Shown here one piece after another: positions 1 through 64,000 of a stretch of DNA of 64,000 bases. The notes beneath the pieces are model-generated. The model did not search any database. It had not been told where the DNA came from and saw only the letters and a list, made by a program, of their open reading frames with translations. This stretch comes from a virus. Position 1 is the first letter of the stretch; each line of letters opens with the position of its first letter. The position numbers were made by a program, and so were the translations under genes. The stretch spans positions 37,245-101,244 of IMG/VR virus record IMGVR_UViG_3300035703_000038. One strand, given 5' to 3'.

Positions 1-3000
1 ACAACAAACATCAACGCACCTGGCGCTCATAGATTAAAACTTGTATCAACACTTATTGCAAGAGATAAGGTTGGTGCCAACGCTATTTCAAATACCGATA
101 TTGCATTCCCAATTGTTGAGTTTGGAAACAATGGTCCAATCTTCCAAAGAACAAACACAGAGTATAACCTACTAGGTGAAGAGCTAGCTAAGAGAACATT
201 TGAAGAGTCCGGCCACTATATTGTCAAACCATTCAACCTAACAACCAAGCCTCATGAAAATGATACAACAAGATTGTTCTATGATGTAAGCCAAGGTTTA
301 GCTTATGTCAAGGGTCAAAGAAGAGAATTCATCAATAGACAAAATGTTCCAGGCAGAAGAGGTGTTGATACAATCAGCCGTGACCAGGCTATCACATCAA
401 TGTCATTTGGCAACTACACCCTTATAAATGATTTGAAGGGTTATTTCCCTGTAGATCAGTCAAGCGAAGTTGTATTCTATAATGCTGAGCAAAATGCTGT
501 ATCTGGTACTGCATACAGAGAACCAGGTTCAACAGCAAACGGCACAATCGTTGGCTATGCTAATATTAGAGCAATTAAGTACGTTGACTCAACAACAGCA
601 TTGAAGGGTGACCCTTCTGCAGTCTATAGATTATACATTTTTAACTACAGACCAGTTGGTACCTATACATTCCAAGATGCAAGATCAGTTGTTTACCACT
701 CAGGTGTTGCAAACTCTACAAATGCAGAAGCATTTGCCGATCTAATTCTAAACACAAATAATGTCCCTACAATCTTTGAACAATCATTAACGCCACTACT
801 ATTCAGTTTGAATACGACAGCTGTTAAGGATCTGAGAAATGCTAATGGTGTCTACGATACAAACTATTTCTATACAGCTGCTAATACTGCTGCAACTCTC
901 TCAGAAGCAGGTGTAATTACATTTGGTATTGGCGCCCAGCAAGGTATTCTAGGATTTAGTAACGGCTCCTCAATTGAGGAAGCCTTGGTGGATGTGGTAG
1001 TTGAAGCAAACTGTACTACAAATAACTTAGTAGGTACAATCAGTTGTAACAGCACTAGTACGACTGTAACAGGATCATCTACAACATTCACGCAAGACTT
1101 TGTTGTTGGTGAACATATTACTCTACCTTTCCATAGCCAGACTAGAAGAATCACAGCAATTGCTAGTGACACTTCGTTGACAGTCAATTCAGTATTCTCT
1201 ACTAGTGTCGCCAACAACTACCAAAGAACACACGTTAAGGGTTCAATTATTGCACTAAACCCAACAAGTGGTACAAAGAGAGTACTTGATCCATCTGAAG
1301 ATCAAGAGTCAGCAACAATTAACTTATCATCAGTATATAATGGTCAGACAGCAGTTACAGTTAGATTCTACGCATACAATAATGATGGTGCTACTCTAAA
1401 GAAAGAAATCACAAGAAATTCTCTTGTAATTATCAACACTGCCAACAACATTGCTAATAGCGCTACTGGCCCATGGAATTTGGGTGTACCAGATGTATTG
1501 AAGATTACAGGCGTATATGTTGGTACAAACTCATCAAACTTTATTCTAGATGTCAACAAGGCATCAGAGTTTGTTCTTGATAATGGTCAGCGCGACACAC
1601 ATTACGACCATGCTAAGATTTCATTATCACCTGAATCTTCAATGAACCTTGCTAACAACTGGCTACTAGTTCAGTTTGATTGCTTTACAGTAAACTCATC
1701 TGTTGGCCAAGGGTTCTTCTCTGTAGAATCATATCCAGTAAATGATCAGTTGAATGCAAACGTACAGACATATATCAAGACATACGAGATTCCAAGCTAC
1801 ACTGTAACAGTTGGCAATACCCCAGTCAAGTATGATCTAAGAGATGTTGTTGACTTTAGACCATATAAGTCTAACACAGCTGCAGTCACTACTTCATTCA
1901 CTGCTGCAACTATTAACCCTTCAGCAACAAATACATTCCAGACCAAGACTACAGAATATAATCCATGGCCTGGCTCTACAATGCAAACAAACTTCACCTA
2001 CTACCTAGGTAGAAAGGATAAGTTGGTATTGACAGCCGAAGGACAGTTTAAGGTAGAAGAAGGTATTCCAGATATTCTACCAAGAGCACTTCCAAATAGT
2101 CCTGAAGTGTTAACAATTGCTGATATTACAGTCCCTCCATATCCTTCATTGACAGATACTGAGAAGTTGTTCCTACAAAGAACTGACTATAACATCAAGT
2201 ATGATATTCTATCTCATAAGCGCTTCACAATGAAGGACATTTCGGTTCTTGAGAAGAGAATTGAGAGACTGGAATATTATACAACACTGAATATGCTAGA
2301 GAATCTAGCACTACAAACAACGATTGCTGATAGTAATGGCGACCAAAGATTCCAGAATGGCTTCTTTGTTGATCCATTCAACAATCACGTGTTTGGTAGA
2401 ACAGATGATGCTGAGTATAAGATTGCTATCGATGAAAAGAATGGCCTACTAAGACCAGCATTTGACCCAGAAGTTATTGAGATGGAGTTTGATACAGACA
2501 CATCATCATACGCTAATGTTCAGATCACAGGCTCAATGGTTACACTTCCATATACAGAAGAAGTATTCATCGACCAACCATACGCTTCCGATGTTGTAAA
2601 CATTTCAGGTTCACCTATCAAGTGGGTTGGTACAATTGATGTAAGACCTAAGGTTGCCAACGATATTGAATACTTGGCAAGAGCAGTTGCAGTTGGTAGT
2701 ACATCATCTGTAGCTCAGGCTTATGAAAACATGAAGTCTGTAACACCAGGTACAGCTCAGTATGGCTGGTGGAGAGATAATGTTCAGACATCTGCCGACT
2801 TCAATCCAGGTGCCGCAGCCAATGATGCAAGAGACAGAACAACAATCTCTGCTCAATCTGGCACATCTGTAACAACAGAAACAGGTGAGAAGGTTACAGC
2901 TGGTATTATCTACTACTCGAAGGAAAGAGTATATGGATTCAAGGCAGTTGGCCTAAAGCCAAATACTATCCACTACTTGTTTGTCAATGATAATGAAAAC

Positions 3001-4818
3001 TCACAGCTAGCAGCATTGGGTGAGCTAAGCGCAAATCCAAATGCTTCTGATGAAGGCTTTGTTACAAGAACGACAACATGGGGTACACCACTCGAGTCTG
3101 ACTCACGCGGTGAAATTATTGGTAAGTTTATTGCACCAGCATTCTCATTGAAGTCTGGTACACATAGACTATCACTAAGAGATAGAAGAACAAGAGCAAC
3201 TGGCTTAGATACATCATATGCTGATGCATACTTTGTGTTGGATGTTACAACACAAGATCCACCAGACATCGTCGAGCCACCTCCTCCTCCTCCTCCACCA
3301 CCACCTCCTCCTCCGCCACCAGGCAACACAACTCCACGTCCAAACTTGGATGCAAGATTTGTTGTAACTGGCAACACTACGATTTATGCTGAGGCAAATT
3401 CAACCGGTGGAATCCCAAGTGGTACATTTACGCTAACATTCACAAATGATAGCACCATCTCAAATGGTACCATCACAGGATATAATTGGAACTTTGGTGC
3501 AATACCAGGATCTGTAACGTGTTCATTGAATACAGCTGCAAATGCTGGTCCACATACAGTTAACATTACGCCAATTAATTCTGTTCAAGATATTAATGTA
3601 TCGTTGATTGTAACAGACAACACATCTCAGACGAAGGAACAAGTACAAACAATTAGACTAACTAAGCTACCTAAGGCTTCTCCACCATCCGCAAATGTTG
3701 TTCCAGGTAACACAAGCCCAGAAGGTATGAAGTTAACATTGTTTGCTTCAGTACTAAACCAGTTGTCAGACTCACTCGTATATAACGATCCAGCTCTAAG
3801 ACCTGACTTCTACACAAACTGGAACCCAGGTATTTCTGGATTTACTGATGCACAATTGTTGTCGCTAACATATGATACTGCAGCATCTCTTGGTACTAAC
3901 ACAGCACTAAGAATTATTGCTAAGCCAGAATATGATTATGAGGGTAATGTTGTTTGGACAATCACAAGTTCATCTGGTCCAGCTCTAACAAACTACTCAT
4001 ACGCTAACGTAACACAAATGTATGTTACAACTAGCGGTTCTGGTTATTCAAACAATGATACAATCAAGCTATCAAATGGCCAGGTAGATGCTACTGCAAC
4101 ATTGTTTACTGATTCATCTGGTGGTATCATCTATGTCAACTTGACATCAAGAGGTAACTTCTCTAATGGTGCAGTTGCCAATACTGAATCATTTACAGCA
4201 AATAGCACTGTAAACAATAACTTCACAATGAATAGAAGTGTTTCAAGCAACACAGATATTCAGGTTGCAGTTAATGGTCTACTACAAACACCAACAACTG
4301 ATTATGGTGTAAGTGGCTCAACATTGACATTCCCAACTAACCTAACAGTATCACCAAGTCCAGACATTGTACAGGTGACACACCTTGCATCGTTGACACC
4401 TGGTACTGGTTTGTTGGATGCAAGTCAAATTAGAGTCCAGGTTGCCAACTCAACTGCTCCTGCCAATAGCACAAACGGTAATACATCAGGTGGTAGTGGA
4501 GCTCAGTTTGCGATCATCCTTGGTGGAACAGCAAACTCCATTTCATCATCACCTAAGGTAACAAACGACACATTCACGTTGTACTCAAGCAGTACATCGA
4601 ATGCTGAGTCTACTGTTACAGTCCGCGCCCAGTTCTACCTAGCTAATGGCTACGCAAATGTTGTTGGTACAGCAGAGCAGTCATTCACACTAAGAAACAC
4701 TGCTGCAGTAACGCCAACTGCTCCAAACCCAGGTGGTGGTTCAACAGGTGTTGGATCTGGTAGCAATGGTGGTGGAGCTGGTAAGCGTGACGAAAGAGTT
4801 AATGTGAAGAGAAATTAA
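1..4818 (+). CDS. DUF4815-type virion structural protein (5' truncated by window edge)
   Basis: The frame is open from base 1, so the N-terminus lies outside the window; the first in-window start-like codon (TTG at 274) is internal. At least 1605 codons are visible. The part up to about 3270 has the features of the DUF4815 family of large structural proteins in marine T4-like phages, for example the stretches encoded near 2270-2500 (ERLEYYTTLNMLENLAL, FVDPFNNHVFGRTDDAEY) and 2560-2660. A small beta module with SDTSLTV is inserted near 1026-1230. A 15-proline linker (3277-3321) joins a C-terminal half made of PKD/Ig-like folds, an FLNGVAQ-type module (about 4180-4390), a Ser/Thr/Asn-rich segment also found in the tail sheath protein, and a Gly-rich tail. 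It is probably an elongated baseplate or fibre-associated virion protein; receptor binding by the C-terminal half is inference. Confidence 0.8.
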   Translation, partial: TTNINAPGAHRLKLVSTLIARDKVGANAISNTDIAFPIVEFGNNGPIFQRTNTEYNLLGEELAKRTFEESGHYIVKPFNLTTKPHENDTTRLFYDVSQGLAYVKGQRREFINRQNVPGRRGVDTISRDQAITSMSFGNYTLINDLKGYFPVDQSSEVVFYNAEQNAVSGTAYREPGSTANGTIVGYANIRAIKYVDSTTALKGDPSAVYRLYIFNYRPVGTYTFQDARSVVYHSGVANSTNAEAFADLILNTNNVPTIFEQSLTPLLFSLNTTAVKDLRNANGVYDTNYFYTAANTAATLSEAGVITFGIGAQQGILGFSNGSSIEEALVDVVVEANCTTNNLVGTISCNSTSTTVTGSSTTFTQDFVVGEHITLPFHSQTRRITAIASDTSLTVNSVFSTSVANNYQRTHVKGSIIALNPTSGTKRVLDPSEDQESATINLSSVYNGQTAVTVRFYAYNNDGATLKKEITRNSLVIINTANNIANSATGPWNLGVPDVLKITGVYVGTNSSNFILDVNKASEFVLDNGQRDTHYDHAKISLSPESSMNLANNWLLVQFDCFTVNSSVGQGFFSVESYPVNDQLNANVQTYIKTYEIPSYTVTVGNTPVKYDLRDVVDFRPYKSNTAAVTTSFTAATINPSATNTFQTKTTEYNPWPGSTMQTNFTYYLGRKDKLVLTAEGQFKVEEGIPDILPRALPNSPEVLTIADITVPPYPSLTDTEKLFLQRTDYNIKYDILSHKRFTMKDISVLEKRIERLEYYTTLNMLENLALQTTIADSNGDQRFQNGFFVDPFNNHVFGRTDDAEYKIAIDEKNGLLRPAFDPEVIEMEFDTDTSSYANVQITGSMVTLPYTEEVFIDQPYASDVVNISGSPIKWVGTIDVRPKVANDIEYLARAVAVGSTSSVAQAYENMKSVTPGTAQYGWWRDNVQTSADFNPGAAANDARDRTTISAQSGTSVTTETGEKVTAGIIYYSKERVYGFKAVGLKPNTIHYLFVNDNENSQLAALGELSANPNASDEGFVTRTTTWGTPLESDSRGEIIGKFIAPAFSLKSGTHRLSLRDRRTRATGLDTSYADAYFVLDVTTQDPPDIVEPPPPPPPPPPPPPPPGNTTPRPNLDARFVVTGNTTIYAEANSTGGIPSGTFTLTFTNDSTISNGTITGYNWNFGAIPGSVTCSLNTAANAGPHTVNITPINSVQDINVSLIVTDNTSQTKEQVQTIRLTKLPKASPPSANVVPGNTSPEGMKLTLFASVLNQLSDSLVYNDPALRPDFYTNWNPGISGFTDAQLLSLTYDTAASLGTNTALRIIAKPEYDYEGNVVWTITSSSGPALTNYSYANVTQMYVTTSGSGYSNNDTIKLSNGQVDATATLFTDSSGGIIYVNLTSRGNFSNGAVANTESFTANSTVNNNFTMNRSVSSNTDIQVAVNGLLQTPTTDYGVSGSTLTFPTNLTVSPSPDIVQVTHLASLTPGTGLLDASQIRVQVANSTAPANSTNGNTSGGSGAQFAIILGGTANSISSSPKVTNDTFTLYSSSTSNAESTVTVRAQFYLANGYANVVGTAEQSFTLRNTAAVTPTAPNPGGGSTGVGSGSNGGGAGKRDERVNVKRN
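3277..3321 (+). repeat. Fifteen-codon polyproline tract
   Basis: Fifteen successive proline codons mix CCT, CCA and CCG. They separate the DUF4815 part from the Ig-like C-terminal half of the protein and probably act as a stiff linker. The minus-strand poly-Gly reading of this stretch is a shadow. Confidence 0.9.
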
Positions 4819-4831
4819 TTGAGGAACGATA

Positions 4832-6553
4832 ATGTCTGATCCAACATCTACAAAGTATACAAGTTTAACACAGGTCTTTAGAGTAGCAGCACCAACTGGT
4901 ATTCCAGGTGTGTTTGTCTCAAAGATTGGCTTGTATTTCAAAGCGAAATCAGATTCGCTTGGTGCTCAGGTGTTTCTTGTTAGACTAACAAATGGTTTAC
5001 CAGATCAGGATAAGATTCTTCCAAACTCACTTGTTACAGTTAACCCAGAAGATGTTAATGTTTCAGCAGATGGTACTGCTGAGACAGTATTTACATTCCC
5101 ACAACTACAATATCTCGAGTCAGCACAAAGCTATGGCTTCTGTGTAAGACCAATTGGTAACTCACCAGATTATCTACTATGGGTGGGTGAGCTTGGTGGT
5201 CGTGATATTGGTGACGATAAGCCAATTGGCTCTAATCCATTAGTCGAGCAAGCTTATTATGCTGGTAACCAGCAAAGATATGCCGACATGATTAACCAGG
5301 ATATTAAGTTCAAGTTATATAGAGCTAAGTTCTCATCAACCTATGGCACAGCAGCAATTAGAAATAAGAATACAGACGTATTCTCAATTTCATCACTATC
5401 AACATTGACAGGTGTTGTTGGTATTAGGGCTGGTGATCAATTGTTTGGTTGGTCAAATGGGTTTGTCAATACTGCAATCAGTGGTACTGTAAGCAAACTA
5501 GACTTGACAAACAGCCTAGTCTACATTAAGAACTCAACTGGCAACTTTACTGCAAATAGTGATGTTGCATTTGTGAGAACTGGTAATGAGGAAGATACAG
5601 CGCTTTCAAATACAGCCGGTATTCTAGGCTTAGCTAAATTAGCTGCTGCTTCAAGCAATGGTCTTTACAAATTTAATTATCATGCAATTGTTCCAAAGTT
5701 AGGTATTGTCAAGACTCCTCTAACAGATATCACCTTGACGTATAAAGGTGCAATCTATAATGGTGCTGCCTACACTCAAGATACAAAAACATTCCGTGTT
5801 GATAATGATATTGAATACGAATTCCAAGATGCCACAAGAGTATGGCTTGGTGAGTCGGAAGAAGTCAATGCTGTAAACCAATTTAGAACTGGTGTTACAC
5901 CATCTGGCCTACAGTGTACAAATTCATCAATCATAATCGAAGCAACACTTTCATCAAACAATAACTTCATCTCACCTGTTATTGATCTAAGAAAGAATAA
6001 TGTTGTGTTGCTACGCAATCTAATCAATGCAAATACAACAAATGAACATACTAGAACTGGTGCGGCTGCATCCAAGTATGTTTCAAAGATTGTTACACTT
6101 GAAGATCAGATGGAAGCTGAAGATCTAAAGATCTACATTACAGCCAACAAGCCAGCTAACACAGACATTAAAGTTTACACTAAGGTGTGGAATGCTGCTG
6201 ACCCAGAATCGTTTGATTCAAAGGTCTGGTCACTAATGGCTCTAGAGAATATTGAAGGTTCTAGAAATACCAACTCACCAGACGAATATATTGAATATGT
6301 TTACTCGTTTGCTAATTCAGCAAGTGCTGCTGGTAATGCATTAGCTGCCTACCAGGCTAACAATTCAGTTCCTGTTGTTTATTATGCTGCCAACTCAACT
6401 GGTGGCGTAACAGGTGGTCCATTCTACGGTGGCGATGGATACGATAGAGTAATTAAGAAGTTTGCTGTCAAGTTAGTACTAACAGCAGATAGTGGTAAGG
6501 AATATGTTTATCCTAAGGTTAATGATCTAAGAGTAATTGCATTGCAGATATAA
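4832..6553 (+). CDS. Virion structural protein following the DUF4815 gene
   Basis: A 573-residue protein with ATG after a GAGGAACG ribosome site. It is rich in beta-forming Thr/Val/Asn stretches and has no signal peptide or membrane segment. The segment LYRAKFSSTYGTAAIRN and the C-terminal part containing VTLEDQMEAEDLKIY and KVYTKVWNAADPESFD look like the conserved structural protein that accompanies DUF4815 proteins in T4-like marine phages. The gene is 13 nt behind the DUF4815 gene, so the two are probably co-translated and assemble together. The exact place in the particle cannot be read from the sequence. Confidence 0.6.
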   Translation: MSDPTSTKYTSLTQVFRVAAPTGIPGVFVSKIGLYFKAKSDSLGAQVFLVRLTNGLPDQDKILPNSLVTVNPEDVNVSADGTAETVFTFPQLQYLESAQSYGFCVRPIGNSPDYLLWVGELGGRDIGDDKPIGSNPLVEQAYYAGNQQRYADMINQDIKFKLYRAKFSSTYGTAAIRNKNTDVFSISSLSTLTGVVGIRAGDQLFGWSNGFVNTAISGTVSKLDLTNSLVYIKNSTGNFTANSDVAFVRTGNEEDTALSNTAGILGLAKLAAASSNGLYKFNYHAIVPKLGIVKTPLTDITLTYKGAIYNGAAYTQDTKTFRVDNDIEYEFQDATRVWLGESEEVNAVNQFRTGVTPSGLQCTNSSIIIEATLSSNNNFISPVIDLRKNNVVLLRNLINANTTNEHTRTGAAASKYVSKIVTLEDQMEAEDLKIYITANKPANTDIKVYTKVWNAADPESFDSKVWSLMALENIEGSRNTNSPDEYIEYVYSFANSASAAGNALAAYQANNSVPVVYYAANSTGGVTGGPFYGGDGYDRVIKKFAVKLVLTADSGKEYVYPKVNDLRVIALQI

Positions 6554-6554
6554 T

Positions 6555-6770
6555 ATGGAAAAAGAAATAGTTTATAGAGTGCAGGAAAATCCTGACTACA
6601 TAAAGGATCAAACAACTGGTGCTATATTAAATACTAATGTAGCTAAGCTGAGAGATTACAAGTTGAGAAAGAAACAAGGTCAAAAGATAGAAGACCTTCG
6701 AGAGGAAGTAGAGGAGCTAAAGAACCTGCTTAGACAGGTACTTGAGGAAAGAAAATGGCAAAATCAATAA
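6555..6770 (+). CDS. Small coiled-coil protein
   Basis: A 71-residue protein. I chose ATG 6555 (MEKEIVYR), just after the upstream stop, over an in-frame ATG at 6537 that would overlap the previous gene. The C-terminal half (residues about 30-68, KLRKKQGQKIEDLREEVEEL and on) is a strong heptad-type coiled coil; the N-terminal part holds NPDYIKDQTTGAILNTN. It overlaps the next fibre gene by 16 nt. Small coiled-coil proteins of this type are common between fibre genes of marine T4-like phages and may serve as fibre adaptors or chaperones, but no function is established from the sequence. Confidence 0.65.
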   Translation: MEKEIVYRVQENPDYIKDQTTGAILNTNVAKLRDYKLRKKQGQKIEDLREEVEELKNLLRQVLEERKWQNQ

Positions 6771-7885
6771 ATTCAGTTGATGCAAATGCAGACTCGTTTG
6801 CTACGTGGGTAAACATTACCAACGAATTGGCAAATGCAGTTAGCACTGTGGTCTTGACAGCCGGCAACTCTAGCGTCGAAGGTGTCACTGGATCCTCATC
6901 AAATAATCTTAACTCTAAGTTGTGGGGCCAGTTTGCGGCCAACACAATTCTAGTTGGCAACACAATTACATCAAATGTGACAGGTGCCAATGTTGCAATT
7001 GAAGCTAACCTAGAACTCAAGACAGCATATAAACTATACACAGTTGGTGATGTTAATATTAAAGGCAACTTTGTTGTCGACACAGTAACAAAGATTAAGA
7101 TTTCCGATAGAACATCACTACCAGGTAGTGGTACAACTGGTTGGTTAAAAGCAAACACAACAGGCTTTTTACAATTTGCCAACTTGGCAATCAAGGGCTC
7201 TGACTTTGATTCATCAGAGTTTATATGGACTGGTGCTATTGGTTATGCTAACTCAACAAATTCACAATATGATGTTCTAGTATATGACACAGCATCTAGC
7301 GCCTGGTTAAGAACAAGATTGACACATTTAGTGACCCAAGAAATTGATACGCTGACTCTTGGAACAGTAGTAGCTAATTCTTCTGGTGTTGTAACCCACA
7401 ATGCTAATACAAGATTTGGTAATCCATCATCTCCATCTTTATTTGTATCTAACACAACACAAAGAGTTGGTGTAGGTGGCATTACAGCACCAGCTGCAGC
7501 GCTACATGTAAATGGTGCCATCTACTCAACAGGTGATGTCACAACATTCTATACATCAGATAAGAATTTGAAGAAGAATGTTGAAAGAATTCCAGATGCT
7601 CTAGAAAAGGTTCGCTGGCTAAATGGCGTCTCTTTTGAATGGGATCAGGAAAAGATTGGTAATCTATCATTTGTTGGCCCAAAGCCTGACAAGGATATTG
7701 GTTTGATTGCCCAGGATGTCGAAAAGGTATTCCCTGAAGCTGTTATGTTAAGAGTTGATGGGTATAAGGCAGTTGATTATAGCAGGCTAGTACCTGTATT
7801 AATTGAGGCTATTAAGGAGCTCAGCTACAGATTAAATATCGTAGAAGCTGAGTTGGAAGACAAGTACCGCAGCAGTAGTAGGTAA
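6755..7885 (+). CDS. Tail fibre protein with S74 intramolecular chaperone domain
   Basis: A 376-residue protein with GAGGAAAG upstream of ATG. The N-terminal 250 residues are beta-rich fibre sequence (VGNTITSN, NTTQRVGVGG). The C-terminal 110 residues form a peptidase S74 / endosialidase-type chaperone: SDKNLKKN, GLIAQDVEKVFPEAV and VDYSRLVPVLIEAIKEL, followed by a short coiled coil. The Ser-Lys dyad of the family is present as S268 and K273, five residues apart, so self-cleavage of the chaperone after trimer folding is expected. It lies in the fibre operon and is probably a trimeric side or long tail fibre component. Confidence 0.85.
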   Translation: MAKSINSVDANADSFATWVNITNELANAVSTVVLTAGNSSVEGVTGSSSNNLNSKLWGQFAANTILVGNTITSNVTGANVAIEANLELKTAYKLYTVGDVNIKGNFVVDTVTKIKISDRTSLPGSGTTGWLKANTTGFLQFANLAIKGSDFDSSEFIWTGAIGYANSTNSQYDVLVYDTASSAWLRTRLTHLVTQEIDTLTLGTVVANSSGVVTHNANTRFGNPSSPSLFVSNTTQRVGVGGITAPAAALHVNGAIYSTGDVTTFYTSDKNLKKNVERIPDALEKVRWLNGVSFEWDQEKIGNLSFVGPKPDKDIGLIAQDVEKVFPEAVMLRVDGYKAVDYSRLVPVLIEAIKELSYRLNIVEAELEDKYRSSSR

Positions 7886-7886
7886 A

Positions 7887-8213
7887 ATGGCGACTAAAGT
7901 TAATCTGGTTGTAGACCAAGGCACAACATTTACTACATCTATTACCTTCAATGATGAGAATGGTAATACGATTAACTTTTCTACTTATTCTGGTGCTGCT
8001 CAAATGAGAAAGCACTTCACATCATCCAACTCAGTTACTTTTACTGTAGGATTAACATCTAATGGTGTTGTTACATTAGGCTTGACTGCAAACCAAACAG
8101 CAAACTTAGTAGCTGGTAGATATGTTTATGATTTGGAGGTAACTGATTCCTCTAATCAAATTTCAAGATTAATTGAGGGTATCGTTACTGTTACTCCAAA
8201 CGTAACTCGTTAA
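7887..8213 (+). CDS. Conserved small structural protein
   Basis: A 108-residue protein starting one base after the preceding stop. The sequence (VDQGTTFTTSITFNDENGN, LVAGRYVYDLEVTDSS) has the look of a single beta-sandwich similar to the small N-terminal baseplate/fibre-attachment domains of the BppU type; this is pattern recognition, not a proven match. Its place between two fibre genes suggests a fibre-base or baseplate adaptor. No catalytic motif or membrane segment is visible. Confidence 0.6.
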   Translation: MATKVNLVVDQGTTFTTSITFNDENGNTINFSTYSGAAQMRKHFTSSNSVTFTVGLTSNGVVTLGLTANQTANLVAGRYVYDLEVTDSSNQISRLIEGIVTVTPNVTR

Positions 8214-8216
8214 AAA

Positions 8217-8224
8217 TATAAATA
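8217..8224 (+). promoter_or_regulatory. T4-type late promoter box
   Basis: A perfect TATAAATA, followed by G, starts three bases past the upstream stop codon and lies 15 bp before the start codon at 8240. This is the consensus read by T4 gp55 with host RNA polymerase, and a gp55 gene is in this window (55660). Confidence 0.7.
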
Positions 8225-8239
8225 GAATAGTAGACAAAA

Positions 8240-8521
8240 ATGGCTATTATCACAAAAGTAACAGTTGCCAATCAAAGATTGAATGGTGCTGTTACAGTCA
8301 AAAATGTAAACGGCGGTCTACAACAAACTAATAAGGTCAATCCTATTAGTGTTGTAACTGGTGCTGCCGGTACAAGTGGTAATAGGTTTGATGAGCTACT
8401 CGACGTGACTGAAGGTACACCCGCCAATGGCGATGTTGTCGTATATAATGCTTCAAATGATAAGTACGAAGTAAAAAGTTTAAGCAATACGTCAATAACG
8501 CTTGACGGAGGCACGTTCTAA
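8240..8521 (+). CDS. Small fibre-like protein with LDGGTF C-terminus
   Basis: A 93-residue protein. Its middle (FDELLDVTEGTPANGDVVVY) is the short motif seen inside many phage fibre proteins and has a counterpart in the next gene (LDDLTDVTLSS, LLIYDATAGQW). It ends in LDGGTF, nearly the same C-terminal peptide as the 807-residue fibre encoded next (DLDGGTF). The first half (ITKVTVANQRLNGAV) is unrecognised. It may be a free-standing copy of a fibre segment that attaches to or nucleates the large fibre. It has its own late promoter. Confidence 0.6.
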   Translation: MAIITKVTVANQRLNGAVTVKNVNGGLQQTNKVNPISVVTGAAGTSGNRFDELLDVTEGTPANGDVVVYNASNDKYEVKSLSNTSITLDGGTF

Positions 8522-8522
8522 A

Positions 8523-10943
8523 ATGGCAAATATAATCAAGATCAAAAGAAGTGCGGCAACGGATGCACCAACAAGTCTGAATGAAGGCGAGTTAGCATTT
8601 TCGTACTTATCAGGCAAGCTGTTTATTGGTAATAGCTCAGCTGTAATCCCAATTGGTGGTACACACAGCCCTGGTATCTTGACAGCTAACCAAGCGTTGG
8701 TAGCAAATGCCACAAGCGGCATTGATAAAGTAATTGTCGCTAACCTAGTACCGACATACTTATTTGCCAATGGTGCATCTGGTCAGGCTGGCCAGGTTCT
8801 TCTATCAAATTCAACTGGTGGTGTGTATTGGGGTGCCGCTGCTAGCGCACTCGATGACCTAACAGATGTCACGCTTTCTTCTGTCGCTAATAACGACTTA
8901 CTAATTTACGATGCTACTGCTGGCCAGTGGGAAAACCATACTGTCAGCGGTAACGGTGGCCAGGTTAATGTTGCATTTGCCAGCCAAGACATCACAGTAT
9001 CGTTGGCACCAGACGTAATTATTGATACAACTCTAACAGTTGGCAACTCTACCGTCAACTCCGTAGTTAACTCAACAGCTGTATCTACAAACACATTCAA
9101 TATTACTGGCGGTATTACAGTTGGCCAAAACGTGTCGATCAATACATCGACAATCTTTATTGGCAACTCAACTGTTAACACAACGATTCAAGCTGGCAAT
9201 ATTGCCCTACGTGGTACACAGATTTCGATTGGTCCAGATCTAGTTATTGATGGCAATACAATTATCGTTGGTAACTCAACTGTTAATACAGTTATCAATT
9301 CATCATCGATTAGTGTTGATGGTGAAGTAACATCCGGCAATACCAATATTACGGGCTTCATCAATGTTACATCAACAGCAAACATTGGTGGCGTAATTAC
9401 TGCAAGAGCTAATGTAACAGTTAATGGTGCATTGCTTGTTGCTAATACAGCTGATCTTGGTAACACGACTATTACCGGGTTTGCCAATGTTCATGGCAGC
9501 TTAAATGTCAATGGTAGTGTTGTAATTGGTGATGATGCATTGGTTGATCTTGTAGCATTCAATGCAACCGTAAACACAGACTTCGTATCAGCTGCAAACA
9601 ACCAGCACAAATTAGGTCTGGCTGATAAGAGATGGGGTGAAGTTAATACTGATAAGTTGCTAGCAACTAATGGTGCATTTGATACTACAGTAACAGTTGG
9701 TTCAAATGTTGTACTAACAACATCAACATTAACTGTTGGCAACTCAACTGTTAACTCAGTAGTCAACTCAACAGCAATTGATGTAATTACTGTCAATGCT
9801 GACACTGCAAGCCTTGGCAACACCACAATTACTGGCTTTGCTAATATTGTCGGCAATGCAATTATACATGGCAATGCTGAGCTAGGCAACAGCTTTGGCG
9901 TAGATGTTGTATCATTCAAGTCTACAGTTAATACAGAAATCTCTCCATCGGCTAATAACCAATATCAATTGGGTCGTGCAGATCTAAGATGGGGTGAAGT
10001 AAACGCTAACAATATCCTAGCAACAAATGTTGTATCAGATGGTACAATATCTGTTGGCTCAAATGTTGTATTGTCTACAGCAACATTGTCAATTGGTAAC
10101 TCCACTGTCAATACTGTTGTTAACTCAACAAGTGTTACAACTGGTTCCCTAGGCGTTGCCAACCTAACAGTAAGTGGCGATCTAACAGTACAAGGTAACA
10201 CTGCTCTAGGCAATGCTGTCACTGATGTTATTTCAATCAATGGTGTTGTCAACACTAACATCATTCCATCAGCTAACCTAACATATAGCTTAGGTAATAA
10301 CACTCTATATTGGGCTGAAGTTCACACTGGCAATGTCCATGCTGATTATGGCTACTTCCAGCATGATGTTGCAATCTACGGCGATTTGACAGTAACAGGC
10401 AATCTTGTTACAACAAACGTCCAATCGGTTGTTATTTCTGACCCATTAATCCAGCTAGCTGCCAATAACGATACATCAGATCTAGTTGACATTGGTTTTG
10501 TTGGTCACTATCACACCGGTGGTGCCAATCTCCATACAGGTTTGTTTAGAGATGCATCGGTTGATGAGTACTACCTATTTAAGGGGTTAACGCAAGATCT
10601 GTTTGGTGTATTGACAGTAAATGTTGCAGATCCAACATTTGCTCTAGCTGACTTAAATGCATGGTTGCTATCAGGTGCATTAGTATCCAATAGCACCACT
10701 GTAACAATCACAGCTAACTCAACTGTTAATGTCAACATCACTGCAAACAGCTTGTCACTATCAACAGCCCTAGATGTTCCATCTGGTGGTACTGGTGTTG
10801 GAACATTTACAACTCATGGCATCTTGTTTGGTAACACAACAGGTCCACTAGGCGTAACTGCAGCTGGTACAAATGGTCAAGTTCTTCAAGCAAACTCAAC
10901 TGGTGGTCCAGTATTTGCTGATCTTGATGGAGGCACTTTCTAA
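8523..10943 (+). CDS. Long tail fibre protein with VGNSTVN repeats
   Basis: An 807-residue protein starting one base after the previous stop; an in-frame upstream start at 8502 would overlap and add seven unlikely residues. The N-terminus (IKIKRSAATDAPTSLNEGEL, GKLFIGN) matches the fold type of the major tropism determinant N-terminal domain, a common virion anchor. The body has at least five VGNSTVNxVxNS-type repeats (near residues 173, 213, 248, 403 and 523) and three copies of an LGxxxxxWxEV(N/H)T motif (near 359, 479 and 590). It ends in a GGTGVG...GNTTGPLGV motif and DLDGGTF. It is very likely a trimeric fibre with beta-roll repeats. The repeats recur in the fibres at 17619 and 24723. 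Confidence 0.8.
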   Translation: MANIIKIKRSAATDAPTSLNEGELAFSYLSGKLFIGNSSAVIPIGGTHSPGILTANQALVANATSGIDKVIVANLVPTYLFANGASGQAGQVLLSNSTGGVYWGAAASALDDLTDVTLSSVANNDLLIYDATAGQWENHTVSGNGGQVNVAFASQDITVSLAPDVIIDTTLTVGNSTVNSVVNSTAVSTNTFNITGGITVGQNVSINTSTIFIGNSTVNTTIQAGNIALRGTQISIGPDLVIDGNTIIVGNSTVNTVINSSSISVDGEVTSGNTNITGFINVTSTANIGGVITARANVTVNGALLVANTADLGNTTITGFANVHGSLNVNGSVVIGDDALVDLVAFNATVNTDFVSAANNQHKLGLADKRWGEVNTDKLLATNGAFDTTVTVGSNVVLTTSTLTVGNSTVNSVVNSTAIDVITVNADTASLGNTTITGFANIVGNAIIHGNAELGNSFGVDVVSFKSTVNTEISPSANNQYQLGRADLRWGEVNANNILATNVVSDGTISVGSNVVLSTATLSIGNSTVNTVVNSTSVTTGSLGVANLTVSGDLTVQGNTALGNAVTDVISINGVVNTNIIPSANLTYSLGNNTLYWAEVHTGNVHADYGYFQHDVAIYGDLTVTGNLVTTNVQSVVISDPLIQLAANNDTSDLVDIGFVGHYHTGGANLHTGLFRDASVDEYYLFKGLTQDLFGVLTVNVADPTFALADLNAWLLSGALVSNSTTVTITANSTVNVNITANSLSLSTALDVPSGGTGVGTFTTHGILFGNTTGPLGVTAAGTNGQVLQANSTGGPVFADLDGGTF

Positions 10944-10953
10944 GGAGTAGATA

Positions 10954-11172
10954 ATGGAAAATAATGAATTTAGTGAGAAATTGATTGCTGCTTATAGAGC
11001 TAACTGGCTGGAAACAATGGCCCAGCTAGTTGTTCTAAAGACACAACTAGATATAGTAACAGATAAACTAACTGCTAGTAGTAAGCTGGTAGAAGAATAT
11101 CAAAAGCAGATACAGATTGAAGCAGCAAAAGCTAGACCTGCTCAGCAGGCACCAAAACAAGAACAGAAATAA
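10954..11172 (+). CDS. Small helical protein at end of fibre operon
   Basis: A 72-residue protein with a strong AAGGAG ribosome site. Residues 5-60 are predicted helical/coiled coil (LIAAYRANWLETMAQLVVLK and on), and the C-terminus is Ala/Gln/Lys-rich. It is the last gene before a strong intrinsic terminator. The function is unknown; a fibre-assembly chaperone role, like the small helper proteins encoded beside T4 fibre genes, is a guess from position only. Confidence 0.6.
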   Translation: MENNEFSEKLIAAYRANWLETMAQLVVLKTQLDIVTDKLTASSKLVEEYQKQIQIEAAKARPAQQAPKQEQK

Positions 11173-11190
11173 GCTTCAAATCTCAACTAG

Positions 11191-11223
11191 GGCTACGTAT
11201 AAATAGATACGTAGCCTTTTTTT
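11191..11223 (+). terminator. Intrinsic terminator
   Basis: A perfect 10-bp stem, GGCTACGTAT (11191-11200) with ATACGTAGCC (11207-11216), a six-base loop AAATAG and a run of seven T. It ends the fibre operon coming from upstream. A late-promoter box spans the left stem end and the loop. Confidence 0.9.
11198..11205 (+). promoter_or_regulatory. T4-type late promoter box inside a terminator hairpin
   Basis: A perfect TATAAATA followed by G, 30 bp upstream of the start codon at 11236. It sits across the stem end and loop of the terminator, so the same 33 bp appear to stop upstream transcription and start downstream late transcription. Confidence 0.65.
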
Positions 11224-11235
11224 ATAGGGTTTGAA

Positions 11236-14200
11236 ATGACCACCCCACAAGTACCTGGCAATCAGCTAAGCGCATCAGATATTTCAGATGAAATTAACCC
11301 TTCTGGTTATGTGCAGGGTGAACAGAGTATTGGGTCAAATGTAGTCATTAGAAAGCTTTCTGGTGACTTTGAAAAGTTTAGATCCAATACAGTTGAATTA
11401 TCATTTGGCGATCTATCCAACAAGACAGCATTCTCAGAAATTATCGCTACATCAACATCTAACACTCAGAGTGGTGTTAGTACCGTTGCTAATCCAGTTG
11501 CAGCAACTCTCACATTAACTGCTAACAGTGATATGGTTGAACCAGTTATTAACTGGTCATATGAGTTTTTACCTGGATCAACAGCTACTGCTGATGACAT
11601 CACAATTACAAGAAACATTGTATTTGCTCCTAATGGTAGACCATCTAGCAAGAGTGCTAATGTAAAGCTAACATCGCTGAGTGGAGATAAACACGCCAAT
11701 GTTAGAATCACAGCACAAATGGTTGTTCCAAACTATGATGCCCAAGGATTATTTGAAACTGGTAACCATATTGTCAATACATGCACCAAGGACGTTAAGT
11801 TAACTGTTGCTGCTGTCAATACAGCATTCCAAGTTACAGCAACGCCAAGCTTCACAGTTAACGCATCAGGTGTATCTGCACAGACAGCAACAATTACTGT
11901 TAAGGCGTCTGCAAATAGTTCTCTCAATCAATCGTTTGTATTCACTCCAACATTTGTTTCTGGTACAGGTGCATTGACACCTGTTATTGGACCTGACTCA
12001 ATTATATTCACAGCAACTGCACCTAGACCATTAACTAATTCAGCCATCTATAGTCTACTAACAGAATTTTATTCAGATGGTAAACTAGTTGCATCAAACA
12101 CATCAACAGTTGACTTGAGAGCACAGTTTATTGATAGACAGATCACCAGCTTCACCGCAGCTGCTACAACAAACAACCAATTCACAAATGCAGCTAGCCA
12201 GTATGCTACAATTGATGTCACAGCAGTACACAATGCTGTCGCACCTGGCTTCCCACAAGGTACAGTAACAGTCACAGTGGAGACTGTTGGTGATGCAGTT
12301 ACAACTCAAACAATTAGTTCAAACACATCTGCTAAGGTAGAGAGAATTTCTCTATTCCACGACTTTGCTACAGATGGCTTTGGATTTAAGAAAGCAGTTG
12401 TAAATGTTGTAGCCACTTTAAGATCACCAGACAACACAATTATGGACCAGAAGAGAATTACTGGTCTAGTACTAAGAGCTGGTGCATATGGCTTAGATGT
12501 CAAAGCACCAGCATCAAATACACAAAGTGGCTATGCAGCTCAGACTGCTGTCACATCTGGCTCAGCTACATGGAGAGCTACAGCAGCATCATTCAGATGG
12601 ACATCAAGACAGTTCAACGGTTCAGGTCCTATAACAGTAATTGATAATGCTCCTACATCAGCAACTATTAACATTACTGCTACAACGCCAACTGGTAAAA
12701 ATAGATCTCAGAGTATTTCAAATACATCCAACTATGATCTAACTGGTACATTAACATTTGATGGTGTGACAATAACAACAATTACACTAAGTGATATTCT
12801 TGTTAAGGCTGAATCCCTACCATACACATTCTCTGTTACACCAGCTGCTACTTCCAATGTACAAGTTGATGCAACAAATGCAACTACAGCATCACTACTA
12901 GTAACAGGCGCTGCTTCTATTGGTACTATTGCCTGGACAAAAAATAATGGCGATGTTGGTATTACAACAACATCTACCACAGCCAATGTGTTTGTTGTAT
13001 CATCAGCATCTGGTGGATCTAATAATCAAAATGTTATTGTGACAGGCACATTGTCTGATCCAGGTGCAAGAGTAGTTGAAGCTATTCCAACTGATGTTTT
13101 AAATATTGACGCAACAACAGCTGAATTGCAAATACTTGGTGCCAATGTTTCTATTAGTACAGATCAAAAGACAGCAACAGCCACTGGTATCTTTGAATCA
13201 ACAGCTGTTGTAGGAACACATTCATTAATATTTCCACCTACGAAACAATCTGGCGATGACTTAACATTATTAAAAGATACTGATCAAAAGATTACTATCC
13301 AAGCAACAGCAACACAGTCATCTAAGTCTGGTGTGTATAGAATTACAGGCCAGGTTATATATAGAGGGATTACAAGAACAACAACAAAGGATGTCAGCGT
13401 TGCAGTCAGTGCTCTTGCTCCATCACTAACTGCAACTAAGACGCAGTACAGTTATCTACAATACTCATCTATTTCCGGTGTCGACTTTACTGGCTTTGGA
13501 GGCCAGGTTATTGGTATTGGTGGCGAGACAGTACCTATTCAGATAACAGGAGAAGATGTTGTTGTTCAATCAGATTATCCTGGTACTATTAATGTTGATT
13601 ATGAGATTAGAAGAACAAACACAATAGTTGGTAAATTTGGTGAGGCTGAAACAACAACAGTCACTGGCCCATTCTATAATCAGGCTGCAAACACAAACCC
13701 TGCTCCAGCTGGATTTCCTGCATCTATTAACAAAAGAAGAGATAGATTTGAAATTGTACCATTTATTGGTTTATTGTTAGATTATGATGCTACGTACGAA
13801 TTATATGCACCAGCTGGTCCAAATGGTATATTCTTAAAAGATTTAAATGTAACAAGTAGGATTGGAGTACCAGCATCTGGTGCTGATGTAACATTGAAGT
13901 TTGATAATGTTACTGGTAAGACATTCACAGTTACAGATAAACCTCTTAATAATAATGGCTATAATGAACCTTATCCATTATCAGTAGAATATACTCAAAG
14001 AGCAGATTATACAGCAACATTTATAACGCAGCTAGCTCTAGATACACCAAGGTTTGTCTTTAGTACAGTTGCCACAGGTGGTATTAATGCACCTGTTGCA
14101 GCAGCTGGTGATATTACCGTTACATCTAATCCTGTTAATGGCCAGGCTAATGTTCTTGTAAAATCTATTTACTACGATCCAGGATCTAATTTTAACAATC

Positions 14201-15042
14201 CTCTTCCAACTATTACGGATTCAAGTGGTGGTGTTGGTTTACAAGCCCAGTTAACTGCATTAGATAATGGTACACTTAGATTTGTAAGTAAACCAGTAAC
14301 GCAGTCACGCAATTTTGAGCTTCCAATGCCACGTGGCCGATGCTATAGATTGGCAACATTCTCAGCTGGTGTTAGACAGTTTGATACTAGAGATGTATTT
14401 GGTAATGATAATGAAGTAATTGATTATGGACGTATACCTTCAAGTGGTTCACTAGATGGTCCTGAGACAAAGTGGATTGGTTTCCATGATGGTTCAAGAA
14501 TTTACGAACAGTCAAACAGACCACTATATGCAAATGATGCACAGAGAACAAGATACTATAGTAGTGCTGGCCATAGATCTGCTCACCATGCTCAGTTTCC
14601 AAAGGAAGCCAATTTTCCAAATCAGGTAATCCCAGCAAATTATTTCATGATCCTGTCATTCTCTGAAACTGGTACTCCATCAATTGGACAAATAACATTG
14701 CTTGGTTCAGATAATAACACATATGTGCTACCATCGCAGCCATGGGCATTTGGCAATCAAGATGATACAAGCAGAAGCAACTCTCAAAAGTTCCATTGGA
14801 TAATATATGCATGGTCGCCTCCTGCTGGCGTAACATTTAGCTATGCATTTGTTTCAAATATTGGTGGTTCTGAGCCACCTCCACCACCTCCAGTACTACC
14901 ACTAACATTTATTAAGGGTAACCCTGGATCTGCTTTATTAGCTGAAGATGTTAACGTGGACATTGGTACAGTATCTGGTGGATTTATTATTGAAGGTGAT
15001 TCGCAAGATGATCCAGATAGACTACGCGATTTGGTTTCGTAA
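11236..15042 (+). CDS. Very large Ig-like repeat virion protein
   Basis: A 1268-residue protein of mostly beta sequence. Residues from about 80 to 830 read as a chain of Ig-like domains, with Thr/Ser/Ala-rich strands such as FTVNASGVSAQTATITVKA and VSSASGGSNNQNVIVTGTL. Residues about 1040-1240 form a different, aromatic-rich domain (WIGFHDGSRIYEQSNRP, RYYSSAGHRSAHHAQFP). A short Pro run (EPPPPPPVLPL) precedes a Gly/Val tail. There is no signal peptide or membrane segment, as expected for a virion protein. It is probably a tail-attached adhesin or fibre. Its final 200 residues are the likeliest binding part, by position. It has its own late promoter and is followed with an 11-nt gap by a second adhesin. 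Confidence 0.6.
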   Translation: MTTPQVPGNQLSASDISDEINPSGYVQGEQSIGSNVVIRKLSGDFEKFRSNTVELSFGDLSNKTAFSEIIATSTSNTQSGVSTVANPVAATLTLTANSDMVEPVINWSYEFLPGSTATADDITITRNIVFAPNGRPSSKSANVKLTSLSGDKHANVRITAQMVVPNYDAQGLFETGNHIVNTCTKDVKLTVAAVNTAFQVTATPSFTVNASGVSAQTATITVKASANSSLNQSFVFTPTFVSGTGALTPVIGPDSIIFTATAPRPLTNSAIYSLLTEFYSDGKLVASNTSTVDLRAQFIDRQITSFTAAATTNNQFTNAASQYATIDVTAVHNAVAPGFPQGTVTVTVETVGDAVTTQTISSNTSAKVERISLFHDFATDGFGFKKAVVNVVATLRSPDNTIMDQKRITGLVLRAGAYGLDVKAPASNTQSGYAAQTAVTSGSATWRATAASFRWTSRQFNGSGPITVIDNAPTSATINITATTPTGKNRSQSISNTSNYDLTGTLTFDGVTITTITLSDILVKAESLPYTFSVTPAATSNVQVDATNATTASLLVTGAASIGTIAWTKNNGDVGITTTSTTANVFVVSSASGGSNNQNVIVTGTLSDPGARVVEAIPTDVLNIDATTAELQILGANVSISTDQKTATATGIFESTAVVGTHSLIFPPTKQSGDDLTLLKDTDQKITIQATATQSSKSGVYRITGQVIYRGITRTTTKDVSVAVSALAPSLTATKTQYSYLQYSSISGVDFTGFGGQVIGIGGETVPIQITGEDVVVQSDYPGTINVDYEIRRTNTIVGKFGEAETTTVTGPFYNQAANTNPAPAGFPASINKRRDRFEIVPFIGLLLDYDATYELYAPAGPNGIFLKDLNVTSRIGVPASGADVTLKFDNVTGKTFTVTDKPLNNNGYNEPYPLSVEYTQRADYTATFITQLALDTPRFVFSTVATGGINAPVAAAGDITVTSNPVNGQANVLVKSIYYDPGSNFNNPLPTITDSSGGVGLQAQLTALDNGTLRFVSKPVTQSRNFELPMPRGRCYRLATFSAGVRQFDTRDVFGNDNEVIDYGRIPSSGSLDGPETKWIGFHDGSRIYEQSNRPLYANDAQRTRYYSSAGHRSAHHAQFPKEANFPNQVIPANYFMILSFSETGTPSIGQITLLGSDNNTYVLPSQPWAFGNQDDTSRSNSQKFHWIIYAWSPPAGVTFSYAFVSNIGGSEPPPPPPVLPLTFIKGNPGSALLAEDVNVDIGTVSGGFIIEGDSQDDPDRLRDLVS

Positions 15043-15053
15043 GGAGTAGGGTA

Positions 15054-17543
15054 ATGGGATATCAATGGAACGTAACAGGTAATCTACCAGATGGCTTAAA
15101 GCTGGTAACCGTCAATGGCGGTAGAAAAGGTTACCTTCAAGGTAAACCAACAAAGGTTGGTACGTTCAATTGGTCTATAACTGTTAGCGACGACTCTTCA
15201 CCAGATCCTCAGACAGCCACACAAAACTATTCAATGAGTATTTCATCTGCTTTGTACCTTGTTGGCTTTTTGGTTGATAGCTTTGGTCAGCTACCAAATG
15301 CAGTTAAGGGCGTAGCACTAAACACTGCATTCAATAGTAATAGATTGTCAGTACAAGAACTTGGCACTCACAATAGTGCATTTAGCGTGTCAGTTGTTAG
15401 AGGTACTGCACCTGCATGGATGACAATTACAGCTGGTGCCACAACTAACTATCAAGGTGATGGCGTTGGCCCAGCATTTAAATACTGTGCAGCTCCAATC
15501 ACGTTTAATGGAACACCAACTACTGTAGGATTGTTTTCATTCACTATTAGAGTTTCATCATCAACAACAGCGTTCCAGGATTTAGATGTCACGCTTGCTG
15601 TAGAGGAGCCAGGTACACAAGTAGAAAAGCTTGGCAATCTCTATATTCTCTCTGCTGAAAAGTCAGGCGTAAGTGAAGGTGAAACAATTAGAGTATATTT
15701 AAGAACAACCAACTTGACTGATGGTGCTACTGTTCCTTATAGAATACGTGGCATCAATGGTTTCACAGCACAAGACATTAATGTTGCTCTTGATGGAAAC
15801 TTCACAGTAACATCCACTGTATATAGAGAGCCAATATTTGTTACAATTGGTGGTATCCTGTCAGAACAAATTGTGGGATATAAAGAAACGGTATACTACG
15901 ATGGTTATATTGATATAACTGCTTCTGCTGATCTAACAACAGAAGGTGTTGAAACATTTAATATTGATTTACCTACAATCACTACACCTGAAATAGGTTG
16001 GGTAACAGTACTACCAATTCAGATTTATGATACATCATTATCACCTGTTGTTAAAACTTTAGTACCATCTGTAACAACTGTCCAGGAAGGTGGTTCATTT
16101 AATATTACACTAACCCACACTGGTGCATCACAAGGTACACAATTCTTCTATACAATTGAAGGCGTATCATCTACTGATCTATTTGGTGAACCTCTTGGTG
16201 GAGAGTTTGTAATTGGTTATGATAATGGCCAGTTAATTATTCCAACAGGCAGCCAGACAGCTGTAAAGACATTTAGAATCAAGCCAAATGGTATTGTTGA
16301 TAACAATAGACAATTCAGAATTAGAATACCAGGCCTTGGTTTAAGTACAGTTGTTAGCATTACTGATGCCAACCCAACATATAGTCTATCATCAACATCG
16401 GATGAGATTAAGGAAGGCCAAACGGTAACATTCACTCTATACACATCTACTGTGGCTGATGGTACAACAATTCCTTATTCTATAACAGGCGTATCATCAA
16501 CTGATGTTGGTGATTCTCTTGGCAACCCAATATCACTAAATGGATCGCTAACAATTAATAACAACTTAGCTGCCATAACAGTTAAGGCATTAGAGGATCT
16601 AACAACTGAAGCTGGCACTGAGACATTAACATTTAGCATCCCATCACTTGGCCTCATTAAGCAAGTTAATATTATTGATACATCAACAACACCTGATCCT
16701 ATTAATTATACAATGACGTTGTTGAAATCAAATGGCACTCCACTTGATGCATCTGACACATTAACAGAAGGTGACACATTCTTTGTACAGATTGACTCTT
16801 CTGTCAATGCTATTGGTTCTGGTGTAAGATATGCAATCACTGGTCTAACAGACGCAGTTCTTGATACAGCTAACCCAACACCTGGACAGGTCACAAGCCT
16901 GACAGGCACATGGCTAATGTATGAAAGAGAGTTCTTAGGGTTTGCATCATCTTGGTATATTGCTGTAGTTAAGACTAAGTCGGATGGTGGTGTTAATAAT
17001 CTAAGAACGGTTACTGTATCGCTACCAGATATTGGTAAGCAAGCATCATTTAAGTTGAAGAGTGTTGCTGCCCCTATACCTCCAGCACCTCCTCCTCCGC
17101 CTCCTCCTCCACCGCCACCTCCTCCTCCACCATCTGTGGATCCAGTTGAGTTGGTGATTGCGGCAACGCCAAAAGGATATGTTGGTGTCAACTATGGTAT
17201 TGCAGGTCAGCCAATCTACGTATCGTATACTGGTGGTACTGGTCCATTAACATGGTCCGTATCATCTGGTTCATTGCCAACAGGTATGACTGCCGCCACA
17301 GAAAATAATAACAATATTGGACACATTTATTATCTAAGTGGTGCTCCAACAACTGTAGGCACATACTCATTCCAGATTACTGGCACTGATACACTAAGCG
17401 TATCAGATACATTATCACTATCCATTGTTGTAGAAAATCCACCAGCAGATGGTGGTGGAGACAATCCTGGTGGCGGTGGTACAATTCCTGGTGGTGGCGA
17501 AAATACACTGGACCAGAATATTGATGACCTGTTTGATAGGTAG
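15054..17543 (+). CDS. Large adhesin with He_PIG and Calx-beta-like repeats
   Basis: An 829-residue protein with an AAGGAG ribosome site. It starts with a putative Ig (He_PIG) domain (LPDGLKLVTVNGGRKGYLQG). Residues about 200-680 hold four related units opening with a (V/I)xEGxTxxxxL motif (SGVSEGETIRVYL, TTVQEGGSFNITL, DEIKEGQTVTFTL, DTLTEGDTFFVQI), which resemble Calx-beta repeats. A 15-proline linker (17088-17132) leads to a second He_PIG domain (SGSLPTGMTA) and a Gly-rich tail ending DDLFDR. Such folds are typical of phage and bacterial surface adhesins. It is probably a partner of the preceding protein, and both are probably tail-tip structures. Confidence 0.65.
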   Translation: MGYQWNVTGNLPDGLKLVTVNGGRKGYLQGKPTKVGTFNWSITVSDDSSPDPQTATQNYSMSISSALYLVGFLVDSFGQLPNAVKGVALNTAFNSNRLSVQELGTHNSAFSVSVVRGTAPAWMTITAGATTNYQGDGVGPAFKYCAAPITFNGTPTTVGLFSFTIRVSSSTTAFQDLDVTLAVEEPGTQVEKLGNLYILSAEKSGVSEGETIRVYLRTTNLTDGATVPYRIRGINGFTAQDINVALDGNFTVTSTVYREPIFVTIGGILSEQIVGYKETVYYDGYIDITASADLTTEGVETFNIDLPTITTPEIGWVTVLPIQIYDTSLSPVVKTLVPSVTTVQEGGSFNITLTHTGASQGTQFFYTIEGVSSTDLFGEPLGGEFVIGYDNGQLIIPTGSQTAVKTFRIKPNGIVDNNRQFRIRIPGLGLSTVVSITDANPTYSLSSTSDEIKEGQTVTFTLYTSTVADGTTIPYSITGVSSTDVGDSLGNPISLNGSLTINNNLAAITVKALEDLTTEAGTETLTFSIPSLGLIKQVNIIDTSTTPDPINYTMTLLKSNGTPLDASDTLTEGDTFFVQIDSSVNAIGSGVRYAITGLTDAVLDTANPTPGQVTSLTGTWLMYEREFLGFASSWYIAVVKTKSDGGVNNLRTVTVSLPDIGKQASFKLKSVAAPIPPAPPPPPPPPPPPPPPPSVDPVELVIAATPKGYVGVNYGIAGQPIYVSYTGGTGPLTWSVSSGSLPTGMTAATENNNNIGHIYYLSGAPTTVGTYSFQITGTDTLSVSDTLSLSIVVENPPADGGGDNPGGGGTIPGGGENTLDQNIDDLFDR
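17088..17132 (+). repeat. Second fifteen-codon polyproline tract
   Basis: Fifteen consecutive proline codons (CCT, CCA, CCG mixed) join the repeat part to the C-terminal He_PIG domain. The length equals that of the tract at 3277-3321 in an unrelated protein. Confidence 0.9.
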
Positions 17544-17545
17544 AT

Positions 17546-17553
17546 TATAAATA
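17546..17553 (+). promoter_or_regulatory. T4-type late promoter box
   Basis: A perfect TATAAATA two bases past the stop codon at 17543 and 65 bp before the start of the giant fibre at 17619. The leader is longer than for most late genes here and contains two hairpins. Confidence 0.7.
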
Positions 17554-17560
17554 ACTGAAA

Positions 17561-17600
17561 GGGGTCTATATAGACTCCATTATATCCCAGTACATACTGG
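17561..17600 (+). other. Two inverted repeats in the fibre leader
   Basis: The first, GGGGTCTATATAGACTCC (17561-17578), contains a perfect 12-base palindrome, extended by three pairs including one G-T. The second, CCAGTACATACTGG (17587-17600), has a six-base stem. Neither is followed by a T run, so they are not intrinsic terminators. They may stabilise the mRNA or affect translation of the next gene. Confidence 0.5.
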
Positions 17601-17618
17601 TTACAATTTGAGGGCCAC

Positions 17619-20600
17619 ATGGCAACAAAGTTTCAGATTAAAAGAACGTCTGTATCTGGACGTACGCCTAACACAACAAATTCTGCAAACTCATCTTATA
17701 TTGCAGCAGGCGAGCTTGCCTTAAATTTAACTGATAAGAAGATGTATTCTTCTAATGGTACCAATTATTTTGAGATTGGTGCTTTCAAAGTTGAACTAAT
17801 TAATTCTACTTCAAATGTCTCCACATTCACTGAGATTTCAACACTCCAGTTTGATGAGGATAGTGGCTTTGATGTAACAAGCCCATCAGCTGGCGTCGCC
17901 AAAGTTGCGATGAATAGCACATTCAAGTACTGGCAGGTTGATGGCACAACAGAGCTTACAGCAACTGGATTAGATACTGTAAACTTCATTAGTGGTGATA
18001 ATATTACTATCACTGCAAATGGTGCCAACACTCCTCAGTCAATTGCATTCTCGACATCACTTACACCAACATTTACATCACTAACTGTCGGCAATAGTAC
18101 TGTTAACACTGTCGTCAACTCTACGGCGATTGCTGTATCTAAGATCTTTGCCAATGGTGGTGTTGGTTCAAGTGGCCAGGTTCTAACATCCAATGGTACT
18201 GGTATCTATTGGGAAGATAGTACTGGTGCTGCATTTTCCGTATCAAGTGAAACATTTAATGCTAATGGCTCAAACACCCAGTTTACATTAGCACAGACAA
18301 CAACATCACTTGAAACATTTGTGTTCTTAAATGGTGTTGCCCAAATACCAACAACAGATTATTCCATATCTGGTACAACTCTAACATTTGTAGTAGCACC
18401 ATCAAATGGTGATGTTATTGAAGTTAGAACAATTAACATTCCTACTGTATCAGGTATTACATTTACATTAGATAGTTTTACAGGTAATGGTAGCAATACA
18501 AACTACACATTATCTACAGCATTATCGTCTAACACAACTACGTTTGTTTATTTGAATGGTGTCGCTCAAGTACCAACTACAGATTATGGTGTAAGTGGTT
18601 CAACGTTAACCTTTTTATCGGCACCGCCAAACTTGGAGCAGATTCGCGCATTAACTATTAATCCAACTGGCGATTATGCATCTGATTCATTTACTGCAAA
18701 TAGTACAGTTAATAATAATTTTACATTATCTATTCCAACAACAACATTTAGAACCTTAGTATTCATTAATGGTGTTGCCCAAGCTCCATCTATAGATTAT
18801 ATTGTAAGTGGATTGACATTATCATTAACAAATAATGCCGCCGCCAATGATGTTGTTCAGGTAAGATCATTTTATGAAGAACCAAGTGCTAGTGGTGCCA
18901 ATACAACAATCCAATATAATGCATCAAGCAGACTAAAAGGTTCACTTGGATTTACATTTAACGAAACAACAAATAATGTAACAATTGGTAACACACTAAC
19001 TGTTCCAAACCTAAGAATTAATGCATCAAACCCTCCAGCAAATTCAACTTCAACCGGCTCTACTGGTACAGTTGCATGGGATAGTGATTATCTATATGTT
19101 GCAGTAGGAACAAATACTTGGAAGAAAACACCAATTACAACTGATGGTGCCGGTGGTGGTGGAGGCAGTGCCAACACAGCTGGTGCCAACACAGAAATCC
19201 AATTTAACGATAGTGGAGTACTTGGCGCTAATAATAAATTTACATTCAATAAAGATACATCAACACTAGCTGTTGGTTCAAATGTAACTGTTAACACAAG
19301 CACCATCTTTATTGGTAACAGCTCTGTTAATACTACAATCACTGCTGGTAATGTTCATCTACAGGGCACCCAGCTAACAGTTGGTAATGTTGTATTAACT
19401 GGCGAACAAATTACTATTGGTAATAGTACAGTGAATACTGTATTTACAGCCAACTCATTTGGCCTTGGTATGGCAAGACAGTCATTTGCTGGCAATGGTT
19501 CAAACACGCAGTTCACCCTGTCGGCAGAACCAACAAATGAAAGTCATACTCTTGTGTTTGTTGATAGAGTAATTCAAAGAGATTCTGATTATAACATTGC
19601 AGGTGCAGTACTAACATTTACATCAGCACCAGATAATGGATCTGATATTGACGTTTATGTGGCACGTGCTGGTGTATCAGCAGGTCCAAGTGTTGGATAT
19701 AGTGTAACAAGAAATGAATTCACTGGTAATGGTTCTAATACAAACTTCTCATTATCGGCAGCTCCGCAGTCTGAGTCCCATGTATTGGTATTTGTTGATG
19801 GTATGATTCAAAGGGATTCAGATTTTACTATATCTGGATCAACACTAATATTTGTGGCAGCACCAGATAATGGATCTGAGATTCAAACATTTGTATATCA
19901 GAGTGCAGTTGCTCTTGCTGGTGGCTCAAATACAAATATTGTATTTAACGACTCAACAGCAGCTAATGGTTCAGCTGGCTTTACATTCAACAAAACAACA
20001 AATAATGTTACAATTAGCAACACATTAAGTGTTGGTAATAGTACCGTCAACACAACCATACGTCCTAATGGTGCAACATTCAGTGGTGATCTAATGCCAT
20101 CTGCTAATGTTACCTATGATATTGGTAACTCATCAATGAGATGGAAAGATTTGTGGTTATCTGGTTCAACAATCAATCTTGGTGGTGCTTCCATTAAGAC
20201 TGACACTGATACTGGTGCCATTGCTCTCATCCCAAAGCCAACTGTTGCTAATCCAGATCCAGTTGCTATGGTCGTATCACCAACCGGTGGTATTACATCT
20301 GTACCAACAACAGGGGGTGTTCCGGCAGCAAATGCTGTTGCTGAGGCTGCAGAGTCTAATACAGCATCTCCTGTTCCAATTGATATCACGTCCACAGCAC
20401 CAGCAAATGGTCAGGCTCTAATTTGGAGTTCGTCTGCTAATACATTTGTTCCTGGTAATGTTGCAGCAGGCGGTGCTTCATCCGATATTCCAAAGATTAC
20501 TGGTCTTGTATATCCTAGTGATGATACTGCTGCCAACACATCTGGCGGTCAGACAGTGTATATTAGCGGATCTAACTTTGCTGCAAACTGTGTTGTGTAT

Positions 20601-22940
20601 ATTAATGGATCAGCTGCACCATCAATTTCTTTCATTAGTTCGAGCAATGTTGGCTTTACTACTCCGGCACTATCAGCTAACATATATCCAGTATATGTAA
20701 TTAATCCAGGCGATGGTGCAACTGCAATCCACATTCCTGGGTTGAATGTATCTGGTGTACCTAACTGGTCAACTGCAGCTGGCAGCCTTGGAGACGTGGA
20801 TGCAGCCAGCTCCTGGAGCTTCAGCGTATCTGCTACAAGTGACTCAAATGTTACATATACATTAGCTGGTGGCAGTTCGTTGCCAACTGGTATTACTCTA
20901 GCATCTAATGGTCTAATTAGTGGTACAATGTCATCGCCACCTGGATCTGAAACAACGTACAATTTCAGTGTTGTTGCTACGGACGGTGAAAACCAGGATG
21001 CTTCAAGATCATTTAGTGTGACTGTATCATTATTAGATCCATATTTTTACTTAACCACTTTGCTTGTCCACGCAGATGGTACCAATAATCAAAACAACCA
21101 TGCCTTTGTAGAGTCCACAGCTAATAATTTAACCATTACACGAACAGGCACTCCAACACAGGGAAGCTTTAGTCCATTTAGTCAGACTGGATGGGGTGCA
21201 TATTTTGATGGAACTGGTGACTATATTAGAAAATCAGGTAGTGGTGTTTTGACAGATTCTGGTAATGTTACAATTGAATGCTGGGCCTGGCCATTAACTT
21301 CGTCTGTTATAGGATTGTTTGATGGTGGACCTGGTCAAGCAACCATCTTAAGAAATTATCCTGCAAACAATATTGGAAAGCAGGGTGGCAATACCATCAG
21401 TTTTACAATGACGCAAAACGCTTGGAATCATTTAGCTTTGACTGTTACTAGTGGTGGCACTGCAACACTGTATATTAATGGAGCAAGCGTAGGGACATCA
21501 TCGTTTGGGTCTTATAGTGGTGGTAGTAATTTTGATATAGGAACTATTAATGGTGGTGGCGATGGCGCCTTCAATGGGTTTATTTCAAACTTTAGAGTAA
21601 CTAAATCCATCGTTTACAGTGGAAACTTCACACCCTCGACCACTCCTCTAACTGCAATCTCTAACACATCACTATTAACCTGCCAGTCTAATAGAGTTAT
21701 CGATAACTCTACAAACACATACGCGTTAGCTCGTAATGGTGATACTAAGATAATTCCATTCTCACCATTTGCTCCATCGGCTGCATACACTGGAGCAGGT
21801 ATTGGTGGCTCCGTCTATATTCCTGCAGGTACAAATGGATTAACTGTAGCAAGCGTTCCAACAATTGGATCAGGAAACTTTACTGTTGAGGGTTGGTTCT
21901 GGCCAACTAATGATACTGTTCGTTCAGAATTTGACTCTGCATGGTGTACAAATGCTGGCAACTTCAATGGTACAGACTCAATGCAAGGAGCTGTGAGAAG
22001 TAACCATGTAATTTTCAGATCCAATGGCACATCCGATATAACAGCTTCTGTGTCAATAGCAAATCAATGGAGTCACATTGCATGGGTCAGAAATGGCACA
22101 ACAGTAACCATATATGTAAATGGTACATCAGTGGTATCTGGAACATACAGCAATTCGTTGGCTGGAGGAAATCTTTTCATTAGCCGTCCTGACTCAAATC
22201 AATTCAGGTTTAATGGTTGGATTTCCGGATTCAGAATTTTAGCTGGAACTGCACTATATACTGGAAACTTCACGCCACCAACTTCTCCACCAACAACAAT
22301 TGCTAATACTATTGCATTACTCAACTTCACCAACGCAGGCATCTTTGATCAAACAGCGAAGAACGTTCTTGAAACAGTTGGCGATGCAAAAGTCAGTACA
22401 GCACAGTACAAGTATGGTACTGCATCGATGTATTTTGATGGGACTGGTGATTATTTAAAAATTCCAAATACACCAGCATTTAACCTTTCTGCTGGAGATT
22501 GGACAATTGAGTGCTGGATAAATTTATCTGCCCTCACCGCAGAAGCGCGTATATGGTCACTTGGAACATATGGATCAAATCCTGAAGTTGCTTTGCTTAT
22601 CGGTGGTGGTGGTGCTGGTGGAAGTTCGAACGATCTTCAATTTAATTACCTTGGAAACTCAACCTTAATAACTGCATCTAGTGTTAATTCTACAGGCGTA
22701 TGGATGCACGTTGCTGTTGTCAGATATTCAGGAACTACAACACTGTATGTAAACGGAGTTTCTAAAGGAACAACTGCAACAAACCCCTGGACTTCTTCAT
22801 CGACGAGTTTTTGGATTGGCGGTTGGTCACAAAACAATAACCAAATGACTGGATACATTGACGATCTTCGCATCACCAAAGGTTATGCTCGCTATACATC
22901 TAACTTTACACCACCAACATCAGCATTCAAGAATAGGTAA
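17619..22940 (+). CDS. Giant multidomain tail fibre with three LamG-like domains
   Basis: A 1773-residue protein, start ATG after GAGGG. The N-terminus (FQIKRTSVSGRTPN, YIAAGELALNLTDKKMYSSN) is of the major tropism determinant anchor type. Next come a VGNSTVN repeat (about 155) and five copies of a ~70-residue module with NGSNTxF and (V/F)LNGVAQxPxxDYxVSG (about 217, 287, 357, 620 and 700). From about 855 there is a module shared with the next gene, with an IPT/TIG-like fold (ITGLVYPSDDTAANTSGGQT) and He_PIG (SLPTGITLASNGLISG). Three LamG/concanavalin-like domains follow (about 1147-1340, 1385-1555, 1595-1773), each with a YFDGTGDYxK- or WxxxAxVR-type signature. The C-terminal lectin-like folds are the likely receptor-binding part. 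Confidence 0.8.
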   Translation: MATKFQIKRTSVSGRTPNTTNSANSSYIAAGELALNLTDKKMYSSNGTNYFEIGAFKVELINSTSNVSTFTEISTLQFDEDSGFDVTSPSAGVAKVAMNSTFKYWQVDGTTELTATGLDTVNFISGDNITITANGANTPQSIAFSTSLTPTFTSLTVGNSTVNTVVNSTAIAVSKIFANGGVGSSGQVLTSNGTGIYWEDSTGAAFSVSSETFNANGSNTQFTLAQTTTSLETFVFLNGVAQIPTTDYSISGTTLTFVVAPSNGDVIEVRTINIPTVSGITFTLDSFTGNGSNTNYTLSTALSSNTTTFVYLNGVAQVPTTDYGVSGSTLTFLSAPPNLEQIRALTINPTGDYASDSFTANSTVNNNFTLSIPTTTFRTLVFINGVAQAPSIDYIVSGLTLSLTNNAAANDVVQVRSFYEEPSASGANTTIQYNASSRLKGSLGFTFNETTNNVTIGNTLTVPNLRINASNPPANSTSTGSTGTVAWDSDYLYVAVGTNTWKKTPITTDGAGGGGGSANTAGANTEIQFNDSGVLGANNKFTFNKDTSTLAVGSNVTVNTSTIFIGNSSVNTTITAGNVHLQGTQLTVGNVVLTGEQITIGNSTVNTVFTANSFGLGMARQSFAGNGSNTQFTLSAEPTNESHTLVFVDRVIQRDSDYNIAGAVLTFTSAPDNGSDIDVYVARAGVSAGPSVGYSVTRNEFTGNGSNTNFSLSAAPQSESHVLVFVDGMIQRDSDFTISGSTLIFVAAPDNGSEIQTFVYQSAVALAGGSNTNIVFNDSTAANGSAGFTFNKTTNNVTISNTLSVGNSTVNTTIRPNGATFSGDLMPSANVTYDIGNSSMRWKDLWLSGSTINLGGASIKTDTDTGAIALIPKPTVANPDPVAMVVSPTGGITSVPTTGGVPAANAVAEAAESNTASPVPIDITSTAPANGQALIWSSSANTFVPGNVAAGGASSDIPKITGLVYPSDDTAANTSGGQTVYISGSNFAANCVVYINGSAAPSISFISSSNVGFTTPALSANIYPVYVINPGDGATAIHIPGLNVSGVPNWSTAAGSLGDVDAASSWSFSVSATSDSNVTYTLAGGSSLPTGITLASNGLISGTMSSPPGSETTYNFSVVATDGENQDASRSFSVTVSLLDPYFYLTTLLVHADGTNNQNNHAFVESTANNLTITRTGTPTQGSFSPFSQTGWGAYFDGTGDYIRKSGSGVLTDSGNVTIECWAWPLTSSVIGLFDGGPGQATILRNYPANNIGKQGGNTISFTMTQNAWNHLALTVTSGGTATLYINGASVGTSSFGSYSGGSNFDIGTINGGGDGAFNGFISNFRVTKSIVYSGNFTPSTTPLTAISNTSLLTCQSNRVIDNSTNTYALARNGDTKIIPFSPFAPSAAYTGAGIGGSVYIPAGTNGLTVASVPTIGSGNFTVEGWFWPTNDTVRSEFDSAWCTNAGNFNGTDSMQGAVRSNHVIFRSNGTSDITASVSIANQWSHIAWVRNGTTVTIYVNGTSVVSGTYSNSLAGGNLFISRPDSNQFRFNGWISGFRILAGTALYTGNFTPPTSPPTTIANTIALLNFTNAGIFDQTAKNVLETVGDAKVSTAQYKYGTASMYFDGTGDYLKIPNTPAFNLSAGDWTIECWINLSALTAEARIWSLGTYGSNPEVALLIGGGGAGGSSNDLQFNYLGNSTLITASSVNSTGVWMHVAVVRYSGTTTLYVNGVSKGTTATNPWTSSSTSFWIGGWSQNNNQMTGYIDDLRITKGYARYTSNFTPPTSAFKNR

Positions 22941-22947
22941 CTGAAAT

Positions 22948-24705
22948 ATGGCTCGTAAGTTTCCAGGTAGAGCATTTGATCCTAACTCATCAATAACAGT
23001 CACATCGATTGTAGTTGGTGGCGCTTCGATCCAAACAGATAGTAACACTGGTGCTATTGCTCTAATACCTAAGCCAACAGATTCCAACCCCAATCCAGTT
23101 GCAGCAGTCGTCGCTCCAACCGGTGGTATCACTACCGTTAACACAACAGCAGGTGTTGCTGCCACAAATGCTATTGGTGCTGCGGCAGCTGCCAATACAG
23201 CATCTCCAGTTGCTATTGATATAGCAACATCTGCTCCTGCAAATGGTCAAGCTTTAGTCTGGAATGCATCTGCTAGTAAGTTTGTTCCCGGCAACGTTGC
23301 AAGTGGTGGATCTGATATACCAAAGATTACTGGTCTTGTATATCCAGACGATGATACTGCAGCTAACACCTCAGGTGGCCAAACAATTTACATAACGGGC
23401 AATAACTTTGTAAGTAATTGCAAAGTTTACATTAATAATACACTAGCACCATCCATAACATTTGTCGGCTCTAGCAATGTTGGATTTACAACACCTGCCT
23501 TATCTGTTAACACATATCCATTGTATCTTGTAAATCCAGATGGTGGTACTGCAGTGTTTATTCCAGGCTTGGATGTGTCGTCTTTACCTACATGGGTAAC
23601 AAGCTCAGAACTTACTAGTTTTGGTGCCTCTGCTACAATTACCCGTACACTTGAGGCAACTAGTGATTCAACGGTTACATATTCACTAGCTGGTGGCAGC
23701 AGCTTACCGTCTGGTTTAACATTAGCATCTAATGGTGTATTGAGTGGAACATTAACATCCCCGCCGGCGTCTGCGACAACATATAATTTTAGTGTTGTGG
23801 CAACAGATGAAGAGATGCAAACAGCTACAAGAGCATTTAGTATTACAGCAACAGTTTATGACTTTGCAATTAGTCCTTCCGTTGGAGGTGTCTCTAACTG
23901 GACATTCGCAACAGACGGAAATCTAATATTGACTGACCCAGGTGAGTACACATTAACATTTGCAGCAAGTGTCACAAAAAATGTTAAGATGTGGGGTGCC
24001 GGTGGTAAGGCAGGTAGTGGTGGTGTTGATGGTTGGGGTAACGGTGGTGCTGGTGGTGCCGCAACTGGTAACGTAAGTTTTGCTTCTGGTAGCAGCTATA
24101 AAATTAGAGTTCCTGCTGCTGGTGCAACAGGAAATGCTCCAGCATTAGCATATGGGGCTGGTAATGGTGGTGGTGGTAGTTATGGTTGTGGATCTGCTGG
24201 CTCGGGTGGTGGTTATGCAGGTATATTCCTATCAAGCGTCACACAGGGCAATGCAATATTGATGGCTGGCGGTGGCGGTGGTGGCGCAAGTAGTAGAGGC
24301 GACTGTCGAGGCGGCCGTAGTGGTATGGCGGGTGGTGGTACTGCAGGACAGACAAATCCCGATGGATACCATGGTACACCAGGAACTCAGTCAGCAGGTG
24401 GTTCGGCCGGTGGCGGTGGCACAGCCGGCTCAGCGCTACAAGGTGGCAATGGTGGCACCGGTGGTGGCGGTGCTGGTGGTGGTTATTATGGTGGTGGCAC
24501 AGGAACAAACGCCAGCAGCGATGGTGGCGGTGGTGGAGGCGGTGGATCCGGTTATTTCAACCCAAGCCTCGTCTCAAGTGCTACCCTATATACAGGGTCT
24601 GGCACTACTCCAGGAAACAATAGTGATGGTAATAGGGGTACTGCAGGTGCTTCTGGAGTAGGCGGTTCAACACCAACAAACGGTAAAGTGGTTATTACCG
24701 CGTAA
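22948..24705 (+). CDS. Tail fibre with TIG/He_PIG folds and glycine-rich C-terminus
   Basis: A 585-residue protein. The N-terminal peptide (MARKFPGRAFDP) matches that of the next gene (MAGKLPGRALDP), suggesting a common docking site. Residues about 15-310 are a close paralogue of a module in the preceding giant fibre: GAIALIPKP, then the TIG-like ITGLVYPDDDTAANTSGGQT, then He_PIG. From about residue 345 the chain is dominated by glycine (AGGGGGGASSRGDCRGGRSG is typical), ending in NGKVVITA. Glycine-rich C-termini are known in phage adhesins such as the gp38 type, where they form polyglycine-II bundles; use as a receptor-binding tip here is inference. Confidence 0.75.
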   Translation: MARKFPGRAFDPNSSITVTSIVVGGASIQTDSNTGAIALIPKPTDSNPNPVAAVVAPTGGITTVNTTAGVAATNAIGAAAAANTASPVAIDIATSAPANGQALVWNASASKFVPGNVASGGSDIPKITGLVYPDDDTAANTSGGQTIYITGNNFVSNCKVYINNTLAPSITFVGSSNVGFTTPALSVNTYPLYLVNPDGGTAVFIPGLDVSSLPTWVTSSELTSFGASATITRTLEATSDSTVTYSLAGGSSLPSGLTLASNGVLSGTLTSPPASATTYNFSVVATDEEMQTATRAFSITATVYDFAISPSVGGVSNWTFATDGNLILTDPGEYTLTFAASVTKNVKMWGAGGKAGSGGVDGWGNGGAGGAATGNVSFASGSSYKIRVPAAGATGNAPALAYGAGNGGGGSYGCGSAGSGGGYAGIFLSSVTQGNAILMAGGGGGGASSRGDCRGGRSGMAGGGTAGQTNPDGYHGTPGTQSAGGSAGGGGTAGSALQGGNGGTGGGGAGGGYYGGGTGTNASSDGGGGGGGGSGYFNPSLVSSATLYTGSGTTPGNNSDGNRGTAGASGVGGSTPTNGKVVITA

Positions 24706-24722
24706 TTTAAAAGGATTATCAA

Positions 24723-27700
24723 ATGGCAGGCAAATTACCAGGTAGAGCGTTAGATCCAACAACAACAATAACGATTAATAATATATCGTTTGGGGATAAT
24801 GTTGCTGTTAATTCATCTGTCGTTGTCTTAGGCAACTCTACAGTTAATACTGTAGTTAACTCTACAGCAGTTGTCACACCATCAGTCAATGTTGGTTCTA
24901 ATGTTTTTGTCAACACAAGTACTATACATCTTGGCAACTCTACAGTCAACACTGTCATTCATACAACAGGCTTTACTGGTAATGGTGCTGGCTTACATAG
25001 TGTCAATGCTGCAGCACTAGAAGGGAACACCGTTGCCAATATTTTAACATCTGCCAACACTGCTGCTAATACTTTGGCATCTGCTGCGTTCACTAATGCA
25101 GCCTCTAGAGCCGACTCAGCATATTCCAATGCAGCATCATATGCTGACACAAAGGCTGGTCAAGCATTTACTAATGCTGTATCCTATGCTGCATCCAACA
25201 CATATGTCAATAATACATTCCTACCTCTTGCTGGTGGCACATTAACTGGCAATCTAACTGTCAATGCAACGGCTAATATTGTTTCTAACTTATCAGCTAA
25301 TAATGTTACATTTAGAGGTGATGTTCAGATTGATGGTAACTTAGTTGTATCTGGTACAAGTGTTACATTGAATGCTGCTAGCTTAGCTATTGAAGATAAT
25401 ATGATCTATTTAAATAATGGATCTCAAGTTACCCACCCCGATCTTGGCTTCGCTGGTAACTATAATGACGGCAGCTACAAGCACGCTGGCTTCTTTAGAG
25501 ATGCCACAGATGGCGTTTGGAAAGTATATGATGGATACACTCCAGAGCCAGATGCTTCTGCATATATTGATACAAGTAATGCCTCATTTAGAATTGCTGA
25601 TTTTACTGCCAACGTTGTAACAGCGGCAAGTATTAATGTTGTAAGTGGAGCATTAACAACTATTGCGGCAGGTAATACTACCATTACTGGTTTTGCTAAT
25701 GTAATAGGCGTAAGTAACACAGATGGTTTGAGAGTAGTAAGAAATGCTGGCGTTACGTCGCAGTATATAGAATTGAATACAAATGCTAGTGCAGCTTATG
25801 TTACCTTTAATTCTAGTGCTAGTAACCCTAAAGATGTTTATTATGATATACCACCAGCTAATAACACATCTGATATATTCCACATGTTTAGAGTTAGCGC
25901 TCTAGATAAACTTAAAGTCAATACTTCTGTTGTAACTGTAAATGCACAATTATCTGCTGGTAATACTACTATTACTGGTTTGGCTAATGTATCAGGCAAT
26001 GTAACAGTATCAGGTTCATACCTGTTTGTAGGTCAAGATGTAAGATCTAATGGTCAAATTAGAGCTACTGGTTGGTATAACACACCATCATCCTCCAGAG
26101 ATGGACCAGCCATCGAGATAGGTATATCAACCCACGGGTACATTCTATCATATGATAGAGACACATCAGCGTATGGTAGAATGTATTTCAACGCCAACAG
26201 CTTTTATATACAAACCCAAGGTACACAAGATGGTACCTATATTGGCAATAGTGGTTCAACCCATGCCTACTTTGCATCCAACGGTAATGTGGGTATTGGT
26301 AATACAAGTCCAATTGATAGATTAGTAATTAGTGATACTAATACAATTATAGTTAGACCTAATTTTGCTGGCACGACTGGAATTCCAGCTGGTGTACTGT
26401 TTGCTAGCAGAAATACCGCTAACTTAACATTTGCTGCTGACAGTTCCTCAGGGGCAGCTGGCCAAGGTATAAACATTTCTGCTTATGGTGGCAGCCAATG
26501 GTATCGTGGTCTAACATATAACAACAAATCTGGAACACCAGATCTCATATTACAACAGGATGGTGGTAATGTTGGTATTGGTAACACAGCTCCTGCAGAG
26601 AAGTTAGTAGTAAATGGTCTGACCAGGTTAGGAGGTAATGTTGTTATAACATCCGCTGGCACACAATGTAAAATAGATTTTGGTAGCGCAACCCAAACAC
26701 AATGGACTGATTTGATTCTTAAAACAGATACTGGAACAGGTGAAATTTTCCGTGGCGGTTCTGGTTATTCTTCATACACTGGAACAGCTGGCCTTAATAT
26801 TTTTAACAGTAACGGAGCTGCTGGTCACATTGGATTTTTCCCAGGCGGTACTTCATCGCCTGTGTTGTTAGCAGCAGCAAATGGCAATGTTGGTATTGGC
26901 GATTCTTCACCATCCACAAGATTCAGAGTATCAGGTGGTAGATCTGTCTTTGCAGCTAACAGCGAATTCTATTCTATTGCTGTTCAACACAACAGTGGTG
27001 GTGTTGGTCAATTCTATATTGGTGCCACAAACTCAGCTTCACCAGATATGCTTATTAGCCAAACTGGAGGAACTGAGGTTCTTCGTATTGGTGACAATGG
27101 TGGTTTGAGTCTTAACACTGGGGTATCATATAATAATAATTTCTTGATCAATGGTTATGCATCCATGATTAGGATGTACTCAGGGGCAGATGCAGTATTT
27201 GGCCACAATGTATATGGAGATCCTAATAGTAGAGTCCTGAAGCAAGTTAACACTGGCTACTATGCTTCATGGATTAGAATGTACTACAACCAAGGTATAT
27301 ATTTTGGTACAAGAAATGTAGCTGGTACAGTAGGCGATACCGTAAGCGATCCAGCTGGTACAACAAACGATAAGATGGTTCTTGATATTGACGGTCGTTT
27401 GATGCTGAATACAACAACAGCTAATACAACTGCTAATACAATATTAACAGTCAAGGGGTTTACATCCAACACATCAGCATTCATGATTGAAGGTCGTGAT
27501 AGCAATGGCATATTGAGAACTGCAATAACTGACCGTGGCGCCCAGAACTGGTACATTATGGCTGGCGATGGTTTAGAAAAAGGATCAATCCGATATAGTA
27601 CTCCTGGTGGCTTTGTTGGTATTCTATACTTTGATAGTTCTGGCCTATCTAGATCTGACTTTAGACATGTAGCCAATGGTGGCTTCACATGGCATGCCCA

Positions 27701-28055
27701 TGCTTTGGGTACAGTACCACCAGAATTGATGAGACTAGACAACACTGGCAACTTAACTATTGTTGGTACTCTAACTGAGTCTTCATCCATTACATTGAAA
27801 GAAAACTTAGATCCAATTCAAGATGCGTTAGGTGCAATTACATCACTTACTGGTTACGTCTATGATCGTAAGGATGGCACAGCTAAACGTAGAGCTGGTT
27901 TGATTGCTGAAGAAGTAGAAACAATATTACCTAATGTAGTTAAGAAAGACAATGATGGTAACCCAACTGGTATTCAGTATACTAACTTAATAGCATATCT
28001 TGTTGAGTCTATTAAAGAGCTTAAAGCTGAGATTGATTTGTTGAAGGGTAGGTAG
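24723..28055 (+). CDS. Long tail fibre with S74 chaperone domain
   Basis: An 1110-residue protein. It has the MAGKLPGRALDP anchor shared with the previous gene, VGNSTVNTV-type repeats (residues about 35-80), an Ala/Asn-rich helical stretch with regular small residues (about 100-165), then a GGTLTGNLTVNATANI segment and long fibre sequence with recurring NVGIGNTxP motifs (about 520, 620 and 720). The C-terminal ~100 residues are an S74 intramolecular chaperone (SSITLKENLDPIQDALGAI, AGLIAEEVETILPNVV, YTNLIAYLVESIKELKAEID). The catalytic pair is S1021 and K1026. Self-cleavage after trimerisation is expected from the family. It is probably a main long tail fibre. Confidence 0.85.
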   Translation: MAGKLPGRALDPTTTITINNISFGDNVAVNSSVVVLGNSTVNTVVNSTAVVTPSVNVGSNVFVNTSTIHLGNSTVNTVIHTTGFTGNGAGLHSVNAAALEGNTVANILTSANTAANTLASAAFTNAASRADSAYSNAASYADTKAGQAFTNAVSYAASNTYVNNTFLPLAGGTLTGNLTVNATANIVSNLSANNVTFRGDVQIDGNLVVSGTSVTLNAASLAIEDNMIYLNNGSQVTHPDLGFAGNYNDGSYKHAGFFRDATDGVWKVYDGYTPEPDASAYIDTSNASFRIADFTANVVTAASINVVSGALTTIAAGNTTITGFANVIGVSNTDGLRVVRNAGVTSQYIELNTNASAAYVTFNSSASNPKDVYYDIPPANNTSDIFHMFRVSALDKLKVNTSVVTVNAQLSAGNTTITGLANVSGNVTVSGSYLFVGQDVRSNGQIRATGWYNTPSSSRDGPAIEIGISTHGYILSYDRDTSAYGRMYFNANSFYIQTQGTQDGTYIGNSGSTHAYFASNGNVGIGNTSPIDRLVISDTNTIIVRPNFAGTTGIPAGVLFASRNTANLTFAADSSSGAAGQGINISAYGGSQWYRGLTYNNKSGTPDLILQQDGGNVGIGNTAPAEKLVVNGLTRLGGNVVITSAGTQCKIDFGSATQTQWTDLILKTDTGTGEIFRGGSGYSSYTGTAGLNIFNSNGAAGHIGFFPGGTSSPVLLAAANGNVGIGDSSPSTRFRVSGGRSVFAANSEFYSIAVQHNSGGVGQFYIGATNSASPDMLISQTGGTEVLRIGDNGGLSLNTGVSYNNNFLINGYASMIRMYSGADAVFGHNVYGDPNSRVLKQVNTGYYASWIRMYYNQGIYFGTRNVAGTVGDTVSDPAGTTNDKMVLDIDGRLMLNTTTANTTANTILTVKGFTSNTSAFMIEGRDSNGILRTAITDRGAQNWYIMAGDGLEKGSIRYSTPGGFVGILYFDSSGLSRSDFRHVANGGFTWHAHALGTVPPELMRLDNTGNLTIVGTLTESSSITLKENLDPIQDALGAITSLTGYVYDRKDGTAKRRAGLIAEEVETILPNVVKKDNDGNPTGIQYTNLIAYLVESIKELKAEIDLLKGR

Positions 28056-28056
28056 T

Positions 28057-28884
28057 ATGGCTATCCTAAAAAATACAACAATTAACGATACTGGTTTTAT
28101 TAGGCTGCCAGTTGGCAATACAGCTCAAAGACCAACTGCTGCCAATGGTATGATGAGGTATAACACTGATACAAGTAAAGTTGAAATTTATTTGGGTACA
28201 GCGTGGAGTTTATTAGATCTCACTGGCGACCCAACAGATGTGTATGCAGGAGCTGCAGTATACGCTCCGCTTTCAAATAGTGCAATATTCAGTAGTGGTT
28301 CATTGACCGGCAATACTGTTGAAATAGTCCAATATGGATCTTACGGTACAGATGAATCAAACACCTCCGTAACAGTTCTAAAGATGAGCGGTGGGGCCCA
28401 AACACGTATACCTGCTGGTGATCCAGGATCTGCTCATACAGTTTCCGTTTGGTATAGAAGTAGCAGCGGTAGTGATTACGGTATGCTATTTTCAAAATAT
28501 CCTTCAGTTGGTACAAGCAGCTATGGTGTTGATATATGGGATGGTAATGGAAATGGAGCTATCTATTTGAATACGGGTGATGGCTCAGCTAACCCGTTCT
28601 CTGGATCAAGTGGTCATTATTTTAACCACAGTGACTGGAGACATTATTGTTTCACATTTGATGGGTCAACAGCTAGATACTATAGAAATGGTAGTTTAGT
28701 AGGTGCTGCTCCTACATACAGAACATTTTCTGGATACACGGGGCAATGGACAATTGGCACCTGGTCAGGACAATATTTTGGTCAGTATACACTTTCAGCT
28801 GGTAGATTCAGAAAGTTTGCAGTATGGCATGGCAGCGCATTATCAGCAACAGATGTGACAGCTCTTTACAACGCAGGGCTATAG
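28057..28884 (+). CDS. Short fibre with LamG-like domain
   Basis: A 275-residue protein starting one base after the previous stop. Residues 1-50 (LKNTTINDTGFIRLPVG, QRPTAANGMMRYNTDTSKVE) are a short fibre anchor repeated in the next gene. Residues about 75-275 look like a single LamG/concanavalin A-like beta-sandwich (HTVSVWYRSSSGSDYG, DWRHYCFTFDGSTARYYRNG, RFRKFAVWHGSALSATDVTA). This is a likely carbohydrate-binding tip. It is the fourth lectin-like fold in the fibre array. Confidence 0.75.
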   Translation: MAILKNTTINDTGFIRLPVGNTAQRPTAANGMMRYNTDTSKVEIYLGTAWSLLDLTGDPTDVYAGAAVYAPLSNSAIFSSGSLTGNTVEIVQYGSYGTDESNTSVTVLKMSGGAQTRIPAGDPGSAHTVSVWYRSSSGSDYGMLFSKYPSVGTSSYGVDIWDGNGNGAIYLNTGDGSANPFSGSSGHYFNHSDWRHYCFTFDGSTARYYRNGSLVGAAPTYRTFSGYTGQWTIGTWSGQYFGQYTLSAGRFRKFAVWHGSALSATDVTALYNAGL

Positions 28885-28893
28885 GAGAATTAG

Positions 28894-29601
28894 GTGGGTA
28901 GTCTCAAAAACACAACAATCAATGATACAGGATTTCTACAGCTACCTGTTGGTACCACTGCTCAAAGACCAACTGCTGCCAACGGTATGATGAGATATAA
29001 TTCCAATACTGGACTTGCAGAAGTGTATGCTGGTGGAGCGTGGAAAGGCTTAGCTCTTGGAAGTGAGTATGAAACACTCAACTTTGTTGGTAACAATGGC
29101 AACCTGACAATTACTAACAATGGAACAACATCAGTTGATATTGCTAAAACTCAGGGTAGTAACAGTTGGGATACGCAAGCATATGTAGCGACAGGATATA
29201 CAGCACCCGTAACTATGGAATTTAATAAGTTAGCGGATTCTGGTGACAATGGTGCTTCATATGCAATGATATCATGGAACGCTGATCCAACAACGGATGC
29301 AAGCTACACTTCTCTTGATCATGCATCATACCCATTCATGCAAAATGCTTACCACGTATATAATAATGGATCCAACCCGTTAAACACTGGTGCATGGTCA
29401 TCAGCCAGCAAGTTCTACTTAGTATACGCTACAAACGGATTCATGTATCACTATAATGGATCAACATTATTGTATTCCGTAAACTATGGATCAGGCACTG
29501 TCTACCTCGACACCTCATTTTATGCAGTAAACGGAACTTTCAGTAAATTTTCAAATATCAGAGTTATTAAAAAGGCCTGGAATGGTACAGCATACACTTA
29601 A
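28894..29601 (+). CDS. Short fibre paralogue
   Basis: A 235-residue protein starting with GTG at 28894 after an AGGAGAATTAG ribosome site. The N-terminal ~45 residues (LKNTTINDTGFLQLPVG, QRPTAANGMMRYNSNTG) are nearly the same as in the preceding gene, but the C-terminal domain is different: Tyr/Asn/Ser-rich beta sequence (YATNGFMYHYNGSTLLYSVN) and no clear LamG signature, although a jelly-roll fold is plausible. This is a classic anchor-conserved, tip-swapped pair. Confidence 0.65.
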   Translation: MGSLKNTTINDTGFLQLPVGTTAQRPTAANGMMRYNSNTGLAEVYAGGAWKGLALGSEYETLNFVGNNGNLTITNNGTTSVDIAKTQGSNSWDTQAYVATGYTAPVTMEFNKLADSGDNGASYAMISWNADPTTDASYTSLDHASYPFMQNAYHVYNNGSNPLNTGAWSSASKFYLVYATNGFMYHYNGSTLLYSVNYGSGTVYLDTSFYAVNGTFSKFSNIRVIKKAWNGTAYT

Positions 29602-29613
29602 TCGGAGACTATA

Positions 29614-29937
29614 ATGTCAATTACCTATACATGGAACATAACACAACTAGAGACAGCACCATCTGAAAATGGTCTAGAGCATGTAGTCAAAACAATTCAT
29701 TGGCAGTATCATGCCACAGATGGTGTACATACAGCTGACATTATAGGGAGAGCGAGTCTCGATCCCCCTGACCCTATGGCTTATACTCCATATATGGAGT
29801 TAACAAAAGAACAGGTTATTAGTTGGTTGGAAGCAAAACTCGCTCCTGATATTGAAGAGATGAAGTTAGCTGTTGACCATAAACTGCAGAATATCGTCAC
29901 ACCACCAATAACAAGACCAAGCTTACCTTGGGTTTAA
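29614..29937 (+). CDS. Conserved small phage protein near fibre genes
   Basis: A 107-residue protein with a CGGAGAC ribosome site. The pattern TYTWNITQLETAP, VVKTIHWQYHATDG, YTPYMELTKEQVISWLE and a C-terminal PSLPWV is that of a widespread small protein found beside tail-fibre genes in many marine phages. The first half is probably a beta-sandwich and the second a helix. A role in fibre attachment or folding is suggested by neighbourhood only. Confidence 0.6.
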   Translation: MSITYTWNITQLETAPSENGLEHVVKTIHWQYHATDGVHTADIIGRASLDPPDPMAYTPYMELTKEQVISWLEAKLAPDIEEMKLAVDHKLQNIVTPPITRPSLPWV

Positions 29938-29945
29938 TCAATTAA

Positions 29946-31052
29946 ATGGCAACAACAGCAAGAATAGCTAGAACGGATGTACCTGGTGCAGTCCCAAATG
30001 TAACTGATACCACAAACACATCCTACATTGAACCAGGTGCATTGTTCATCAATGTCACTGATCAAAAGCTATACTCCTCAAATGGCACGAACTATTTTCA
30101 GATTAGCGGTGTTGGTGGTGGAGGAGCTGCAAGCAACGTCTCTATCATTTCTCAGTCATTTGCTGGTAATGGCACAAACACTCAATTTACATTACCAGCT
30201 AATGGTACTACACAAACAACATTTGTATTCCTAAATGGTGTTGCCCAAGCCCCAACTACAGACTTTTCTGTATCTGGTCCAACTCTAACATTCATAACAG
30301 CTCCAACTGTCACTGATACTGTATCAGCACACATTGTTGATATTAGTAGCCCCAATGATGTTGAGTTTACGAGTAACTTCTTTACTGGTAATGGAACAAA
30401 CACTCAGTTTACGTTAGGGTCATCTCTGGCTGGCAATTCTTATGCCTTGGTGTTCCTAAATGGTGTTGCCCAGGTTCCTACTACAGATTTTGGTGTCACA
30501 GGAACAACTCTATCATTTACCACTGCTCCAGCTAATTTAGATAATATCCAGGTTGTTAGTGTTAATGCTGCCAATAACTTGGCTACAACAACATTTACTG
30601 GTAATGGTACTAACAGAGTATTCACATTAACTGACCCATCAACAACTAAAAAGACATTTGTTTATATTAATGGCGTTACCCAAGTTCCAATAAACGACTA
30701 CTATGTCACTGGTAAAACACTAACATTTGTGGTTGCTCCTGCCAATAATGATAATATTGTTGTTAGAACATTCTTTGAGAGGCTGGATGCAAGTGGTGGA
30801 AATACCCATATTCAGTTTAATGATTCAGGTGATATTGGAGCATCAGATGGGTTTACATTCAATAAAACAACCAATAATGTTACAGTAGCTAATACATTAT
30901 CTGTCGCCAACTTTAGATTTACAGCTTCTAATCCTCCAGGCTCAGCTAGTGATACAGGAGTAGCTGGTACAGTAACTTGGGATTCAAATTACATCTATAT
31001 TTGCGTGGCAACTAACACATGGAAGCGCGTCCAAATAGCAACTTGGCCATAG
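29946..31052 (+). CDS. Tail fibre with repeated FLNGVAQ modules
   Basis: A 368-residue protein. It has a major tropism determinant-type N-terminus (MATTARIARTDVPGAVPN, YIEPGALFINVTDQKLYSSN), a Gly linker, then three ~70-residue modules with NGTNTQFTL and (F/Y)(L/I)NGV(A/T)QVPxxD (about residues 75, 145 and 215). It ends with the GTVTWDSNYIYICVATNTWK motif common at fibre ends. These modules are close relatives of those in the giant fibre at 17619. Unlike the other fibres it has no separate lectin domain, so it may be a spacer or short fibre. Confidence 0.75.
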   Translation: MATTARIARTDVPGAVPNVTDTTNTSYIEPGALFINVTDQKLYSSNGTNYFQISGVGGGGAASNVSIISQSFAGNGTNTQFTLPANGTTQTTFVFLNGVAQAPTTDFSVSGPTLTFITAPTVTDTVSAHIVDISSPNDVEFTSNFFTGNGTNTQFTLGSSLAGNSYALVFLNGVAQVPTTDFGVTGTTLSFTTAPANLDNIQVVSVNAANNLATTTFTGNGTNRVFTLTDPSTTKKTFVYINGVTQVPINDYYVTGKTLTFVVAPANNDNIVVRTFFERLDASGGNTHIQFNDSGDIGASDGFTFNKTTNNVTVANTLSVANFRFTASNPPGSASDTGVAGTVTWDSNYIYICVATNTWKRVQIATWP

Positions 31053-31062
31053 TTTCTAATAA

Positions 31063-31070
31063 CATAAATA
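31063..31070 (+). promoter_or_regulatory. Late-promoter-like box
   Basis: CATAAATA, one mismatch from the TATAAATA consensus, lies in the 55-bp gap ahead of the small gene at 31108. Confidence 0.5.
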
Positions 31071-31107
31071 AGTAGGACATTCACCTTTCAGTTTAGGAAT
31101 AGACTGT

Positions 31108-31296
31108 ATGACAACGAAAATTAAACCATCTAATGTTGAAGATGCTGTATATGAAGTTACAGCTAATAACGCCAACAATCTTGGTGGTACTCCAGCCAAT
31201 CAGCATTATACGGAAGCAAGAGTAACTATTACTGGTACTGCACCAACTAATGTTGGAGCAACATCAAACGGCCATATTTGGTTAGTTTACCAATAA
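31108..31296 (+). CDS. Small hypothetical protein
   Basis: A 62-residue protein rich in Thr, Asn and Ala (VTANNANNLGGTPANQHYTE, TGTAPTNVGATSNGHIWLVY). No family was recognised. The last 25 residues resemble the closing strand of fibre modules. It sits 12 nt ahead of the Thr-rich repeat protein and behind a late-promoter-like box, so it is probably a minor virion protein. Confidence 0.5.
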   Translation: MTTKIKPSNVEDAVYEVTANNANNLGGTPANQHYTEARVTITGTAPTNVGATSNGHIWLVYQ

Positions 31297-31308
31297 TAGG
31301 CTAGGGTA

Positions 31309-34300
31309 ATGCCAGGTAAATTATTCTTCAATGACAACGGCACTCTAAGAGAAGCCGAAATCCTAAAGGTTAACGATGGCGGTATTCTCCGTAGCATTAG
31401 AGATGCCTATGTTAACCAAAATGGAACATTGAGACAGATTTTCTCTGCAACAAGAGAAACATCATTTGAAACTTCTCGTACAACTGTATTTGATACGGCA
31501 ATCACAACAACATTTGATACAACAATTGCTACAAGTAAGAGCACTACAACTGCATTTGTTACAATCTTTGATACTGGTTATGATACAAGCAAATCTACAG
31601 CAACAAACAGAAGTACAGCAACAAGTAGATCTACAGCCTATGCTACAACAAGATCTACAACTACAGTATTTTTAACCAACACTGTATTTGAAACAACAAT
31701 TGGTACAAATAGAACCACAAGCACATCTAGATCTACTACTACAGCATTTGACACCAATACTGTATTTGAAACAACTATCGACACAAATAGAGTAACGGAT
31801 ACAAGTAGATCAACAACTACAGTATTTGATACCAACACTGTATTTGATACAACAATTAACACAAATAGAAATACAGCAACAAGTAGACTAACTGATTCTG
31901 TATTTGATACTGTTGTAACAACAAATAGATCAACTCTCTCTGTATTCAATACATCAACTGTATTTGACACAACAACAGCATTTGAAACATCTTACGCCAC
32001 AACAACTATATTCAGTACAACATCTACGTTTGATACTGTTATTGATACATCAAAGAATACAGCAACTACAAAATCTACTACAACAGCATTTGACACTGGC
32101 TACGACACAAGTAGATCCACTCTTTCTACATTTGACACATCGACAGTATTCCAGACAACTACTGTATTCAATACACTAAGTGTATTTGATACAACAATTG
32201 GAACAAGCAAGTCAACAGATACAAGTAGATCAACAACTACTGCATTTGAAACAGCCTATGCAACAAATAGATCTACAATAACAACAAAGAATACTACAAC
32301 TACTTTTGATACTGTTATCAATACTACCAGAGCAACTGATACATCTCGTGGTACTACAACTGTATTCCAAACAACAACTACATTTGATACAACTATTGGA
32401 ACAACAAGAGCTACTGATACAAGTAGAGCAACAACTACTGTATTCCAGACAACTACTACATTTGCCACAACAACAACATTTATTACAACACAAGGTGGTA
32501 CAACTGTATTCCAGACAACAACAACGTTTGCAACAACATTCTACTTCAATACATCTAGACAAACAACATCAACGTTTATTACAACGTTGGGTGGTACAAC
32601 AACATTTAATACTACAACAACGTTTGGTACAACATTCTACTTCAACACAAGTAGATCTACTACATTCTACTTCAATACCAGCGTTGCTACAACGTCAACA
32701 TTTATTACATCAGCTGGTGGCATAACAACATTTATTACTACTGCTGTAGCTGGTACAAGTAGAGGAACATCAGCTGGTGGTATCACTACATTCATCACTA
32801 CAGCAGTTGGTGGTACAAGTAGAGCAACAACATTCTACTTTATTACTACATTTGGTACTTCACTGGGTGGTAATACAACATTTGCCACAACATTCTACTT
32901 CAACACAAGTAGAGGAACATCAGCTGGTGGTATCACTACATTCATCACTACAGCAGTTGGTGGTACAAGTAGAGCAACAACATTCTACTTTATTACTACA
33001 TTTGGTACATCCGCTGTTGGTGGTACAAGTAGAGCAACAACATTCTACTTCAACACAAGTAGATCTACTACATTCTACTTCAACACATCAGTTCAAACAT
33101 TCACTGTTGTAGCTGTTAATTATTATAAAGGTATTCCTATACCTTACTACATCCAAACCGCTACTACATTTGGTACAGCAGCTGGCGGTATTACAACATT
33201 TATTACTACAGTTGGTGGCATTACCAGCTTCAACACGACATTCTACTTCAATACAACTCGGGCAACTTCGGCCGGCGGTAATACAGCATTTAATACTACA
33301 TTCTATTTCAACACAAGTAGAGCAACAACATTCTACTTTATTACAACGTTCATTACTACTGCTGTTAATAATACAAGTAGAGCAACAACATTCTACTTTA
33401 ATACATCACGTGGTACATCAGCTGGTGGCATTACCAGCTTCAACACTACATTCTACTTTAACACAAGTAGAGCAACAACATTCTACTTTATTACAACGTT
33501 CAACACAACATTTTACTTCAATACAAGTAAAGCAACAACATTCTACTTCAATACATCAGTAATTACTACAACAACATTCATTACAACACTTGGTGGTATT
33601 ACAACGTTTATTACAACACTTGGTGGTACAACATCTAGAGCAACTGCAACAAGTAGGGGTACTACTTTTTACTTTAACACATCTGTTATTACATCAACAA
33701 CATTCATTACAAGTGCTGTTAACAACACATCTAGAGCAACAGATACAAGTAGATCAACCACGTTTTACTTCAATACAAGTAGATCAACAGACACAACTAG
33801 AGCAACAGACACAAGCAGAGCAACAACTACTGTATTTCAAACAACAACTGCATTTGAAACATCATACGCTACAAATAGAGCAACTGACACGTCACGTGGT
33901 ACAACCACTGTATTTCAAACAACAACGACGTTTGAAACTGCTTATGCTACAAATAGAACAACATCTACATCATCAACAACCACAACAACGTTTGACACCG
34001 TAATTGGCACAAGTAGGTCAACAACATCTGTATTCCAAACAACTACAGCATTTGAAACATCATATGTTACAAACATTTTAACAGCAACTAGTGCTGCTAC
34101 TGATACAACAAGAGTTACAGAAACTAGTAGAAACACAACGACTGCTTTCAATACCTTAGTTGCAACAAGTAAGTCAACTACATCTACATTTGACACATCA
34201 ACAGCATATGAAACAGCATATGCCACAACAAGAGTAACTGATACAAGTAGATCAACTGATACAACAATTGACACAAGTAGAACAACTGCTACTGATAGAA

Positions 34301-34818
34301 CAACAGCTACCAATAGAAATACTACTACAGTATTTGAAACTGCTTATGCTACAAATATTGCAACTTCAACAGTATTTGATACTGTAACAACATTTGAAAC
34401 ATCATACGCTACAGGTAGAAACACATCTACAAGCAGATCTACGACGTCTGTCTTTGGTACAACAACAACGTTTGAAACAACATATGATACAAATATTGAT
34501 ACAGGAACAAGTAGAACAACAACTTCTGCGTTCAATACTGTAACAGCGTTTGAAACAACATATGATACTAACATTGATACAACAACAAGCAGATCCACAA
34601 CATCTACATTTGATACAGAAATTGTAACAACGTTTGATACTGTAACTATCTTTGATACAACAACAGCTTACGATTCTCAGTATGCTACAAACCGTAGCAC
34701 AAGTAGATCAACAACATCTACATTTGAAACTGCTTACGAGACAAGCCGTAACACAGCTTACAACACTTCCCAGAACACAGCTTATATTACAACATTTGAA
34801 ACCTACATTAATACCTAA
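31309..34818 (+). CDS. Giant Thr/Ser/Phe repeat protein (candidate fibre)
   Basis: A 1169-residue protein. Residues 1-47 are ordinary (MPGKLFFNDNGTLREAEI, RSIRDAYVNQNGTLRQIF) and look like a short virion-attachment domain. Nearly all the rest uses Thr, Ser, Phe, Arg/Lys, Asn, Asp, Val and Tyr in short repeats. The flanks use units such as TSRSTTTVFDT and TVFETTIDTNR. The centre (about residues 400-810) uses TTFYFNTSRA and GGITTFITTAV units of about ten residues. One non-repetitive stretch (about 594-618) contains VVAVNYYKGIPIPYYI. There is no Cys, signal peptide or membrane segment. The regular spacing of aromatic and Thr residues fits a beta-solenoid or beta-spike stacked over many turns; this is inference. 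Its place after the fibre genes suggests a fibre or adhesin. Confidence 0.65.
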   Translation: MPGKLFFNDNGTLREAEILKVNDGGILRSIRDAYVNQNGTLRQIFSATRETSFETSRTTVFDTAITTTFDTTIATSKSTTTAFVTIFDTGYDTSKSTATNRSTATSRSTAYATTRSTTTVFLTNTVFETTIGTNRTTSTSRSTTTAFDTNTVFETTIDTNRVTDTSRSTTTVFDTNTVFDTTINTNRNTATSRLTDSVFDTVVTTNRSTLSVFNTSTVFDTTTAFETSYATTTIFSTTSTFDTVIDTSKNTATTKSTTTAFDTGYDTSRSTLSTFDTSTVFQTTTVFNTLSVFDTTIGTSKSTDTSRSTTTAFETAYATNRSTITTKNTTTTFDTVINTTRATDTSRGTTTVFQTTTTFDTTIGTTRATDTSRATTTVFQTTTTFATTTTFITTQGGTTVFQTTTTFATTFYFNTSRQTTSTFITTLGGTTTFNTTTTFGTTFYFNTSRSTTFYFNTSVATTSTFITSAGGITTFITTAVAGTSRGTSAGGITTFITTAVGGTSRATTFYFITTFGTSLGGNTTFATTFYFNTSRGTSAGGITTFITTAVGGTSRATTFYFITTFGTSAVGGTSRATTFYFNTSRSTTFYFNTSVQTFTVVAVNYYKGIPIPYYIQTATTFGTAAGGITTFITTVGGITSFNTTFYFNTTRATSAGGNTAFNTTFYFNTSRATTFYFITTFITTAVNNTSRATTFYFNTSRGTSAGGITSFNTTFYFNTSRATTFYFITTFNTTFYFNTSKATTFYFNTSVITTTTFITTLGGITTFITTLGGTTSRATATSRGTTFYFNTSVITSTTFITSAVNNTSRATDTSRSTTFYFNTSRSTDTTRATDTSRATTTVFQTTTAFETSYATNRATDTSRGTTTVFQTTTTFETAYATNRTTSTSSTTTTTFDTVIGTSRSTTSVFQTTTAFETSYVTNILTATSAATDTTRVTETSRNTTTAFNTLVATSKSTTSTFDTSTAYETAYATTRVTDTSRSTDTTIDTSRTTATDRTTATNRNTTTVFETAYATNIATSTVFDTVTTFETSYATGRNTSTSRSTTSVFGTTTTFETTYDTNIDTGTSRTTTSAFNTVTAFETTYDTNIDTTTSRSTTSTFDTEIVTTFDTVTIFDTTTAYDSQYATNRSTSRSTTSTFETAYETSRNTAYNTSQNTAYITTFETYINT
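32755..32858 (+). repeat. 104-bp direct repeat, copy 1
   Basis: This stretch is identical by eye to 32905-33008, both in the same reading frame of the Thr-rich repeat gene, with a 150-bp period. Confidence 0.85.
32905..33008 (+). repeat. 104-bp direct repeat, copy 2
   Basis: This is the second copy of the exact repeat at 32755-32858. The 150-bp period is a multiple of three, so gain or loss of a copy by recombination would keep the reading frame. Confidence 0.85.
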
Positions 34819-34826
34819 CATAAATA
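34819..34826 (+). promoter_or_regulatory. Late-promoter-like box
   Basis: CATAAATA, one mismatch from consensus, directly after the stop codon of the repeat gene and 28 bp before the start at 34855. Confidence 0.5.
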
Positions 34827-34854
34827 TTAGTATGTCCTATTTGAGGTGATTATT

Positions 34855-35004
34855 ATGAGTGATGAACATAGAGTTAGTAATGAACAACTTGATAAGAAAT
34901 TAGAATCCTTTGTTGAAGTTGTTCTCCAAAAGATGATTGACCTTCATGCTGAAATCAAAGCATTGAAAAAGAAGGTCCATGAACTAGAAAAAGCAAAGGG
35001 TTGA
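34855..35004 (+). CDS. 49-residue coiled-coil protein
   Basis: An ATG after a TTGAGGTG ribosome site opens a 49-codon frame ending in TGA at 35002. The product is charged and fully helical in appearance (LDKKLESFVEVVLQKMIDLH, then EIKALKKKVHELEKAKG). The ORF is short, but the good ribosome site, the late-promoter-like box upstream and the 4-nt spacing to the next gene support it. The function is unknown; it resembles the other tiny coiled-coil genes among fibre genes here. Confidence 0.55.
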   Translation: MSDEHRVSNEQLDKKLESFVEVVLQKMIDLHAEIKALKKKVHELEKAKG

Positions 35005-35008
35005 TATT

Positions 35009-35995
35009 ATGGTAGCTGAAGTCCCTGGTAAGGGTGGGAAGACTAAGTTCTTCACCATGTCCTCTAACGAGTGGGTAAATGATCCTGTAACCCACTTTAT
35101 GAAATCTGGCAATATGTTGAGATCTCCAGCCAACGATAGGCTATCAGAGATTGCTAATCTTATTCCTAAGAACCCAAATGGTTCTAAGATCGAGTATGAT
35201 ATTAACTACGGTAGTCCTAAAGACACCATTGCTGGTTACAAATATACTGACCTTCTAACACAGATGATCTATATGGCACCTTGCAACACAAGCATTGCCA
35301 CTAAGAATATTATCGAGTGTATCAGAAAGGGTATTACACCAGAAGGCCAAAGAATTACAGAGGCCCTGATAGCTAACCTAACAGACAAATACCTACTAGA
35401 TGAAGATCTAGATCTAGAGTATGGTGATGTAAATGAATTAGTGCTCCTCCCAGGTACTAACTTGATTGTTAAAGATGCAGTTGACTTTGAAAAAGTTGAC
35501 AACCTATTTGCCAACGGTGCTTGGGTGAAGTTACATCCAATCACTGCAAAGGTTTGGCAGACGATGCTTGAGAACAAATATAAAGGCAGAGTTGTTAAGA
35601 ATGATGCCTCAATGTATCCTATCCTAAAGCGCTGTAAGAAAGTCAACTTCACTCTATCGTCTGAGACTGGTTGTGCTGCTGTTCTATTAGGTAAGGGCAT
35701 TGGCTTAATCGACAATAAAGAAGCTAAGGTTGGCAAGACGTTTGAAGCAATCTATATGGCTCTAGATAAGTGTGGAGTTAAGGATAAGCTAATCAATAAG
35801 TTTGCTGCAATCATGTCACATCCTGAATCTGGTTTGATTACTGTTCACCATGAAAACAAACAAGAGTGTATCAATAGATTCTTCAATAACATGAAGCAAT
35901 ATAAACATATTACACTGAGTAAGAAGCCAGGTGAAGAAGGTGATCATGTTATTGAGCAAGAGTTGAAAGCACAAGGTGGGATTAGACAAGTATGA
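35009..35995 (+). CDS. Unknown protein with glycosyltransferase-like motif
   Basis: A 328-residue soluble protein. I do not recognise the whole chain. The segment WVKLHPITAKVW (about residue 170), followed about 40 residues later by NFTLSSETGCAAVLLGKGIG, resembles the 'K-HP ... SS-x-G-x-EA-x-x-GK' pattern of GT-B-type glycosyltransferases such as capsule-synthesis enzymes, but the acidic residue after the Gly is replaced by Ala. Its stop overlaps the start of the next gene (ATGA), so the two are probably partners. Lying between fibre and neck genes, it could modify virion proteins, DNA or host glycans; this is inference. Confidence 0.45.
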   Translation: MVAEVPGKGGKTKFFTMSSNEWVNDPVTHFMKSGNMLRSPANDRLSEIANLIPKNPNGSKIEYDINYGSPKDTIAGYKYTDLLTQMIYMAPCNTSIATKNIIECIRKGITPEGQRITEALIANLTDKYLLDEDLDLEYGDVNELVLLPGTNLIVKDAVDFEKVDNLFANGAWVKLHPITAKVWQTMLENKYKGRVVKNDASMYPILKRCKKVNFTLSSETGCAAVLLGKGIGLIDNKEAKVGKTFEAIYMALDKCGVKDKLINKFAAIMSHPESGLITVHHENKQECINRFFNNMKQYKHITLSKKPGEEGDHVIEQELKAQGGIRQV

Positions 35996-36885
35996 AAACC
36001 TTTGTAATTGCACAACACCATGGTGTGTTCCTTACTCTAAAGTCCATGCATGACTGTGGTATAGATGATATAGTTGTCATTGTACCAGGTGGGCAGGTGG
36101 AGAAATACAATAAGATGTATTCTGAAAAACCTGAAGATCCTGAGTACCAGGCATTTCAAAACTACGACAAAAGGATCAAAGAGTTTATTCAGAATAATAA
36201 TATCCAAGCTGAAGTGTTTGTTTATGATGGCTTTGATATTAGAAACACTGTTAGCTCAGCTCTGAGATTTGTTGATGCCTATGGGTGTAGAGAGATTGTA
36301 GCATGCCTACTATCAGGTACAATTGTTATTAAAGATTATAGAGATAACATTAAAGAGCAGCTGCTGATGAAAGAGATTGGTGCATGCTCTTCTAGAGTGT
36401 ATCAGAACCATAATCAGCTATCAATGTACCATATGATTGGATTGCCACAAATTGATAAGTCATTGGATGTTAATTTCTTTGCAGCTGACATGACTAAAAT
36501 TAGGCCAGCTCAGCTTGAGATGGATGATAGCAATCTTCTAAATGATGCTACTAAAAGAAAGCAACTTGCCCATATGTCTAGAGAGTTCAATGGTAAGGAT
36601 GACCCTCTAATTGGTACTGCTATTTCAGCTAGACAGACAATTGCTCATAATCTTAGAATCCAGGCTGGCTTCATTGTTAATCTATGGAATAAGTCAATTA
36701 AAGGTTCCGGCCAGTTAAAATCAGAAGAGTTATTTGGCTATCCATTTAACTATTATAGCAAATATGTTAGAGAAGTAGGCAGCTATCTACCAAAATCCAC
36801 AGTTAATAAGATAATTAATAATGGCGAAGAGACAGAAAAGTGGACAGGCGGTCTATATGATTGTCTGGATATAATTGATCTATAA
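35992..36885 (+). CDS. Unknown protein, probable partner of preceding gene
   Basis: A 297-residue protein. The first 130 residues alternate strand and helix (MKTFVIAQHHGVFLTLKSMH, DIVVIVPGG, EVFVYDGFD, EIVACLLSGTIVIK) and look like a Rossmann-type nucleotide- or sugar-nucleotide-binding half. The rest is helical, with KRKQLAHMSREFNGKDDPLI and a C-terminal EKWTGGLYDCLDIIDL. No catalytic motif was recognised. Its 4-nt overlap with the preceding gene suggests coupled translation and joint function. A late-promoter box overlaps its stop codon. Confidence 0.45.
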   Translation: MKTFVIAQHHGVFLTLKSMHDCGIDDIVVIVPGGQVEKYNKMYSEKPEDPEYQAFQNYDKRIKEFIQNNNIQAEVFVYDGFDIRNTVSSALRFVDAYGCREIVACLLSGTIVIKDYRDNIKEQLLMKEIGACSSRVYQNHNQLSMYHMIGLPQIDKSLDVNFFAADMTKIRPAQLEMDDSNLLNDATKRKQLAHMSREFNGKDDPLIGTAISARQTIAHNLRIQAGFIVNLWNKSIKGSGQLKSEELFGYPFNYYSKYVREVGSYLPKSTVNKIINNGEETEKWTGGLYDCLDIIDL

Positions 36886-36888
36886 ATA
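36881..36888 (+). promoter_or_regulatory. T4-type late promoter box
   Basis: A perfect TATAAATA overlapping the stop codon of the upstream gene, 33 bp before the gp13 start. It opens the neck/terminase operon. Confidence 0.7.
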
Positions 36889-36921
36889 CCTTTACAAAGT
36901 GTATTTTAGAGGGTAAATCCC

Positions 36922-37662
36922 ATGGCAGTTCCAACAACCAGAGCTACTTTTAAAGAATATTGCCTTCGTAAACTTGGTAAGCCAGTTATTGAAATCAATG
37001 TGGATGATGACCAAGTGGAAGATCGTATTGATGAATCTTTAAGATATTATTGGGATTACCACTTCGATGGTGCCGAGAAATTATACTATAAGCACCAGAT
37101 TACATCAAATGATAAGACAAACAAGTATATAACCTTACCGGAAAATATCATCGGTGCGGTGAAGATATTCCCAGTTGGTCAAAGCATCAATACGATGAAT
37201 TTGTTTAACATTCGATACCAAATTGCATTGAATGATCTTTACACGTTGACCACTCAGTCAATGATTCCATATGTGATGGCAATGCAGCATATTCAGTTCC
37301 TAGAAGAAGTTTTAGTTGGCCAAAAACCAATCCGTTATAACAGACATAAGAATAGATTGTTTGTTGATATGGATTGGGATTTGGCTGTCGAAGGCGAATT
37401 CCTAGTTGTAGAGGCTTATGAAGTTGTGGACCCTGACACATTTGCTGATGTTTGGTCAGATCGTTGGTTAGCCCTTTATACAACAGCACAGATTAAGTAT
37501 CAGTGGGGTACAAACCTAACCAAGTTCACTGGTATGGTTCTTCCAGGTGGTGTTCAGTTCAATGGCGAGAAGATTCTAGATGATGCTAAGGCAGAAATTG
37601 AAGCACTGGAACAAGAAATGCAGACGTCCTATACATTACCAGCTTACCATATGGTAGGATAA
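36922..37662 (+). CDS. 13: gp13-like neck protein
   Basis: A 246-residue protein. The start (TTRATFKEYCLRKLGKPVIE, followed by VEDRIDESLRYYWDYHFDG) is the characteristic opening of T4-like gp13 neck (head completion) proteins. The family forms the connector ring under the portal together with gp14 and seals the filled head for tail joining. It is shorter than T4 gp13 (309 residues), as is usual in marine relatives. The stop is followed one base later by the gp14 GTG start, so translation is probably coupled. Confidence 0.9.
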   Translation: MAVPTTRATFKEYCLRKLGKPVIEINVDDDQVEDRIDESLRYYWDYHFDGAEKLYYKHQITSNDKTNKYITLPENIIGAVKIFPVGQSINTMNLFNIRYQIALNDLYTLTTQSMIPYVMAMQHIQFLEEVLVGQKPIRYNRHKNRLFVDMDWDLAVEGEFLVVEAYEVVDPDTFADVWSDRWLALYTTAQIKYQWGTNLTKFTGMVLPGGVQFNGEKILDDAKAEIEALEQEMQTSYTLPAYHMVG

Positions 37663-37663
37663 C

Positions 37664-38332
37664 GTGGCCACAAATTTTTATTTCAACAATTTTAATAATA
37701 GTCAAGAACAGAACTTAATTGAAGATCTTGTTATCGAGTCAATTAAGATCTACGGCCATGAAGTTTGGTATTGCCCAAGAACTATTGTTAGTGAAGAAGA
37801 GGTATTCAGTGAAGATGAGTTAGCTTCATTTAACAATGCTTATTCAATTGAAATGTATATTAAGAATGTTGAAGGGTTTGAAGGTGAAGGTGACTTCCTA
37901 TCTAAGTTTGGTTTACAGATTAGAGACAGAATTACATTTACAGTCTCTAGGAGATCATTTACAGAAGAAATTCCTGGATTAGCAAGGCCAAGAGAAGGCG
38001 ACATGATTTTCTTCCCTCTAACATCTAAGGGGTATGTTGTTAGATTTGTTGAGCACGAGGCCATCTTTTATCAAATGGGTTCTCTACAGACCTATGATGT
38101 TGTTTGTGAGCTATTTGAGTTTAACCAAGAGACATTCAATACAGGTATTGATATTATTGATGATACCTATAATGATCTTAGCTTTGCAATGGCAAATAGC
38201 ACGCAAGCTGTCACAACATTTAATATTTCAACAATTGACAAGCAAGCACAAAATGAGCTATTTGAAACAAAGGGTGATGACATTCTTGACTTCACAGAAA
38301 TTAACCCATTCTCAGAGGCTAATACCTACTAA
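37664..38332 (+). CDS. 14: gp14-like neck protein
   Basis: A 222-residue protein with a GTG start at 37664, one base after the gp13 stop. The sequence (FYFNNFNNSQEQNLIEDLVI, IKIYGHEVWYCPRTI, FLSKFGLQIRDRITFTVSRR, RPREGDMIFFPL) is typical of gp14, the second neck ring component. It acts with gp13 in closing the head and attaching the tail. The stop overlaps the gp15 start (TAATG). Confidence 0.9.
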   Translation: MATNFYFNNFNNSQEQNLIEDLVIESIKIYGHEVWYCPRTIVSEEEVFSEDELASFNNAYSIEMYIKNVEGFEGEGDFLSKFGLQIRDRITFTVSRRSFTEEIPGLARPREGDMIFFPLTSKGYVVRFVEHEAIFYQMGSLQTYDVVCELFEFNQETFNTGIDIIDDTYNDLSFAMANSTQAVTTFNISTIDKQAQNELFETKGDDILDFTEINPFSEANTY

Positions 38333-39228
38333 TGTTTGGCAACGAATTTTATCACGAAACAATTAGACGCTATGTTATTGTCTTTGGTACAATGTTTAAT
38401 GACATGGTTGTTTGGAGAAGGAACACTGCTGGAGCAATCATCAAGCGCATCAAGGTTCCTATTGCCTATGGCCCAAGAGCTAAGTTCTTGTCGAGATTGA
38501 GGCAGGATCCAAACCTAACAAAGCCAGATGCTATTAGTCTCCCAAGAATGAGTTTTCAGATTGTTGGTTATAATTATGACCCAACAAGAAAGCTTCCAAC
38601 AGCTGGTCAAATAAAGGCACCAGTTGCCAATAATTCTGTTAACGGCTCTGTGTACAATCCTGTACCGTGGAATATAGACTTTGAGTTATCAATCTACGTT
38701 CTAAATGCTGAAGATGGCACTCAGCTTATTGAACAAATTATTCCATTCTTTACCCCTGAATGGACTAATACGATGAAGCTTGTTGATGATCTCGATATTC
38801 GTATGGATGTCCCGGTACTATTGAATACAATTACAACCGAAGACACCTATGAAGATGCATATGAGAATAGAAGAACCATTATCCACACATTAAACTTCAC
38901 AATGAAGGGATATTTGTTTGGACCAGTAAAGAATAAGGCAATTATTAATACAGCTGACACGAGAACATTTGTTATTGACGGCTTTGGTGATGATCTTGTG
39001 ACAGAGTCAACAGTAATTGCTGGTAATGCAGCATTAGCAAACTCATTATTCTTTACAACAACAAATGTACGTCCGGGCTTGGACGCCAACGGTAATCCAA
39101 CATCCGATCCTGCTATAACTATTCCTGTTGCTAATATTGCAGCAAATGATAACTGGGCATTTATTGTCACTACAAATACAAATCCTGATTTTCCAATAGA
39201 TGATCCAACCAATGACCCAGATACTTAA
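38332..39228 (+). CDS. 15: gp15-like tail terminator / sheath stabiliser
   Basis: A 298-residue protein. The N-terminus (FYHETIRRYVIVFGTMFND, then KRIKVPIAYGPRAKFLSRL and PRMSFQIVGYNYDPTRKL) is typical of gp15, which caps the completed tail tube and sheath and joins it to the neck. The C-terminal 80 residues are low-complexity and Asp/Asn/Pro-rich, a little longer than in T4 gp15 (272 residues). It overlaps gp14 by one base and sits in the conserved 13-14-15-16-17 order. Confidence 0.9.
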   Translation: MFGNEFYHETIRRYVIVFGTMFNDMVVWRRNTAGAIIKRIKVPIAYGPRAKFLSRLRQDPNLTKPDAISLPRMSFQIVGYNYDPTRKLPTAGQIKAPVANNSVNGSVYNPVPWNIDFELSIYVLNAEDGTQLIEQIIPFFTPEWTNTMKLVDDLDIRMDVPVLLNTITTEDTYEDAYENRRTIIHTLNFTMKGYLFGPVKNKAIINTADTRTFVIDGFGDDLVTESTVIAGNAALANSLFFTTTNVRPGLDANGNPTSDPAITIPVANIAANDNWAFIVTTNTNPDFPIDDPTNDPDT

Positions 39229-39241
39229 ACATAAAGAAACA

Positions 39242-41303
<2,062 letters not shown>

Positions 41304-41321
41304 ACATGAACCCAGGGAATT

Positions 41322-41329
41322 TATAAATA
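41322..41329 (+). promoter_or_regulatory. T4-type late promoter box
   Basis: A perfect TATAAATA in the 72-bp gap after gp17, 46 bp before the gp18 start. Confidence 0.7.
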
Positions 41330-41375
41330 ATTTCAGTAGCTTTATTCAATAGATTTGTCTACGAGGAGAATCACA

Positions 41376-43688
41376 ATGGCATTTCAAGTTAGCCCAGGTG
41401 TAAATGTAAGCGAAATCGACTTGACAACAGTGGTTCCTGCCGTATCTTCAACAGAAGGTGGTATTGCAGGTACTTTCCGCTGGGGTCCAGTAGAGGACAG
41501 AGTTAATCTTTCATCAGAAGTTGAGCTAGTCAAGTCATTTGGCAAGCCAAGCGATGATAACTTTGAAACCTTCCACGTTGCATCTTCATTTTTAGCATAT
41601 GGCAATCAGCTATATGTTGTCCGTGCTGCCGACGCAAATGCTTACAACGCATATGCTAACACAACAGCCGCATCAAACTTACAAGTTAAGAATTCAGATG
41701 ATTATCTAACAAAGACAACAGGTGCTGCACAAGGTGCTATCTACCGTGCCAAGTATCCTGGTACAATTGGTAACTCCTTGAAGGTTTCCATTTGCGATTC
41801 TGCAAATGCTTACCAATCAAACCTAATGTCATCTGTAAATAACTCAAACAACACGATTGCATTTGCAGTAAGTGTTGGTGCAAATACAGGTACATTGACA
41901 GTAACACAAGCTGCACAAAACGTAACAACCATTGCTGTTTCATCTGGTGGTTCAGGTTATGACAACGCTGACGTTATTGTTCTATCAGGTGGTACGACAA
42001 ATACAGGCAACTGCACAATCACAACAAACTCAACTGGTGGTATTACAGCAGTAACAGTTGTTGGCGGTGGTCAGTTCCCAAATACTTCAGTAATTGTGGT
42101 CCAGGTTGCCAACTCAACTGCTGGAGCAAACTCAACTAATGGTAACACATCAGCTGGCTCAAGCGCTGCATTCACAATCTCGCTTGGTTCATCAGCTGCT
42201 GCTAACTCATTAGCAAACACAGAACTAAACACTCAGCTAGATCTTCTAACTGCTGGCGACAAGCTAAAGGTTGGCAGTCAGTATCTGAGAGTGACAGCTA
42301 TCGGTGCTGTATCAGGTGTTTCAAACGGTGTAGTAAGATCAACAATCAACTTTGAAGATCTATACACTGGTTCATCAGCAGTTGCTAAGTCAACAAACTC
42401 AACATCAGCAGAAGCTGTAACACGTTACTGGGAATACTTTGATCAAGTAGATTCAGCACCAGGCACATCAGCATATGTTGCTGAGCGTGGCGGTTCATCT
42501 GACGAGTTGCATGTGATTGTTGCTGACGAGGATGGTTTATTCTCAGGTGTCAAGGGCACAGTTCTAGAGAAGTTTGAAAGACTATCTCGTGCTACAGATG
42601 CTAAGAGAGAAGGCGCAACAATTTACTATAAGGACATCATCAACAATACATCTGAGTACTTGTGGTGGTTCAAGGACAACGGTTCTGCTTCTTCAAACAC
42701 AGCAAACAATATGTCCTCATCAGATACCAATGCTAAGCCAGTAACGAAGTCATTTGAAGGTGGTACAGATGGTGGTGGTGAAGCAAACGTTGCATTCTCA
42801 TACCTAGCAGCTGCATATGACAAGTTTGCATCAGCTGACGAAGTTGATATTTCCCTACTTCTAACAGGTAAGGCAAGAGGCGGCACATATGGTGAGCAGC
42901 TAGCTAACTACCTAATTGACAACATTGCTGAAGTACGTAAGGATTGCGTTGTATTTGCATCACCAGATAGAGGTGATGTAGTGAATGTTCAAGCTGGTAC
43001 ACAAGTAGACAATGTTGTAGAGTTTAGAAATGCTCTAAGATCAACATCTTACGGTGTTCTAGATTCTGGCTACAAGTACACATACGACCGCTACAATGAT
43101 GTATACCGCTTCGTACCACTAAATGGTGATACAGCTGGTCTATGCGTCAGAACTGATAACGTAAGAGATCCATGGTGGTCACCAGCTGGCTTCAATAGAG
43201 GCCAGATCAAGAACATTGTCAAGCTAGCATATAGCCCAGACAAGGCAGATAGAGATGTACTATACAAGGCAGGTGTAAACCCAGTTGTTACATTCCCTGG
43301 TCAAGGTACAGTTCTATTTGGTGACAAGACTCTACTTGCTAAGCCATCAGCATTCGATAGAATCAACGTACGCAGATTGTTCATTGTCCTAGAGAAGGCA
43401 ATTGCTACAGCTGCTAAGTTCACACTATTCGAGTTCAACGATGACTTCACAAGAGCTCAGTTCCGTAACTTGGTAGAGCCATATCTACGTGAGATCCAGG
43501 GACGTCGTGGTATCTATGACTTCAGAGTAGTCTGTGATACAACGAATAACACACCTGAAGTAATTGACAGCAATCAGTTCATTGGTGATATCTACATCAA
43601 GCCTGCTCGCTCAATCAACTTCATCCAACTAAACTTTGTTGCAGTTAGATCTGGTGTCGAATTCAGCGAAGTCGTTGGTCAGTTTTAA
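41376..43688 (+). CDS. 18: gp18 contractile tail sheath protein
   Basis: A 770-residue protein from ATG 41376, preceded by GAGGAGA; an in-frame upstream start at 41355 lacks such a site. The N-terminus (PGVNVSEIDLTTVVPAVSST, EGGIAGTFRWGPV) and the C-terminal core (WWSPAGFNRGQI, INVRRLFIVLEKAI, FVVRSGVEFSEVVGQF-like end) are typical of T4-type sheath proteins. It is about 110 residues longer than T4 gp18 (659). Residues about 183-270 are a Gly/Ser/Thr/Asn-rich insertion (SSGGSGYDNADVIVLSGG, VQVANSTAGANSTNGNTS) that also occurs at the end of the DUF4815 protein. It should form the outer contractile layer around gp19, with the insertion probably on the outside. Confidence 0.95.
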   Translation: MAFQVSPGVNVSEIDLTTVVPAVSSTEGGIAGTFRWGPVEDRVNLSSEVELVKSFGKPSDDNFETFHVASSFLAYGNQLYVVRAADANAYNAYANTTAASNLQVKNSDDYLTKTTGAAQGAIYRAKYPGTIGNSLKVSICDSANAYQSNLMSSVNNSNNTIAFAVSVGANTGTLTVTQAAQNVTTIAVSSGGSGYDNADVIVLSGGTTNTGNCTITTNSTGGITAVTVVGGGQFPNTSVIVVQVANSTAGANSTNGNTSAGSSAAFTISLGSSAAANSLANTELNTQLDLLTAGDKLKVGSQYLRVTAIGAVSGVSNGVVRSTINFEDLYTGSSAVAKSTNSTSAEAVTRYWEYFDQVDSAPGTSAYVAERGGSSDELHVIVADEDGLFSGVKGTVLEKFERLSRATDAKREGATIYYKDIINNTSEYLWWFKDNGSASSNTANNMSSSDTNAKPVTKSFEGGTDGGGEANVAFSYLAAAYDKFASADEVDISLLLTGKARGGTYGEQLANYLIDNIAEVRKDCVVFASPDRGDVVNVQAGTQVDNVVEFRNALRSTSYGVLDSGYKYTYDRYNDVYRFVPLNGDTAGLCVRTDNVRDPWWSPAGFNRGQIKNIVKLAYSPDKADRDVLYKAGVNPVVTFPGQGTVLFGDKTLLAKPSAFDRINVRRLFIVLEKAIATAAKFTLFEFNDDFTRAQFRNLVEPYLREIQGRRGIYDFRVVCDTTNNTPEVIDSNQFIGDIYIKPARSINFIQLNFVAVRSGVEFSEVVGQF

Positions 43689-43706
43689 TCGATAGGAGAG
43701 ACGTAA

Positions 43707-44243
43707 ATGGCTTTCAACATTAACGAAATTAAGAGTCAGCTTGCACTTGGTGGTGCTCGCCCATCTCTTTTCCAAGTAAGACTAAGCAATCCAGCGACAA
43801 CTGAAGCTGATTCAGTAGTACCTTTCATGGTAAAGGCTGCTCAGATTCCAGCTTCGACAATTGCTCCAATTGAAGTATTCTACTTTGGCCGTCCAATTAA
43901 GTTGGCCGGTCAAAGAATCTTCGATAACTGGACAGTAACAGTTATTAATGATGAAGACTTCAAGGTACGCAAGGCGCTTGAGACATGGTCTTATAACATT
44001 AACTCATACTCAGGTAACATTCGCGAGTTTGCCACATCAGCACCAGCTGAGTATAAGGGCAGAGCAGAAGTTATCCAGTACAGCAAGACAGGTGAAGAAC
44101 TACGCACTTATGTCTTCGAAGGTATCTTCCCAATTGCTCTAGGTCCAATTGAGCTATCATGGGAAAATGGTAACGCTATCGAAGAGTTCCAGTGTGAGTT
44201 TGCTCTAGATTACTGGACAGTCCCAGCTGACGGTCAAGAGTAA
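43707..44243 (+). CDS. 19: gp19 tail tube protein
   Basis: A 178-residue protein with an AGGAGAG ribosome site. The pattern of FQVRLSNPATTEADSVVPFM, AAQIPASTIAPIEVFYFGR, LAGQRIFDNWTVTVINDEDF and a C-terminal FQCEFALDYW is the standard gp19 tube fold. It is slightly longer than T4 gp19 (163 residues). It polymerises as the inner tube on the baseplate under the gp18 sheath. It is followed by a GC-rich hairpin. Confidence 0.95.
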   Translation: MAFNINEIKSQLALGGARPSLFQVRLSNPATTEADSVVPFMVKAAQIPASTIAPIEVFYFGRPIKLAGQRIFDNWTVTVINDEDFKVRKALETWSYNINSYSGNIREFATSAPAEYKGRAEVIQYSKTGEELRTYVFEGIFPIALGPIELSWENGNAIEEFQCEFALDYWTVPADGQE

Positions 44244-44254
44244 TAAGGGATAAA

Positions 44255-44281
44255 GAGGGCCGCTAAATATAAGCGGCCCTC
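44255..44281 (+). other. GC-rich hairpin between gp19 and gp20 genes
   Basis: A 10-bp perfect stem, GAGGGCCGCT (44255-44264) with AGCGGCCCTC (44272-44281), and a seven-base loop AAATATA. No T run follows, so termination by this element alone is doubtful. RNA stabilisation, processing or partial termination is more likely. The stem sequence AGGGCCGC is the same as in the terminator after gp23. Confidence 0.65.
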
Positions 44282-44307
44282 CTACTCTCTACTAGAGGTT
44301 ATATAAT

Positions 44308-45861
44308 ATGGAATTATTTGGGTTTGAGATAAAAAAGAAGCAAGAAGAGCTACCACAAGTAGTAGCTGTCACTCAGCCTTCCTTTGTTCCCCCAGTAAAT
44401 GACGACGGTGCCGTTATCGTATCAGGTGGCGGCGTTGTAGGTACCTATGTCGATCTTGAAGGTACTGCAAGAACTGAAGCTGAGTTAATTACAAGATATC
44501 GTCAACTATCTCTCCAGCCAGAAATTGAAACTGCCGTAGAAGAAATTGTAGGTGAGATGATCTCCTATGATTCAAACCAAGAGCAGGTTAATATCAATCT
44601 TGACGATCTAGAATTCTCAAAGCAACTTAAAGACAAGATTACAGATGAGTTTGATGAAGTGAAGAAACTTCTTGACTTCTCTTCATCTGGGTTTGATATC
44701 ATCAGAAGATGGTATGTTGATGGTAGATTATACTATCATGTAATAATTGATACAACTAATCCACAAGATGGCATCAAAGAGCTTCGCTATATTGATCCAA
44801 GAAAGATTAGAAAGATCAGAGAGATCAAAAAAGATAAGAAGACTGTTGCTGTACAAAATGAATACTACATGTACAACGATAAGGGATTCCAAGCTAAGGA
44901 AGTAACATCTTCCACGAATGGTTTGAGAATTGCCAAGGATTCAATTGTTCTAGTATCATCAGGCTTACTAGACGAAAACAACTCATACGTACTTTCCTAT
45001 CTTCATAAGGCTATCAAGCCAATGAACCAGCTACGTATGCTAGAGGATGCCTCTGTAATCTATAGATTAACAAGAGCACCAGAAAGAAGAGTATTCTATA
45101 TTGATGTTGGTAACCTTCCAAAGATGAAGGCAGAACAATATCTTGCTGACATGATGCAGCGTCATAAGAATAGATTAGTATATGATGCTACAACTGGTGA
45201 AGTCAGAGATGACAGAAAGTTCATGACAATGACAGAAGACTTCTGGATCCCACGCCGTGAAGGTGGTAAGGGTACAGAAATCCAAACTCTACCACCAGGC
45301 GCAAACCTAGGCCAAATGGAAGATGTTGTATACTTCCAAAAGAGATTGTATCAATCACTACATGTTCCTGTAACAAGATTGAATGCAGATCAATCATTTA
45401 ACTTAGGTCGCTCATCAGAAATTACTAGAGAAGAATTGAGATTCTCTAAGTTTATTGACCGTCTAAGAATGAAGTTCTCTGTATTGTTCAAAGACGCTCT
45501 TGGCAAGCAGCTAGTTCTAAAGGGTATTGTTGCACAAGAAGAACTATCTGAGATTATGTCAAAGATTAAATTTGACTATGTCCAAGATGGATACTTCACT
45601 GAGTTGAAAGAAGCAGAGATTATTACAAATAGAGTGAACACTGTTAAGAATATGGAAGATATGATTGGTGTTTACTACTCTCGCAACTTTGTCCGTAAGA
45701 AAGTTCTACGTCTATCTGATGATGACATTGAACAAATGGATAAAGAAAACCAAGAAGATCCAATCCTTCAACAGCAAGCTGAACAGCAAGATGCTCAGCA
45801 AGAGATGCAGCAACAGCAGACACAACTCCAGCAGCGCAAAGCTGATATGGAACAGGTTTAA
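44308..45861 (+). CDS. 20: gp20 portal protein
   Basis: A 517-residue protein, close to T4 gp20 (524). Typical segments are ITRYRQLSLQPEIETAVEEI, FDIIRRWYVDGRLYYHVIID, LRYIDPRKIRKIREIKKD, IKPMNQLRMLEDASVIYRL, APERRVFYIDVGNLPKMKAE and PVTRLNADQSFNLGRSSEIT. The C-terminus is Gln-rich and helical. It forms the dodecameric ring at one capsid vertex, nucleates head assembly and docks the terminase and neck. A near-consensus late box follows the gene. Confidence 0.97.
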   Translation: MELFGFEIKKKQEELPQVVAVTQPSFVPPVNDDGAVIVSGGGVVGTYVDLEGTARTEAELITRYRQLSLQPEIETAVEEIVGEMISYDSNQEQVNINLDDLEFSKQLKDKITDEFDEVKKLLDFSSSGFDIIRRWYVDGRLYYHVIIDTTNPQDGIKELRYIDPRKIRKIREIKKDKKTVAVQNEYYMYNDKGFQAKEVTSSTNGLRIAKDSIVLVSSGLLDENNSYVLSYLHKAIKPMNQLRMLEDASVIYRLTRAPERRVFYIDVGNLPKMKAEQYLADMMQRHKNRLVYDATTGEVRDDRKFMTMTEDFWIPRREGGKGTEIQTLPPGANLGQMEDVVYFQKRLYQSLHVPVTRLNADQSFNLGRSSEITREELRFSKFIDRLRMKFSVLFKDALGKQLVLKGIVAQEELSEIMSKIKFDYVQDGYFTELKEAEIITNRVNTVKNMEDMIGVYYSRNFVRKKVLRLSDDDIEQMDKENQEDPILQQQAEQQDAQQEMQQQQTQLQQRKADMEQV

Positions 45862-45872
45862 TTGAACAGATT

Positions 45873-45880
45873 GATAAATA
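45873..45880 (+). promoter_or_regulatory. Late-promoter-like box
   Basis: GATAAATA, one mismatch from TATAAATA, 22 bp upstream of the gp67-like start. Confidence 0.55.
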
Positions 45881-45902
45881 ATTAGAATATTGGAGTTATT
45901 AT

Positions 45903-46106
45903 ATGTCAGAGCACGTAAAAGATATGATTGATGCAGTTATCAACCAGGATGCCGCAGCATTCTTAGATAAGTTTGAAACTGCAATCAATACAAAGGTAGC
46001 AGCTAAGTTGGATACATTGTATCCAGAAGTTGCCCACGCAGTAATGAATCCACAAGCTGAAGCTCCTACGGTAGATGCTCCAGCTGATGTACCAGTAGAA
46101 CAATAA
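45903..46106 (+). CDS. 67: gp67-like prohead core protein
   Basis: A 67-residue protein. The helical N-terminal part (VKDMIDAVINQDAAAFLDKF, ETAINTKVAAKLDTLY) follows the pattern of T4 gp67, a small internal scaffold protein encoded directly after gene 20. The C-terminus is Ala/Pro/Val/Asp-rich and acidic. Position between the portal gene and the prohead protease gene agrees with the T4 order 20-67-68-21. It should fill the prohead core and be degraded by gp21. Confidence 0.75.
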   Translation: MSEHVKDMIDAVINQDAAAFLDKFETAINTKVAAKLDTLYPEVAHAVMNPQAEAPTVDAPADVPVEQ

Positions 46107-46116
46107 GGGGATAGTA

Positions 46117-47241
46117 ATGGCCACAATTCGCGAATCATTAAAGAAGCTAGCAGAGGTTGCAAAGCCTGTTCCTGGTGATGAGCAGGAATTTGTGGCTAAG
46201 CATGGCTTGAAGGTTATGGACTTTCAAGGTAAAGATGCACTATCAGCAGAGTCACCATATGACCACATTCTAAAGAATGTTGCTGCTATCAAGAAGCCAG
46301 GTGATCCAGGTAAGGATGACCATGGCCATGATGCACCAGGTGAGTCAGAGGCTGCCTATCATATGCCAGAATCGAGAGATGAAAAGATTGCTAAGCTTTC
46401 CATGATGATGGAGGCAACAATCGACCCAAAAGAACAACAGCTAGCTGATTCATTAAAGAGTCTGCTAGCTGAGACATTCTCTATGTACTTAAAGGCCCAC
46501 CACTTCCACTGGAATGTAATGGGTCCAGACTTTGCACAGTATCACGACTTCCTAGGTGAACTATACAAGGAAGTCCATGGAGCAGTAGATATGATTGCTG
46601 AGAACATTAGAGTTCTTGGTGAGCTTGCTCCAGGCAATCTTCGTACAATGGAATCGAGTCAATACACAGACCCACATCTAATGGTTGTAGACCTAATGAT
46701 GGATAACGAAAAGGTTATTGAATCTCTAAAGGCCTCATACAAGTTAGCTGAGTCAATGGACAGACTAGGAATCTCAAACTTCCTACAAGACAGAATCACT
46801 GTCCACGAAAAGCATCATTGGATGCTTCAAGCTATTGCTGGCGTTAAGGGTGAAGAGCCAATGCAAGAGGCAAAGCAGGTTGTTGGTGTTGAAATGCACT
46901 ATAAGCATCCAACAAAGAAGCCTTTCAAGGTTACACACTTCTCTGTTCAAGATGCTGAGCGTGGCAGAAAGGAATATGAGAAGATGGGTTATAAGCTTGT
47001 TGGTAAGAAAGCACAGATGGGTGAAGAAGCCGAACAAGTAGAAGAGATGGCTCCATTGCTACCAAAGCAAAAAGTAATTGCTAAGGACTTGCTATCAAAA
47101 GAAATGCAGAAGCGTAAAGAAGAACGTGCTGCTAAAAAGCAAGCTGGTGTTCAGGGTCGCCCTTCAACAATCAGTGCAGAACTTGAAGCTATGAGAAGCA
47201 GACATCAAAGATTCAAGAAGCAGATTATCGACAAGACATGA
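46117..47241 (+). CDS. Head-locus protein with embedded Dps/ferritin-like domain
   Basis: A 374-residue protein with a GGGGATAG ribosome site. Residues 1-100 are acidic and His-rich without a known fold. Residues about 105-250 form a Dps-like four-helix domain (LLAETFSMYLKAHHFHWNVM, FLGELYKEVHGAVDMIAENI). Compared with E. coli Dps ferroxidase ligands H51, H63, D67, D78 and E82, it keeps H131, H143, D158 and E162 at the same spacing, but has Gly at 147 with Glu at 148. Residues about 265-310 form another small domain (FKVTHFSVQDAERGRKEYEK), and the Lys/Arg-rich tail may bind DNA or the core. It occupies the place of T4 gene 68 (prohead core) between gp67 and gp21. Co-assembly into the prohead is inferred from position. 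Confidence 0.75.
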   Translation: MATIRESLKKLAEVAKPVPGDEQEFVAKHGLKVMDFQGKDALSAESPYDHILKNVAAIKKPGDPGKDDHGHDAPGESEAAYHMPESRDEKIAKLSMMMEATIDPKEQQLADSLKSLLAETFSMYLKAHHFHWNVMGPDFAQYHDFLGELYKEVHGAVDMIAENIRVLGELAPGNLRTMESSQYTDPHLMVVDLMMDNEKVIESLKASYKLAESMDRLGISNFLQDRITVHEKHHWMLQAIAGVKGEEPMQEAKQVVGVEMHYKHPTKKPFKVTHFSVQDAERGRKEYEKMGYKLVGKKAQMGEEAEQVEEMAPLLPKQKVIAKDLLSKEMQKRKEERAAKKQAGVQGRPSTISAELEAMRSRHQRFKKQIIDKT

Positions 47242-47519
47242 AAAAGTTTTTAGACTATCTTAATGAAGAGGGTGAGCTACAAGGAGCCTTGCATAGCAAG
47301 AATCCAATGAAGGTTAGAAAAGCAGCAGGTGAGCTGAGAGCAGAAATGCGTAATAAGATTCCAGCTCACCATGCAGAGAGACTAATTAGCAAGTATAGTA
47401 ACCATCCTAAGCTTGCTTCTGAGTTAAGACAGGCAAAAGAAAAGTATCCAGAAGCTGACGTGAGACCAATACTAAAGACTCACGTTAGACAAATGAAGAT
47501 ACCATATATGGGTGTGTAA
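47238..47519 (+). CDS. Small basic helical protein in head operon
   Basis: A 93-residue protein whose ATG overlaps the previous stop (ATGA). It is Lys/Arg/Glu-rich and helical (MKVRKAAGELRAEMRNKIPA, HHAERLISKYSNHPKLASEL). No family was recognised. Coupled translation with the Dps-domain protein and position in the head module suggest a core or internal head protein. Confidence 0.55.
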   Translation: MKKFLDYLNEEGELQGALHSKNPMKVRKAAGELRAEMRNKIPAHHAERLISKYSNHPKLASELRQAKEKYPEADVRPILKTHVRQMKIPYMGV

Positions 47520-47520
47520 A

Positions 47521-47787
47521 ATGACAGACGTAGTAAAATTTAAAGCAGCAGAGATTGCTCTATCAACTGCCAACAATGTCAATTTGGCAAGTGTTGTTAG
47601 ATTGCTAAATTCAAATACAACAACTGTTTCAACTATCACAATAGCCAATACAGGTGGTACAATTGCAACATTTACACTTGGATATGCTGGTACAGATGAG
47701 AGTGTAATTTACATTGCAAAGGAACCAACAGACACATTAGCTGCATCTGGTGGTACAGTTAAGGCTGCATCAGTTGCATACAAGTAA
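47521..47787 (+). CDS. Small beta-rich head-module protein
   Basis: An 88-residue protein from ATG 47521, one base after the previous stop. The sequence (STANNVNLASVVRLLNSNTT, TIANTGGTIATFTLGYAGTD, ESVIYIAKEPTDTLAASGGT) is that of a compact beta-sandwich, resembling small proteins found just before gp21 in marine T4-like phages. It may decorate or be packaged with the capsid, but no direct evidence exists in the sequence. Confidence 0.55.
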   Translation: MTDVVKFKAAEIALSTANNVNLASVVRLLNSNTTTVSTITIANTGGTIATFTLGYAGTDESVIYIAKEPTDTLAASGGTVKAASVAYK

Positions 47788-47799
47788 GAGAGAACAACA

Positions 47800-48459
47800 A
47801 TGAAACTAATCTGCGAAGTACTAGAAGAAGTACAACTAGTTACAGAAGAAAAGGAAGATGGTAAGAAGGACTTCTTTATTGAAGGTATCTTCATGCAAGC
47901 CGATCTACAAAATAGAAACGGCCGTATCTATCCAATGGCTGTAATGGAAAAAGAAGTTAACCGTTACGTTAAAGAATACGTAAACACAAAAAGAGCTTTT
48001 GGTGAGCTTGGTCATCCAGAAGGTCCACAAATCAACCTTGATCGTGTTTCACACATCATCACAGAGTTGAAGAGAGATGGATCAAATATTGTTGGTCGTG
48101 CCAAGATCCTTGAGACCCCAATGGGCAACATTGTTAGAAACATTATTCAAGGTGATGGTGCCGTAGGCGTTTCATCTCGTGGTCTGGGTTCACTAAAAGA
48201 AAGAAATGGTATCATGGAAGTCCAAGATGATTTCATGCTTGCCACAGCTGCTGATATTGTAGCTGATCCTTCAGCACCAAATGCATTTGTGACCGGTATT
48301 ATGGAAGGTGTAGAGTGGGTATGGGATAATGGTATCCTGAAGCAACAGCAGATTGAGATGTATAAGCAAGAGATTGAGAAGGCAGCAGCCAAGCCAAACA
48401 AGCGTGTTTTGGAAGAAGCAATGCTAAAAACCTGGTCTGACTTCCTGTCAAAACTTTAA
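47800..48459 (+). CDS. 21: gp21 prohead protease
   Basis: A 219-residue protein, close to T4 gp21 (212). It has the herpesvirus-assemblin-like fold features: IEGIFMQADLQNRNGRIYP at the start, the His motif FGELGHPEGP (H72), and the catalytic Ser motif GVSSRGLGSL (S125/S126). The C-terminus is helical and probably removed in activation. It cleaves the scaffold, capsid and core proteins, usually after a hydrophobic-x-Glu site. It is followed by a late promoter ahead of its substrates gp22 and gp23. Confidence 0.95.
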   Translation: MKLICEVLEEVQLVTEEKEDGKKDFFIEGIFMQADLQNRNGRIYPMAVMEKEVNRYVKEYVNTKRAFGELGHPEGPQINLDRVSHIITELKRDGSNIVGRAKILETPMGNIVRNIIQGDGAVGVSSRGLGSLKERNGIMEVQDDFMLATAADIVADPSAPNAFVTGIMEGVEWVWDNGILKQQQIEMYKQEIEKAAAKPNKRVLEEAMLKTWSDFLSKL

Positions 48460-48462
48460 TTT

Positions 48463-48470
48463 TATAAATA
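48463..48470 (+). promoter_or_regulatory. T4-type late promoter box
   Basis: A perfect TATAAATA four bases after the gp21 stop and 41 bp before the gp22 start. Confidence 0.7.
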
Positions 48471-48511
48471 ATATTAACCAATTTACGTAAATTATTTGGG
48501 AGAAAAATACA

Positions 48512-49390
48512 ATGTCAGAAGTTAAAAACGAACTTCAAGAAGCAGACTTCACAGTACCAGGTGTTAATGCCTCAGTAGCAGGCCCAGTAACACCAGCTGG
48601 TGGTGAAGACTCATCAAAGGCCTCTAAGAAGGGCAAGGCTGAGATGCCAATGGAAAAGCTAAAGGCTGTCCAGGAAGATCTAGCTGCTCTATTTGATGGT
48701 TCAGAACTATCAGAAGATTTCAGAGAAAAAGCAACAGTTATTTTTGAAGCTGCTATCAACGAGAAGGTATCCGGCGTTGTAGCATCTCTAGAAGAGCAAT
48801 ACGAAGCACGTCTAACTGAAGAAGTTGGTGCTATCGAAGAAGCACTTGTAGAGAAAATTGACAGCTACCTAGACTACGTAGTAGAGCAATGGGTAGAAGA
48901 GAACAAGCTAGCAATTGAAAGCGGTATTAAGGCCGAAGTAGTTGAGAGCTTCATGGAAGGCCTAAAGGGTCTTTTCACAGAACATTATGTTGATGCTCCA
49001 CAAGAGAAGCTAGATGTTCTAGCTCAGACAGCCGCTGAAGTTGAAGAACTAAAGGCTAAGCTATCTGCATCAATCAATGAAAATATTGAACTATCTAAGA
49101 AGTTAGAATCCGTAGAAACAGAAAAGGCATTCATCGAAGTATCAGAAGGCCTAGCTGCTACACAGGTTGAAAAGCTTCGCACATTAGCAGAAGGCCTAGA
49201 GTATGCTGACGTTTCTTCATATAAGAAGAAGCTAGGCATGATCAAGGAATCATACTTTGCTGCTAAGAAGGTAGAGTCAAATGCTCAGCAACAGCTAAAT
49301 GAGGAAGTCGCTCCAACTCCAGCAGAGAAGGTAGTTGATCCAGTCATGAACAAGTACGCTGCAGCGATTTCTCGTTCGGTCCAAAAATAA
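48512..49390 (+). CDS. 22: gp22 prohead scaffold protein
   Basis: A 292-residue, strongly acidic and helical protein (LKAVQEDLAALFDGSELSED, KIDSYLDYVVEQWVEENKLA, TQVEKLRTLAEGLEYADVSS), close to T4 gp22 (269 residues). It lies between the protease and capsid genes as in T4. It forms the transient core around which gp23 assembles and is degraded by gp21. It has its own late promoter and a GGGAGAAA ribosome site, consistent with high expression. Confidence 0.93.
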   Translation: MSEVKNELQEADFTVPGVNASVAGPVTPAGGEDSSKASKKGKAEMPMEKLKAVQEDLAALFDGSELSEDFREKATVIFEAAINEKVSGVVASLEEQYEARLTEEVGAIEEALVEKIDSYLDYVVEQWVEENKLAIESGIKAEVVESFMEGLKGLFTEHYVDAPQEKLDVLAQTAAEVEELKAKLSASINENIELSKKLESVETEKAFIEVSEGLAATQVEKLRTLAEGLEYADVSSYKKKLGMIKESYFAAKKVESNAQQQLNEEVAPTPAEKVVDPVMNKYAAAISRSVQK

Positions 49391-49396
49391 CCAATT

Positions 49397-49404
49397 TATA
49401 AATA
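49397..49404 (+). promoter_or_regulatory. T4-type late promoter box
   Basis: A perfect TATAAATA 28 bp before the capsid start, followed by the strong ribosome site AAAGGAGAT. This is the best-placed promoter and ribosome site pair in the window, as expected for the most abundant protein. Confidence 0.75.
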
Positions 49405-49432
49405 TTAGATAACCCCCAAAGGAGATATAAAG

Positions 49433-50776
49433 ATGTTTTCTAACGAACAACTTCTAAAGAAGTGGCAGCCAGTTCTTGAACACGCTGACCTTGCACCAAT
49501 CAAGGATTCACTACGTAAGTCAGTAACTGCTCAGCTACTAGAAAATACAGAGCGCTCAATGGCAGAGAACGGCGGTGGCGCACGTGCTCTATTGGAAGCT
49601 GGTACACACACACCAACAAACGCAACTGGCACAGCTGGTTTCGGTGATGGCGTTTCAAACTACGATCCAGTTCTAATCAGCTTGGTTCGTCGTTCAATGC
49701 CAAACCTAGTTGCTTATGACGTTTGCGGCGTTCAGCCAATGACAGGCCCAACAGGCTTGATCTTTGCAATGCGCAGCAAGTACAGCTCACAAGCTAACTC
49801 AGCAACAGAAGCATTCTATAACGAAGCAAACACAGCCTTCTCAACGATTGCCCTAGGTAACTCAACAGTTAACCTACCAGGTTATCGTAACGTAGGTACA
49901 ATGCCAGGTACAGCAAACAACGCAGAGTCCAACACATATAACTGGGCCGGCGGTATGTCAACAAACCAGGCAGAAGCACTAGGTAACGCTTCAAACGCAG
50001 CTTTCGCAAACATGGCTTTCTCAATTGAGAAGGTTTCTGTTGAAGCAAAGAGCCGCGCATTGAAGGCAGAGTACACAATGGAATTGGCACAAGACTTGAA
50101 GGCAATTCATGGTCTAGATGCTGAAGCCGAGTTGTCAAATATTCTGCAATCAGAAATCCTTGTAGAAATCAACCGTGAAGTTATCCGCACAATTAACGTA
50201 ACAGCTAAGCGCGGTGCCAACACAACAACATCAGCCGGTACATTTGACCTAGACGTCGATGCAAACGGTCGTTGGTCAGTTGAGAAGTTCAAGGGCCTAA
50301 TGTTCCAAGTAGAACGCGAAGCTAACCAAATTGCCAAAGACACACGTCGCGGTAAGGGTAACATCATCCTTTGCTCTTCAGATGTTGCATCTGCATTGCA
50401 AATGGCTGGTGTTCTAGACTACGCTCCTGCTCTAAACAGCAACGCTCTAAACGTTGACGACACAGGCAACACATTTGCTGGTGTTCTAAACGGTCGTATC
50501 AAGGTCTACATTGACCCATACGTAACAGACAACTACATGACAGTTGGCTATAAGGGCGCAAGCGCATTCGATGCTGGTATCTTCTACTGCCCATACGTTC
50601 CACTACAGATGGTTCGTGCAGTTGGTGAAGATTCATTCCAGCCAAAGATTGGCTTCAAGACACGCTACGGCATGGTCGCAAATCCATTCGCAGAAGGTGC
50701 TGCATATGGTAACGGCGCTATGACAAAGGACGCAAACGTATACTACAGACGCGTCATCGTAAGCAACCTACTATAA
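49433..50776 (+). CDS. 23: gp23 major capsid protein
   Basis: A 447-residue protein. The family core (SLVRRSMPNLVAYDVCGVQP, MTGPTGLIFAMRSKY, ALKAEYTMELAQDLKAIHGL, DAEAELSNILQSEILVEINR) matches T4 gp23 (521 residues); the shorter length is usual in marine relatives. By analogy with T4, gp21 probably cleaves after E55 (RALLE|AGTHT), leaving a mature protein of about 392 residues. The codons are enriched in C-ending forms compared with the fibre genes, as expected for a highly expressed gene. It is followed by a strong terminator. Confidence 0.98.
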   Translation: MFSNEQLLKKWQPVLEHADLAPIKDSLRKSVTAQLLENTERSMAENGGGARALLEAGTHTPTNATGTAGFGDGVSNYDPVLISLVRRSMPNLVAYDVCGVQPMTGPTGLIFAMRSKYSSQANSATEAFYNEANTAFSTIALGNSTVNLPGYRNVGTMPGTANNAESNTYNWAGGMSTNQAEALGNASNAAFANMAFSIEKVSVEAKSRALKAEYTMELAQDLKAIHGLDAEAELSNILQSEILVEINREVIRTINVTAKRGANTTTSAGTFDLDVDANGRWSVEKFKGLMFQVEREANQIAKDTRRGKGNIILCSSDVASALQMAGVLDYAPALNSNALNVDDTGNTFAGVLNGRIKVYIDPYVTDNYMTVGYKGASAFDAGIFYCPYVPLQMVRAVGEDSFQPKIGFKTRYGMVANPFAEGAAYGNGAMTKDANVYYRRVIVSNLL

Positions 50777-50800
50777 TCCTTAACCGGATAATAGAAAGAG

Positions 50801-50827
50801 AGGGCCGCGAAAGCGGCCCTTTTTTTT
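50801..50827 (+). terminator. Intrinsic terminator after major capsid gene
   Basis: An 8-bp GC-rich stem, AGGGCCGC (50801-50808) with GCGGCCCT (50813-50820), a GAAA tetraloop and a run of eight T. This is the strongest terminator in the window and closes the head operon. Confidence 0.95.
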
Positions 50828-50831
50828 GCTT

Positions 50832-50839
50832 GATAAATA
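50832..50839 (+). promoter_or_regulatory. Late-promoter-like box
   Basis: GATAAATA, one mismatch from consensus, 27 bp before the start at 50867 and directly after the terminator. Confidence 0.55.
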
Positions 50840-50866
50840 TTGGTATGTAAAATGTGAGGTGCTACC

Positions 50867-51070
50867 ATGGTTGACAATGCTCGATATCTAACAAGATACA
50901 CTAAAGATAAAAGAACTGCTGAGCTATATGAGCTTGCAGATGGTTATGTTATCAGGTTTATTGACAATAAAGTAATTAGAGAAGATAGAGTTATTAAAGG
51001 CAAGTCTGTCTACTATGTTGTAGATGCTTGCGAGAACTGGTGTGAAGGAATAATTGATCCATGGATTTAA
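50867..51070 (+). CDS. Small protein ahead of radical SAM gene
   Basis: A 67-residue protein with a GTGAGGTG ribosome site. The sequence forms a beta-hairpin-like middle (YELADGYVIRFIDNKVIRED) and a C-terminal VVDACENWCEGIIDPWI with two Cys. The (A/D)xAENW pattern near the end resembles small proteins widespread in marine phages. Its last 10 nt overlap the start of the radical SAM gene, so the two are translationally coupled. It could be a substrate, an adaptor or an unrelated structural protein; a peptide-substrate role is only a possibility. Confidence 0.6.
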   Translation: MVDNARYLTRYTKDKRTAELYELADGYVIRFIDNKVIREDRVIKGKSVYYVVDACENWCEGIIDPWI

Positions 51071-52086
51071 TCCCAGTTGCCATAGATGAAAATGGAATCA
51101 AAAGACATCCATTATTCAACCATCTAGTTAGAATTGATCTTGACCTAACAGGACTTTGCAATAGGCAGTGTTCATTCTGCCCAAGAAGTCTTGATGCAGA
51201 CCCTGTATATCCAAATATCAATAAACAGATGTCTCTAGAAACAGTAGAGATTATAATCAAAGAATTACTCTCGATTGACTTTAAGGGTTGGTTTGAGTTA
51301 GCTGGTAGGGGTGAGAGTACTTTACATAAGAAGTTTGAAACTATTGTGGATATGATAACATCTGCCCCAGGTAGGAAGTGGAAAGTAAGATTAACTACAA
51401 ATGGTTACGAGCTTGATGATTGGTGGAACTCACCAGTTGGTATGAAACTTGATGAACTATATCTCAATAGCTATGAATCTAAAGAGCAGTATGAGGAAAG
51501 ACAACATAAATATACTAAACTGCCAAGTGGTGGATTAGTATATCATTACTATAAGCAAGATGGATTTACTATTGACCAGATTAATAGTATGCCAGCTTAT
51601 AAAGAAAATGGTAAAAGCTGGAAGCACGCATTCAATAATAGAGCTGGCTATTTCAAGCATCAAGATAGACGTAATCAACGACTAGATTACACAAACGTTG
51701 TGACACTGCCAGGTGGTGAGAAAATAAAAGTAAGTGATTCACCATGCTGGCATCCAATGAGACAGATATTCATTGACTTTGATGGTAATTATCAGATGTG
51801 CTGTAATGATTGGTCTAGTCAGATAAAAATTGGTAATGTCCATGAAAGATCATTAATGGATATGTACTTGAATGATCCAAAGATTAATAGAATCAGATGG
51901 AGATTATTGAATAAGGATAGATCACAAATTCTACCATGTGCAATGTGTGATGATATTCAAGGTGCCACAACAAACGCCATCAATACTGTTAACAAATTTA
52001 AAACATCAAGGGCTTACAAAGAACATGTTATTCCTCTTGCAAGACTTGGCAAGGACTTTGATGAAGGGTTAAAGAATGGCAAATAA
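51061..52086 (+). CDS. Radical SAM/SPASM enzyme
   Basis: A 341-residue protein. The radical SAM cluster motif CxxxCxxC is C33, C37 and C40 (LTGLCNRQCSFCPRS), followed by ELAGRGESTLH and LTTNGYEL, as in the TIM-barrel core. The C-terminal part has a SPASM-like Cys set: C229 in SPCWHPMRQIFIDFDGNYQ, C247/C248 and C293/C296 (PCAMCDD), which would hold one or more extra iron-sulfur clusters. SPASM enzymes usually modify peptides or proteins, or act in sugar and cofactor chemistry; the substrate is unknown. It overlaps the small gene upstream and the 2OG oxygenase downstream, so the three form one unit. Confidence 0.9.
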   Translation: MDLIPVAIDENGIKRHPLFNHLVRIDLDLTGLCNRQCSFCPRSLDADPVYPNINKQMSLETVEIIIKELLSIDFKGWFELAGRGESTLHKKFETIVDMITSAPGRKWKVRLTTNGYELDDWWNSPVGMKLDELYLNSYESKEQYEERQHKYTKLPSGGLVYHYYKQDGFTIDQINSMPAYKENGKSWKHAFNNRAGYFKHQDRRNQRLDYTNVVTLPGGEKIKVSDSPCWHPMRQIFIDFDGNYQMCCNDWSSQIKIGNVHERSLMDMYLNDPKINRIRWRLLNKDRSQILPCAMCDDIQGATTNAINTVNKFKTSRAYKEHVIPLARLGKDFDEGLKNGK

Positions 52087-52696
52087 AATTATTGGTGAGG
52101 GTGTGTATAATCAACCAACAAGATTTAAAACACCATGGCCATTTTATATTGTTGATAATTTTTTGAGTGATCAATTATACACTAAGTTAATTATGTCAAG
52201 ACAACATCCTAAATTTGAAGTTGTTGATTCCTGGCATGACAATGCAATACGTACTTCATCTGATACTATACCTGGCTCTCCAACAAAAAGAGCCTTACCA
52301 TTATATCAAGACAAATCTGTAACAGAACAAATATCAGCTGAAATTAAAAATAAGCTGGCAGATATTGTAGATGACAGCTTATACTGCTTACCAGATTTGA
52401 TTAGGTGTGACCCAGGATATAGGTACACAATTCACACTGATTACTATCAAAAACTTTATTCAATAGTTGTATATCTTCACCCAACAATGTCAAATGCTAC
52501 TACGCTATTAGATGTTACTAATAATGAATATGATGTTATGTGGAGACAGAATAGAGCTTTAATATTTGCACAAGAAGATCATGGCTTACATTATTATAAA
52601 AACACAACTCAATACCCAAGACTTACATTGAATGTGTATATGACTAAGGAGTATCAAGGCTTTGGAATCGTGTATATAAATAGTTCTATACAATAG
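52076..52696 (+). CDS. 2OG-Fe(II) oxygenase-like protein, paired with radical SAM gene
   Basis: A 206-residue protein, start inside the end of the radical SAM gene. The iron-binding HxD is H120-T-D122 (YRYTIHTDYYQKLYSIVVYL). The distal His is H169 or H172 (EDHGLHYYKNT) and the likely 2-oxoglutarate-binding Arg follows in PRLTLNVYM. The double-stranded beta-helix pattern fits the prolyl-4-hydroxylase-like superfamily. The joint operon suggests successive modification of one substrate, perhaps a virion protein, since this pair lies between the capsid and a tail-tube-like gene. A late-promoter box is inside its 3' end. Confidence 0.75.
   Translation: MANKIIGEGVYNQPTRFKTPWPFYIVDNFLSDQLYTKLIMSRQHPKFEVVDSWHDNAIRTSSDTIPGSPTKRALPLYQDKSVTEQISAEIKNKLADIVDDSLYCLPDLIRCDPGYRYTIHTDYYQKLYSIVVYLHPTMSNATTLLDVTNNEYDVMWRQNRALIFAQEDHGLHYYKNTTQYPRLTLNVYMTKEYQGFGIVYINSSIQ
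52675..52682 (+). promoter_or_regulatory. T4-type late promoter box
   Basis: A perfect TATAAATA followed by G lies within the last codons of the oxygenase gene, 25 bp before the tail-tube-like gene at 52708. Confidence 0.6.
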
Positions 52697-52707
52697 GAAA
52701 CACAGCC

Positions 52708-53208
52708 ATGGCAATCCAAAAAAGCTTTCTATCACCACTTGGTTATCAATTAACTATTCAGAAGATACCAAACACTGTTATCAATGTTGTGTCAGTCAAC
52801 ATTCCTGGTATCACTGTAGAAGATAGTGAACTGCAGACGCCATTCAAGGTTATTAGATATCCTGACAAACTCGTATACAATGACCTAGTTGTAAGGTTCA
52901 AGGTTGATGAGGATATGTCTAACTATATAGAGATCTTCAACTGGATGAATCAGATTGGTAGACCAGAACAATTCAGTACGCCAAATCCCGACGCAATTGC
53001 TCCAAATGATATTTACAGTAACTATTCTTCAGACGGTACATTGCTAATTTTAAACTCAGCAAATAAAGGTAACATTGAGATTAGGTTCAAGGATCTATTC
53101 CCTGTTGTAATGAGTGATATTGAATTCACATCTCAAGAAACAGATGTAACTTATATTGATGCTACAGTGACCTTTAGAATGCTATCGTTTACAATTCACT
53201 CTGCATAG
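52708..53208 (+). CDS. gp19-like tail-tube-fold protein
   Basis: A 166-residue protein with the tube-fold signature of T4-like phages: LGYQLTIQKIPNTVINVVSV, NIPGITVEDSELQTPFKVIR, DKLVYNDLVVRFKVDEDMSN, YIEIFNWMNQIGRP and a C-terminal DATVTFRMLSFTI. It is shorter than gp19 and lies away from the tail genes. Such extra tube-like proteins probably form the tube-baseplate junction or tail initiator ring. The exact T4 counterpart (gp3, gp48 or gp54) cannot be decided by eye. Confidence 0.7.
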   Translation: MAIQKSFLSPLGYQLTIQKIPNTVINVVSVNIPGITVEDSELQTPFKVIRYPDKLVYNDLVVRFKVDEDMSNYIEIFNWMNQIGRPEQFSTPNPDAIAPNDIYSNYSSDGTLLILNSANKGNIEIRFKDLFPVVMSDIEFTSQETDVTYIDATVTFRMLSFTIHSA

Positions 53209-53216
53209 TGTATAAT
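53188..53216 (+). promoter_or_regulatory. Sigma-70-like promoter for uvsY
   Basis: TTTACA (53188-53193), a 17-bp spacer and a perfect TATAAT (53211-53216). It overlaps the 3' end of the tail-tube-like gene and would start transcription near 53223, shortly before uvsY. It should be read by the unmodified host polymerase, so early or middle in infection. Confidence 0.75.
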
Positions 53217-53219
53217 ATA

Positions 53220-53236
53220 CCTACCAGTAGGGTAGG
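53220..53236 (+). promoter_or_regulatory. Hairpin covering the uvsY ribosome site
   Basis: CCTACC (53220-53225), loop AGTAG and GGTAGG (53231-53236). The right arm contains the only Shine-Dalgarno-like AGG before the ATG at 53246. Read-through mRNA can form the hairpin; mRNA from the nearby promoter would lack part of the left arm. Confidence 0.5.
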
Positions 53237-53245
53237 AACTTTATA

Positions 53246-53680
53246 ATGAAACTTGAAGATATATTTGGTGAGTGGGAGAAGGATAGTAAGGTTGACCGAA
53301 CAGAGCTCGGTGACGTTGCATTAAACATCCCTAAGTTACATCACAAGTACTTTAAACTATTTTCACACGAACGTCTACTGCTTCGTAAACTCGAACAGGA
53401 CATGAAGAAGCTGAAGAAGCTAAAGTGGGAATACTATACTGGCGTACTTGATGAAGAAACGCTTGAAGAGATGAAATGGGATCCGTTCCTACAAAAAATC
53501 CTGAAACAAGACGTGCCTACATATATTGACAGTGATTCAGATATCATCACTTTGAATCTTAGAATTGCTGTCCAACAAGAGAAGATTGATGCTCTTGAAT
53601 CTATTATCAAATCTATTATGAATTTAGGCTTCCAGGTCAAGAGTGCAATTGACTGGGAGAAGTTTAAAACTGGTCAATGA
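53246..53680 (+). CDS. uvsY: UvsY recombination mediator
   Basis: A 144-residue protein, close to T4 UvsY (137). The opening (MKLEDIFGEWEKDSKVDRTE), the helical basic middle (KLEQDMKKLKKLKWEYYTG) and the end (IVQQ-type helix, IMNLGFQVKSAIDWEKF) follow the T4 protein. It loads the UvsX recombinase onto gp32-coated single-stranded DNA. It overlaps uvsW by 4 nt, as in related phages, and has a sigma-70-like promoter rather than a late box. Confidence 0.85.
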   Translation: MKLEDIFGEWEKDSKVDRTELGDVALNIPKLHHKYFKLFSHERLLLRKLEQDMKKLKKLKWEYYTGVLDEETLEEMKWDPFLQKILKQDVPTYIDSDSDIITLNLRIAVQQEKIDALESIIKSIMNLGFQVKSAIDWEKFKTGQ

Positions 53681-55134
53681 CAGAAACCCTAGTTGTCTCA
53701 AAATTTAATGATGTATATGTAACAGTTGATTGTGACTCTAGTGTCGCAATGGAGCTAAGGGATTACTTTACCTTTAAAGTTCCTGGCTATAAGTTTATGC
53801 CTGCCTATCGCAACAAAGTATGGTCTGGCGATATTCATTTGTTTAATCCAATGAGTAGAAGAATTTACTACGGGTTGATTCCATACATTAGTAAATTTTG
53901 CGAGACTCGAGGCTATCAGGTTGTCTTTGATAAGACTGTTGATGGCTTTGCAGATGTTGACGAACAAACCATTGTAGACTTTATTCAAGGTCTCAATCTA
54001 CCTTTCAAGCCAAGAGGTTACCAGTTAGAAGCGTTCTTGCACGCTATCAGAACAAAAAGATCACTACTAGTATCACCCACTGCTTCTGGTAAATCACTAA
54101 TCATCTATATGATTACTAAGTGGTTCCTTGAGCACTATAAGGTATTGATCATTGTACCAACCATATCCCTAGTTGAGCAGATGAAAGGCGACTTTGTATC
54201 CTATGGTGGTGATGAGAATGAAATTCATACCATCATGTCTGGTAGAGAGAAGCATTCTGATATGCCAATTGTTATATCTACATGGCAGTCAATCTATAAG
54301 ATGCCAAGACAATGGTATGAACAATTTGATGTCATCATCGGTGATGAAGCACACCAATACAAAGCTAAGTCACTAACATCTATTCTTGAGAAGATGACTA
54401 AGTGTCCTATTAGATTAGGGTTTACTGGTACACTCGATGGTACACAAACTCATAAGCTAGTACTTGAAGGTTTGTTTGGTACAGTTAAGAAAGTTACAAC
54501 TACTGCTGAACTAATTGAACAGAAGCATCTTGCTGACTTTAAGATTCAGGCAATTGTACTAAAGCATACAGATGCCAATAAGAAAGAATTCTCTAGATGT
54601 GAATACCATGATGAAATTGATTTCCTTGTTCGTAATGAAGCAAGGAACAATTTTATATCTCAGTTGTCCTTACATCTAAAGGGCAACACTCTAATCCTCT
54701 TTCAATTTGTTGAGAAGCATGGTAAGCCTCTCCATCAACTGATTACAAATCAAAATAAGGATGATAGACATATCTTCTTTGTATCCGGAGAGGTAGAGGT
54801 TGAGGATAGAGAGCTTGTGAGAAAGATTACAGAGAAAGAAAGTAATGCTATCATTGTTGCCTCGTATGGCACATTTTCTACAGGCATAAATATTAGAAAC
54901 CTTCATAATGTTGTGTTTGCTTCTCCTACTAAGTCAAGAATTAGATCTCTACAATCAATTGGTAGAGCACTAAGAAAGAGTGACTCGAAGGACCAAGCTA
55001 CCCTGTATGATATTGCTGACGACCTATCCTGGAAGAAAGCTAAGAACCATACACTAAAGCATTTTATTGAGAGAGTGGGAATTTATACTAGTGAAAAGTT
55101 TGATTACAAAATCACAAGTTATCAGTTGAGGTAA
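53677..55134 (+). CDS. uvsW: UvsW superfamily 2 helicase
   Basis: A 485-residue helicase. An N-terminal DNA-binding part (residues 1-105) is followed by the SF2 core: Q-like RGYQLEAFL, Walker A SPTASGKS (about 134-141), motif II DEAH (about 222-225), motif III RLGFTGTLDG, and motifs V/VI TFSTGINIRNLHNVVF and QSIGRALRKSD. UvsW unwinds branched DNA and R-loops, and in T4 turns off origin replication in favour of recombination-dependent replication. It is coupled to uvsY by a 4-nt overlap. Confidence 0.95.
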   Translation: MTETLVVSKFNDVYVTVDCDSSVAMELRDYFTFKVPGYKFMPAYRNKVWSGDIHLFNPMSRRIYYGLIPYISKFCETRGYQVVFDKTVDGFADVDEQTIVDFIQGLNLPFKPRGYQLEAFLHAIRTKRSLLVSPTASGKSLIIYMITKWFLEHYKVLIIVPTISLVEQMKGDFVSYGGDENEIHTIMSGREKHSDMPIVISTWQSIYKMPRQWYEQFDVIIGDEAHQYKAKSLTSILEKMTKCPIRLGFTGTLDGTQTHKLVLEGLFGTVKKVTTTAELIEQKHLADFKIQAIVLKHTDANKKEFSRCEYHDEIDFLVRNEARNNFISQLSLHLKGNTLILFQFVEKHGKPLHQLITNQNKDDRHIFFVSGEVEVEDRELVRKITEKESNAIIVASYGTFSTGINIRNLHNVVFASPTKSRIRSLQSIGRALRKSDSKDQATLYDIADDLSWKKAKNHTLKHFIERVGIYTSEKFDYKITSYQLR

Positions 55135-55137
55135 TGT

Positions 55138-55545
55138 ATGGCAGCATTCATTCTAGTCAAACTGAGCGACGACGATTCATTCATCATTGGAGAACTTCAC
55201 AACGAAACAGAAGATGATGTTGTGATGAAGTACCCTGTTGTTGTTAGATTAAGAACAACAGTTAACCAAACTACCAATGTTACCACATCTAAGCTAATGC
55301 CATTCTCTGAGAACAACATTGTTGCTCTAAAGAAGACTTCAATCATTGCTTTCTCTAAACCTAATGAGAAGATCATTAAGTACTACTTAAAGTTTATGGA
55401 TAACTTTAGAAAGATCCTGGATGAGGATCTAGAGAATGACATCTGTGGAATACAAGATGAATACGGTGATTCTTTAGATTACGAAGATGAGGATGAAGCT
55501 GATTCAGTCCTTGCGTCTACGGGATCCACACCTATTTTGCATTAA
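55138..55545 (+). CDS. Small acidic protein with possible Sm-like N-terminus
   Basis: A 135-residue protein 3 nt behind uvsW. The N-terminal 75 residues (FILVKLSDDDSFIIGELHNE, DVVMKYPVVVRL, LMPFSENNIVALKKTSIIAF) have the five-strand pattern of Sm/Lsm-like folds. The C-terminal 40 residues are highly acidic (DEYGDSLDYEDEDEADS). It is a conserved neighbour of uvsW and gene 55 in marine T4-like phages. RNA binding or interaction with the replication or late-transcription machinery is plausible, but the sequence gives no proof. Confidence 0.6.
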   Translation: MAAFILVKLSDDDSFIIGELHNETEDDVVMKYPVVVRLRTTVNQTTNVTTSKLMPFSENNIVALKKTSIIAFSKPNEKIIKYYLKFMDNFRKILDEDLENDICGIQDEYGDSLDYEDEDEADSVLASTGSTPILH

Positions 55546-55604
55546 TAATATATCTGACCCCGACAAAGGTGATTATACTAAAGTGAACACTAAAAGTCAA
55601 CGGG

Positions 55605-55633
55605 TTGAATTAAATACTTGAATAGTATACAAT
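55605..55633 (+). promoter_or_regulatory. Sigma-70-like promoter for gene 55
   Basis: TTGAAT (55605-55610), a 17-bp spacer and TACAAT (55628-55633) in a 114-bp intergenic gap ahead of gene 55. It allows the late sigma factor to be made before late transcription starts. Confidence 0.65.
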
Positions 55634-55659
55634 ACTCATATGTTTGTAAAGGATTTATA

Positions 55660-56229
55660 ATGGAAGTTGTTAAAGATAAGGCTAACCACTATGTTAGCAA
55701 CGATGAGTTCTATAAGGCCATCGTAGAGTTTAGAAAGAAGGTTCTGGCAGCAGAGGCTCAGGGGCTACCTAGACCCGTGATTCCTTACTACATTGGTGAT
55801 TGTCTTATTAAGATTGCCAATAAGTTATCCTATAGCCCTAACTTCATTAATTACACATTCCGTGATGAGATGATTGCTGATGGTCTAGAGAACTGTATTA
55901 ACTACTTCCATAACTTTGATCCAGATAAGTCTACTAACCCATTTTCATACTTTACACAAATCATATACTTCGCTTTCCTTCGCCGTATCCAAAAGGAAAA
56001 GAAGTACATGTATGTTAAGCATAAGGTAACCCAGCAGAAGATGATTAGCCATGAGCTGATGAACCTTCAAGAGCTGGATGAGCTTGGTGAGTTTGATATA
56101 GAGATTACAGACTATACAACAAATGACTATATGGATAACTTCATCGAGCAGTTTGAAGCATCCGCATTGAAGAAGAAGGTCGAGAGGCAAGCAAAGAAGG
56201 GCCTTGAGAAGTTAATTAAGGAAGACTAA
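55660..56229 (+). CDS. 55: gp55 late sigma factor
   Basis: A 189-residue protein (T4 gp55 is 185). ATG 55660 after AAAGGA is preferred; an in-frame TTG at 55618 lies inside the promoter. The sigma region 2-like core (FRDEMIADGLENCINYFHNF, PDKSTNPFSYFTQIIYFAFL, RRIQKEKKYMYVKHK) is typical. The C-terminus is Lys/Glu-rich and may hold the sliding-clamp-binding tail. gp55 directs host RNA polymerase to TATAAATA promoters, many of which are seen in this window. Confidence 0.93.
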   Translation: MEVVKDKANHYVSNDEFYKAIVEFRKKVLAAEAQGLPRPVIPYYIGDCLIKIANKLSYSPNFINYTFRDEMIADGLENCINYFHNFDPDKSTNPFSYFTQIIYFAFLRRIQKEKKYMYVKHKVTQQKMISHELMNLQELDELGEFDIEITDYTTNDYMDNFIEQFEASALKKKVERQAKKGLEKLIKED

Positions 56230-56232
56230 ATT

Positions 56233-57312
56233 ATGAAGATCGCTTTGATAACTGACACGCACTTTGGTGGGCGTGGCGATAGTCCTATATTTTCAGACTT
56301 CATTGGAAGATTCTATAACGAGGTATTCTTTCCTTATCTAAAAGAAAACAATATCACCTCTATCATCCACCTAGGGGATATTGTAGACCGTCGTAAGTAT
56401 ATCAGCTACCTCTCATTGAGAAGATTCAAAGAACAGTTCATTAAGCCTGTTCTTGATAACAATCTTGATCTTCATGTCATCATTGGCAACCATGACACAT
56501 TCTATAAGAATACCAACGAAGTAAACTGTATGACTGAGTTGTTTGGTACCAACAAGCCAGACAATGTTAATTGGTATACAGAAGCTACGAACATTAAGTT
56601 TGGTAGTACAGAGATCCTTTTCATTCCTTGGATGTGTACTGAGAACTTTGAATCTACAATTGAAAAGATTGCTGACACAGATGCACAAGTGTGCTTTGGC
56701 CATCTTGAGCTTGCTGGCTTTGAGATGCAGAAGGGTACAGTTATCGATCATGGCTATGATGCAAAGATCTTTAAAAAGTTTGATATTGTTCTCTCCGGTC
56801 ACTATCACCATAGATCAACAAAGGGTAATGTAACATACCTTGGCTGCCCATATGAGATTGTGTGGTCTGACTTTGATGACCCTAAGGGTTTCCATGTATT
56901 TGATACAGAGACAAGAGAGATTGAATTTGTTAAACATGACTTGACTCTATTTGAAAAGTACTACTACGATGACCTCGATCAGGAACGAGACCAAGTAGTC
57001 CTAGATGATTACTCCTTTCTCAAGGGTAAGTTTGTAAAGGTTATCGTAAAGAATAAAACTAACCCATACTGGTTTGATAGTGTTATCGACAGTGTCGAGA
57101 GAGCAGGGGTTGCAGATCTACAGGTAGTGGAGGACCACTTACATCTTGACTTAGAAGAAGATTCAAGTATAATATCAGAAGCTGAGGACACTCTAACAAT
57201 CATTAGAAAGTTCTCCGATCAATACATTGGTAATAAAGATAATGTACCAAAGCTCAATAAGCTACTTGGTGATCTTTATATCGAAGCAATGGAAATACAG
57301 ACTAAGCAATGA
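56233..57312 (+). CDS. 47: gp47 Mre11-like recombination nuclease subunit
   Basis: A 359-residue calcineurin-like phosphoesterase. Metal-binding motifs occur in order: TDTHFGG (residues 7-13), HLGDIVDRR (about 46-54), GNHDTF (about 84-89) and SGHYHHRS (about 190-197). The rest is the capping and C-terminal part. With gp46 it forms the Mre11-Rad50-like complex that degrades host DNA and resects ends for recombination. Its stop overlaps the gp46 start (ATGA). Confidence 0.95.
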   Translation: MKIALITDTHFGGRGDSPIFSDFIGRFYNEVFFPYLKENNITSIIHLGDIVDRRKYISYLSLRRFKEQFIKPVLDNNLDLHVIIGNHDTFYKNTNEVNCMTELFGTNKPDNVNWYTEATNIKFGSTEILFIPWMCTENFESTIEKIADTDAQVCFGHLELAGFEMQKGTVIDHGYDAKIFKKFDIVLSGHYHHRSTKGNVTYLGCPYEIVWSDFDDPKGFHVFDTETREIEFVKHDLTLFEKYYYDDLDQERDQVVLDDYSFLKGKFVKVIVKNKTNPYWFDSVIDSVERAGVADLQVVEDHLHLDLEEDSSIISEAEDTLTIIRKFSDQYIGNKDNVPKLNKLLGDLYIEAMEIQTKQ

Positions 57313-59021
57313 TTCTATTTAAGAAAGTACGCTGGAAGAATTTTCTATCGACTGGTAACAACTTCACCGATATTGATCTTACCAAGCACAAGTCAACTCT
57401 GATTGTAGGTACGAATGGTTCTGGTAAGTCCACCATTCTCGATGCTATTTCATTTGCTCTCTACAATAAGCCATTTAGAAAGATTAATAAGCCTCAGCTC
57501 ATTAACTCTATCAATGGTAAAGATCTTTGCGTTGAGCTTGAGTTTATAATTGGTAATGCTAATTATAAGATCGTTAGGGGCATCAAGCCTACTAAGTTTG
57601 AGATCTATAAGAACGATGTATTGCTCAACCAAGATGCTGATAGTAAAGACTATCAAGAGGTGGTTGAGAAGCAGATTGTCAAGATGAACCATAGAACATT
57701 CTCTCAAGTAGTTGTTCTAGGTTCTTCTACCTATGTTCCATTCATGCAACTTCCTGCTGCCCAGCGAAGAGAGGTTATTGAGGACTTGCTTGACATCCAA
57801 GTGTTCACTACAATGAATACTTTGTTGAAGGGTAAGGTGTCTGCTAACCAAGATGATCTCAAACAAGCAAAGTATGATAGTGACCTTATTGATGAGAAGA
57901 TCAATATTCAGAACAGCTATATCAACTCACTAAAGAAAGATGTTCAGAATAAAGTTGATGAAAATGTAGAGAAGATACAGCAGACTCAAGATGAGATTAA
58001 TGTATGCAATGTTGATGTCACCACAAAGAGTGGTACAATTGCAGAGAAGATGAAAGAGACAGCTAACCTTGAGAAGCTGCAGAAGAGAATGGAGAAGTCT
58101 GTTATCCTAAAGGAAAAGACTATTGATAAGCTATCTAAGTTGAATAAGGAAATAAAATTCTTCCATGACAATGATGATTGTCCAACTTGTAAGCAAGGAA
58201 TTCCTCATGAGTTTAAGGCTGAGTCTATTACAACAAAGCAGACACAAGTAACAGAGATCCAAGAAAACCTTACACTACTAGAAGAAGACTATAATAACAC
58301 TGTTACAGAGATCACTAGAATCAATGGAATCCAAAAAGAGATTCAAACCATTCAACATGATATCACAAAGCTACAATCTGAAATACAATCAAAGAAAAAG
58401 TTTATTGATTATCTACAATCAGAAAATGATTCACTACAATCTGATACAGCAAACGTTGATGCAGAAAAACAAAAACTAAAAGAACTACAAAAGCAAAAGA
58501 CAGAAGCTGAGGATAAGAAGCAGAAGCTGCTAGAGGAGTATGAAATTCTACAGGCAGCTTCTGCTCTCTTGAAGGATGGTGGTATCAAGACTAGAATCCT
58601 TCGTCAGTATATGCCAATCATTAATAAGCTGATCAATAAGTACTTGGCAGCCATGGACTTCTTTGTTCAGTTTGAGATTGATGAGCAGTTCAATGAAACT
58701 ATTAAGTCTAGATTCAGAGATGAGTTTAGTTACAATTCATTCTCAGAAGGTGAGAAGATGAGAATTAACCTAGCTGTTCTCTTTACATGGAGAGCTATTG
58801 CCAAGATGAGAAATAGTGCTGCCACTAACTTACTTGTCATGGATGAAGTGTTTGATAGTTCTCTTGATAGCAATGGTACTGATGAATTCTTAAAGATCAT
58901 CCAGACCCTAACTGCTGATACTAACACGTTCATTATTAGTCATAAGACTGATCAGTTGTTTGATAAGTTCCATAATGTTATTAGATTTGAAAAGACAAAG
59001 AATTTTTCTAGAATCGTATGA
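57309..59021 (+). CDS. 46: gp46 Rad50-like ATPase
   Basis: A 570-residue SMC-like protein, near T4 gp46 (560). Walker A GTNGSGKST is at residues 34-42. Long coiled coils flank a zinc-hook CPTC (about 291-294). The ABC signature SFSEGEKMRINLA is near 477 and Walker B LLVMDEVFD near 508. It powers the gp47 nuclease in end resection. The stop overlaps the next gene's ATG by 4 nt, linking it to the oxygenase cluster. Confidence 0.96.
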   Translation: MILFKKVRWKNFLSTGNNFTDIDLTKHKSTLIVGTNGSGKSTILDAISFALYNKPFRKINKPQLINSINGKDLCVELEFIIGNANYKIVRGIKPTKFEIYKNDVLLNQDADSKDYQEVVEKQIVKMNHRTFSQVVVLGSSTYVPFMQLPAAQRREVIEDLLDIQVFTTMNTLLKGKVSANQDDLKQAKYDSDLIDEKINIQNSYINSLKKDVQNKVDENVEKIQQTQDEINVCNVDVTTKSGTIAEKMKETANLEKLQKRMEKSVILKEKTIDKLSKLNKEIKFFHDNDDCPTCKQGIPHEFKAESITTKQTQVTEIQENLTLLEEDYNNTVTEITRINGIQKEIQTIQHDITKLQSEIQSKKKFIDYLQSENDSLQSDTANVDAEKQKLKELQKQKTEAEDKKQKLLEEYEILQAASALLKDGGIKTRILRQYMPIINKLINKYLAAMDFFVQFEIDEQFNETIKSRFRDEFSYNSFSEGEKMRINLAVLFTWRAIAKMRNSAATNLLVMDEVFDSSLDSNGTDEFLKIIQTLTADTNTFIISHKTDQLFDKFHNVIRFEKTKNFSRIV

Positions 59022-59566
59022 TATGGTCTAAGCAATACTTCAACAGTAGTTGGGTTGAGAATATACACAAAGTGTGCGAAAAGTATCCAGATGAACCTGG
59101 TGATTCGCATGTGTTATCATTAGATGGTAATACTGTAATGCCAGAAAACTATTTGATGAAAATTATTTCCTCTAAGAAAGAACCTCAAATAGTGGAGGCA
59201 TTGAAAGATATTGCAATGGCTGCAAACGAACGAATGTTTGGTTTTAACCTCTGGTTTGATATTGGTGCATTCCAATACACAACATATAAATCAGAACTGC
59301 AAATGGAATATGACTGGCATAGTGATTCAGTATGGGTCGTTAAGCCAGTTGTTCCCAAACTTACAGTAATTGTTGGCTTGACAGACAAGGACAATTATCA
59401 AGGTGGTGATTTTGTTCTTGCTGGTGGCAAAAAAAATAAAACTATCAAGTTAACTGCTGGTGAGGCAATAGTATTTCCATCGATTGCACTGCATAAGGTA
59501 ACGCCAGTAACAAGTGGAACAAGAAACACTTTAGTTGCTTGGTTTAAAGGACCAAGGTGGGTTTAA
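59018..59566 (+). CDS. 2OG-Fe(II) oxygenase (P4H-like), first of the cluster
   Basis: A 182-residue protein, start overlapping the gp46 stop. Iron ligands are H101 and D103 (YDWHSDSVW) and distal H159 (IALHKVTPV). R169 (GTRNTLVAWF) is the likely 2-oxoglutarate anchor, with GGDFVLAGG and a closing GPRWV. The fold type matches single-domain prolyl-4-hydroxylase-like oxygenases common in marine T4-like phages. The substrate is unknown. It lies in tandem with two relatives, each starting within a few bases of the previous stop. Confidence 0.85.
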   Translation: MIWSKQYFNSSWVENIHKVCEKYPDEPGDSHVLSLDGNTVMPENYLMKIISSKKEPQIVEALKDIAMAANERMFGFNLWFDIGAFQYTTYKSELQMEYDWHSDSVWVVKPVVPKLTVIVGLTDKDNYQGGDFVLAGGKKNKTIKLTAGEAIVFPSIALHKVTPVTSGTRNTLVAWFKGPRWV

Positions 59567-59567
59567 A

Positions 59568-60137
59568 ATGATACCTAAGATTGTAGTAACACCAAATTAC
59601 TTTCCATCCACATGGTGCGATAATGTTAACAGCTGGATCATGGATAATGTACCAGCAGATCCATCGTTTGGTAAGACTGGAGTAAGAAGATGTGATGTTA
59701 GATTCTTATCATCTAACATGAAACCATTTGATGGCGTCTTCAAATCACTAATCGATTACACAAAAGCTAATATTGATAAGCTAGGCATTGATGTAGATTA
59801 TCAGATTGATGGAGCAATCCAACATATTACATACCTACCAGGCCATGGTGTGGGCTGGCATGATGATACAATGAATTATAAAATGGCTCTAAACAATCCT
59901 AGATATAGCAACCTTAAAACTGACAGAAAGCTTTCCCTAACTGTGATGCTATCAGATTCGACTGACTATGAGGGTGGTGATTTTATTTTTGAGCCTGGCT
60001 ACCCACTTCCAGCTAAAGTAGAAGGTAAGGGTACAGTCGCTTTATTTACATCATACACTCAACATAAGGTAGAACAGATAACATCTGGTGTAAGAAACAT
60101 TCTGTTTATCTTTATTACTGGTCCAACTTGGAAATAG
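59568..60137 (+). CDS. 2OG-Fe(II) oxygenase (P4H-like), second of the cluster
   Basis: A 189-residue protein from ATG 59568, one base after the previous stop. Iron ligands are H98 and D100 (VGWHDDTMN) and distal H166 (TQHKVEQIT); R176 (GVRNILFIF) is the probable 2-oxoglutarate ligand. GGDFIFEPGYPLP and the ending GPTWK match its neighbours. It contains CDVRFLSSN near residue 45, with a counterpart CETRFVTFN in the third copy, so copies two and three are the closer pair. Confidence 0.85.
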   Translation: MIPKIVVTPNYFPSTWCDNVNSWIMDNVPADPSFGKTGVRRCDVRFLSSNMKPFDGVFKSLIDYTKANIDKLGIDVDYQIDGAIQHITYLPGHGVGWHDDTMNYKMALNNPRYSNLKTDRKLSLTVMLSDSTDYEGGDFIFEPGYPLPAKVEGKGTVALFTSYTQHKVEQITSGVRNILFIFITGPTWK

Positions 60138-60138
60138 T

Positions 60139-60693
60139 ATGTCCATCATAACTATTAAGTCAGCTATTTCAAAGGACCTACTTGACAGTTGGGATTCCAC
60201 AACCGAACGAATACCGACACGCCAAGGTCAGACTGTTGATAGTGGTTTGGAATCGGGTATATCAAACGATAAAAGTGTGAGGTCCTGCGAGACCCGGTTT
60301 GTAACTTTTAACAAGCACAGAAAATTTTATCTTGATATTCTTAATAACATTTATCCATTTATCGACTTCTATCATTATGCATTTGATGTTGAACTCTATA
60401 GAGTGCTAGAGATACAACATGTAACGTATTTTAAAGACGATCATTATGTGAGACACGTTGATACTATCTTTAACAACAAAACATCACGGCAAAGAAAAAT
60501 TAGTTTAGTTTTAATGTTATCAGATAGAAGTGAGTATAGTGGTGGTGAACTTATCATTAATGATGAGCCTGTTGATCTTGAGAAAGGTGATATTGTTATG
60601 TTTAAGCCAACAACATTTCACAGCGTTGAGAAGGTTCAGCAGGGCGTGAGAAAAACTTTAGTGATGTGGGCTCTGGGTCCACATTGGAAATAG
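60139..60693 (+). CDS. 2OG-Fe(II) oxygenase (P4H-like), third of the cluster
   Basis: A 184-residue protein one base after the previous stop. Iron ligands are H106 and D108 (VRHVDTIFN) and distal H161 (TFHSVEKVQ); R171 (GVRKTLVMW) is the probable 2-oxoglutarate ligand. LVLMLSDRSEYSGGELII and GPHWK follow the family pattern. All residues needed for activity appear to be kept, so this is not a decaying copy. Confidence 0.85.
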   Translation: MSIITIKSAISKDLLDSWDSTTERIPTRQGQTVDSGLESGISNDKSVRSCETRFVTFNKHRKFYLDILNNIYPFIDFYHYAFDVELYRVLEIQHVTYFKDDHYVRHVDTIFNNKTSRQRKISLVLMLSDRSEYSGGELIINDEPVDLEKGDIVMFKPTTFHSVEKVQQGVRKTLVMWALGPHWK

Positions 60694-60722
60694 TTGAAAG
60701 TAACCACAAATTATTGTATAGT
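60694..60722 (+). promoter_or_regulatory. Sigma-70-like promoter for queE
   Basis: TTGAAA (60694-60699), a 17-bp spacer and TATAGT (60717-60722). It would start transcription near 60729, inside the late box that follows. Confidence 0.6.
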
Positions 60723-60728
60723 GGTCGT

Positions 60729-60736
60729 TATAAATA
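60729..60736 (+). promoter_or_regulatory. T4-type late promoter box for queE
   Basis: A perfect TATAAATA 22 bp before the queE start and 6 bp after the sigma-70-like -10 element. Confidence 0.6.
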
Positions 60737-60758
60737 ATGTTAATTTGAGGCTTCTGTA

Positions 60759-61679
60759 ATGCAAAAAGAATATCACTATTCTGAGATCTTCTATTCTATT
60801 CAGGGTGAAGGTCGATACACTGGTATACCAACAGCCTGGTTAAGATTCTTCCTCTGTAATCTCCAGTGTGATGGATTTGGTCAAAAAGATCCTACTGACC
60901 CATCTACATACAAACTACCATATAAAGAAATCAACGTCGACTTTATTAAGAGAGTTGAAGATCTTCCTGTATGGAAGTATGGTTGTGATTCATCATATTC
61001 GTGGTCGAAGAAGTTTAAGCATTTGATGCATAAGGGTACGCCTGAGTATATTGCTAATCAGATTCTTAACCACATCAGATCAGAACACAATATGGATGCC
61101 AAGTTTGACCATCCATCTGGCCAGCCAATCCATATGTGCTTCACTGGTGGTGAGCCTTTAATGAAGCATGCCCAGCAGTGTACTGTTGGCGTTCTAGATT
61201 ACTTTGAATCGATTAAGAATAGTCCTAAGTTTATTACATTTGAAACTAATGCCACACAAGCATTAACTACAGACTTTGTTAACTTCATGACTAACTGGAG
61301 AGAACAAGGTAGAGAGATCTTTATATCATCTTCTCCTAAGCTCTGGACAACATCTGGTGAGACGAATAAGGATGCTATTATCCCTGAAGTGTTGGCTGAG
61401 TATCATTCCCTATCTAGAGGCCATGGTCAGATTAAGTATGTTGTCAACGGTAAGAAGGAAACGTGGGATGAAGTAGACCATGTTACCAATGAGTTCAGAA
61501 AGGCAGGTGTGACATTCCCTGTTTGGATTATGCCAGTTGGTGCAACAGAGGAAGGTCAGACTGGTGAGCTAGAAGGCTACATGAGTGCTGGTGCAATTGC
61601 AGAACAAGCCTTTAAGAGAGGCTTCAACGTATCTGCTAGAGTGCATGTATACTTGTGGGGTAATACAATTGGTGTCTAA
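60759..61679 (+). CDS. queE: QueE-like 7-carboxy-7-deazaguanine synthase (radical SAM)
   Basis: A 306-residue protein. It opens with EIFYSIQGEGRYTGIPTAWL, the QueE signature, then FFLCNLQC (C33, C37), GGEP in CFTGGEPLM, and FETNAT. The third cluster Cys of QueE seems to be C76 (YGCDSSYSW, compare the family CDTxxSW). The spacing is therefore CX3C-X38-C instead of the usual short gap, because of an in-frame insertion of about 35 residues. QueE converts 6-carboxytetrahydropterin, the QueD product, to 7-carboxy-7-deazaguanine. QueD and a GTP cyclohydrolase follow downstream. It overlaps the next gene by 8 nt. Confidence 0.85.
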   Translation: MQKEYHYSEIFYSIQGEGRYTGIPTAWLRFFLCNLQCDGFGQKDPTDPSTYKLPYKEINVDFIKRVEDLPVWKYGCDSSYSWSKKFKHLMHKGTPEYIANQILNHIRSEHNMDAKFDHPSGQPIHMCFTGGEPLMKHAQQCTVGVLDYFESIKNSPKFITFETNATQALTTDFVNFMTNWREQGREIFISSSPKLWTTSGETNKDAIIPEVLAEYHSLSRGHGQIKYVVNGKKETWDEVDHVTNEFRKAGVTFPVWIMPVGATEEGQTGELEGYMSAGAIAEQAFKRGFNVSARVHVYLWGNTIGV

Positions 61680-62253
61680 GAATAGAACCTTGGATTGGAA
61701 TGATATTGATTACCTTAATAATCTATATCAATCACTACAGGGTAAAAACTTTTCAAGATATTACAACTTGTTCTCTGTAACAAGGAAAGATGTGCCGCCT
61801 AAGCTGGATGATTATAGGTGGCTGACAGTAAAGAGTAAGTTGGATGTTGAGGGGTGTGGTGAGTGTATTACTAACTACTTCCTCTACTACGGTCCTGGTT
61901 CATTTACAATGCCACATACCGACTCACCACTGAGAGTAACAAAGACTGCAATTACATTGATTGATAAGTCAGCAGATCTTGTTGGTGGTGATATAATTGT
62001 AATAAGAAGAGTGAAGCAGTTCACTGGTAACATCCATATTCCAACTGATGAAGAAATTAAAAGAAAAAATGAGGCAGTACCTGTAATGAATAATGTTACG
62101 GCTGTCAATGTTATTAAGCAGGATGTTGGTGAAACGGTTTGGTATCCAGCTCAAATGAAACATGGAGTTAGCCAAGTTGAACAGGGTTATCGTTTAGTAT
62201 TAATATCATGGTATAAAAATGAAGACAATCAAGTACAAAAAGAAACAGTTTGA
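61672..62253 (+). CDS. 2OG-Fe(II) oxygenase inside the deazaguanine operon
   Basis: A 193-residue protein. GTG 61672, overlapping the end of queE, is the most likely start: TTG codons further upstream lie inside queE, and GGGG precedes it. Iron ligands are H82 and D84 (MPHTDSPLR) and distal H164 (MKHGVSQVE); R174 (GYRLVLISW) is the likely 2-oxoglutarate ligand. VGGDIIVIRRVKQ and a longer loop (about 105-135) separate it from the three-gene cluster upstream. It overlaps the phosphoribosyltransferase by 35 nt. Action on a nucleobase or a virion protein cannot be told apart. Confidence 0.75.
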   Translation: MSKNRTLDWNDIDYLNNLYQSLQGKNFSRYYNLFSVTRKDVPPKLDDYRWLTVKSKLDVEGCGECITNYFLYYGPGSFTMPHTDSPLRVTKTAITLIDKSADLVGGDIIVIRRVKQFTGNIHIPTDEEIKRKNEAVPVMNNVTAVNVIKQDVGETVWYPAQMKHGVSQVEQGYRLVLISWYKNEDNQVQKETV

Positions 62254-62680
62254 TCAAGATATCGAAACTCTAGTTGCCAAGATCCAAAGGTCAAAAGTTA
62301 AGTATAGCTACATTGTAGCACTATCAAGGGGCGGCCTGATCCCAGGTGTGATTCTTTCACATAAGCTAGGTCTAAAGTTAGTTCCTGTCACCTGGTCTAC
62401 AAGAGATGGTGGTGATAAAGAAAGCAATTGCTGGATCCCTGAAGATGTGAATGATGGTCATAAGATCCTCGTTGTCGATGACATTGTCGATAGTGGCGAA
62501 GCCCTAAAAACATTATTCGAAGATTGGAACAGCTCTATCTATAATCAGTTAATGATGGAAAATATCCATGTTGCAACCTTGATTTATAACAAGGATCAGG
62601 GTATAGTACCCAAGTATTATGCAAACAAAATTTCAAGAAAGAAAGTTCCAGAATGGTTTGAGTTCTGGTGGGAGGTATGA
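62219..62680 (+). CDS. Type I phosphoribosyltransferase
   Basis: A 153-residue protein. The PRPP-binding motif is KILVVDDIVDSGEAL (about residues 82-96), preceded by the conserved IVALSRGGLIPGVILSHKLG. The short length and the C-terminal VPEWFEFWWEV resemble xanthine/hypoxanthine-type enzymes. Purine salvage, or coupling of a deazapurine base to ribose phosphate, would fit its place between QueE and QueD, but the specificity cannot be read here. The start overlaps the upstream oxygenase. Confidence 0.85.
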   Translation: MKTIKYKKKQFDQDIETLVAKIQRSKVKYSYIVALSRGGLIPGVILSHKLGLKLVPVTWSTRDGGDKESNCWIPEDVNDGHKILVVDDIVDSGEALKTLFEDWNSSIYNQLMMENIHVATLIYNKDQGIVPKYYANKISRKKVPEWFEFWWEV

Positions 62681-62681
62681 G

Positions 62682-63146
62682 ATGGTTAGTACGTTTTATT
62701 CTACAAAAAGGATTGGTCCCATATCCACTGGCCATCGTCAGTGGAGAGACGAAGGTCATTGCAAATGGGCTCATGGGTATGGTCGCTATATTAAGTTTAC
62801 CTTCGCTTGTACGACGCTAGATGACAAGATGTGGTGTATGGACTTTGGCGACCTAAAGTGGGTCAAGAAGTGGTTAGAGGAGCAATGGGACCATAGAATG
62901 CTCATTGCTTCTGATGATCCTCTACTTGATACATGGAAGCAATTACATGATATGGGCGGTATTAGCCTAAATGTAATGGATGTTACTAAGGGTCATGGTC
63001 CTGGTATCGAAGGGTCATGTAAGTTTGTATTTGATAACATTAATCCAAAGATAAAGGAGTTGACTAACAACCGCGTTTGGATTGATACTATTGAGATCTA
63101 CGAGCATGAGTTCAACTCTGCTCTTTATGTTAACCCCGAGGTGTGA
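62682..63146 (+). CDS. queD: QueD-like 6-carboxytetrahydropterin synthase
   Basis: A 154-residue protein from ATG 62682, after GGGAGG and one base past the previous stop. It has GHRQW (zinc His18), the catalytic motif CKWAHGYGRYIKF (C27, H31), DFGDLKWVKKWLEEQWDH, and the closing IEIYEHEFNSALYV. QueD normally has HGH; here the third zinc ligand is Tyr33, while His26 is nearby and could substitute. The family converts 7,8-dihydroneopterin triphosphate to 6-carboxytetrahydropterin for QueE. Confidence 0.88.
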   Translation: MVSTFYSTKRIGPISTGHRQWRDEGHCKWAHGYGRYIKFTFACTTLDDKMWCMDFGDLKWVKKWLEEQWDHRMLIASDDPLLDTWKQLHDMGGISLNVMDVTKGHGPGIEGSCKFVFDNINPKIKELTNNRVWIDTIEIYEHEFNSALYVNPEV

Positions 63147-63148
63147 AG

Positions 63149-64000
63149 ATGGGTATTGATTACTCCAGCAAGATGCCAGATCTTGTATTTAATTATGATA
63201 ATAATTTCTATTGTGAGGAGTTACCAGACCCTCAAGTAAATCCTGTTCTACCTGGTGCAAGAGTGCCCCTTCGTAAGGTTGGTATTGCTCCAGTTGACCT
63301 TCCTATCATGGTCAAGCGCCGTGATGGTAATACTCAGCAGTTGCAGGCAGAAGCTAGCCTTTATTGCTCTTTGGATGACCCTAATGCTAAGGGATTGAAT
63401 CTCTCGAGACTCTATCTCATTATGCATAATAAGATCAAAGACCACCTTTCGATCGATGGCATCCAAGGGGCACTGAAGGAGCTTGCTGAGAAGCAGAATA
63501 GTAAGAGCGCATATTGTAAGCTTCGCTTCAAGTATCCTTGGACACAAGAAGCTCTTCGCTCTCGTAGAGAAGATAACTTCGAAGAGAAGCTTCGCGGTCA
63601 TATTGCCTATAAGACCGAACTAGAGGGTCAATACCATGAAGGTCAATATAAGTTCTTTATTACTATTGATTATGTGTATAGTTCAACTTGCCCTTGTTCG
63701 TTTGAGTTAGCATATGATGCTCGTAAGCATAGAGATGCTGCTGCTAATGCTCATAGTCAGAGATCTATTCTAAAGGTCAAGGTCGAGTTTGACCCATCGA
63801 AGATCATTTGGTTTGAAGATCTAGTTGAGCTTTGCAGAAAGCATATTCCTACTGAGGTTCAGATTGTTGTTAAGAGACGTGATGAACAAGCGTTTGCAGA
63901 ACTAAATGGTGCCAACCTGTTGTTCTCCGAAGACGTTTGCCGTATCATGTACGCTGCTCTTGATGAGTGGTTCGCTAAGGGTCGTATTAAAGACTTCTCC
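63149..64000 (+). CDS. folE2: GTP cyclohydrolase IB (FolE2-type), 3' truncated by window edge
   Basis: An open frame of 284 codons runs to the last base without a stop, so the C-terminus is outside the window. ATG 63149 is two bases after the queD stop. FolE2-family features are GARVPLRKVGIAPVDLPI, KGLNLSRLYLIMH, the metal and catalytic STCPCSFELAY (C181, C183) and NAHSQRS. The enzyme makes 7,8-dihydroneopterin triphosphate from GTP, the substrate of QueD, completing a FolE-QueD-QueE route. The minus-strand frame across 63248-63601 is a shadow. Confidence 0.88.
   Translation, partial: MGIDYSSKMPDLVFNYDNNFYCEELPDPQVNPVLPGARVPLRKVGIAPVDLPIMVKRRDGNTQQLQAEASLYCSLDDPNAKGLNLSRLYLIMHNKIKDHLSIDGIQGALKELAEKQNSKSAYCKLRFKYPWTQEALRSRREDNFEEKLRGHIAYKTELEGQYHEGQYKFFITIDYVYSSTCPCSFELAYDARKHRDAAANAHSQRSILKVKVEFDPSKIIWFEDLVELCRKHIPTEVQIVVKRRDEQAFAELNGANLLFSEDVCRIMYAALDEWFAKGRIKDFS

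Follow-up and report, generated by a model that had tools for sequence, protein, structure and literature searches.

Many trimeric phage fibres carry Peptidase_S74 as a C-terminal chaperone. In the crystal structure of the needle of T4 gp37, each chain goes out to the tip and returns, giving six antiparallel strands. This needle (D10-D11) of the T4 long tail fibre is a slender trimer with a receptor-binding tip and with coordinated irons arranged lengthwise (PMC6957217, PMC3004832). In a window of 64,000 nucleotides (the whole stretch of DNA analysed here), which belongs to an IMG/VR virus record of 101,244 bases, we found a gene for a 1169-aa protein that is, in our judgment, very likely a tail fibre formed as a giant in-register antiparallel β-hairpin with an adhesin at its tip, probably trimeric. 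While the gp37 needle is ~15 nm long and binds its metal through His, the protein described here has arms of 546 residues and, having no His, lacks the His-x-His metal motifs of the needle. The Thr:Thr and aromatic:Arg code described below also sets the 1169-aa protein apart from gp37, and a sequence relation to gp37 is undetectable; the complementarity about a central tip nevertheless fits the out-and-back chain of gp37, judging from the sequence alone. Compared with the S74 fibres, the shaft would be a self-complementary hairpin instead of a known fold, and the 1169-aa protein has no S74 match, although an S74 domain ends one protein of the same superfamily (protein A of contig L291).

AAY80_265 of Stenotrophomonas phage DLP_6 (1288 aa, annotated as a baseplate wedge subunit) is the sole protein of a cultured phage that our filtered searches found with the same pairing code. 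It has a wedge-type N-terminus, with a wedge Pfam score slightly below the cutoff, followed by a hairpin (848-947/1002-1101) that is shorter than that of the 1169-aa protein, contains an extra inserted domain, and is fused to the wedge. The portion of the DLP_6 publication searched for fibre terms does not mention this feature (PMC5349666).

The gene and its parts are listed in Table 1, with the start, stop, and length that had been given in a preliminary description of this DNA. The N-terminal domain consists of the repeats NDNGTLRxA.., VNDGGILRxVRD, and VNxNGTLRQI, is conserved in the IMG/VR relatives, and is presumed to anchor the protein to the virion. The remaining 1122 residues (48-1169) are composed of 37% Thr, 10% Ser, 10% Phe, 7% Ala, 5% Asn, and 5% Arg, that is, 47% Thr plus Ser, with an entropy of 3.17 bits per residue; His, Cys, and Trp are absent from the protein as a whole, which contains three Pro. 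This agrees with the normal start of 47 residues and the low-complexity Thr/Ser/Phe remainder that the preliminary description had noticed, while its units of 9-14 residues were an incomplete account of what are mostly words of 4 or 6 residues that start with Thr. As that description had also held, no known domain is recognizable: the protein matched nothing in Pfam, PHROGs, or the PDB sequences, and the PHROGs and Pfam profiles place it in no known phage tail fibre family. Neither the 1169-aa protein nor its N-terminal domain had a tblastn match among 50,697 phage records, in searches whose low-complexity filter partly masks the arms, so that similar proteins may well occur in further cultured phages; a related N-terminal domain gave a weak match at best in the phage records.

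Table 1. Coordinates in the window, with residue numbers of the 1169-aa protein, and contigs with split gene pairs.
Feature	Coordinates	Strand	Remarks
Putative hairpin fibre gene, self-complementary	31309..34818	+	1169 aa; ATG start
N-terminal domain, residues 1-47	31309..31449	+	three repeats of ~15-20 residues; putative virion anchor
Out-arm, residues 55-600	31471..33108	+	gapless pairing with 616-1161, score 517
Tip loop, residues 601-615, VAVNYYKGIPIPYYI	33109..33153	+	within Thr/Ser-poor stretch
Return arm, residues 616-1161	33154..34791	+	read backwards, the pairing-code complement of 55-600
Two conserved genes 3' of the fibre gene	35009..36885	+	35009-35995 and 35992-36885; associated, outside the fibre proper
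Split pairs, own partner best			L185, L192, L210, L222, L226/L287, L258, L277, L288, L291

The neck gene gp13 (36922-37662), whose best matches are DLP_6 (70%) and, in Caulobacter, phage Cr30 (58%), places the virus among the T4-like myoviruses. The fibre gene is located between a tail-fibre-like ORF (29946-31052) and gp13, an order that is the same in the relatives, and it thus lies in a fibre/baseplate block beside structural genes, as expected of a phage tail fibre. We infer a fibre function for this gene from its position and its relatives. Further upstream, a 1110-aa fibre-like protein (24723-28055) has a C-terminus, SSITLKENLDPIQDAL...GLIAEEVETILPNVV, that resembles a Peptidase_S74 chaperone by eye, and the two consecutive genes at 28057-28884, which encodes a Laminin_G_3/ConA-like domain, and 28894-29601 have an N-terminal module of 50 residues in common. 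In the stretches examined of Cr30, phiM12, and HTVC008M, a comparable Thr-rich protein was absent.

The two downstream genes of Table 1 are found between the fibre gene and gp13 in the relatives (L001-L008) and are also present in DLP_6. The first of them, 190 nt downstream of the fibre gene, had been called glycosyltransferase-like; it is at most a candidate for such an enzyme, with no Pfam glycosyltransferase match. It belongs to phrog_26179, a PHROG with no assigned function, is 73-85% identical in the relatives, and gave an AlphaFold2 model (pLDDT 41) too poor for judging the fold. DLP_6 has an unrelated large protein at the place of the fibre, yet it retains this gene. At the two ends of the DLP_6 record KU682439 (L013:45818-48490 and L009:1-1663), long unannotated frames with Ig-like repeats and a possible Hint-like C-terminus occupy the position of the fibre gene of the window.

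The repeat part has a strict two-residue register. Counted at odd and even positions of residues 48-1169, Phe occurs 108:1, Arg/Lys 66:0, and Asp/Asn/Glu/Gln 4:130, and the autocorrelation of Phe and Arg is at its floor value at all odd lags up to 44. Thr and Phe recur with periods of ~5, 10, and 20 residues. Because the words are mostly of 4 or 6 residues with Thr first, the distances are even; the chain is written in dipeptides grouped into words. Over 1100 residues no odd-length insertion has been kept. Such kept parity would be demanded by a continuous extended strand, whereas loops or solenoid turns would not demand it.

Antiparallel self-complementarity was measured by a G-test for every sum s = i + j, that is, the association of residue classes at i and s-i conditional on parity. 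The 1169-aa protein showed a single peak at s = 1214 (0-based; i + j = 1216 when counted from 1), with a z of 40.7, 19 SD over the mean of 1821 sums. A local scan with the learned code joined the two arms of Table 1 by 546 pairs with no gap and a score of 517, against 89 for the second diagonal. In the strongest control, the order of the words was shuffled in 60 trials; the best score then averaged 29 and never exceeded 41. A coarse test for mirrored composition in bins of 30 residues gave no clear outcome, and the residue-level scan was decisive. Beyond the N-terminal domain there is only one stretch poor in Thr and Ser, and it lies near the midpoint.

The pairs at the peak follow a simple rule. 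At the odd positions of six proteins, T:T was observed 790 times (448 expected), F:R plus R:F 264 times (49 expected), and I:Y plus Y:I 78 times (5 expected), while T:F plus F:T was almost barred (7 against 291 expected) and F:F was under-represented (9 against 47 expected); Phe is also paired with Gly, Ala, Val, Leu, Ile, or Lys. In other words, Thr/Ser pairs with Thr/Ser, or exactly one aromatic residue is opposed to Arg, Lys, Gly, Ala, or an aliphatic residue. Among the 276 odd pairs of the 1169-aa protein, 149 are Thr/Ser:Thr/Ser, 123 contain exactly one aromatic, and 1 is mixed (137 expected). The protein accordingly has both features by which we recognize the hairpin superfamily, namely one dominant antiparallel sum and the combination of Thr:Thr with aromatic:non-aromatic pairs.

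Five complete IMG/VR homologues of 662-1319 aa each gave one peak of the same type near their own midpoint (z 19-44), indicating that the arms are nearly equal whatever the total length; two of the relatives, L004 and L006, have an additional tail of 57 residues. The tip differs among the relatives, and related proteins hold 54-227 residues in the loop.

A second hairpin protein, of 2275 aa, is encoded in the same record upstream of the window (L028 7332-14156). Although it was left out of the learning of the code, its arms (95-529/757-1191) pair in a single register around a loop of 227 residues that is mainly Gly_rich_2; this domain thus lies exactly in the hairpin loop, where the 1169-aa protein has an aromatic tip of 15 residues. 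Parity holds to the end of the return arm at about residue 1225 and then shifts, and a second, shorter hairpin follows (1330-1430/1475-1575). The region 1225-2275 as a whole comprises about a thousand Thr-rich residues with several parity switches and this one shorter hairpin. Related proteins of two other contigs, L061 and L116, have different loops. In L028 (7200-7440), the TGA of a baseplate-wedge ORF overlaps the start codon (ATG/GTG) of the second hairpin protein, and in three phages (L028, L061, and L116) this overlap occurs at a conserved GGTGGGGC[AG]TGAG. The overlap splits an apparently single folded domain, which looks like translational coupling or a frameshift that would yield a wedge-fibre fusion as in DLP_6. 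In L032 and L033, the hairpin likewise stands behind a wedge-type N-terminus. The code therefore finds hairpins outside its training set, in the 2275-aa protein, DLP_6, L061, L032, and L033.

The superfamily includes dozens of marine viral proteins. Scanning DNA for a 7-residue word yielded mostly chance matches, while a pattern of 13 residues (two successive words) was specific and matched more than 119 stretches of viral contigs, along with 11 stretches from genomes of bacteria and archaea. Among the matches listed, 68 of 121 unique Thr-rich ORFs scored >40 and 40 scored >100, as against none of the 121 scoring >40 with shuffled words; the size of the superfamily is a lower bound, and some of the 121 ORFs are relatives of the 1169-aa protein itself. 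Scans free of the code gave top peaks with z of 5.5-38 in 19 members, the weakest of which (L242) is marginal. Many members have a similar N-terminal domain of three repeats (MAIYVNDSGTLRQISFLAVNDSGTLRRVNEVYVNDSG), and several include a fused baseplate wedge. Like the 1169-aa protein, the members had no significant match in PHROGs. A scaffold of the SAR92 clade bacterium H921 (L296:214-3342) encodes a Thr-rich protein in which 269-471/647-849 give a hairpin signal, either in a prophage or as a bacterial gene.

In related phages of the ocean, many Thr-rich ORFs with no internal hairpin turned out to be pairs of neighbouring genes whose two products form complementary partners in antiparallel orientation. 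In L291, residues 23-499 of protein A pair with residues 8-484 of protein B. In an 11 × 11 matrix of A and B proteins, each A found its highest score with the B from the same contig (Table 1), L226 and L287 having one B in common. Two additional pairs, L216 and L220, scored weakly (42 and 49). Free of the code, the antiparallel z values of the split systems were 8-32 and those of the parallel controls 2-9, except for L263, whose two proteins are strongly similar in parallel and which is weaker evidence than the other pairs. By its sequence, A looks like an out-arm plus tip and B like a return arm, and pairing of the arms between chains is indicated for these systems. The identity of the superfamily as fibres is supported by the S74 domain of L291 A and by the baseplate wedge fused to the hairpin in L255, both above the Pfam cutoff.

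We aligned the homologues by the out-arm alone and examined the opposite residues for covariation. Where the class of the out-arm residue had changed, the return-arm class had changed in 229 of 243 cases (94%), a proportion that misaligned words could inflate and that should be read alongside the within-protein statistics; the rule was kept on both sides in 221. With the out-arm class unchanged, the return arm had changed in 103 of 2920. DNA inverted repeats between the arms were merely short and imperfect, and DNA rearrangement cannot reverse a protein sequence, from which we conclude that the pattern was selected at the protein level. It is hardly conceivable that DNA repeat expansion by duplication, inverted duplication, or slippage, with no selection for pairing, produced the mirror pattern as a side effect: low complexity and recurring words would suit such an origin, but no inverted repeat beyond those short, partial ones joins the arms, the match between them is complementary (F:R, Y:I) and not identical, and its score was never reached by the word-shuffled controls. 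We would give next to no credence to a disordered, O-glycosylated Thr/Ser-rich linker or shield either. The Thr and Ser content of the repeat part and a candidate, unconfirmed sugar-related gene nearby would be in keeping with it, but Pro is almost absent, Phe, Tyr, Ile, and Val are high, parity is strict with pairwise covariation, and the nearby gene matches no glycosyltransferase family. Composition and covariation argue against a disordered, mucin-like chain, and nothing was found to support the O-glycosylation of Thr and Ser suggested in the preliminary description.

The same description had favoured a β-structured fibre or adhesin with Thr ladders, in which we concur, and a stacked repeat, which we abandon because the register evidence points to what is probably one long antiparallel hairpin. 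A β-solenoid or another stacked repeat, with ladders of Thr and Phe along its axis, could account for the periodicities and for the 6-8-residue strands of a low-confidence AlphaFold2 model of the tip region (281 aa, 7 sequences; pLDDT 39.9), which gives the hairpin no support. We nevertheless regard it as very unlikely, since the turns of a solenoid can absorb changes of odd length, whereas parity here is preserved over 1100 residues, and since the complementarity of i and s-i over the 546 pairs and the covariation would be left unexplained; the irregular words of 4 and 6 residues also differ from the near-constant coil length and tolerated loops of solenoids. An antiparallel homodimer, in which two full chains would lie head to tail with residue i opposite 1216-i of the other chain, predicts the identical peak at constant i + j, and pairing between chains is indicated in the split systems. 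Such a dimer is improbable in that the centre of the protein is a non-repeat tip, where relatives have 54-227 residues including a glycine-rich domain, as a hairpin loop would, and in that the N-terminal anchor or baseplate wedge would occupy both ends. What also counts against the hairpin is that the Arg and Lys residues of the coded face are without acidic partners there, so that either face may be the buried one.

In the hairpin architecture that we propose, the chain would leave the virion at the N-terminal domain, run outward for ~546 residues in an extended, strictly alternating β conformation, turn at the short aromatic tip, and return for 546 residues in exact register. The odd residues would form one face, with Thr/Ser opposite Thr/Ser and Phe/Tyr opposite Arg/Lys, Gly, Ala, or an aliphatic residue. 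The irregular order of the 4- and 6-residue words and the choice of the arm that bears the aromatic residue would constitute a register code, which may let a low-complexity chain of 1100 residues close in one way only. The tip, which varies among relatives and is elsewhere replaced by whole domains, is the presumed receptor-binding site. On the model of T4 gp37, several copies, probably three (six strands), may bundle into the fibre, and the S74 chaperone of the related split protein likewise suggests trimers. From the arm length at ~0.33 nm per residue, the fibre would be at most ~180 nm long when fully extended and shorter if twisted. The computations show the parity of the chain, its antiparallel complementarity at the level of residues, the covariation, the mirrored lengths of the arms, and the complementarity between proteins; the β geometry, the oligomeric state, the location on the virion, and receptor binding by the tip are inferences.

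An adhesive fibre would be a role of a known kind, and the novelty would lie in the architecture and in the complementarity between genes. We know of no precedent for either, and in the part of the open-licence literature that was searched, the motifs occurred in no paper and such a fibre in no title or abstract found. We think it likely that phages have evolved a heritable code of residue pairing between β-strands, akin in its logic to nucleic-acid complementarity, in which an aperiodic sequence with about three types of pairs specifies a unique register over hundreds of pairs, either within one chain (hairpins with swappable tips) or between two proteins, and coevolves by compensatory change. 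If this is true, viral fibres would have a shaft architecture of a new kind, and nature would offer a case of strand recognition through a simple, readable, aperiodic pair code, including recognition between two gene products. A low-complexity protein, passed over by annotation pipelines, would become a fibre of predictable length and tip, candidate receptor-binding tips could be located by sequence alone in many uncultured marine phages, and the superfamily would provide a natural data set for the rules of β-strand pairing.

Follow-up and report, generated by a model that had tools for sequence, protein, structure and literature searches.

Encapsulins hold ferritin-like cargo within an HK97-type shell. 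The phage gene described here is a functional parallel that differs in its shell, which would be a DNA-filled virus head, with a Dps domain as the putative cargo. Phage Dps proteins, the leader-tagged internal proteins of phage T4 and one virion-associated phage Dps are already known, and phage ferritin-like proteins have so far been interpreted as host-tolerance genes or iron-linked entry aids. The virion-associated protein, the Dps of Proteus phage Privateer (QIN94861), came to light when purified virions were analysed by mass spectrometry (PMC7881722) and is like the cargo predicted here, but Privateer is a podophage whose Dps is unfused and lies among replication genes; with a T4-like phage Dps it shares only ~27-31% identity. 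Stand-alone phage Dps proteins (PHROG 3636; an IMG/VR clade encoded between gp16 and gp17; Synechococcus phage S-SRM01) fall by tree in the same clade as the domain described here and mostly share its Gly at the fifth ligand place. They differ in being ~144 aa long, in having no leader or flanks, in lying away from the prohead-core locus and in keeping a full-length B-C connection. The best match in both sequence and fold is the Pseudomonas aeruginosa Dps PA0962 (PDB 8FF9-8FFD), which has the same four ligands at the same spacing; this bacterial protein stands alone, has Glu as its fifth-place residue and keeps its B-C connection at full length, and the identity is ~32-37%.

The protease gp21 of T4 cuts after L/I-x-E (PMC9026906). 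The T4 proteins IPI-IPIII and Alt carry a leader ending in x-E that is cut by gp21, and their cargo is kept in the head; the first ten residues of IPIII are enough for head targeting (PMC9026906, PMC9958956). T4 researchers have suggested that the capsid-targeting sequence lets evolution load various proteins into heads (PMC9026906). IPI-IPIII and Alt contain no Dps and are encoded by separate genes elsewhere in T4, whereas head entry is predicted for the present protein from its sequence. T4 gp68 is encoded at the same place, between gp67 and gp21, but is digested in T4, and no homology to it was found for the flanks of the present protein in Pfam, PHROG and tblastn searches. A literature search that included few subscription journals turned up no paper in which Dps is part of a T4-type prohead-core protein, or in which an acidic linker takes its place.

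The gene lies in a 64,000-nucleotide stretch (the window) of the IMG/VR record of a T4-like virus of bacteria. We consider, with a probability of about one half, that it encodes a core or internal head protein with Dps as cargo, which gp21 trims and whose Dps module remains close to the DNA within the head, taking up iron and peroxide. It is also a candidate natural case of the loading proposed for T4 (PMC9026906).

Genomic Context of the Dps-Encoding Gene

The gene order is gp20 (portal), a gp67-like ORF, the Dps gene, two small ORFs, gp21, gp22 and gp23 (Table 1). The same locus was recovered in ~20 contigs when IMG/VR was searched with the 374-aa protein and with the next ORF. The nearest gp23 is that of Stenotrophomonas phage DLP_6 (70%), and the N-terminal part of the window gp23 has an ALLE-AGT site of gp21 type, read off the sequence. 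The sequence-only reading had placed the gene where T4 has gene 68; this holds as a statement of position between the gp67-like ORF and gp21, which two extra small ORFs precede.

Table 1. Features of the Dps-encoding gene and its neighbours, with positions in the window.
Feature	Position	Strand	Basis or remark
gp67-like small prohead core ORF	45903..46106	+	Follows gp20; weak match to PHROG 1064 (E 0.07)
Whole gene, 374 aa, central Dps domain, prohead-core position	46117..47241	+	ORF call, ATG start
Putative capsid-targeting leader MATIRESLKKLAE, aa 1-13, candidate gp21 cut after E13	46117..46155	+	L11 and E13 invariant
N-terminal region, aa 14-99, modelled with low confidence; its last residue is the conserved E99	46156..46413	+	pLDDT mostly 44-78; alignment with Dps-minus contig L010 parts at the end of the region
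Dps/ferritin-like domain, aa 104-241	46426..46839	+	Pfam, phmmer, AlphaFold, Foldseek, dN/dS
Iron-site residues H131 (46507-46509), H143 (46543-46545), D158 (46588-46590), E162 (46600-46602); G147 (46555-46557)	46507..46602	+	Alignment
Shortened B-C connection, aa 166-188	46612..46680	+	Residue counts; DSSP of model
C-terminal region: folded module aa 252-303 (strand-strand-helix-strand) and basic helical tail aa 304-374	46870..47238	+	Model, charge
Next ORF, 93 aa, start MKKFLDYLNE-E	47238..47519	+	Kept in 22 loci
Small ORF ahead of gp21	47521..47787	+	PHROG 19805 (function-less annotation), E 2e-07
gp21 prohead protease, presumed processing enzyme	47800..48459	+	PF03420, 2.5e-42
gp22 prohead scaffold	48512..49390	+	PF25623, 4.3e-71
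gp23 major capsid protein	49433..50776	+	PF07068, 3.9e-148

The non-Dps flanks and basic tail described earlier were confirmed, with a net charge of +10 over residues 311-374. The module at residues 252-303 was modelled by AlphaFold with pLDDT 90-96 across most of its length, and the C-terminal region had no match in Pfam. No Pfam, PHROG or tblastn match was found for the flanks of the gene (tblastn against the 50,697 phage records of INPHARED). Alignment by hhalign to proteins encoded at the same place was weak (DLP_6, E 0.002, probability 14; phiM12, E 0.001, probability 21) and is no more than suggestive of homology between the N-terminal region and those proteins.

Identity and Fold of the Dps Domain

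Residues 104-241 are a genuine Dps domain, as had been proposed from the sequence alone. Pfam PF00210 (Ferritin) matched residues 112-240 with an E value of 5.7e-20 (72 bits against a cut-off of 24.5), PHROG 3636 matched residues 106-240 with an E value of 1.4e-25, and the top PDB sequence match was the P. aeruginosa Dps 8FF9 (phmmer E value, 2.5e-20). An AlphaFold model from 64 sequences gave most of the domain a pLDDT of 94-98 and showed a four-helix fold (helices 104-133, 139-166, 186-213, and 217-241), and the best 50 PDB fold matches listed by Foldseek were all Dps, with TM to target of ~0.8. Judged by dN/dS, which was 0.07-0.17 in Dps-plus pairs, the module is under purifying selection.

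The spacings of the iron ligands H131, H143, D158, and E162 (12, 15, and 4) are identical to those of H37, H49, D64, and E68 in P. aeruginosa Dps, and all four residues were invariant across 80 phage and 81 cellular Dps. The fifth place, four residues after the second His, was Gly in 63 of the 80 phage proteins and Glu in 71 of the 81 cellular ones, a contrast that is perhaps sharper than in Dps overall because the cellular set was chosen by similarity to the 374-aa query. In the window protein the fifth carboxylate is absent, with Gly at 147 and Glu148 adjoining. Because most phage Dps share this Gly while keeping the four ligands, we regard it as a mark of the phage clade and not as decay. 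In the crystal structure of P. aeruginosa Dps, the four ligands hold both irons without a fifth protein ligand (PMC10002758), and Nostoc Dps4, with Asn at the fifth place, binds two irons all the same (PMC6675082). Since this position varies in proven Dps, a Gly there was not used to exclude membership of the family, and Gly147 need not disable the predicted iron site. The sequence-only reading was right about the ligands, their spacing and the G147/E148 pair, but its count of "four of five" does not stand as a defect.

A second departure lies between helices B and C. The fixed points of the two helices are 23 residues apart in the prohead group (4/4 rows) and at least 30 apart in the remaining 76 phage rows and the 81 cellular ones; a loss of seven residues in the BC-helix region was thus confined to the prohead-fused Dps among 80 phage and 81 cellular rows. 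DSSP assigned no BC helix in the AlphaFold model, which is of a monomer. Escherichia coli Dps without its BC helix still assembles a cage (PMC3179174), and the missing helix was therefore not taken to exclude Dps membership. A 12-mer of the window Dps is possible.

Exchange of the Dps Module Among Related Phages

Eight of the related contigs carry the Dps domain (L001-L005, L023, L024, and L026) and 12 do not (L006-L008, L010-L012, L014-L016, L018, L021, and L028). The Dps-minus alleles have the same N-terminal 95-100 residues, followed by an acidic Asp/Glu-rich linker in the place of Dps (the L006 contig stops within this linker). Compared with L010, whose linker has 31 residues and a net charge of -24, DNA identity is ~90% up to ~46413, is then lost, and is restored from ~46870. 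The C-terminal modules likewise differ among alleles. On this comparison, Dps is a swappable module within one gene, and the shared flanks with an acidic linker replacing Dps support the earlier suggestion of a structural or internal protein that acquired Dps. Four Dps-minus sister records (37-90 kb, perhaps incomplete) had no ferritin-like gene elsewhere, and the 101-kb record of the window itself (perhaps incomplete) had no second one. The C-terminal halves in L004, L018, and L019 contain extra small modules between joints of EEAEQVDE/EQIDE type, which indicates that the same gene takes up modules besides Dps.

Presence or absence of Dps changes once on the gp21 DNA tree and three times on the gp22 tree, a difference that is expected with recombination. 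The patchy presence and the three changes on the gp22 tree would also fit a functionless insertion, recently captured or decaying. Against this, the module is under purifying selection, the reading frame is open in all Dps-plus contigs, and the domain originates within a large phage Dps clade and not from a recent host gene, which makes such an insertion highly improbable.

Putative Leader and Candidate gp21 Sites

The alleles start with MAT[IM]RESL[KT]KL-x-E-VAKP, and K-L-[AVT]-E13 is present in every one of them. The K-L-x-E13 leader looks like a match to the gp21 cleavage pattern, as in the capsid-targeting leaders of T4, so that the search for hydrophobic-x-Glu sites supported a leader site at the level of pattern. 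At 13 residues, the window leader is longer than, and divergent from, the ten-residue leader of T4 IPII/IPIII, which it resembles loosely. The next ORF is closer to these T4 leaders through its start MKKFLDYLNE, and its MKKFLDYLNE-E was the sole match to a narrow T4-leader pattern among the 99 ORFs of the record; it probably encodes another core or internal protein.

Conserved Glu residues flank the Dps module (MMME99-A and MQE251-A), and the second border reads V-[DKN]-E-A in Dps-minus alleles. Cutting by gp21 at E99 and E251 would be a guess, given that these sites are M/V-x-E and not L/I-x-E. The Dps helices themselves contain L/I-x-E triplets (E119, E148, E162, E169, and E212), at which gp21 could in principle destroy the domain. 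All gp21 sites were judged by conserved position alone, the L-x-E motif being too short for enrichment statistics.

These internal triplets bear on a reading in which the protein is scaffold only: Dps would be a building block of the prohead core, rigid or self-assembling, that gp21 digests, as it does T4 gp22, gp67, and gp68, and that leaves the head with no role in iron chemistry. The core position, the substitution of an acidic linker for Dps in sister phages, and the fate of T4 gp67 and gp68, which are cut to peptides, gp68 not being essential (PMC9958956), agree with it. However, no Dps-plus allele has lost any of the four iron ligands, which phage Dps proteins conserve generally and which a mere spacer would not need, and stand-alone phage Dps is common. 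We regard the scaffold-only role as rather unlikely.

Phage Dps Proteins and the Origin of the Domain

Hundreds of IMG/VR contigs encode Dps, mostly as stand-alone proteins of ~144 aa in those read. The best 80 phage Dps were ~50% identical to the window Dps and the best cellular Dps ~41%, and the phage rows lay on one side of the tree, as a clade apart from the sampled cellular Dps (S-SRM01 and L117, described below, had long branches, and details are unsure). Recent capture of a host gene was rejected on these results. When the query was led by cellular Dps, phage Dps reached at most ~44%, with L358 (64%) as the sole exception. A full-length tblastn search of INPHARED returned the stand-alone Dps of S-SRM01 as its only match.

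Among 155 loci that were sampled by similarity and are not a census, 61 have Dps closely upstream of the large terminase gene gp17 of T4-like phages, nearly always directly after gp16 (small terminase). The spacing of gp16, Dps, and gp17 was often within ~20 bases (e.g., L130, L132, L133, L139, L145, L149, L151, and L180). These Dps proteins have no head leader, which would suit action in the infected cell, where a late Dps would protect phage DNA, replicating or in concatemers, or else the dying host, against iron and peroxide, and the location would reflect late expression only. Gut-phage Dps proteins have been interpreted in the same way, as oxidative-stress helpers (PMC8008677). The window Dps, however, is fused within a leader-like protein at the core position, and L117 has a similar design; for this domain, action confined to the infected cell is unlikely.

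In another phage, L117 (5965-7398), a 477-residue reading begins with a leader-like MKTFSKLQE-A that runs straight into Dps (PHROG 3636; E value, 6e-34). Several small modules come next, with V/I/L-x-E sites between them (VDLSE, VELDE, EQIQE, and EQVAE). The predicted protein is like a gp21-cut polyprotein. The tree pairs L117 with the window group (97/84), both with long branches. IMG/VR scans with the L117 protein and with divergent and cellular-led alignments found no further Dps fusion beyond these two. Among its best fold matches Foldseek also listed "Prohead protease" proteins from uncultured phages, over a Dps-sized stretch (BFVD A0A6J7WIS1, A0A6J7WPK9, and A0A6J7XDU5); a Dps-protease fusion, if true, would be an independent tie of Dps to the prohead, but these are names only and were given no weight.

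T4-leader-like starts were also seen near stand-alone Dps genes. They are MKKFKDFIVEE in L236 (3243-3878), followed by a nucleotidyltransferase-like domain just below the Pfam cut-off, MKTFQDYITEE in L286 (2665-3294), and MKNLYESIKQVISE in L122 (7048-8964).

Proposed Function

In the proposed mechanism, residues 1-13 would probably serve as a capsid-targeting leader, through which the protein joins gp22 and gp67 in the prohead during assembly. Cleavage by the protease gp21 behind E13 would probably free the protein of this leader, and further cuts may fall close to the borders of Dps, at E99 and E251. Through H131, H143, D158, and E162, the Dps module would probably bind and oxidise Fe(II), most likely with H2O2; this oxidation would protect the genome against Fenton damage while it is packaged or just after its ejection, and the basic tail may hold the module on DNA. 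The analysis shows the Dps fold and iron-site residues, the location, the conservation, the selection and the exchange of Dps for an acidic linker, whereas we infer head entry, processing, oligomer state, iron chemistry, and benefit. The head-cargo reading is favored by the identity of the Dps domain, its four conserved ligands, the location in the head gene cluster, the invariant K-L-x-E and the low dN/dS, as well as by the flanks shared by Dps-plus and Dps-minus sisters, the leader-Dps design of L117, the Dps genes in packaging operons and the virion Dps of Privateer. It is opposed by the loose 13-residue leader, the M-x-E borders, the internal L/I-x-E triplets and the shortened BC region, and by the dispensability of Dps for sister phages and the lack of detected homology to T4 gp68.

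Action within the head is favored because a Dps cage of ~9 nm (PMC3179174) should not pass the tail intact. The same size weighs on the idea of a Dps that is injected along with the DNA, either to protect the genome on its arrival or to supply the cell with iron. Delivery into the cell is indeed known for T4 internal proteins and for leader fusions (PMC9026906), but the cage would be too big for a T4-type tail tube unless dismantled, which would drop its iron. Moreover, Vi01-like virions contain a ferritin-like protein, and these phages, the subject of the only published test of ferritin- or iron-linked entry that the literature search found, show no dependence on TonB or FeoB (PMC10892097). 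An injected effector or iron carrier is accordingly judged improbable.

A broader form of the head-cargo reading is put forward tentatively: the prohead-core position may hold a cargo cassette, leader-tagged and cut by gp21 between modules, into which varied domains are slotted, here a Dps that would guard virion DNA. The close relatives with and without Dps form a natural pair for testing the role of Dps in the virion. If the head-cargo reading is true, virion survival would be linked to iron chemistry, which bears on the iron load of phages.

Other Features of the Window and Related Contigs

In the related contig L008 (7424-8340), the C-terminus of gp21 differs, and the 82-aa ORF behind it weakly matches the I-TevI DNA-binding domain; a homing element is probably present at gp21. 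The window contains up to four genes resembling 2OG-Fe(II) oxygenases, three of them above the Pfam cut-off (52076-52696, 59018-59566, 59568-60137, and 60139-60693), and a SPASM/radical-SAM-like gene just after gp23 (51061-52086). Taken together, these genes suggest a phage rich in iron enzymes.

Follow-up and report, generated by a model that had tools for sequence, protein, structure and literature searches.

A BtrN-like radical SAM enzyme and a 2OG-Fe(II) oxygenase in a probable late unit behind the capsid gene of a T4-like phage

The window, as we call the whole stretch of DNA analysed here, comprises the final 64 kb of a virus record of 101,244 bases, and no tRNA gene was found in it. Three overlapping genes lie between the major capsid gene and a tail-tube gene, an arrangement already described by the first-pass annotation of this DNA and confirmed by the open reading frames and by Pfam and PHROG matches. 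The features of the region are listed below.

49433..50776, + strand: gp23, major capsid protein (Pfam Gp23, E 3.9e-148), the upstream boundary
50801..50827, + strand: terminator-like hairpin with a T tract (8-bp stem, GAAA loop), from sequence reading; a terminator scanner reported this stem in the opposite-strand orientation only
50832..50839, + strand: GATAAATA, variant T4-type late promoter box, 35 nt 5' of SMALL
50867..51070, + strand: SMALL, 67 aa, an open reading frame conserved in clade A (see below)
51061..52086, + strand: BtrN-like twitch-domain radical SAM enzyme, predicted alcohol dehydrogenase, 341 aa (Pfam, profile and predicted structure)
52076..52696, + strand: 2OG-Fe(II) oxygenase, 206 aa, with an intact HxD...H...R set (Pfam match, predicted fold)
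52675..52682, + strand: TATAAATA, late box of the tail-tube gene, 33 nt before 52708, marking the end of the unit
52708..53208, + strand: tail-tube protein (PHROG 45 tail tube, E 9.4e-32), the downstream boundary

The genes overlap end to start, SMALL and the radical SAM gene by 10 nt and the radical SAM and 2OG genes by 11 nt. The dN/dS ratio is about 0.1 for SMALL and below 0.1 for the radical SAM gene, the dS of the latter being saturated, and these low values indicate that both reading frames are real genes. The exact box TATAAATA occurs nine times on the + strand of the window and not once on its - strand, and every copy stands 23–73 nt 5' of a start codon. The late expression proposed for the three genes by the first-pass annotation is supported by their own box, GATAAATA at 50832. 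Since the tail-tube gene has a TATAAATA box of its own at 52675, the trio seems to stand apart from it, and as judged from these motifs the three genes most likely form a separate late transcription unit. The promoter check of relatives covered 19 of the 28 clade-A contigs. Where SMALL follows gp23 directly, a NATAAATA-form box was located 34–43 nt 5' of SMALL (7/7 relatives); in the 12 relatives with a HAD-like gene inserted after gp23, no NATAAATA-form box was detected in the 90 nt before SMALL.

The middle gene had been read as a SPASM radical SAM enzyme, a reading that is confirmed with one refinement. The 341-aa protein matches Pfam SPASM over the cut-off (E 4.7e-11) and lies at the border for Pfam Radical_SAM (29.0 bits against a cut-off of 29.5 in one run; 30.5, over it, in another). 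The motif of the superfamily, CX3CX2C, is formed by C33, C37 and C40 and was present in 41/41 representatives. The auxiliary cysteines are arranged as C229-X12-G-X4-C247 followed by C293-X2-C296, with none later, which agrees with the twitch-subclass motif CX9-15GX4C-gap-CX2C and its one auxiliary cluster. The seven-cysteine, two-cluster SPASM motif is absent, the only cysteines beyond the SAM motif being C229, C247, C248, C293 and C296. The definitions of the twitch domain and of the seven-cysteine motif follow passages of PMC6231123, and the pattern CX12GX4C-gap-CX2C is described there and in a section of PMC9012708 as a twitch domain whose cluster is fully ligated, as in BtrN. The domain is thus a twitch rather than a full SPASM domain.

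Conservation was assessed on 41 phage and bacterial representatives chosen from 187 genes of suitable length and score. R194, the auxiliary cysteines C229, C247, C293 and C296, the C33/C37/C40 set and E85 were invariant in all 41. The position of BtrN E189 is occupied by N, D, H or Q and by Glu in 0/41, which suggests that the substrate differs from that of BtrN. The NCBIfam search yielded no RiPP model over its cut-off and no heme-synthase model among the matches; viperin reached 26.2 bits against a cut-off of 180, and MoaA was likewise far below its threshold.

The profile search placed BtrN structures 4m7s/4m7t at the top (E 1.1e-15 and 1.6e-15), the next best match having E 1e-4. The AlphaFold2 model of the enzyme (mean pLDDT 85, pTM 0.86) aligned with BtrN 4m7t at Z 20.5 over 232 residues and 2.9 A, followed by RiPP and antibiotic-pathway enzymes at Z 13.6 and below, with the best RiPP enzyme at Z 13.6. 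The HMM alignment pairs R194 with BtrN R152 and C229/C247/C293/C296 with C169/C187/C232/C235. The predicted barrel begins with a strand at about residue 24, with only a short helix ahead, too early for a recognition domain to precede it; accordingly, no RiPP or peptide recognition domain is seen at the N-terminus of the model. In the BtrN structure paper, R152 is reportedly the base that deprotonates the substrate hydroxyl. BtrN itself converts an aminocyclitol alcohol into a ketone in a two-electron oxidation, and its auxiliary cluster, which is fully ligated and of low potential, probably serves as the electron acceptor (section on BtrN in PMC9012708). As judged from sequence and model, the phage enzyme is predicted to work like BtrN but is not BtrN itself, because its neighbours and a substrate-side residue differ.

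The assignment of the third gene as a 2OG-Fe(II) oxygenase was borne out by the predicted fold and by the catalytic residues. The 206-aa protein matches 2OG-FeII_Oxy_3 with E 6.6e-5, just below the Pfam cut-off; its model (pLDDT 91) has the 2OG oxygenase fold, with the double-stranded beta helix, the HxD...H triad and the 2OG-binding Arg of the superfamily, and H120, D122, H172 and R182 are kept in 14/14 aligned rows. The fold resembles 6n1f (Z 16.6), PolD 9blq (Z 16.2) and prolyl hydroxylases (Z 15.4 and below), and because AlkB-type enzymes score alike (Z 14.5 and below), the fold does not reveal the substrate. The IMG/VR close-relative scan with this single protein found no relative, and the profile scan with the 2OG alignment found 60 loci. 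Within clade A the oxygenase is 31–44% identical to the window copy and the radical SAM enzyme 66–82%, hence the oxygenase diverges far faster. Three further 2OG genes are located in the window, at 59018-60693.

Searches of Pfam, NCBIfam and PHROG gave no match for SMALL. In clade A it is linked to the radical SAM gene and shares 66–82% identity with the window copy; the other radical SAM clades yielded no copy. Its diverged homologues (L229-L236) lie, in the loci read, between primase-like and ThyX-like genes, with no radical SAM match in the fetched flanks. The lack of a SMALL match in the other clades and the occurrence of its relatives without a radical SAM gene make a dedicated precursor peptide unlikely, and this role was set aside as a leading idea.

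When IMG/VR was scanned for close relatives of the radical SAM protein, 57 loci were found; the profile scan found 235 loci, 80 of which were kept. Clade A (28 contigs) has a T4-like gene order: gp23, an optional HAD-like gene, SMALL, the radical SAM gene, mostly the 2OG gene, and the tail tube. In clade B (25 contigs) the gene belongs to a replication region with DNA polymerase and PhoH-like genes, named by protein reading; some of these loci carry a second, diverged radical SAM gene followed by a gene reading as a short-chain dehydrogenase, one copy of which (L111) was searched against Pfam and gave no match. Clade C (3 contigs), also T4-like, has the gene between another head-region gene and a UvsW-like helicase, with a carbamoyltransferase further on. 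The clade D genes (19) are mostly placed between spanin-like genes and a Coq4-like gene, often followed by a 2OG gene. Relatives in other phages occupy replication or lysis/tail regions, outside the capsid region. Of 50,697 named phage records only seven contain a match, with an identity of about 26%. In phage S-SCSM2R the gene immediately upstream of the relative encodes an aminotransferase. All six clade-A records searched carry one SPASM gene each. An own glycan pathway was looked for in these phages with Glycos_transf_2 and Capsule_synth and was not found (0/6 records, the record of the window and a 188-kb one included). The window's own record holds a TylF-type methyltransferase.

The strict co-inheritance of the radical SAM and 2OG genes is rejected. 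An oxygenase of the window type was found within 3 kb of the radical SAM gene in 0/25 clade-B contigs, in 0/3 contigs of clade C and in 0/6 others, and it is missing in 6 of the 25 clade-A contigs with enough downstream sequence. The split in clade B means that the separate scattering of the two genes, which the first-pass annotation had named as evidence against its proposal, is partly observed; the grouping with nucleotide or sugar enzymes, named likewise, is also partly observed, the enzyme grouping with the sugar-type BtrN. The co-occurrence of the genes was analysed in fetched flanks of up to 4 kb around the profile-scan 2OG loci, leaving out the clade A and D loci that were the source of the profile (24/60), with another 2OG family of the window as the control. 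A radical SAM gene was near the oxygenase in 16/36 loci vs 2/80 control loci (Fisher 4e-8), 4 of the 16 positives resting on distant radical SAM matches of 18–38 bits (L186, L199, L200, L201); with strong matches only (>100 bits) the figures were 12/36 vs 0/80. Grouping at 70% identity left 9/17 vs 1/40 groups paired (2e-5). The 36 loci include L208, which at 869 bp could hardly show a partner; the BtrN-type gene of L187 was recovered only with stop-to-stop frames. The control consists of a single family, sampled as 80 of its 292 relatives, and includes a few clade-A contigs. On the radical SAM tree the 2OG-partner label needs at least six changes, with L211 labelled negative although its oxygenase matched the 2OG profile scan. 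The pairing of the two genes is real, goes beyond close relatives and recurs in unrelated phages. Genes for Capsule_synth, an FkbM methyltransferase, a cytidylyltransferase or a nucleotidyltransferase are also present in several of the paired loci, in part next to genes reading as tail or fibre genes.

Bacterial relatives were found at 29 loci, 12 of which were read. The gene directly following encodes a short-chain dehydrogenase in four of the 12 (L069, L070, L071, L090) and an aminotransferase in three (L067, L068, L072). A Gfo/Idh oxidoreductase precedes the gene in L083, a glycosyltransferase follows it in L075, and CMP-sugar-type cytidylyltransferases lie upstream in L068 and L070 (by Pfam) and in L090 (by a shared cluster); L073, L074 and L079 have no Pfam-tested partner gene. 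Dehydrogenase, aminotransferase and CMP-sugar neighbours are the company that a ketone-making enzyme of sugar metabolism may be expected to keep, to be read with the note that such genes are common and the comparison has no matched control. A ketone product would suit the short-chain dehydrogenase and aminotransferase partners.

With about even confidence we favour the reading that the BtrN-like dehydrogenase and the 2OG hydroxylase tailor one non-peptide substrate, most likely a metabolite or glycan of sugar or cyclitol type. In the radical SAM enzyme, SAM bound to the [4Fe-4S] cluster would give the 5'-deoxyadenosyl radical, which would remove a hydrogen from the carbinol carbon of the substrate; Arg194 may help the hydroxyl proton leave, and the fully ligated auxiliary cluster would take the second electron, leaving a ketone. 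The oxygenase would insert a hydroxyl at the same or a neighbouring position, and the two reactions could occur in either order. We infer the reaction, the role of Arg194, the shared substrate and its class, among which the radical SAM chemistry is the best supported, the common substrate less so and the sugar class least. The window phage would make the pair late in infection from its own promoter. As the clade-A phages apparently have no glycan pathway, the metabolite or glycan would be that of the host. Against the sugar reading, the glycan context of the other loci is missing in the clade-A phages for the two families tested, and the Coq4-like third gene of clade D suggests quinone or isoprenoid chemistry no less than sugar chemistry.

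A more far-reaching version of this model, which we regard as doubtful, is that several unrelated phage kinds share a relay from the 2OG hydroxylase to the BtrN-like enzyme acting on a host or virion glycan or metabolite, used late by T4-like phages to rewrite the host surface or pool. The O2-using oxygenase would put a hydroxyl on an unactivated carbon, and the O2-sensitive radical SAM enzyme would turn it into a ketone, sometimes with a short-chain dehydrogenase or aminotransferase continuing the route. We know of no such C-H to C-OH to C=O relay in any phage.

The first-pass annotation had considered a late-expressed virion-protein modification system, or a peptide-modifying one, conceivable. 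The target of such a pair would be one of the virion proteins, SMALL, or a protein of the host, for instance EF-Tu; the radical SAM enzyme would oxidise a side-chain hydroxyl in the manner of anSME and the oxygenase would work like a prolyl hydroxylase. The late box beside gp23 speaks for this, peptide dehydrogenases such as anSME do exist, SMALL and the radical SAM gene are linked in clade A, and no phage glycosyltransferase of the tested families was found. The oxygenase fold is also near those of prolyl hydroxylases acting on peptides and proteins, among them one whose structure includes EF-Tu (4iw3, Z 14.1), though AlkB types and PolD score alike or better. However, both sequence and fold place the enzyme nearest to BtrN, a dehydrogenase of a sugar-type alcohol, with a Z score 7 units higher than that of any RiPP enzyme; no RiPP model passes its cut-off, and the barrel starts too early for a recognition domain. 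The gene lies in replication or lysis/tail regions in other phages, and SMALL was not detected in the other clades and has relatives without a radical SAM gene, which disfavours a virion-peptide system. We therefore consider protein modification unlikely.

The two enzymes might instead be independent cargo under one promoter, a dehydrogenase beside an unrelated oxygenase. The clade-A contigs without the oxygenase, the lack of this type in clades B and C, the faster divergence of the oxygenase and the plentiful 2OG genes in such phages, with three more in the window, are compatible with this explanation, which is nonetheless rather improbable, as the adjacency recurs in separate clades and is enriched over another 2OG family. 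Action of both enzymes on the same base of a nucleotide, tRNA or DNA would fit the AlkB-type folds among the close matches of the oxygenase, the position of the clade B gene inside the replication region, and the radical SAM fold shared with the nucleotide-acting viperin and MoaA. This is very unlikely: viperin types (best Z 12.1) and MoaA (Z 12.3) fall clearly short of the BtrN score, their NCBIfam models are far below cut-off, and the phage enzyme has all four auxiliary cysteines, unlike MoaA, one auxiliary iron of which is open for the substrate (passage on MoaA in PMC9012708). The tailoring of a common non-peptide substrate by the BtrN-like enzyme and the oxygenase is thus the reading that we prefer.

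Radical SAM genes are widespread in environmental phages, with no assigned role there. They have been reported in T4-like environmental genomes (PMC5332604), in pelagimyophages (PMC7029224) and in Campylobacter phages (PMC2853527), in each case without an established function in the passages concerned, so that the present family is new as an interpreted variant and not as a bare annotation. Some radical SAM genes of phages appear under the name heme synthase (ahbD) in a list of viral metabolic genes conserved across the globe (PMC7288430), a function termed speculative in the relevant part of one survey (PMC9301287). If the ahbD-labelled phage genes belong to the BtrN-like family, the label is wrong and BtrN-type alcohol oxidation is a better hypothesis. 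In the literature library searched, we found no paper joining BtrN with a phage; for radical SAM, twitch domain and bacteriophage they gave only a survey listing Fe-S proteins, and for radical SAM combined with oxygenase, phage, SPASM or glycan, none of the papers, as judged by the listing, names a radical SAM/2OG pair. The arginine that never varies, the oxygenase partner that recurs and the bacterial neighbours of the ketone-using kind lead to a reaction that can be assayed.

Several known systems resemble parts of this locus. PolD (9blq), the P. putida prolyl hydroxylase (4iw3) and 6n1f share the fold and the HxD...H...R set with the phage oxygenase, but only 7–15% identity. Campylobacter phages CP220/CPt10 carry a 26% identical relative, named a BtrN protein in two deposits; it differs in belonging to a series of radical SAM genes accompanied by a glycine amidinotransferase (excerpt of PMC2853527), and among its neighbours no capsid or 2OG gene is annotated. 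anSME, likewise a dehydrogenase (section of PMC6231123), and the RiPP SPASM enzymes ChlB, SuiB, CteB and SkfB belong to the same superfamily and share the auxiliary-cluster idea, but they score Z 13.6 or less, the phage enzyme has no recognition domain, and all of these enzymes except SkfB have two auxiliary clusters against its one. SpeY (7wzx, 7wzv, 7x0b) is a twitch radical SAM dehydrogenase by its PDB title, yet at Z 12.9 it is clearly further away than BtrN. BtrN of butirosin biosynthesis (PDB 4M7S, 4M7T) differs from the phage enzyme, which is only 19% identical to it, counts 341 aa with an insertion at about 199–222 before the first auxiliary cysteine, and has N in place of E189. The window gene has no butirosin-type or aminocyclitol neighbours and is phage-borne, beside SMALL, the 2OG gene, gp23 and the tail tube. 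Even so, BtrN and the phage enzyme have in common the barrel plus twitch architecture, the four-cysteine auxiliary cluster and the aligned arginine R152.

The motif TATAAATA occurs at nine sites in the window, spanning positions 8217 to 60729. All nine lie on the + strand, each 23–73 nt upstream of a start codon, and, read from the sequence, they form a very clean map of predicted late promoters. Two other features of the window are:

46117-47241, head-gene cluster: 374-aa protein containing a Dps-type, ferritin-like domain (E 5.7e-20 to Pfam Ferritin)
59018-60693, 3' of gp46: three 2OG oxygenases in tandem, of a family other than that of the 2OG partner of the radical SAM gene

The ferritin-like protein is kept among the clade A relatives, the T4-like phages that share the gp23 neighbourhood. 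The tandem oxygenases, two of which were tested and matched PHROG 61, supplied the control family in the pairing test.

The surroundings of the radical SAM gene vary among the relatives, as in these two loci:

L005:5169-5792: HAD-like gene (weak Acid_phosphat_B match) inserted between gp23 and the gene for the 67-aa small protein
L132:7986-10016: a run of three genes (radical SAM, Coq4-like, 2OG) flanked by spanin-like and endolysin-like genes, likewise in clade D

Eighteen copies of the HAD-like gene were called in clade A loci. Some clade B loci, L111 among them, carry two radical SAM paralogues; behind the second comes a gene read as a short-chain dehydrogenase (a Pfam search of the L111 copy gave no match), with a JmjC_2 oxygenase further along. 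Homologues of the small protein also occur in other phages (L229-L236), flanked by primase-like and ThyX-like genes.

Two stretches of the window's own record, outside the window itself, encode the following:

L156:3905-4654 (record coordinates): TylF-type macrocin O-methyltransferase (E 4.9e-41)
L157:8832-15659 (record 27331-34158): fibre-like protein of 2,275 aa

The former is followed by a second methyltransferase gene; no other enzyme of sugar type was noticed across the record's first 37 kb. The fibre-like protein is built up of short S/T-rich repeats and consists of 31% Thr and 12% Ser.

Phage cassettes at five further loci (L192, L193, L203, L205 and L210) contain a Capsule_synth-like gene, and in most of them the BtrN-like radical SAM gene adjoins a 2OG oxygenase. 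An FkbM methyltransferase is present in the L192 cassette and, by reading of the protein, in that of L193. The cassettes also include a second, different radical SAM gene, which adjoins tail-like genes.
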